Source: a virus. From it: a stretch of 21,991 nucleotides of DNA. The stretch is taken from IMG/VR virus record IMGVR_UViG_3300048445_000120, positions 1 through 21,991 of that record. The stretch is one strand, 5' to 3'. Of the stretch, positions 1-21,991 are shown in pieces. Position numbers and translations under genes: made by a program. The number at the start of each line of letters is the position of its first letter. The stretch's first letter is position 1. Below the pieces are notes generated by a model, which made no database searches, was not told the origin of the DNA, and saw only the letters and a program-made list of their open reading frames with translations.

Positions 1-114
1 CTATACATTGCTATACAGCTCCGCTGTAGCTCCGCTGCTACACTAGTATTATCCAGTGCAGCCCGTGTTTACTACGTAACAAAAGGTAAAACTTTTCACT
101 AAAATATCCTAAAA

Positions 115-129
115 GGTGGGGGGGTGGGG
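115..129 (+). other. Isolated G-rich tract
   Basis: The tract reads GG-T-GGGGGGG-T-GGGG inside otherwise AT-rich DNA. It is the most G-dense spot in the window. It could form a short-loop G-quadruplex or be a slippage-prone homopolymer. It lies about 150 bp before the first gene. Any function is inference, and the exact G count could also be an assembly or homopolymer error. Confidence 0.4.
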
Positions 130-237
130 TAAAATAAATGGCTTTACTATAAAGGTATATTGCTGTAATATGTATATGTAACCCATAACTTCCCTATATG
201 ACATTAGCCTGTAAAGGTACATAAGTAGCTACCTAAC

Positions 238-264
238 GTCACATTATTAATAATTAGGTATAAT
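238..264 (+). promoter_or_regulatory. Possible sigma70-like promoter for the rightward operon
   Basis: A perfect TATAAT lies at 259-264, and a weak GTCACA (four of six matches to TTGACA) lies at 238-243, giving a short 15-bp spacer. Transcription would start close to 271, leaving a leader of only about 9 nt before the ATG at 280. In DNA this AT-rich a TATAAT can occur by chance, and I saw no Bacteroidetes-type TAnnTTTG element. Treat it as a candidate only. Confidence 0.22.
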
Positions 265-279
265 AAGTAATAATAAAGT

Positions 280-510
280 ATGGCACAAAAACTATCAATG
301 AAAGCCCGATTAGCGAAAGCAAAGCGAGACAAGAAATATGCGATGAGCGAGTGGGGCAAATACAAGAAGCGTACTGCACAGGCAAAGAAGTGTAAGAAAG
401 GGTTTGATTTCGATCACAGATTGGGCAAGTGTATTAAAGCATCTAAGAACAGAGCCGGTGGAAAAGGCGGTACTAAAAACGAAAAAACCCAAAAGAGGTA
501 CGGGTATTAA
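280..510 (+). CDS. Small basic phage protein with two cysteines
   Basis: A 76-aa, strongly basic protein (Lys/Arg-rich throughout, Gly/Lys-rich tail) of unknown function. Residues 38-51 form a short C-x2-GF-x-FD-x4-GKC unit, two cysteines bracketing a GF-FD core, which resembles small Cys-containing motifs in other phage proteins. Basic charge suggests nucleic-acid contact, but this is inference. It is the first gene of the operon, and the 1022-aa fibre gene follows after 9 bp. The start is the first ATG after an A/T-rich tract with no Shine-Dalgarno sequence. The antisense reading frame over the same region is a shadow. Confidence 0.7.
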   Translation: MAQKLSMKARLAKAKRDKKYAMSEWGKYKKRTAQAKKCKKGFDFDHRLGKCIKASKNRAGGKGGTKNEKTQKRYGY

Positions 511-519
511 AACACAACT

Positions 520-3500
520 ATGGCTAGAATATCAACATACGTAAACGATACAACTATAAACGATGAAGATCTATTAACAGGATCTAATTTTATAAGGATA
601 GGCGAGTACAACACTCGTAATTACAAGTTAGTTGATCTAGCGGAGTACTTTGCTAATTTTCAAATATCCGACAATCAGTTATATAGTTTTGCTGCAATAA
701 GTCAGCAAGTTGAAACAAACGTTTCTGATATAGAGGCAAGCACCTTGTATTCACTTAACCTAGCATCCAGTTTTGGTACTGTTGATTCAAGTGGTAACCT
801 AACTAGCTTGTCACAAAGTTTCGCTAATCAAGTATTTACAACAACTAACAACGCTAGATTTGCAGAAGCAACCTATGTAACTAATTTAGGCTCTAGTTTT
901 GGTACTTTTGATGCGGACGGAAATTTAACTTCTCTTTCACAAGCATTTGCGGATAGTGTCATAACAACAACAGCTTCCAATAGGTTTGCTACAACCACAT
1001 CAGTAAATACACTAACGTCTACAGTTTCAGGAAAACCCGATATATTTAGGCAAAATGATGCCCCCGATGTAACAAACGCTGTAGGATCAATATGGTACGA
1101 TACGAATGATAATAATAAAGTTTACGTTTTAGTAGCAGGAACACCAAATGTATGGACCTTAACAGCGGACGACAGGATAATCACTAACTCGACGTCCATT
1201 TCTAACGTCAATCAGTCCGTTACAACATTGTCTAACTCTTTGGGTGCAGAAGCTGCATTAATTGACGAATTACAGACGCAATTTACGTTTGACACCAACG
1301 GGGGTATAACGGGGACAGCAGATGCGTTGGCAACGAGTATTACCACAGCATCGTCAAACGCAGCAGGAGCAGTAGCTACTGACCTAGATAAACTTGAGGC
1401 CGTATTTACATTCGATAGTAATAATGATGTTAGTGGTGTTGCGGGGGCGTTAAATACTTCAATTAATACAGCGGCCTCCACCGCTTCTAATGCAGTGGCC
1501 ACCGATTTAGATAAGTTAGAAACTGTATTTAGTTTTGATTCTAACGGGGATGTGGATGGAATACAAGGCACGCTAGCAACAGCAGTAACCTCCAATGCTA
1601 ATACAGCCATAAGCAATGCATCTTTAGCTTCAGCTTCTGAAGTGAACGAATTAAAGACACAATTTGTATTTGATAGTAATGGCAGTATTACAGGCGTGGC
1701 GGACGCACTATCAACGAGCATAACCAATACAGCGTCCAGTGAAGCAGGCTCGGTAGCAACAGATTTAGATAAATTAGAGGCTGTATTCAGCTTTGATAGT
1801 AATAATGATGTTGATGGTATTTCAGGTGCTTTATCAACCGCTGTAACAAGCAATGCAAACACTGCTATAACAAATGCGTCACTTGCCTCAGCCGCGGATG
1901 TTACAGAAATACAATCTCAATTTGCATTTACAAATGGCGAAATAACGGGTGTTGCGGATGCATTAGCAAGCAGTATTACTACAACAGCTTCTACAGAAGC
2001 AGGTTCAGTTGCGAGTGATCTTGATAAATTAGAAGCGGTATTCAGTTTTGACGCTAATGGAGATGTGGACGGCACAGCCGGCGCCTTGAGCACTGCGGTG
2101 GCATCTAGTGCAACTACAGCTATTGCTAATGCAAATTTAGCTTCTGCACAAAGTGTCACAGATTTAACTTCAACAGTTGATACAAAACCTCAAATATTTA
2201 GACAAGATGCAGAACCAGGAACAACAGGTGTACCAAATAATTCGTTGTGGTACGATACTAATGATAACAATAAATTATATGTATTAATAAGTAGCACTTG
2301 GACAGCTACAGTAGATGGAACCATTGCGGTTGCCCAATCAGCTGCAAATACAGCACAATCAACAGCGGACGGAAGGCCAAAAGTATTTAGACAAAATAAT
2401 GCACCAGCTACTAGCGAACCAGCGTCTTCCATATGGTACGATACTAACGATGACAATAAAATTTATATATTAGTTGGTACCACTTGGACCGCAACTGATG
2501 ATCCTCGAATTACAACTAATTCAGCCAATATATCCACACAACAAACAGTAGTAACTAGATTAGATGGCCATTCAAAAGCAGCTTATTCGCTAACGGCTAA
2601 TGCCAATAATGTGGTAACTGGCATGCAAATAATTGCGGCTAATAACCAAACGAGTAGTCTTTCAGAAATTAAATTTCAAGCAGATAAATTTATTGTAAAT
2701 TCATCCACAACAAATTTAACGCCTTTTAGCATATCAGGTGATAAAATAAAATTTAACGGAGATATAGATGTAACTGGTACAGCTTTAATACAAGGAACGG
2801 ATACCACCAGCAATGAGTTCACCGCGGTAAAAATAATCAACACAGGATCAACTAACGGTAAAGTTGGTATGAAATTACAAAACAGTTCTGGTTATTTTGC
2901 GCAGTTCTTTTTAGACACAACTACAGAAAATAATATAAATAATTACGGTTTTGATTTGCAATTAGGGCCAGCGTCTGGCGGAGGTGTAAATACTGTTGCC
3001 CATTTTAATGCGGGAGGATTATGTGTGCCGGCGGGTACAGGTACAACTGGAACTTATAACGGCAGAAGCATATTTTTTAATAGTGATAATGCTGCGGTGG
3101 ATTCAGATTCAGGTAGAATGCACGTAAACAACTACTTTAAAACTTTCTTTTTAGATATTCCTACACCTCGTACCGACGGTGATTGGGCAAACAAGGGGTT
3201 TGTTATGAGAAGATGGAATTCGGGGAATAGTTCTAGCGAGGAGATCTTATCTGTTAAAACGGTAACTAGAAGTTTACATGTTTTTGGAGATATAGTAGCC
3301 TCTGAAACATCTGATAAAAGATTAAAGAATAATATAAAGCCAATACAAAACGCTTGTGAAAAAATAAATAAAATAGGGGGTTATGAATTTGATTGGAACG
3401 ATAAACAAAAATTGTACGAAGGACATGATGTAGGCGTTATAGCTCAAGAAATTGAAGCTGTGCTGCCTGAGGTAGTTGAAACAAGAGAGGACGGTTATAA

Positions 3501-3588
3501 AGCTGTTGATTACAAAAAAATAGTACCATTACTTATAGAAGGTATAAAAGATTTACAAAAACAAATAGACGAATTAAAAAACAAATAA
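520..3588 (+). CDS. Tail tip/fibre protein with S74 chaperone C-terminus
   Basis: A 1022-aa virion appendage protein. Residues 1-45 (MARISTY start) match the start of the 233-aa protein at 8177 and look like a shared attachment domain. Residues 255-527 carry seven copies of an F-x-FD-x-N-x-(D/S/G)-(V/I)-x-G unit spaced 40-45 aa apart. Three FRQ..AP...(I/L)WYDTND modules occur near 173-219, 556-600 and 619-663. Residues about 685-755 read like the DUF1983 region of lambda gpJ-type tail tip proteins (GMQII, ADKF, GDKIKFNGDI). The C-terminal 92 residues are a peptidase S74 intramolecular chaperone: SDKRLK at 931-936 gives the Ser931/Lys936 dyad, followed by GVIAQE and a terminal coiled coil. S74 domains trimerise the fibre and cleave themselves off before that serine. 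A small protein follows after 1 bp. Confidence 0.9.
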   Translation: MARISTYVNDTTINDEDLLTGSNFIRIGEYNTRNYKLVDLAEYFANFQISDNQLYSFAAISQQVETNVSDIEASTLYSLNLASSFGTVDSSGNLTSLSQSFANQVFTTTNNARFAEATYVTNLGSSFGTFDADGNLTSLSQAFADSVITTTASNRFATTTSVNTLTSTVSGKPDIFRQNDAPDVTNAVGSIWYDTNDNNKVYVLVAGTPNVWTLTADDRIITNSTSISNVNQSVTTLSNSLGAEAALIDELQTQFTFDTNGGITGTADALATSITTASSNAAGAVATDLDKLEAVFTFDSNNDVSGVAGALNTSINTAASTASNAVATDLDKLETVFSFDSNGDVDGIQGTLATAVTSNANTAISNASLASASEVNELKTQFVFDSNGSITGVADALSTSITNTASSEAGSVATDLDKLEAVFSFDSNNDVDGISGALSTAVTSNANTAITNASLASAADVTEIQSQFAFTNGEITGVADALASSITTTASTEAGSVASDLDKLEAVFSFDANGDVDGTAGALSTAVASSATTAIANANLASAQSVTDLTSTVDTKPQIFRQDAEPGTTGVPNNSLWYDTNDNNKLYVLISSTWTATVDGTIAVAQSAANTAQSTADGRPKVFRQNNAPATSEPASSIWYDTNDDNKIYILVGTTWTATDDPRITTNSANISTQQTVVTRLDGHSKAAYSLTANANNVVTGMQIIAANNQTSSLSEIKFQADKFIVNSSTTNLTPFSISGDKIKFNGDIDVTGTALIQGTDTTSNEFTAVKIINTGSTNGKVGMKLQNSSGYFAQFFLDTTTENNINNYGFDLQLGPASGGGVNTVAHFNAGGLCVPAGTGTTGTYNGRSIFFNSDNAAVDSDSGRMHVNNYFKTFFLDIPTPRTDGDWANKGFVMRRWNSGNSSSEEILSVKTVTRSLHVFGDIVASETSDKRLKNNIKPIQNACEKINKIGGYEFDWNDKQKLYEGHDVGVIAQEIEAVLPEVVETREDGYKAVDYKKIVPLLIEGIKDLQKQIDELKNK
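1282..2100 (+). repeat. Seven-fold protein repeat in the 1022-aa fibre
   Basis: Seven copies of a roughly 20-residue unit begin at residues 255, 296, 337, 382, 423, 468 and 508. Odd and even spacers differ: some contain VATDLDKLE before the unit, others contain NASLASA. This suggests a higher-order repeat of about 86 aa made of two units. The DNA is less conserved than the protein, so the duplication is not recent. The pattern fits a fibrous shaft. The long antisense frame over the same DNA is a by-product of its repetitive codons. Confidence 0.8.
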
Positions 3589-3589
3589 T

Positions 3590-3937
3590 ATGGCAATAAC
3601 TTATAATTGGGACTGCAAAACATTGCAAGTTTATACTAGTCATACTGACTATAATGCTTCACCCATAACAAAAAACAATGTAGCATACGCGGTTATATGG
3701 GAATTAACAGGAACAAATGATGATGGTGTTTTTGCTACTATAGTTAGAAAAACTATTTTACCTATTAATGATTTATCTAGTTTTCAAGAAAAAAATGATT
3801 TAACTAATGAAATAGTTAAAGGCTGGGTGTTTAAAATAATAGGCCCAGATATGAAAGCGGCTTACGAAGCTGAAGTAGCCCATCTTGTCAATGAAAAAGT
3901 TTCCCCGACTGAAATAACAGTTATATTAGAATCGTAA
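3590..3937 (+). CDS. Small fibre-linked protein, paralogue of 18331 gene
   Basis: A 115-aa protein starting MAITYNWDCKTLQVY. It shares its architecture with the 112-aa protein at 18331: an (A-x-TY-x-W) start, a central (V/I)x-W strand, (I/V)-x-GW in the second half, then a Met-x-Ala-x-Y/G-x helix and a P-(T/I)-EIT ending. I recall this as a DUF7936-like family from cyanophages and other marine phages. The function is unknown. It starts 1 bp after the stop of the 1022-aa fibre, and its paralogue likewise follows the 900-aa S74 fibre by 1 bp. That suggests a fibre accessory, capping or assembly protein. No signal peptide or membrane segment. Confidence 0.75.
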   Translation: MAITYNWDCKTLQVYTSHTDYNASPITKNNVAYAVIWELTGTNDDGVFATIVRKTILPINDLSSFQEKNDLTNEIVKGWVFKIIGPDMKAAYEAEVAHLVNEKVSPTEITVILES

Positions 3938-4432
3938 ATGGCATTACAAACTAGTGGATCAATATCTATAAGCCAAATAAAAGCAGAGGTTGGCGGTACC
4001 AGTAGTTCACTGAGAAGTTTATCAAATACCGCAGGTAAATCAATACCGGATGGTATGCAAGAATTTTATGGGTATAGTGGTGCTCCTACGTATAATTACA
4101 ATAGTAATATGCAAGTGGGAAGTGGACAATATTATTCTAGCATAGCGTATGGGTACGCTAATACCGCTAGTATTCATGTATTCGGTACTTTTGGATTTTT
4201 ATATCCCGCGAGTTTTAATTCTCAATCGTTTGATGGTTTGTATTGGCAGGGTAACAAAATATATTTTTATTTTACAATTAGTAAACCTACATGGACAACC
4301 TTATTAATAGGAGGCACGAATTTTGGTGGGTCTTCTGGTTGGACAAGTGTTCACAGTAAATTATGGACGTATTCCACGTCAACAAATCCTTTCGGAACAA
4401 GTGGCAGTGTTAACATAAGTGCCATATATTAA
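3938..4432 (+). CDS. Compact tail/virion structural protein
   Basis: A 164-aa protein. Its first 65 residues follow a pattern common in phage tail proteins: MALQTSGSIS-I-x-IK-E-GG..S.SLR-LS..AGK-IPDGM-x-EFYGYS. This amino-terminal unit usually precedes a variable domain. The remaining about 100 residues are rich in Tyr, Trp, Phe, Ser, Asn and Gly, as in beta-rich receptor-contact domains. The start codon follows the previous stop directly. Probable role: small virion decoration or receptor-contact protein. The family pattern is established; the receptor role is inference. Confidence 0.7.
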   Translation: MALQTSGSISISQIKAEVGGTSSSLRSLSNTAGKSIPDGMQEFYGYSGAPTYNYNSNMQVGSGQYYSSIAYGYANTASIHVFGTFGFLYPASFNSQSFDGLYWQGNKIYFYFTISKPTWTTLLIGGTNFGGSSGWTSVHSKLWTYSTSTNPFGTSGSVNISAIY

Positions 4433-4477
4433 AATACCTAACAACCACGTGATTATAGTAACATAAGACCAAAACCA

Positions 4478-4771
4478 ATGACTTATTTTTACAAAACCTA
4501 TTCTTGGTCACAAGGTGACTCAGGAGTACCCGAAGAAACCAGAACTCTTTGGGAGCACATCGCTATGAAAAAAAACTGGCGTATTGTTCAACTACCTAAC
4601 GGTTTTTTTCAAGCCGAATACAAAGATCCAAAAAATGAAGAAAATTGGATTGATGTAACAAGGCGCGAAACTTTAGAAAGCTGTGAAGCCGCCATTGATG
4701 GAAGCATATCGCATTACACAAAAAAGCTTGATTTTTTAAAAGGACCTAAAATAGTTAAAACCTTCAAATAA
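4478..4771 (+). CDS. Phage protein of unknown function, 97 aa
   Basis: A 97-aa soluble protein with an aromatic first third, a central V-QLPNG-FQ-EYKDP strand pair, then DVTRRE and a helix ending in a KKL-FLKGPK motif. I recall similar short proteins from marine phages but know no function. It sits between the structural genes and groEL, with 45 bp upstream and 26 bp downstream, so it is slightly set apart. No Cys-rich or membrane features. Confidence 0.65.
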   Translation: MTYFYKTYSWSQGDSGVPEETRTLWEHIAMKKNWRIVQLPNGFFQAEYKDPKNEENWIDVTRRETLESCEAAIDGSISHYTKKLDFLKGPKIVKTFK

Positions 4772-4797
4772 CCGCTTATACTAAAAAATTTAATTAA

Positions 4798-6360
4798 ATG
4801 GAATATAATAACCCAAGTGAGATAGTAAAGGATCTGTCCTTCGGAACAGATGCTAGAACAAAAATAATGGTAGGTGTTGATAAATTAACTAAAGCAGTTA
4901 AATCAACCCTCGGCGCTTCTGGTAAATGTGTAATTTACGAGGACGCTCTCGGAAGGCCGGTGATAACAAAAGACGGAGTAACCGTTGCGGAAAGCGTAGT
5001 CTTAATTGACCCGGTCGAAAATATGGGAGCAACCCTTATAAAAGAAGCCGCCAAAAACACAGTGAAAGAAGCAGGTGACGGTACTACTACAGCTACCGTC
5101 CTTGCTCATTCGCTTTTGAATTTAGCTAATAAAGCAAAAGACAAAAACAATATAAGAGATATAAAGCAGGGGATAGAAACGGGATTAGAAAAAGTTAATA
5201 AAGAACTTACTGATAGAGCGGTTGACGTTAAAGGAGGCATGTTAGAAAATGTAAGTTCAATTAGTTGTAATAACGATAAAAGCCTCGGAAAGATTATATC
5301 GCAAGCATATTCGAAAGTGGGTAAGGACGGAGTAGTCCTTATGGAAGAGTCTGAGACCGAAAAAACAAATGTCGAATTTGTTGAAGGCACACAAATAGAT
5401 TGTGGGCTCAAATCGCCATACTTTGTAACAGATAAGGATAAAGGAAAAGCTGAACTAGATAACCCGTACGTAATGATAGTTTCTTCTCCAATCCCCAACA
5501 TTCGTAAAATTCAGAATGTACTAGAGTTTGTAATCAAAGAAAAAAGAAGTCTGCTTATTGTAGCGACCGTAGAACAGCAGCCATTAGCAGCATTGCTAGC
5601 AAATAAAGTTAAAGGCAATATAAAAGTCAATGTGATTGACCTCCCTGGTTTCGGGCCTACTAAACAGGACACAACTGAAGATCTTGCGATTCTTACCGGA
5701 GCAAAGGTAATAAACGAAGAGTTAGGAGATGATTTAGATTTAATTCAACCTGATATATTAGGGCAAGCAGCAAAGTCTGTTACAGACGATAAAAACACTG
5801 TTTTAACTATAATGGATCAAGGCCCTATTTTAAATGAAAGAATAGAACTGGTTGAAAACAAAATAAAAGAAGAAAAGAATCCCTACTTTAAGAAAAGGCT
5901 ACAGCAACGATTAGCAATGTTAAATGGATACGTTGCTATCATAAAAGTTGGTGCTAATTCAAAAGTTGAGTTAAAAGAAAAGAAAGATAGAGTTGAAGAT
6001 GCAATATATGCAACTAAAGCAGCATTACAAGAAGGTATTGTTCCGGGTGGTGGTGTGGCTTTGTTGGATGCATCGTATAGCATAATACCGGAAAACAACG
6101 GTGAGGCTATTTTACTGGAGGCAATTAAATCTCCATATGCGACTATACTTGAAAACGCAAATTTAGAATATAAAGAATCAGGGCACACGGGCAAAGGAAT
6201 AAATGTAATCAATGGGAAAGTTGTTGATATGATTGAAGAAGGCGTTATCGACCCTGTCCTTGTAACTAAAACAGCTCTTAAAAATGCAGTGAGTGTTGTT
6301 AATACTATTTTTTCTGCAGATTGTGTAATTAATAACATTCGATTAAATGAAAGCAATTAA
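4798..6360 (+). CDS. groEL: Phage-encoded chaperonin GroEL (Cpn60)
   Basis: A 520-aa group I chaperonin, full length except that the usual GGM-repeat tail is absent (it ends NNIRLNESN). ATP-site motifs are intact: TKDGV at 58-62, DGTTTATV at 94-101, VEDA with Asp401, GGGVAL at 418-422 region and DP at 485-486. The apical domain (about 200-370) keeps the SPYF segment (206-209), Leu242, Leu263 and GFG (284-286). Compared with E. coli substrate/GroES-binding positions, Tyr199 is Leu204, Leu234 is Gln239 and Val264 is Ala268. It should form an ATP-driven folding ring with the co-chaperonin encoded immediately downstream. The order groEL-groES is the reverse of the usual bacterial operon. Context in a structural-gene block argues for a phage folding system for capsid or fibre subunits. 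Confidence 0.96.
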   Translation: MEYNNPSEIVKDLSFGTDARTKIMVGVDKLTKAVKSTLGASGKCVIYEDALGRPVITKDGVTVAESVVLIDPVENMGATLIKEAAKNTVKEAGDGTTTATVLAHSLLNLANKAKDKNNIRDIKQGIETGLEKVNKELTDRAVDVKGGMLENVSSISCNNDKSLGKIISQAYSKVGKDGVVLMEESETEKTNVEFVEGTQIDCGLKSPYFVTDKDKGKAELDNPYVMIVSSPIPNIRKIQNVLEFVIKEKRSLLIVATVEQQPLAALLANKVKGNIKVNVIDLPGFGPTKQDTTEDLAILTGAKVINEELGDDLDLIQPDILGQAAKSVTDDKNTVLTIMDQGPILNERIELVENKIKEEKNPYFKKRLQQRLAMLNGYVAIIKVGANSKVELKEKKDRVEDAIYATKAALQEGIVPGGGVALLDASYSIIPENNGEAILLEAIKSPYATILENANLEYKESGHTGKGINVINGKVVDMIEEGVIDPVLVTKTALKNAVSVVNTIFSADCVINNIRLNESN

Positions 6361-6604
6361 TTATTACGTTGTTATAGAAAAAATAAAAGAAGCGCCGAAG
6401 AAAGTAGGTGGCTTGGAGCTTACAGAAGATCAAAATAAAGACGTTAGGTATTTAAAAGGTAAAGTTATATCTGCTGGCAATTTAGTAGAAAACCTTAATG
6501 TAAATGATATAGTACATTATGACAAAATGGCGGGGCACGGAATAGAATGGAAAGATAAGTTGTATTACGTTTTAAAACTTGCGGATATAGTACTTGTGGA
6601 ATGA
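6347..6604 (+). CDS. groES: Phage-encoded co-chaperonin GroES (Cpn10)
   Basis: An 85-aa Cpn10, shorter than the usual 95-97 aa. It shows the core strands in order: YYVVIEK near the start, KGKVISAG in the middle, NVNDIVHYDKMAG (the GDIVIF strand equivalent) and YYVLKLADIVLVE at the end. The mobile loop is about residues 16-34, with GGLELTED replacing the E. coli GGIVLTG; the GroEL-contact tripeptide is thus LEL, with a charged middle residue. The gene starts inside groEL (14-nt overlap), so the two are translationally coupled and probably made in a fixed ratio. The stop overlaps the next start as ATGA. The roof and base loops look shortened. Confidence 0.9.
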   Translation: MKAINYYVVIEKIKEAPKKVGGLELTEDQNKDVRYLKGKVISAGNLVENLNVNDIVHYDKMAGHGIEWKDKLYYVLKLADIVLVE

Positions 6605-7041
6605 GAATAGGTGCTGATGACATAAAAGATTTAAATTTACTAAAATATTATAGGCTCATTCGAAAATGGGCCTGTAAAACTTATAGCCTAAAAGATGCTG
6701 ATCTTGAATTGCTAATTTATTTAGATTGCAAAGATAGATTTACACGTAATGAATTTATTAATGGTGTGTATACCTACAGCTGGGATAAAGACAGGTGGGA
6801 GAGATTAAGAAGAGAGGGCTGGATTGATGTTTGGAGAGAAAGAAATCGTATTACTCAAAAATACACAATATATAAAACAAGTTTTAAATGTAAGCAATTA
6901 ATTAAACGAATATATCGTATAATGCTTGCGGAAGAAGACTTGCCAACAAGTAAACGAAGTAAATTTTTTAATAACCGATCGTATACAGATAAAGTTTATA
7001 ATAAAGCTATAGATGATATGATCAAAGATAAAAACAGATAG
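6601..7041 (+). CDS. MarR/winged-helix-like phage protein
   Basis: A 146-aa basic protein. Helical N-terminus (LLKYYRLIRKWA), a LELLIYLD helix, an F-x-R-x-EF segment, then a recognition-helix-like W-x2-DRW-x2-LRREGWI followed by a beta wing (RNRITQKYTIY) and a C-terminal helix. That order resembles MarR-type winged helix-turn-helix proteins annotated in many marine phages. No acidic catalytic cluster is visible, so an enzyme is unlikely. It may bind DNA as a late regulator or be a virion DNA-binding protein; the sequence does not decide. It overlaps groES by 4 nt (ATGA), tying it to the chaperonin operon. Confidence 0.65.
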   Translation: MRIGADDIKDLNLLKYYRLIRKWACKTYSLKDADLELLIYLDCKDRFTRNEFINGVYTYSWDKDRWERLRREGWIDVWRERNRITQKYTIYKTSFKCKQLIKRIYRIMLAEEDLPTSKRSKFFNNRSYTDKVYNKAIDDMIKDKNR

Positions 7042-7043
7042 TT

Positions 7044-7142
7044 ATGCCAAAAGTAGGAAAAAAGAAGTTTGCTTATACCGCAAAAGGTAAAGCAGCTGCA
7101 AAAAAATACGCGAAGAAAACGGGTAAAAAAATGTCTAAATAA
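7044..7142 (+). CDS. Tiny basic phage protein, 32 aa
   Basis: The start ATG lies 2 bp after the previous stop. The product begins MPKVGKKKFAYTAKGKAAAK and ends KKMSK; it is nearly all Lys, Ala, Gly and Tyr. I recall near-identical 30-35 aa proteins (MPKVG-KKF-YT-KGK) in many marine and cyanobacterial phages, which supports a real gene despite its size. Function unknown; the charge suggests nucleic-acid or virion-DNA contact. A different frame crosses this region and could be miscalled as an N-terminal extension of the next gene. Confidence 0.75.
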   Translation: MPKVGKKKFAYTAKGKAAAKKYAKKTGKKMSK

Positions 7143-7149
7143 TATTGAG

Positions 7150-7260
7150 ATGAAAAAAAAATTAACTGCTAATCAACTTAGAATAGCTAAAATGGCACCA
7201 CCATATAATTCAATTACTGGTGCTGATTTTGCTAAATTAAGAAAGAAAAAGAAAAAATAG
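7150..7260 (+). CDS. Tiny basic phage protein, 36 aa
   Basis: This starts at MKKKLTANQLRIAKMAPPYN and ends in a run of lysines. A longer frame reaches back to an ATG at 7069, but that extension runs through the well-supported 32-aa gene in another frame, so the ATG at 7150 (7 bp after the previous stop) is preferred. The APPYN-x-ITGADFAKL segment looks specific rather than low-complexity. Small basic protein of unknown function, one of a run of four before the holin. Confidence 0.7.
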   Translation: MKKKLTANQLRIAKMAPPYNSITGADFAKLRKKKKK

Positions 7261-7262
7261 TT

Positions 7263-7550
7263 ATGCCAAGCAAAAATGCACCATCAAGAAAAAAATCTTT
7301 AGGTTACTATAAAAAAGTAAATAAAAAAGGTGGCACTGGTAAAAAAGCTGGTGGCGGAATGACTGCTAAAGGTGTAGCTAAATACAGAAGAGATAACCCA
7401 GGCAGCAAACTTAAAACAGCCGTAACAACTCCACCTTCTAAATTAAAGAAAGGAAGCAAAGCTGCTAAAAGACGTAAATCATTTTGTGCAAGATCAAAAG
7501 GATGGAAATCTGAAAGGGGTAGAGCCGCTAGAAGAAAATGGAACTGTTAA
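7263..7550 (+). CDS. Basic phage protein with KRRKSFCARSKG motif
   Basis: A 95-aa, very basic protein. The N-terminal half is Lys/Gly-rich with a KGVAKYRRDNPGSKLKTAV segment. The C-terminal half has GSKAAKRRKSFCARSKGWK and ends RRKWNC. The K-x-RKSFCAR core with a terminal Cys is a pattern I recall from many phage proteins next to tail or lysis genes. Cysteines at the motif and at the very C-terminus could bind metal or form a disulphide. It starts 2 bp after the previous stop, and the next start directly follows its stop. Role unknown; DNA binding or condensation is inference. Confidence 0.8.
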   Translation: MPSKNAPSRKKSLGYYKKVNKKGGTGKKAGGGMTAKGVAKYRRDNPGSKLKTAVTTPPSKLKKGSKAAKRRKSFCARSKGWKSERGRAARRKWNC

Positions 7551-7715
7551 ATGGAAAGTAGAGGGTTAGGAGATTCAATAGCGAAGTTTACTAAAGCTAC
7601 AGGTATAAAACGTGTAGTTGATAAAGTATCGTCTGGTTTAAACATACCTTGTGGTTGTGAGGCTAGACAGAATGCGTTGAATAAAATTGTCCCATATAAA
7701 ATGAAAAAAAGATGA
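7551..7715 (+). CDS. Small conserved-type phage protein, 54 aa
   Basis: A 54-aa protein read from the ATG directly after the previous stop, ending ATGA-overlapped with the holin start. It begins MESRGLGDSIAKFTKATGIK, continues with VVDKVSSG and has a CGCEARQNALNK-x-VPYK end. The GLGD-x-I-x-K-x-TKATGIK ... CGC-x-RQ-x-LN pattern matches small proteins I recall from marine phages beside the 3-TM holin. The Cys-x-Cys pair may bind metal. Too short for usual cut-offs but strongly supported by context and perfect gene packing. Confidence 0.8.
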   Translation: MESRGLGDSIAKFTKATGIKRVVDKVSSGLNIPCGCEARQNALNKIVPYKMKKR

Positions 7716-8173
7716 GTAAACCAAAAAAGAAATTTGCAGAAACTACTGTAGGTAAACTTTTGTTTGGTGCAGCTTCATTAGTTAACCCTACTTTGGGTAA
7801 TTTAATTAGTGGTGCTTCAACCCCAGCAGAGGCTATAGCGGCAATAGGTAAATCCGATGTTAGCAGCGAAGATAAAATAAAATTACAGCAACTTATATTT
7901 GAACAACAAAATAAAGAAATGGAAAGCATCACCTCAAGGTGGGAGGCGGATTCCATGTCAGATTCCTGGCTTTCGAAAAATGTACGCCCGCTAGTTTTAG
8001 TGTGGTGTATTGTTATATTTTCATTAGCGGGGATATTGGATAGTGTTGAATCAATACCATTCCATATAGGTGAAACATGGAACGATACTTTTGAAAAAGT
8101 TATGATGAGTGTTGTTTTGGCATATTTTGGTGGACGAAGTGGAGAAAAAGCTGCAAGTTTATTAAAAAAGTAA
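7712..8173 (+). CDS. Holin of the GTA_holin_3TM type
   Basis: A 153-aa membrane protein. A glycine-rich hydrophobic segment lies at about 16-36, followed by an acidic/glutamine-rich linker, then the family signature RWEADSMSDSWLSKNVRP at 76-93. Transmembrane segments follow at about 92-110 (LVLVWCIVIFSLAGI) and 127-141 (VMMSVVLAYFGG), and the end is RSGEKAASLLKK. This matches the three-TM holin family first named from gene transfer agents. It should permeabilise the inner membrane to release an endolysin or trigger lysis. No endolysin is present in the window. It overlaps the upstream 54-aa gene by 4 nt and precedes the second MARISTY gene by 3 bp. Confidence 0.85.
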   Translation: MSKPKKKFAETTVGKLLFGAASLVNPTLGNLISGASTPAEAIAAIGKSDVSSEDKIKLQQLIFEQQNKEMESITSRWEADSMSDSWLSKNVRPLVLVWCIVIFSLAGILDSVESIPFHIGETWNDTFEKVMMSVVLAYFGGRSGEKAASLLKK

Positions 8174-8176
8174 TAC

Positions 8177-8878
8177 ATGGCTAGAATTAGTACATATAAT
8201 TTAGACAATACCGTTTCTAAAAACGATAAAGTTATAGGAACAGATTCCTCAGGGAATGGTACTAAAAATTTTAAACTAGAAAATATTGTAGGGTTTTTAA
8301 ATACTTCAGGCCTAATTAATTTAAACGGGGTAGTAAATAAATTCACGCCACAGGGTGGAAGCTTATTGTCAGGACATTTTAAATTACCTTCAGGCGGAAC
8401 AGGGGTTGCTTTTGATTCAATAACATCTTTGAAAGTTTCTATAAATAACTTGGATAATTTAAACATGGTTGAGTTCTATAATCATTTAGTAGATCAAGGA
8501 TTGAAAATATCTAACGTTGATAATATAAGTGAATTTGGCCATTATGCTTTTATAAGCGCAGTCCAAGCTAACCCATCAGATAATTTTTTAACATTTAACT
8601 TAGGTTATTTAAATGGCAATGGTACTTTAAGGGATGATAAATATTATTTATTTAATCTAGATAACTCAGGTAGAACAGATAAAAATTTTATTACATCTAA
8701 TATTAATTTCATTGCTAATTCAACTCAAACAATAGCCCACAATTTAGGTAAGTTCCCATCTGTAACAACAGTTGATTCAGCGGGATCTCATATAGTGGGC
8801 GACATTCAACATATAGACAACAATAATTTCACTATAACATTTAAAGCCTCATTTCAAGGTAAAGTATACGTAAACTAA
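8177..8878 (+). CDS. Tail fibre protein sharing the MARISTY N-terminus
   Basis: A 233-aa tail protein. Residues 1-40 share their pattern with the 1022-aa protein at 520: MARISTY, then D-T, and an (N/T)-x-(N)-(Y/F)-KL segment. The middle is beta-rich, and residues about 172-233 form a terminal module with IAHNLGKFPSV-TTVDSAG, VGDI-x-HIDNNN-TITF and GKVYVN, a common end of phage fibre or tail proteins. There is no S74 domain. Probable role: a short fibre or plug docking on the same site as the larger protein. The start follows the holin stop closely, with no Shine-Dalgarno sequence. Confidence 0.75.
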   Translation: MARISTYNLDNTVSKNDKVIGTDSSGNGTKNFKLENIVGFLNTSGLINLNGVVNKFTPQGGSLLSGHFKLPSGGTGVAFDSITSLKVSINNLDNLNMVEFYNHLVDQGLKISNVDNISEFGHYAFISAVQANPSDNFLTFNLGYLNGNGTLRDDKYYLFNLDNSGRTDKNFITSNINFIANSTQTIAHNLGKFPSVTTVDSAGSHIVGDIQHIDNNNFTITFKASFQGKVYVN

Positions 8879-8884
8879 TAAACT

Positions 8885-9883
8885 ATGGCACTCTCATATT
8901 TAACAGATATTAATTTAAACAAAAACGAATTACAAAATGCGGTAATTCAGAAACTAGCCACTGACCCGTCGTCCGGGCAAACCGCGGGTTGGATAATATA
9001 TAATACGTCAGACAACCAATTAAAAGTTTACGATGGTTCAAATTGGACCAATGTAGGTGGTGACATAACTGGCGTTAATATAACAGCTGGAACTGGATTA
9101 ACAGGAACAGTAAGCACAACATCCGGGCAACACACTCAAACAATTGATTTAGCTGACACAACGGTAACGGCTGGTTCGTATGGTTCTGCCACAGCGATAC
9201 CAACATTTACTGTAGATGCACAAGGTAGATTAACGGCAGCTGGAACCGCTTCAATTAGTACAGATTTAACAATTGCAGCAGATAGTGGGTCTGATGATGT
9301 TGTTTCAGTTGGAACTGACACTTTAACATTTTCTGGAACTGCAAACGAAATTGATACTGCAGTAAGTAATAATGAAATAACAATTGGATTAGTTGCAAAC
9401 CCGACGGTTTCTGGTAACTTAATAGTTTCTGGAAATTTAACAGTATCGGGCACAACAACAACTGTAAATACAGAAACAATAAATCTTGCTGATAATATAA
9501 TTACTTTAAATAGTAATGAAGCAGGCACCCCAAGTGAAAATGCAGGTATTGAAGTTGAAAGAGGAACTTCAGATAATGTAGTATTTAGGTGGAATGAAGG
9601 TACAGATATTTGGGAACTTACTAAAGATGGAACTAACTACTACGAAGTACAGACTGTTGGTGAAAGCACTTATGCAACATCAATAGGTGATGGGTCCGCA
9701 ACTTCTTACACTGTAACACACAATTTAGGTTCTCAGGATGTAATTGTGCAGCTTTACGACAATAGTTCATTAGATACAGTTTACGCAGACGTAGTAAGAA
9801 CATCTACATCAGTTGTAACAATTGATTTCAACTCTGCACCAACAACAAACGATATTAGAGTACTTATTACAAAAATAGGTTAA
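8885..9883 (+). CDS. Tail fibre protein, 332 aa
   Basis: A 332-aa beta-rich fibre protein. The N-terminus (MALSYLTDINLNKNELQNAV) is followed by a WIIYNTSDNQLKVYDGSNW module. A TVTAGSYGSATAIPTFTVDA plus QGRLTAAGTAS segment comes next, then GNL-VSGNLTVSGTTTTVN and an ENAGIEVERG...FRWNEGTD-WELT module. The C-terminus (about 260-332) is a VTHNLGSQDVIVQLYD domain ending RVLITK. All are familiar phage fibre modules. No S74 domain. It probably forms part of a tail fibre built with the following large proteins. Confidence 0.85.
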   Translation: MALSYLTDINLNKNELQNAVIQKLATDPSSGQTAGWIIYNTSDNQLKVYDGSNWTNVGGDITGVNITAGTGLTGTVSTTSGQHTQTIDLADTTVTAGSYGSATAIPTFTVDAQGRLTAAGTASISTDLTIAADSGSDDVVSVGTDTLTFSGTANEIDTAVSNNEITIGLVANPTVSGNLIVSGNLTVSGTTTTVNTETINLADNIITLNSNEAGTPSENAGIEVERGTSDNVVFRWNEGTDIWELTKDGTNYYEVQTVGESTYATSIGDGSATSYTVTHNLGSQDVIVQLYDNSSLDTVYADVVRTSTSVVTIDFNSAPTTNDIRVLITKIG

Positions 9884-9903
9884 TATAATTTTATAAATTT
9901 AAT

Positions 9904-12900
9904 ATGGCAAATCGCTTTCTTAGTAATATAAGAATTAACGACGCGTATACTTTCCCAGCGTCAGATGGTAGCAGTGGACAAGTTATCACAACTGATGGTT
10001 CTGGTAATTTATCTTTTTCGGAAGCTGGAACAAGTGATGCAGCCTCTGTAATTTATAGAGATAATTTCACTGGAGATGGGAGTACGGTGTCATTTGATTT
10101 ACAAAATTCAATTACTGATGAAGACCAAACACAAATATATATAGATGGTGTTTATCAAGAAAAAGACACGTATTCCGTATCGGGATCAACAATAACCTTT
10201 ACAACTGCACCAATTAGTGGTCACAGCATAGAGGTTATTTCTATTTCAGCTATAAACACAGGGCCTACGATTATTTATCAAGATAATTTTACAGGCAACG
10301 GCTCAGCAACAGATTTTACGTTAGCAAACGCTATAGACAATGAAGTTAAAACTTTAATATTTTTAAATGGTGTTTATCAATTTAAAAATACTTACAGCGT
10401 TGACTCAACTACACTTAGTTTTGATGCAGCTCCAGCGAATGGAGTGGACATAGAGGTTATCAGTATTGCTTCAGCTACGCAAGCAGACAGTTTACAAGCT
10501 GGTTCTGTAATTGTGCCTGTAAAAAATACACATAATGCAAGCATATCAAAAGGAACTCCAGTATACATTAGCGGTAACGTTGGTAATTCAGCAAGATTAC
10601 AAATAGCACCAGCAGACGCAAGCAATAGTGCTAAAATGCCAGCAGCAGGATTGTTACTAACTACGCTTGCTGTAAATGCAGAAGGCTATGCAATTACAGG
10701 CGGCTATTTAAGAAACATTACAACAGACACAATTGATGGCACAAGCACAACATCAAACGATACTGTATATGTAAAAGCTGGTGGTGGTTTAACAATGACA
10801 AAACCAACTGGTAGCAATTTAATCCAAAACATTGCTAAAATTGCAAGATCCTCTAGTGGCAATTCAGGTTCGTTATTGGTATCATCAATACTTAGAACAA
10901 ACGATATTCCCAATATTGCTAACGATCATTTTTGGTTAGGTAATTCTTCTAGTGTGGCAACGGCTACATCATTTCCAACAGAAGTTGGTAATTATTTAAC
11001 AACAAACAGCTACGCAACAGAAAACTATGTAGATACAGAAGTTGCAGGGTTAGTTGCTTCGGCTCCTACAACGTTAGATACCTTAAATGAACTAGCGGCA
11101 GCATTAGGTGATGATCCTAACTTTGCCACAACTACAGCTAATAGCATTGGCACTAAACTCCCTTTGGCTGGTGGTACATTAACTGGAGGATTGACGGGAA
11201 CAAATGCAACTTTTAATGGTCAATTAACTGTAAATCCTAACGCAACTACAAGTGTAAGAATTGGTACCGGAGGAACAAATGCAGGTTTAGTATTTGGAGC
11301 AGTAGGGGATGAGCTTTATATAGGCGCAAACAATACTCATCAAATTAGGTGTAAAACTAATAATGATGTAGAATTTGTTGCCAACGCAACTTTTGCAGGT
11401 AATATAACTGTTAATAAAACTACAGGTGTTGCAATAGCTGATATAATAAGTGGAGATAATTATTCTGTTCTTACTTTACAAGGCGGACAAACTGGAGATG
11501 CTGCAAATGGTTTTGGTATTTATTCAGGTTATCCATCAGCAGGAGATTTTACCATACGAGAAAATGGAGTTGCTAATTACTTAACAATAGCCAAAACAAC
11601 TGGTAACGCAACTTTTGCAGGAGCAATAACAATATCTAAAACTTCAAGTGCAGATTTAAGATTACATTCATCAACATATTCTGCTGATTTTAATTTAATA
11701 AGTGGTGCAACTGGCGCAAATAAACTTGGTATATATGACAATAATGGAGGTGCATATAGGTTAATTATAGACAGTTCTGGAAACATAGGAATCGGGACGA
11801 CTCCAAAAGCTTGGACAACTGCAGGCGGAACTAAAGCCTTGCAAATTTCTACAAGAGCTGCTTTGTGGGAAGCCTATAATGGAACATACCTATCTAATAA
11901 TATGTATTATGATGGTGGTGAAAAATACATAGAATCAGATGAAGCTGCACAAATATCTCTTGGTGGAGATGGTACAATATATTTTCGAAATGCTGTAAGT
12001 GGTACTGCGGATGCAGCACTTACTTGGAACGAAAGAATGCGTATAGACAGTTCTGGAAACGTAGGAATTGGAATAACTAACCCTGACTACAAATTAGATG
12101 TAGCTGGTAACTTCAGAATAAATGAAGGTAGCGCCTTTACAGATCTTGACATTAAATCTGATAGAACAAGCGGTAACATTGGTGGTGTAAATTTTGTAAA
12201 TGCGTCTGATGCGATCAAAGGTCAGATATATGGACACACCGATGGCTCTGTTAAGATAGGAACAGGAGGAACAAGTGTCGCAATGGTTTTAGACAGTTCA
12301 GGAAACGTAGGAATTGGGACGACTACGCCTTCAAGTTTACTTCATTTAGAATCAACTACAGGTAGTGTTTTAACTCTTGAAAGAAATGATACTTATTTAG
12401 GTGCGGGGAATGTTATCGGTGATATAAATTTTGATGCAAATGTGACAGGAACAACTATTGCTTCAATAAAGGCTCGTGCATCAGAAACTGGAACAACAAA
12501 AACTTATTTACGATTTGATACTAACGATGGTTCTTCTACAGCAGAAAGAATGCGTATAACATCTGGGGGTAATGTAGAAATTGCATCTGGAGGAAAATTA
12601 ACTTTAAATAATACAAGTGGTAATAATTGGAGTTTTTTAAGTTTTACTAACGGTAGTTTATTTTTACAAATAGGAGCAGCAAATTTAGGAAGATTTGATG
12701 GAACTTCAGGGGCATATACTGCTATGTCAGATGTTAATAAAAAGAAAGATTTTGAAGATTCTAAAATAGGTTTAAAAGAAGTTATGGAATTACAACCTAA
12801 ACTTTATAGAATGAAAGAAGATGCTGAAAATTCAGATAAATTATTAGGATTTATTGCACAAGAAGTAAAAGAATCTATACCTCAAGCGTATGTAGAAAGT

Positions 12901-13032
12901 GGAGCAGATGATAATAAATTTATAGGTTTAAATCAAATGCCAATAATAGCAGCTTTAACAAAATCAATACAAGAACTAAAAGCAGATAACGATAGCTTAA
13001 AAGCTAGAATAGAAACGTTAGAAAATAATTAA
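9904..13032 (+). CDS. Large tail fibre with divergent S74 chaperone
   Basis: A 1042-aa modular fibre. Residues 46-117 and 121-192 are a tandem duplication of a beta domain (IY-DNFTG-GS, GVYQ-K-TYSV, IEVISI). Residues about 200-345 form another fibre module (SKGTPVYISGNVG, GYAITGGYLRNI). A TLNELAAALGDD segment at about 393-404 is shared with the 775-aa protein. The shaft then repeats ERMRI-SSGNVGIG units. The last 101 residues are S74-like: SDVNKK at 942-947 keeps Ser942 and Lys947 of the self-cleavage dyad, but the usual Arg-Leu is replaced by Asn-Lys. GFIAQEV and a terminal coiled coil are intact. The next fibre starts 1 bp after the stop. Confidence 0.9.
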   Translation: MANRFLSNIRINDAYTFPASDGSSGQVITTDGSGNLSFSEAGTSDAASVIYRDNFTGDGSTVSFDLQNSITDEDQTQIYIDGVYQEKDTYSVSGSTITFTTAPISGHSIEVISISAINTGPTIIYQDNFTGNGSATDFTLANAIDNEVKTLIFLNGVYQFKNTYSVDSTTLSFDAAPANGVDIEVISIASATQADSLQAGSVIVPVKNTHNASISKGTPVYISGNVGNSARLQIAPADASNSAKMPAAGLLLTTLAVNAEGYAITGGYLRNITTDTIDGTSTTSNDTVYVKAGGGLTMTKPTGSNLIQNIAKIARSSSGNSGSLLVSSILRTNDIPNIANDHFWLGNSSSVATATSFPTEVGNYLTTNSYATENYVDTEVAGLVASAPTTLDTLNELAAALGDDPNFATTTANSIGTKLPLAGGTLTGGLTGTNATFNGQLTVNPNATTSVRIGTGGTNAGLVFGAVGDELYIGANNTHQIRCKTNNDVEFVANATFAGNITVNKTTGVAIADIISGDNYSVLTLQGGQTGDAANGFGIYSGYPSAGDFTIRENGVANYLTIAKTTGNATFAGAITISKTSSADLRLHSSTYSADFNLISGATGANKLGIYDNNGGAYRLIIDSSGNIGIGTTPKAWTTAGGTKALQISTRAALWEAYNGTYLSNNMYYDGGEKYIESDEAAQISLGGDGTIYFRNAVSGTADAALTWNERMRIDSSGNVGIGITNPDYKLDVAGNFRINEGSAFTDLDIKSDRTSGNIGGVNFVNASDAIKGQIYGHTDGSVKIGTGGTSVAMVLDSSGNVGIGTTTPSSLLHLESTTGSVLTLERNDTYLGAGNVIGDINFDANVTGTTIASIKARASETGTTKTYLRFDTNDGSSTAERMRITSGGNVEIASGGKLTLNNTSGNNWSFLSFTNGSLFLQIGAANLGRFDGTSGAYTAMSDVNKKKDFEDSKIGLKEVMELQPKLYRMKEDAENSDKLLGFIAQEVKESIPQAYVESGADDNKFIGLNQMPIIAALTKSIQELKADNDSLKARIETLENN
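10039..10479 (+). repeat. Tandem beta-domain duplication in the 1042-aa fibre
   Basis: Two adjacent copies of about 72 residues (46-117 and 121-192) align at DNFTG-GS, a D/A-x-T-x-I/L-x-x-(D/N)GVYQ turn, TYSV and IEVIS(I). The DNA has diverged, so this is an old duplication. Such repeats are common in fibre shafts. Confidence 0.75.
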
Positions 13033-13033
13033 T

Positions 13034-15361
13034 ATGGCACAAACTAAAGTAAAACTTATATCAGACGGGGTAATAGTCCAGGGTAATTTGCATGTTAGCC
13101 ACGGTATCACAACTGCTGATATTGGTGAAGGCAGTAACTTGTATTATACAGACGCTAGAGTAGGTTCTTACTTATCAACAAATAGTTTTGCTACAGAAAG
13201 CTATGTAGGCACACAAATAGCTAATTTAGTTGATTCGTCGCCTTCAGCGCTTAATACACTAAATGAATTAGCTGCAGCACTTGGTGATGACGCAAACTTT
13301 AGTACAACAGTTACCAATTCGATTGCATTGAAAGCACCGTTAGCTTCACCTAGTTTTACGGGTAATGTCGGAATCGGAACAAATTCGCCAAGTGCTACAT
13401 TACAAGTTAATGGTAATACAAACTTTGGTAATGCCGCCCAACCAGCAAATACTTCTAATTATATTAATAACTTTAATAACGACTTAGCTTTATTAATTAA
13501 AAAAATAAGCACAGGAGTTGGTGATTATTTAAGTATTCAAGACAGTACTGGAAGTTCTAAGTTTATAGTAAAAAGCGACGGCAACGTAGGAATTAATGCA
13601 TCAGCTTCATTAAGATTTAATAGCGCAGGGGATAATACTCACGCCGTAGGTTATGATTCAACTGTTGATGGTTCTTTCTTACGAGGTCAAAACGGAATAA
13701 GATTTTTAACTGGCACAGGAGGTGGTTCAGAAAGAATGCGTATAACGTCTGCAGGAAACGTAGGAATAGGAGTTGCGCCAAGCAACACACAAGCAATTAC
13801 TACGCAAATAACCAATGGTTTAAGTTTATTTGGCAATAACTCAACACCTTACGGATTCATAAGTAACAATCATGCTTGGACTAGTCCAGGTGGTGATCAA
13901 TATTTAGTTAGTAATTATGGTGCTTCATATTACAAACAGTACGAAGGAGCTCATAGTTGGGCTACAGCGCCTTCTGGGGCTGCAGGAAGCACCGCAACTT
14001 TTACCACTAGAATGACTATTCTTTCTGGCGGTAACGTAGGAATTGGTGTTACTGGGCCCAGTGCTAAATTACACGTAGTGGATGGCAATAATTATGCAAA
14101 ACTAGGTGATTTACATGGTAATTCTACCATGTCATTGAGAATGGCTGACAACTCGGGGTTTCCAGTTGAAGTACAGGCTTATGGCACTGAATTAAGATTT
14201 AATACCGCCACTACCACTGGAGCAACGCCAAGTGTTAAAATGAATATTCTTTCCAATGGAAACGTAGGAATCGGAACGACTTCGCCTGCTGCCACATTAG
14301 ATGTTGATGATGACAATACTGGAAAAATAAGACTATTAAGAAATGGTTCTACCAGAGTAGAATTAAGTAACAATGCAAACGAAGGTGAACTTTCTTTATA
14401 TCGTTCAAGTACCGCAAAAACCATATATATTTCTTCATATTATGATAGTTATTTTAATGGAGGAAACGTCGGGATTGGAGAAACATCCCCTAGCGATAAA
14501 CTTCATGTTAGTGGTGGGAATGTTAGAATATACTCTACTAATAACGCAAACCATTTAATACTTAAAAACAATGCAACTGGAACAAGTGGTGTTTTTGAAG
14601 AAAGAATAAAATTTTTAGGATGGAATGATAATGAGAACGCATCTATTATAGCTAAAGGTAACGCCTATTTTGGTTCCCCTGTTAACGCTTTGGCTTTTTC
14701 AGTTTCTGCTGTAGAGGCAATGAGAATTAAACATGGAGGAAATGTTGGGATCGGGACGACAAACGCAGATTCAAAATTAAAAGTAGAAGCTAAAAATGCT
14801 TCAAATGTTATTTACGCAGGGTTTAGAGTTGGTTATAATGCAACTTCAAATAATTATTACGATGCAGATACCCACCATTTTAGATTAGGAACCGGGAGTA
14901 GCGCGGGAGGAAATTTATATGTTGGTGGCGGCGTTTACTTAGGTGGAACCGCAGCTGCTAATAAATTAGACGACTACGAAGAAGGAACTTGGACACCAAC
15001 ATCTAATCTACCAGGTGCGACTGTATCTTCTTATGGTAAATACACTAAGATTGGCAACATTGTGTATATTGCAGGTAAAATTGATTTTACAGGTAAAACC
15101 GGTACCGCTGTTAATGTTGTTATAGAGGGCCTACCCTTTAGTGGATCGAATACGGCTGATGCACAAACAAGACCCAGTGCTTTTCCCGAAGGGGATTTAG
15201 TAAATATGGCTACTTTAGTAAATAACTATGGACACTTTAGGGTTAATAGCAATCAAATGCAAGGGGTTATTGTTAGTAATGGTAATACTATTTACATGAG
15301 TTCAAATAATTTTAGCTCCTCAGGTCAATTTAATTTTAGTGTTGTATATACAGCCACTTAA
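13034..15361 (+). CDS. Tail fibre protein with receptor-type C-terminus, no S74
   Basis: A 775-aa fibre. The N-terminus has an EGSNLYYTDARVGSYLST segment, partly shared with the 900-aa protein, then TLNELAAALGDD as in the 1042-aa protein. The shaft has repeated GNVGIG-T-P units, with ERMRI at about residues 233-237. Near residues 637-653 a GGTAAANKLDDYEEGTWTPT segment introduces a terminal beta domain of about 125 residues (YGKYTKIGNIVYIAGKIDF, LPFSGS). This ending is known from fibres and knobs that touch receptors. There is no S74 chaperone and no terminal coiled coil, unlike its neighbours, so folding may depend on another protein. An 81-aa gene follows after 18 bp. Confidence 0.88.
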   Translation: MAQTKVKLISDGVIVQGNLHVSHGITTADIGEGSNLYYTDARVGSYLSTNSFATESYVGTQIANLVDSSPSALNTLNELAAALGDDANFSTTVTNSIALKAPLASPSFTGNVGIGTNSPSATLQVNGNTNFGNAAQPANTSNYINNFNNDLALLIKKISTGVGDYLSIQDSTGSSKFIVKSDGNVGINASASLRFNSAGDNTHAVGYDSTVDGSFLRGQNGIRFLTGTGGGSERMRITSAGNVGIGVAPSNTQAITTQITNGLSLFGNNSTPYGFISNNHAWTSPGGDQYLVSNYGASYYKQYEGAHSWATAPSGAAGSTATFTTRMTILSGGNVGIGVTGPSAKLHVVDGNNYAKLGDLHGNSTMSLRMADNSGFPVEVQAYGTELRFNTATTTGATPSVKMNILSNGNVGIGTTSPAATLDVDDDNTGKIRLLRNGSTRVELSNNANEGELSLYRSSTAKTIYISSYYDSYFNGGNVGIGETSPSDKLHVSGGNVRIYSTNNANHLILKNNATGTSGVFEERIKFLGWNDNENASIIAKGNAYFGSPVNALAFSVSAVEAMRIKHGGNVGIGTTNADSKLKVEAKNASNVIYAGFRVGYNATSNNYYDADTHHFRLGTGSSAGGNLYVGGGVYLGGTAAANKLDDYEEGTWTPTSNLPGATVSSYGKYTKIGNIVYIAGKIDFTGKTGTAVNVVIEGLPFSGSNTADAQTRPSAFPEGDLVNMATLVNNYGHFRVNSNQMQGVIVSNGNTIYMSSNNFSSSGQFNFSVVYTAT

Positions 15362-15379
15362 TAAAAAAAAATAAATAAA

Positions 15380-15625
15380 ATGAGTCTATCAAAACAAAAA
15401 ATCCAAGACAAAATTGAAATAGTTAGCGAATTCAAACATATTCAAATTAGATATTCAGATCAAATAATTGAAGATGGTAAGGTTATATCAAGCTCATACT
15501 ACAGAGACATGGTAACTTGTGGTGACGATGCAAAAGCTATTGAACATAATGTAAAAGCTTTAGCTGATATATACTGGACAGATGAAATAAAAGCAGCATA
15601 CCAAGCGAGTTTAGAAATAGAATAA
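15380..15625 (+). CDS. Small fibre-linked protein, 81 aa
   Basis: An 81-aa soluble protein: MSLSKQKIQDKIEIV start, a beta hairpin with IQIRYSDQIIEDGKVISSSYYR, then a helical end (AIEHNVKALADIYWTDEIKAAYQ). I recall this family (LSK-KI-DKIE...IEDGKVIS) as short genes beside fibre genes in marine phages; the function is not known to me. It sits between two large fibres, 18 bp after the first and 1 bp before the second, as with the small proteins at 3590 and 18331. A role in fibre assembly or as a fibre-base component is inference. Confidence 0.7.
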   Translation: MSLSKQKIQDKIEIVSEFKHIQIRYSDQIIEDGKVISSSYYRDMVTCGDDAKAIEHNVKALADIYWTDEIKAAYQASLEIE

Positions 15626-15626
15626 T

Positions 15627-18329
15627 ATGGCAAATACTAAAGTAACAGGTGATTTAATAGCGAGCTTAACGATAGCTACAGGTAATATAGCAGACAATGC
15701 AGTTACTAGCGATAAAATAAGTGGTATTACAACAGCTCATGTTACCGAAGGTTCTAATTTGTATTATACAGATGCAAGAGCTAGAGGTGCTGTAAGTGTT
15801 AGTGGTAATGCATTGTCATATAATAGTTCAACAGGTGTTATAACTTCAAATTTTGAAGAATCGCCAGTGTTTACAGGGGATGTTACAATAGGGGATAATA
15901 AAAGTATTATAAGCAATGGTAGTGTAAGAATTGATATTGATAATGACAATAATTCAACTACAAGAGCATTTCTTGTAAGAAATAATGGTGGAACAAATAC
16001 TTTGTTTAGAGTTCAAGAAGATGGAAACGTAGGAATTGGAACTACTGACCCTGCTGCTAAATTAGAAGTTAAAGAAAATTTATATGTTTCACATCCTAAC
16101 GCAGAAGAACTAACATTTAGAATTGACAATTACGGAACTACTGGCACAGATGCTGGAAGTTTATTAAGAATGTTTAATCAAGCAGGAACTACAGTAGTGA
16201 ATATAGATTCAAGAAGTGGTTCAACAAGACACACTTATTTTAATCAAGGAGGAAACGTAGGAATTGGAACTACTAACCCAACCAGAGATTTAACAATTGG
16301 TGATGGTTCTGGAAACTCAGTTTTAGCAATAGTAGCAGCAACTAATGGATTATCACAGATAGGTTTAGGAGATTCAGATGATGATAATTATGGACAAATC
16401 ATTTTACGACATTCGGATGGTCTTTTACAAATACAAAATGGTGGAGGTGGAGGAATTTCTGAGCGTGGTTTAAATATAACCAGTTCAGAAAACGTAGGAA
16501 TTGGAGAAACATCGCCTCCACAAAAACTTACTGTGAATGGAGGAGTTTTTATAACTGATGATATAACTTCGCCAGGTTCAGCAGGAACTTACACATATAA
16601 TGGTACAGCAATCGATTATGCTAGTAATGGTACTAGATATTGGTCTTGGGGGAGTGGCACAGCTCGCGGAACTTTTAATTTTATTCAGTTAGAAAATGAC
16701 GGAACAAATCAACAAACAGCCTTAAGTATAAATAGTTCTGGAAACTCAACTTTTGCAGGAAATGTAGGAATTGGAAGTGCTGCAAGCAGTACTCATACTC
16801 TTGATTTAAATAGTTCATCAAATTTAGCATTAAGATTTTATGATTCTACAACATTCAAAGCAGGTATGCAAGCTGTAGATACTGGAGGGCAAATGATTTC
16901 AAGTTCAGCAGATGGAGATTTTGCAATACGTTCTCAATCTAATATGCTTTTTTCTACTGGAGGAAATACAGAAAGAATGCGTATTGATAGTTCTGGTCAA
17001 GTGCAAGTAAAAGCTACTAGTGGTGGAGATTTATTATTGTATAGTACAGATACGTCTCTAGGTTCTAATCAATTAATAGGTAGGTTAGGTTTTTATAAAT
17101 CTGATGCAAGTGGTGCAGGAGCAGGAGTATCAGCTTCAATACAAGTACGTTCTCAAAGTTCCATTGGTGCAAATTCATATATGTCATTTCATACAGATGG
17201 TGGTGATGGACAACAAGAAGCAGAAAGAATGCGTATAGACAGGACAGGAAAAGTAGGAATTGGGACAACTTTGCCTAATGTTAAATTAGAAATTTCTGAA
17301 AATCAAAATCCATCTTTAAGGTTTAACAATGAAGATTTGAGTGTAGTTTCTGGGGATACTTTTGGAACAATTGAGTGGTACACAAATGACCCAAGTTCAT
17401 CAGGAACAGGTATAGCTGCTACAATAAGAGCTAGAGCTGCAAGTAGTTTTACGGGAAGTAATAGAAGCACAAATATAACTTTTTCAACTGCATCAGGAAC
17501 TACTGCTCCTACAGAAAAAATGCGTATAGACAGTTCTGGAACAACAAGATTATTAAAAACTCAAGTTACAGGTTCGTTTGATACTACTTCTTTTTTAAGA
17601 TTACACCCTTCTACTACTATTAATAATGGAGGCTTTACTAATATGTTTTTTGGTACATCAGAACTTGATAATTTTGGTATATCTTTAGGGGGTTTAAGGG
17701 CTGGAACCGATGGCACTCCTACATTTATTATAAAAACACATAATAATGATGCTACAGGAGTAGAAAGAATGCGTATAACATCTGGGGGAGATGTTGAAAT
17801 TACTGGAGGATATACTTCTTCTCAATCGTTTCAAAGTACTGGTTCATTAAGGGTCTCAAGTAATAGTACAGCAACTAATGGTAATGTAGCTTTAGAATTA
17901 ATGAATGATGCTACTGGAACAAGATATTTAGCGACTTTTACAAATTATAATGGGGTGGTAGGTTCTATTAGTACATATGCTTCTGCAACTTCTTATAACA
18001 CATCATCAGATTACAGATTAAAAGAAAATGTAGTAGAAATGACTGGTGCTTTAGATAGGGTAAGTCAATTAAAACCTAGTCGATTTAATTTTATAGCAGA
18101 TGCAGATAAAACAGTAGACGGGTTCTTAGCTCACGAAGTACAAGAAATAGTGCCTGAGGCTATTACAGGAGAAAAAGATGCAGTAAATGAAGAAGGAAAT
18201 CCAGAATATCAAGGTATCGACCAAAGTAAATTAGTACCGTTATTAGTAGGCGCAATACAAGAACAACAAGAAATAATAAACGATTTAAAAGCAGACATAG
18301 AACTATTAAAAACTCAAATAAATAATTAA
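15627..18329 (+). CDS. Large tail fibre with intact S74 chaperone
   Basis: A 900-aa fibre. The N-terminus has SDKISGITTAHVTEGSNLYY followed by TDARA, partly shared with the 775-aa protein. The shaft is dominated by GNVGIGTT-P-A-KLEV and ERMRI-SSG units and shares the dispersed DNA repeat with both upstream fibres. The C-terminal 107 residues are a peptidase S74 domain: SDYRLK at 794-799 gives the Ser794/Lys799 dyad, then GFLAHEVQEIVPEA (His where Gln is usual), a long acidic insert, and a terminal coiled coil (QEQQEIINDLKADIELLK). The trimer should self-cleave before Ser794 after folding. A DUF-type small gene follows after 1 bp. Confidence 0.9.
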   Translation: MANTKVTGDLIASLTIATGNIADNAVTSDKISGITTAHVTEGSNLYYTDARARGAVSVSGNALSYNSSTGVITSNFEESPVFTGDVTIGDNKSIISNGSVRIDIDNDNNSTTRAFLVRNNGGTNTLFRVQEDGNVGIGTTDPAAKLEVKENLYVSHPNAEELTFRIDNYGTTGTDAGSLLRMFNQAGTTVVNIDSRSGSTRHTYFNQGGNVGIGTTNPTRDLTIGDGSGNSVLAIVAATNGLSQIGLGDSDDDNYGQIILRHSDGLLQIQNGGGGGISERGLNITSSENVGIGETSPPQKLTVNGGVFITDDITSPGSAGTYTYNGTAIDYASNGTRYWSWGSGTARGTFNFIQLENDGTNQQTALSINSSGNSTFAGNVGIGSAASSTHTLDLNSSSNLALRFYDSTTFKAGMQAVDTGGQMISSSADGDFAIRSQSNMLFSTGGNTERMRIDSSGQVQVKATSGGDLLLYSTDTSLGSNQLIGRLGFYKSDASGAGAGVSASIQVRSQSSIGANSYMSFHTDGGDGQQEAERMRIDRTGKVGIGTTLPNVKLEISENQNPSLRFNNEDLSVVSGDTFGTIEWYTNDPSSSGTGIAATIRARAASSFTGSNRSTNITFSTASGTTAPTEKMRIDSSGTTRLLKTQVTGSFDTTSFLRLHPSTTINNGGFTNMFFGTSELDNFGISLGGLRAGTDGTPTFIIKTHNNDATGVERMRITSGGDVEITGGYTSSQSFQSTGSLRVSSNSTATNGNVALELMNDATGTRYLATFTNYNGVVGSISTYASATSYNTSSDYRLKENVVEMTGALDRVSQLKPSRFNFIADADKTVDGFLAHEVQEIVPEAITGEKDAVNEEGNPEYQGIDQSKLVPLLVGAIQEQQEIINDLKADIELLKTQINN

Positions 18330-18330
18330 A

Positions 18331-18669
18331 ATGGCAAACACTTACAAATGGACGATTAATGCGTTAGACGCAAAAGTCGCAGTAGAAGACGGCAACGAAA
18401 ACGTTGTCTACACAGTACATTGGAGCTATAGCGCTACTGATGAAACTGAAGAACACTCAGCAAGTTCTATTGGAACTTACGGAGTAGAATATGATGCAGC
18501 TAACTTCACAGCTTACGCAGATCTTACAGAAGAACAAGTAATCGGGTGGCTAGAAGCAGGATTGGATGTTGAATCAATGAAGGCTGGCTTAGATAGCCAA
18601 ATTGAAAAATTGATTACACCAATTGAAATAACTTTTCGCGCACCTTTTCCCCCGTCTGCTGAAGAATAA
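18331..18669 (+). CDS. Small fibre-linked protein, paralogue of 3590 gene
   Basis: A 112-aa, acidic protein starting MANTYKWTINALDAKVAVED, with a VVYTVHWSYSATD strand, a TAYADLTEEQVIGWLEAGL segment and TPIEITFRAPFPPSAEE at the end. This is a closer match than its paralogue to the cyanophage/marine phage family I recall as DUF7936. Its GC content looks higher than that of the adjoining fibre. It directly follows an S74 fibre, as the paralogue does. The function is unknown; a fibre accessory role is inference. A 75-bp non-coding gap follows. Confidence 0.8.
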   Translation: MANTYKWTINALDAKVAVEDGNENVVYTVHWSYSATDETEEHSASSIGTYGVEYDAANFTAYADLTEEQVIGWLEAGLDVESMKAGLDSQIEKLITPIEITFRAPFPPSAEE

Positions 18670-18744
18670 TTAGAAATCAAGTAAAACAAGTGATAATAAA
18701 TTATAACCCAAACAATTAAATTAAATTTAAAAAAAATTAAAATT
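18670..18744 (+). other. AT-only spacer before the packaging genes
   Basis: A 75-bp gap, long for this window, that is nearly all A and T from 18715 on. No rho-independent hairpin is visible. No clear promoter is seen either: there is TATAA-like text near 18700 but no TTGACA or TAnnTTTG element. It may separate the fibre operon from the packaging operon. Confidence 0.4.
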
Positions 18745-19002
18745 ATGGAAAACCAAAAACAAAAAATTACACCAGAACAATTAGAAGAATTACAGGGATT
18801 TGTAGGTAAGCTTAATAACGCTGCCTCGCAAATAGGTAACTTAGAATTAAAGAAGCACCAGCTTAATCATGCTGCTGCAGAAGTTCAGCAAGATTTAAAT
18901 AAGTTACAAGCTAAGCTAGAAGAGAAGTACGGTAAAATACAAATTAACATTGAAGACGGATCGTACGAGCCAATCAAAGAAGAAGATGAGCCTAGTTCGT
19001 AA
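18745..19002 (+). CDS. Small coiled-coil phage protein, 85 aa
   Basis: An 85-aa protein. Residues about 9-65 form a nearly continuous helix with heptad spacing (LEELQGFVGKLN, IGNLELKKHQL, LNKLQAKLEEKYG), predicted to be a coiled coil. An IQINIEDGSYEP strand and an acidic tail (KEEDEPSS) follow. I recall similar short proteins near terminase genes in marine phages. A structural or scaffold-like helper is conceivable but unsupported. It overlaps the next gene by 17 nt if that gene starts at 18986. Confidence 0.7.
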   Translation: MENQKQKITPEQLEELQGFVGKLNNAASQIGNLELKKHQLNHAAAEVQQDLNKLQAKLEEKYGKIQINIEDGSYEPIKEEDEPSS

Positions 19003-19204
19003 AATAAGTATAGGCAGAGACTATAAGAACGACGCTATGCACTATGCAGTTGGCCAAGAAGTATATGGCGGCCATAAAATATGCAATATAATAGAGGAGT
19101 CCGACAAGTTTTCTATTTTCATACAAAAAGGAAAAGAAGTGTTGCCGTGGAAAGACTTTAATAAAAATATGGCTATAGCTGTAGAATACAATTTAGAATA
19201 TTAA
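18986..19204 (+). CDS. Short phage protein, 72 aa, start corrected
   Basis: A 72-aa protein from MSLVRKISIGRDYKNDAMHY, with VGQEVYGGHKICNI, an aromatic strand (KFSIFIQKG), LPWKDFNKN and an AVEYNLEY end. A longer frame starts at 18950, but its first 12 residues are low-complexity and overlap the upstream gene by 53 nt, while the VRKISIG-x-DYKN-AMHY start matches the small family I recall. Hence the ATG at 18986 is preferred. All-beta, soluble, unknown function. Its stop overlaps the next start by one base. Confidence 0.65.
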   Translation: MSLVRKISIGRDYKNDAMHYAVGQEVYGGHKICNIIEESDKFSIFIQKGKEVLPWKDFNKNMAIAVEYNLEY

Positions 19205-19797
19205 TGCAAAGTTTATTTGATTTTATTATAAAACCAAAAAACAAAAGATACGATAATAAAAAATATATAGATGGTCAAGAGCTTTTAGTTAATACTGAAA
19301 TCTCTGATCATCGATATGTTAGTCGTATTGGAATAGTTTTAGGAGTACCAAAACTTGAAGAAACAGAAATACAAATTGGAGACGAAGTTATCGTGCACCA
19401 TAATGTATTCAGAAGATGGTACGATCAACATGGTAAAGAGCGAAATACCCGAAGCCATTATAAAGAAGATTTATATTTTGTAAAATCAGATCAAATATAC
19501 TTATATAAACGAAATAACGAATGGAATGCTCCTAAAGGCTTTTGCTTCGTTAAACCAATCCAATCTACTAATATATTAAATAACGAAAAGGAACAAGCCC
19601 TAAGGGGTATTATAAAATATGTTGACAAAGACATTAGCAGTTTAATAGAAAAAGAAGATTTAATTGGATTTACGCCAAGCAGTGAATATGAATTCATTGT
19701 GGACAGCGAAAGAATGTATAGAGTACTAACTAATTCAATATCTATTAAATATGAACGTCAAGGAAACGAAAAAGAATATAATCCAAGCTGGTTATGA
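19204..19797 (+). CDS. Tandem GroES-like-fold protein, function unknown
   Basis: A 197-aa protein that reads as two successive Cpn10-like halves. Half 1 (about 20-103): ELLVN, RIGIVLGVP (41-49), IGDEVIVHHN (58-67), DLYFVKSDQIYLYK (89-102). Half 2 (about 112-184): GFCFVKPI, RGIIKYVD (134-141), KEDLIGFTP (150-158), MYRVLTNSISIK (171-182). Each half follows the GroES strand order (V-V-K; GEVLAVG; VGDIVIF; LIM-ESDILA). Neither half has an obvious GroEL-binding mobile loop with a hydrophobic tripeptide. A conserved-looking tail (YERQGNEKEYNPSWL) ends the protein. The fold is inference from sequence pattern only. Its place just before the terminase genes may mean a virion, assembly or packaging role. 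The gene overlaps the next one by 47 nt. Confidence 0.7.
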   Translation: MQSLFDFIIKPKNKRYDNKKYIDGQELLVNTEISDHRYVSRIGIVLGVPKLEETEIQIGDEVIVHHNVFRRWYDQHGKERNTRSHYKEDLYFVKSDQIYLYKRNNEWNAPKGFCFVKPIQSTNILNNEKEQALRGIIKYVDKDISSLIEKEDLIGFTPSSEYEFIVDSERMYRVLTNSISIKYERQGNEKEYNPSWL

Positions 19798-20020
19798 TGC
19801 AGTCAAAGAATTGGTTAAGGTTGCTAAAGAACCTATCGTTGAAACTGATGATGACATTTCAGCCGATAGACTCAAGAACGCTGCAGCCACTAAAAAGCTC
19901 GCAATATTCGATGCATTTGAGATTTTAAACAGAATAGAGGAGGAAAAAGGTTTGTTGGAAAATAAACCTAAAGAAAAAGAAGATACTTTTAAAGGATTTG
20001 CCGAAAGAAGATCTAAGTGA
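19751..20020 (+). CDS. Probable small terminase subunit
   Basis: An 89-aa, helical, charged protein directly upstream of the large terminase, in the usual place for the small subunit. It has an IIQAGYDAVKELVKVAKEPI helix, a DDISADRLKNAAATKKLAI segment and a FDAFEILNRIEEEKG helix, ending in a charged tail. I recall this pattern from marine phages upstream of TerL. No classical helix-turn-helix is evident, so the call rests mainly on position and family memory. The first ATG is kept although it overlaps the upstream gene by 47 nt, because no later Met starts before the conserved helix. Its TGA overlaps the next ATG by one base. Confidence 0.6.
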   Translation: MNVKETKKNIIQAGYDAVKELVKVAKEPIVETDDDISADRLKNAAATKKLAIFDAFEILNRIEEEKGLLENKPKEKEDTFKGFAERRSK

Positions 20021-21991
20021 TGTACAAACAAAGTTTATATAAGGTTATCGAGCCCATAAAAATAACCACCATTAAAAGATTAAATAGATCTAAAAAATGG
20101 GAGTATGGATATAATAAAGAACATGATGTTATTGTTATATCCAAAAGCGGTCAGATTGGTGATGTGTATAGCATTCAGGGTCTTAAGATAGCATTACCCA
20201 AACCAACAAACGTAGATAACACGAATAATAAATGGGTTGCACACGAGTACCCTAAGGAGCTTAAATCTGTTAAAAGTATATTTGATTGGAAAGATTATCC
20301 AGATGAGTTTAAACAAAGGTGGCATACCTATATAGACGCCGAATTCACCAAAAGAGATGAAGGATACTGGTTTAATAACAAAGGAACGCCAACTTATATA
20401 ACAGGAACTCATTATATGTACCTACAATGGACAAAGATCGATGTAGGCAAGCCTGATTTTAGGGAAGCAAATAGATTATTCTTTATATTTTGGGAAGCTT
20501 GTAAAGCAGACGCAAGGAGTTACGGAATGTGTTATTTAAAAAATAGACGTAGTGGATTTTCGTTTATGGCATCTGGGGAAACAGTCAACTTAGCAACTAT
20601 ATCATCCGATTCAAGATACGGTATATTATCTAAGTCTGGTGCTGATGCTAAAAAAATGTTTACAGATAAAGTAGTTCCAATATCAATTAACTACCCGTTC
20701 TTTTTTAAACCGATTCAAGATGGTATGGATCGACCTAAAACAGAACTTGCGTATAGAGTGCCAGCATCGAAGCTAACCCGTAAACGTTTTGAATCAAAAG
20801 ACAAAGCATTACAATTAGAGGGATTAGACACAACTATTGATTGGAAAAATACTGGTAACAACAGCTATGATGGTGAAAAACTCACGCTGCTTGTGCACGA
20901 TGAAGCTGGTAAATGGGAAAGACCAGAAAACATTCTTAACAACTGGAGAGTTACTAAAACAACTCTTAGATTAGGTTCAAGAATAATTGGCAAGTGTATG
21001 ATGGGTTCAACAAGTAACTCATTAGACAAGGGTGGTGAGAACTTTAAAAAACTATATAATGACTCGGACGTTACGAAAAGAAATAAGAATGGACAGACTC
21101 GCTCGGGATTATATTCTTTGTTCATACCTATGGAATGGAATTTCGAAGGATTCATCGATTCTTATGGAATACCTGTCTTTAACACACCAAGCAACCCTGT
21201 CAAAGACCACCAGGGAGATAATATCGACATCGGGGTTATTGAACATTGGGAGAATGAAGTTGAGGGATTAAAAGGGGATCAGGACGGTTTAAATGAATTT
21301 TATCGTCAGTTTCCAAGAACTGAGGAACACGCATTCAGAGACGAAACAAAAAATAGTATATTTAATTTAGTAAAAATATACGAGCAAGTAGATTTTAACG
21401 AGGAAGCAAAATACAGCGCTTTAGTTACAAAGGGAAGCTTTCAATGGCAAAATGGTATTAAAGATACAAAGGTTGAATTTATACCTAATCCAAACGGAAG
21501 ATTTAATGTTAGTTGGGTTCCACCCACACATTTACAAAATAAAGTAATACTAAAAAATGGAATTAAATATCCTGGAAACGAACATAGCGGTGCATTTGGC
21601 TGCGATAGCTACGATATATCCGGGACTACCGACGGTCAAGGATCTAAAGGCTCTTTACACGGTCTCACAAAATTTAGCATGGAAGAAATTCCTGCTAATA
21701 TGTTTTTTTTAGAATATATAGCTAGACCGCAAACAGCGGAAATGTTTTTTGAAGATATATTAATGGCGTTACACTTTTATGGTATGCCAATACTAGCAGA
21801 AAACAACAAACCTAGATTATTATACTATTTAAAACGAAGAGGATATAGAGGCTATTCAATGAATAGACCTGATAAAATATGGAATAAATTATCGGTTACT
21901 GAAAAAGAAATTGGAGGTATACCGAATTCAAGTGAAGATATTAGACAAGCCCATGCTGCTGCAATTGAAAGTTATATAAATAATTATGTAG
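20020..21991 (+). CDS. terL: Large terminase subunit (partial, runs off the window)
   Basis: Packaging ATPase/nuclease, 657 codons visible with no stop before the window end. The N-terminus is MYKQSLYKVIEPIKITTIKR. The Walker A region is deviant: K-N-R-R-S-G-F-S at 174-181, with no Lys before the Ser, and lysine at the start as in lambda gpA. Walker B is LTLLVHDE, with Asp294/Glu295 and the AGKW following. The coupling motif is MGSTSN at 328-333. The nuclease domain begins with GCDSYD, with Asp529 as first metal ligand and Glu594 (LAENN) as probable second; the last acidic residue lies beyond the window. It translocates DNA into the prohead and cuts it. It overlaps the small subunit gene by one base. 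A + frame at 21032 inside it is a shadow. Confidence 0.9.
   Translation, partial: MYKQSLYKVIEPIKITTIKRLNRSKKWEYGYNKEHDVIVISKSGQIGDVYSIQGLKIALPKPTNVDNTNNKWVAHEYPKELKSVKSIFDWKDYPDEFKQRWHTYIDAEFTKRDEGYWFNNKGTPTYITGTHYMYLQWTKIDVGKPDFREANRLFFIFWEACKADARSYGMCYLKNRRSGFSFMASGETVNLATISSDSRYGILSKSGADAKKMFTDKVVPISINYPFFFKPIQDGMDRPKTELAYRVPASKLTRKRFESKDKALQLEGLDTTIDWKNTGNNSYDGEKLTLLVHDEAGKWERPENILNNWRVTKTTLRLGSRIIGKCMMGSTSNSLDKGGENFKKLYNDSDVTKRNKNGQTRSGLYSLFIPMEWNFEGFIDSYGIPVFNTPSNPVKDHQGDNIDIGVIEHWENEVEGLKGDQDGLNEFYRQFPRTEEHAFRDETKNSIFNLVKIYEQVDFNEEAKYSALVTKGSFQWQNGIKDTKVEFIPNPNGRFNVSWVPPTHLQNKVILKNGIKYPGNEHSGAFGCDSYDISGTTDGQGSKGSLHGLTKFSMEEIPANMFFLEYIARPQTAEMFFEDILMALHFYGMPILAENNKPRLLYYLKRRGYRGYSMNRPDKIWNKLSVTEKEIGGIPNSSEDIRQAHAAAIESYINNYV

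Follow-up and report, generated by a model that had tools for sequence, protein, structure and literature searches.

Chaperonin genes and a predicted tandem co-chaperonin in a lineage of Bacteroidota podoviruses

What would a podovirus do with a chaperonin of its own, and with which partner would this chaperonin close its folding chamber? The stretch of DNA considered here (the window), a complete 21,991-base record of a marine virus, raises these questions through two overlapping genes on its forward strand. The first, groEL (4798–6360), is an open reading frame with family matches that encodes a group I chaperonin of 520 residues (56.2 kDa) without a GGM tail. The second, groES (6347–6604), likewise open and with family matches, encodes a single-domain co-chaperonin of 85 residues with a short roof loop. 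The two share 14 nucleotides, read from the sequence as ATGAAAGCAATTAA (6347–6360), and the groES stop codon contains the start (ATGA) of a third gene on the same strand (6601–7041), whose 146-residue product has a predicted winged-helix fold of the MarR type. This arrangement, groEL before groES with a 14-nucleotide overlap and an ATGA junction into a winged-helix-like gene, is as the initial annotation had described it.

The window GroEL matches the Pfam family Cpn60_TCP1 over residues 30–513 (3.6e-53), the Cpn60 domain extending over the full length, as well as PHROG 5725 (3.8e-136) and GroELs of the PDB (down to 1.7e-116). The GroES matches Pfam Cpn10 (6.5e-10) and PHROG 3188. The model of the winged-helix protein (pLDDT 81.7) had 5hli_A as best match in Foldseek (E-value 5.5e-3, probability 1.00) and 2a61_A in VIA (Z-score 9.2, rmsd 4.2, 112 aligned residues); since several MarR chains tie, the assignment is one of fold and not of function. 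A relative with 29% identity is found in the phage Panino (L082:9077-9580), on the opposite strand and about 1 kb downstream of the Cpn10 gene. Small and very basic proteins of 32, 36, 95 and 76 residues are encoded at 7044–7550 and 280–510, ORF 7263–7550 matching DUF6321 (1.2e-12), and a holin-like gene, recognized by family matches, lies downstream of the chaperonin block on the forward strand (7712–8173). The chaperonin pair adjoins lysis, fibre and packaging genes, all on one strand, a position that would fit late expression; groEL and groES would be read from one message, with their overlapping frames probably coupled in translation.

In an IMG/VR scan, at least 588 stretches were found to encode relatives of the window GroEL, and we used the best 80 of these (67–99% GroEL identity) for comparison of gene order. 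All 80 have groES immediately after groEL on the same strand, and the two genes overlap by 1–31 nucleotides, most frequently by 14 (n=44), followed by 17 (n=10), 4 (n=10), 1 (n=8), 26 (n=4), 23 (n=2) and 31 (n=2), and 77 of the 80 also contain a relative of the winged-helix gene. In contrast, groES is upstream of groEL in all 54 bacterial loci, a set from which the phage-like copies in MAG bins (L185, L187-L189, L191-L196, L226) and L181 were excluded. The expectation that phages of this kind reverse the usual bacterial order is thus confirmed. Further, groEL precedes groES in elemoF (overlap of one nucleotide) and in Manatee (MW202828), and in Panino a 44-residue ORF separates groEL from the Cpn10 gene that follows it. 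Calle_1 and phi38:1 have groES, one ORF and then groEL; a single flip of the order inside the lineage would be the simplest history. Taken alone, the reversal is a curiosity. That few phages possess both genes is true of the annotated phage records, where 269 of 50,697 had any GroEL match, bacterial-looking contigs included; the IMG/VR stretches with relatives nevertheless number at least 588. Two loci have irregular reading frames: in the long IMG/VR record G090, the groEL and groES matches at 10123–11931 are spread over several frames with internal stops, through error or decay, and in G072 groEL is split between two frames.

To compare individual residues, we used host sequences from which phage-type GroELs of MAG bins (the eleven copies named above, L185 to L226) had been removed. 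D52, D87 and D398, which we take to be the ATPase residues of GroEL, are kept in 81 of 81 phage GroELs, the viral set being the best 80 of at least 588 loci. Three apical hydrophobic positions are presumed to bind GroES (L234, L237, V264), the first of which we assume to contact substrate as well; in the phage GroELs, L237 is kept in 81/81, L234 is replaced by Q in 81/81 and position 264 is occupied by A, M, T or S. The tails contain GG in one and are G/M-rich in none of the 81, versus 50 of 55 bacterial rows. The charge pair D83–K327 is swapped (K/R with D/E) in 63 of 81, which suggests a long separate evolution under constraint. R452, S463 and V464, presumably inter-ring contacts, are not kept in the window GroEL, and because these positions differ the protein could form a single ring. 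Judged by these sequence features, the pair would constitute a functional group I chaperonin in an old lineage of Bacteroidota podoviruses, and this forms part of the explanation that we favor.

The co-chaperonin differs from bacterial ones as well. Within its Cpn10 domain, the mobile loop of the window GroES reads GGLEL versus GGIVL, and the roof segment comprises 7–8 residues in 57 of 57 phage rows, versus 16 in E. coli and 10–16 in 25 bacterial rows, which leave out the phage-type MAG copies and L181. A roof loop is not required of every co-chaperonin. In T4, gp31 has no roof loops and is reported to form a chamber about 8% larger than that with GroES (PMC6318259, available text), and by analogy the short roof segment may reasonably be read as giving room to a large coat protein. 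Like gp31 and CocO of RB49, the window GroES is thus a phage co-chaperonin with a short or absent roof loop, and like these the co-chaperonins of phage phi18:3 occur without a phage GroEL. Unlike the single-domain gp31, they have a second, tandem partner, and the window has a GroEL besides.

This second partner had been overlooked. The chaperonin set had been taken for a pair, and groEL and groES are indeed both present, but a further co-chaperonin candidate of 197 residues is encoded on the forward strand at 19204–19797, one small ORF away from its constant neighbor terL (terminase large subunit, 20020–21991, forward strand, cut by the window end). Over residues 1–179 it matches PHROG 13932, ‘co-chaperonin GroES’ (1.2e-18); a Pfam search with the window protein gave no Cpn10 match. 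An AlphaFold model from 33 sequences (pLDDT 77.9, pTM 0.72) predicts a single chain with two consecutive Cpn10 folds in head-to-tail order. Its best match among solved structures is algal Cpn20 (7ekq_R; Foldseek E-value 2.2e-4, probability 1.00), to which VIA aligned 158 residues over model positions 1–184 (Z-score 9.6, rmsd 3.9). Taken singly, the first half (1–105) is most similar to the Cpn10 4pj1_U (Z-score 7.9, rmsd 2.6, 83 aligned residues) and the second (106–185) to 4pkn_W (Z-score 8.1, rmsd 2.2, 78 aligned residues).

At the level of sequence, profile comparisons of the two window halves with groES were weak (probability 28 and 1) and the halves also bear only a weak likeness to each other. 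In relatives, the second half matches Pfam Cpn10 in phi18:3 (8.5e-8) and Calle_1 (2.2e-6), and the first half matches PHROG 3188 in elemoF (3e-4). A 187-residue protein of the distant Flavobacterium phage MaF61, encoded directly before groEL (L254:912-1475), contains two Pfam Cpn10 stretches (3.2e-16). The N-terminal half has a hydrophobic L-I-L loop motif, whose counterpart in GroES is GGIVL, with L27 conserved in 31, I or L at position 28 in 32 and L29 in 31 of 33 sequences; in the C-terminal half, the alignment of the window clade has no conserved tripeptide of a GroEL-binding loop. Plant Cpn20 presumably has this loop in both halves. Since the second half lacks a conserved binding loop, we call the phage protein Cpn20-like in fold and not Cpn20.

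How widespread is the tandem gene, and what accompanies it? In the phage collection, 87 records share the terminase (a search with the portal also gave 87), and 85 of them have the tandem gene: 77 match the window version and eight more, all Pachyviridae, the phi18:3 version. The search with the latter gave a ninth record, MW202828, which was already among the 77. Two Gundel records match neither version, and a profile search of Gundel_1 detected no Cpn10 and no Cpn60. In IMG/VR, 407 stretches encode relatives of the tandem protein. We further inspected 22 long IMG/VR records (49.7–68.9 kb), 15 chosen via groEL and 7 via the tandem gene; all 22 carry the tandem gene and 20 carry groEL and groES. 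One record with the tandem gene and no groEL, G086, is a fragment, since its ends flank exactly the missing stretch; the other such record, G089, may be one too. Among 198 Bacteroidota genomes there was one match to the tandem protein, in a MAG whose contig (C28) also carries a phage-type groEL.

In all seven lineage representatives (window, elemoF, Panino, Manatee, Calle_1, phi18:3, MaF61), the tandem protein co-occurs with a single Cpn10. In Cellulophaga phage phi18:3, whose complete genome has 71,443 bases, both co-chaperonins are present (tandem and single, L268:5459-6061 and L271:2109-2363) and no GroEL was found; because the genome lacks one, they would need the host GroEL as partner. 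phi14:2 has a GroEL, and no Cpn10 was detected in it by profile. The tandem gene lies immediately before terL or one small ORF away in the window, MW202828, Panino, elemoF, Calle_1, phi38:1 and phi18:3. In the window it is 12.6 kb from groES, and in all lineages examined it adjoins terL and not groEL, save in MaF61. The latter has another Cpn10 match at record position 91662–91916 and a divergent groEL; relatives of its tandem protein were not found in IMG/VR, and the phage collection gave MaF61 itself only. One candidate rule, that the tandem protein always occurs with a phage GroEL, seemed true in 77 records and is ruled out by phi18:3 and the eight Pachyviridae records. The pattern was misleading because the window query missed the divergent Pachyviridae copies.

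Parts of this system have been described before. Cultured marine podoviruses of Bacteroidetes/Flavobacteriia (Cellulophaga phages phi38:1 and Calle, Elemovirus, Maribacter phage Panino) share with the window the terminase family, GroEL, and both the single and the tandem Cpn10; Calle and phi38:1 differ in having groES, one ORF and groEL far from terL. According to the accessible text of the respective papers, GroEL occurs in 36 of 78 group-2 genomes of phi38:1-like marine phages (Nishimura 2017, PMC5332604), a ‘chaperonin cpn10’ belongs to the core of Pervagoviridae (PMC8776804, Table 2) and GroEL/GroES have been published for Panino (PMC11590407). In GenBank the tandem gene is annotated as ‘chaperonin cpn10’ or ‘co-chaperonin GroES’, and the accessible part of the open-licence PMC literature yielded no description of a tandem phage co-chaperonin. 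GroEL in such phages has therefore been known since at least 2017 and the new part is the tandem co-chaperonin.

We favor, as a whole, the explanation that these genes encode a phage chaperonin with a mixed lid of single and double units that folds head proteins, and consider the chances that it is right to be about even. ATP would drive the GroEL ring and the lid would close it; the lid would probably be composed of the single Cpn10 of groES and the tandem Cpn10 encoded next to terL, for instance of seven units, three doubles plus one single, as in chloroplasts. Abundant head proteins of about 50 kDa, folded during assembly, appear as the likeliest client, because the tandem gene is constantly near the terL, portal and capsid genes and because the capsid candidate of Calle_1 has 49 kDa. 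The co-occurrence of single and double co-chaperonins in seven lineages, in which GroEL is optional, suggests that the lid proteins work with each other first. Their partner would be the host GroEL in phi18:3 and a phage-encoded GroEL in the other lineages.

In chloroplasts, a double Cpn20 operates alongside a single Cpn10, and the native lid is believed to be a seven-unit ring containing both (PMC5780408, available text). Reviews, in their available portions, treat tandem co-chaperonins as a peculiarity of chloroplasts and apicoplasts and describe a symmetry puzzle, even units on a seven-fold ring. The phage proteins resemble the Cpn20 of these organelles in placing two Cpn10 folds, predicted in the phage case, head to tail beside a single Cpn10; they differ in that the structural alignment has 11% identity, the second half has no conserved loop and the gene lies beside terL. 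That a mixed lid (e.g. 1 + 3×2 = 7) evolved convergently with chloroplast Cpn10/Cpn20, the two-part lid acting first on host GroEL and the phage GroEL being added later, is a tentative proposal, to which we give somewhat less than even chances. Several observations weigh against a mixed lid: the tandem gene is remote from groES, the window protein has no Pfam Cpn10 match and low profile scores of its halves against groES, its second half lacks the conserved binding loop, and the presence of both Cpn10 genes in phi18:3 without GroEL means that the tandem protein is not tied to a phage GroEL. The giant phages EL, OBP and AR9 also encode GroEL-like chaperonins, which reportedly function without any co-chaperonin (PMC9598537, available text), whereas in the window lineage groES overlaps groEL in 80 of 80 loci (best 80 of at least 588).

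Could GroEL and GroES be an ordinary pair, and the tandem protein a head or packaging factor that shares no more than the fold and occupies what is frequently the slot of the small terminase? The constant position before terL in the seven phages listed above fits this, as do the presence of the tandem protein in phi18:3 without GroEL and its unconserved second loop in the window clade. However, the tandem protein never occurs without a single Cpn10 in the seven lineages tested, in MaF61 a protein that clearly contains two Cpn10 stretches is encoded next to groEL, and the record of phi18:3 labels virion proteins by MS/MS but the tandem protein by similarity only. We therefore regard this alternative as serious but rather unlikely.

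Might the chaperonin mainly support the host cell during infection, for instance in the cold or as a substitute for the host GroEL? General chaperonins are promiscuous, and the phage GroEL keeps the ATPase residues that were checked, both of which would suit such a role. The genes are nevertheless located among late-type genes, and the uniform exchange of L234 for Q together with the differing lid fits a specialized client or lid and not a copy of the host protein, so that a supporting role seems improbable.

The initial annotation had proposed that the chaperonin folds the long fibres, whose genes flank groEL and groES in the window. This is not supported. Compared to two close relatives (L003 and L004), GroEL is 97% and GroES 93–95% identical, yet the fibre genes are largely replaced: for the fibre encoded at 520–3588 the alignment covers only 303 of 1022 residues, and ORF 8177 is 44–45% identical. 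G086 has an identical tandem protein and 99% identity in TerL, with 63–64% in ORFs 8177 and 8885 and short matches only to the long fibres. If the chaperonin were dedicated to these fibres, one would expect the two to vary together. The window fibres are also large (81–108 kDa), and three carry an S74 self-chaperone domain at their end; T4 gp23, at roughly 56 kDa, is described as already slightly oversize for GroEL-GroES (PMC6318259, available text). Among the best 80 of at least 588 loci, 56 contain no ORF of 600 or more residues other than groEL, though many of these loci are incomplete. We rate a dedicated fibre chaperonin as still more improbable than support of the host; promiscuous folding of fibres by the phage chaperonin may occur.

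The fibre genes have features of their own. The region that swaps fibres spans 8177–18669 of the window in comparisons with the near-identical phages L262 (tandem Cpn10 100% and TerL 99% identical) and L003 (GroEL 97%), whose fibre genes there have strongly diverged or been replaced. Two DUF7936 genes (Pfam PF25590), at 3590–3937 (1.3e-8) and 18331–18669 (8.4e-26), each start one base past the stop of an S74-tipped fibre gene (520–3588 and 15627–18329, respectively), and their product is possibly a fibre partner or chaperone. The fibre encoded at 520–3588 and ORF 8177–8878, compared at 520–700 and 8177–8300, resemble each other in their first residues, both starting with MARISTY, and may have an attachment domain in common.

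To place the window GroEL among its relatives, we computed a careful tree of 57 GroELs, which leaves out the long-branched EL, AR9, MaF61, Mx1 and L181 together with every second viral row and four surplus MAG sequences; a wider tree includes them, with EL and AR9 on very long branches. The window clade (25 rows) has a support of 100/99 and the 18 bacterial rows form a separate group. phi14:2, Calle_1/phi38:1, Panino, elemoF and Manatee (MW202828) fall on the window-clade side of a 100/97 branch, their exact places being unsure because some branches are long. The window GroEL is only 35–39% identical to those of the cultured phages named earlier (phi38:1, Calle, Elemovirus, Panino), compared to 67–99% for the 80 IMG/VR loci (best 80 of at least 588), and it is 40–46% identical to full-length GroELs of Bacteroidota hosts, the sole row at 48% being a fragment. 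Vibrio phage GroELs adjoin E. coli and that of DAC16 lies among Bacteroidota; judging from the tree, capture from hosts occurs in other phages and not in the window lineage. The alternative to an old phage lineage, a recent bacterial capture or a misassembled bacterial fragment, has the captured look of these other phages in its favor and is practically negligible here, since capture is ruled out by the separate 100/99 clade and the host identities of 40–48%, and misassembly by the same arrangement in all 80 loci (best 80 of at least 588) and in the complete circular genome of MW202828.

A scan of bacterial and archaeal genomes gave seven relatives of the window GroEL, all on MAG contigs, which probably are most simply explained as phage contigs binned with bacteria. 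GroELs of or near the phage clade (L172-L178) are found on MAG contigs named Maricaulis, Alphaproteobacteria, Sphingobacteriales, Euryarchaeota, Rickettsiales and others. Such mis-binned contigs are a trap for host assignment based on GroEL. A phage family that retains both a single and a double Cpn10, be it with a GroEL of its own or without, would offer small, genetically separate systems in which to ask why a double unit helps, and whether the choice of capsid proteins to be folded is made by the lid or by the barrel.
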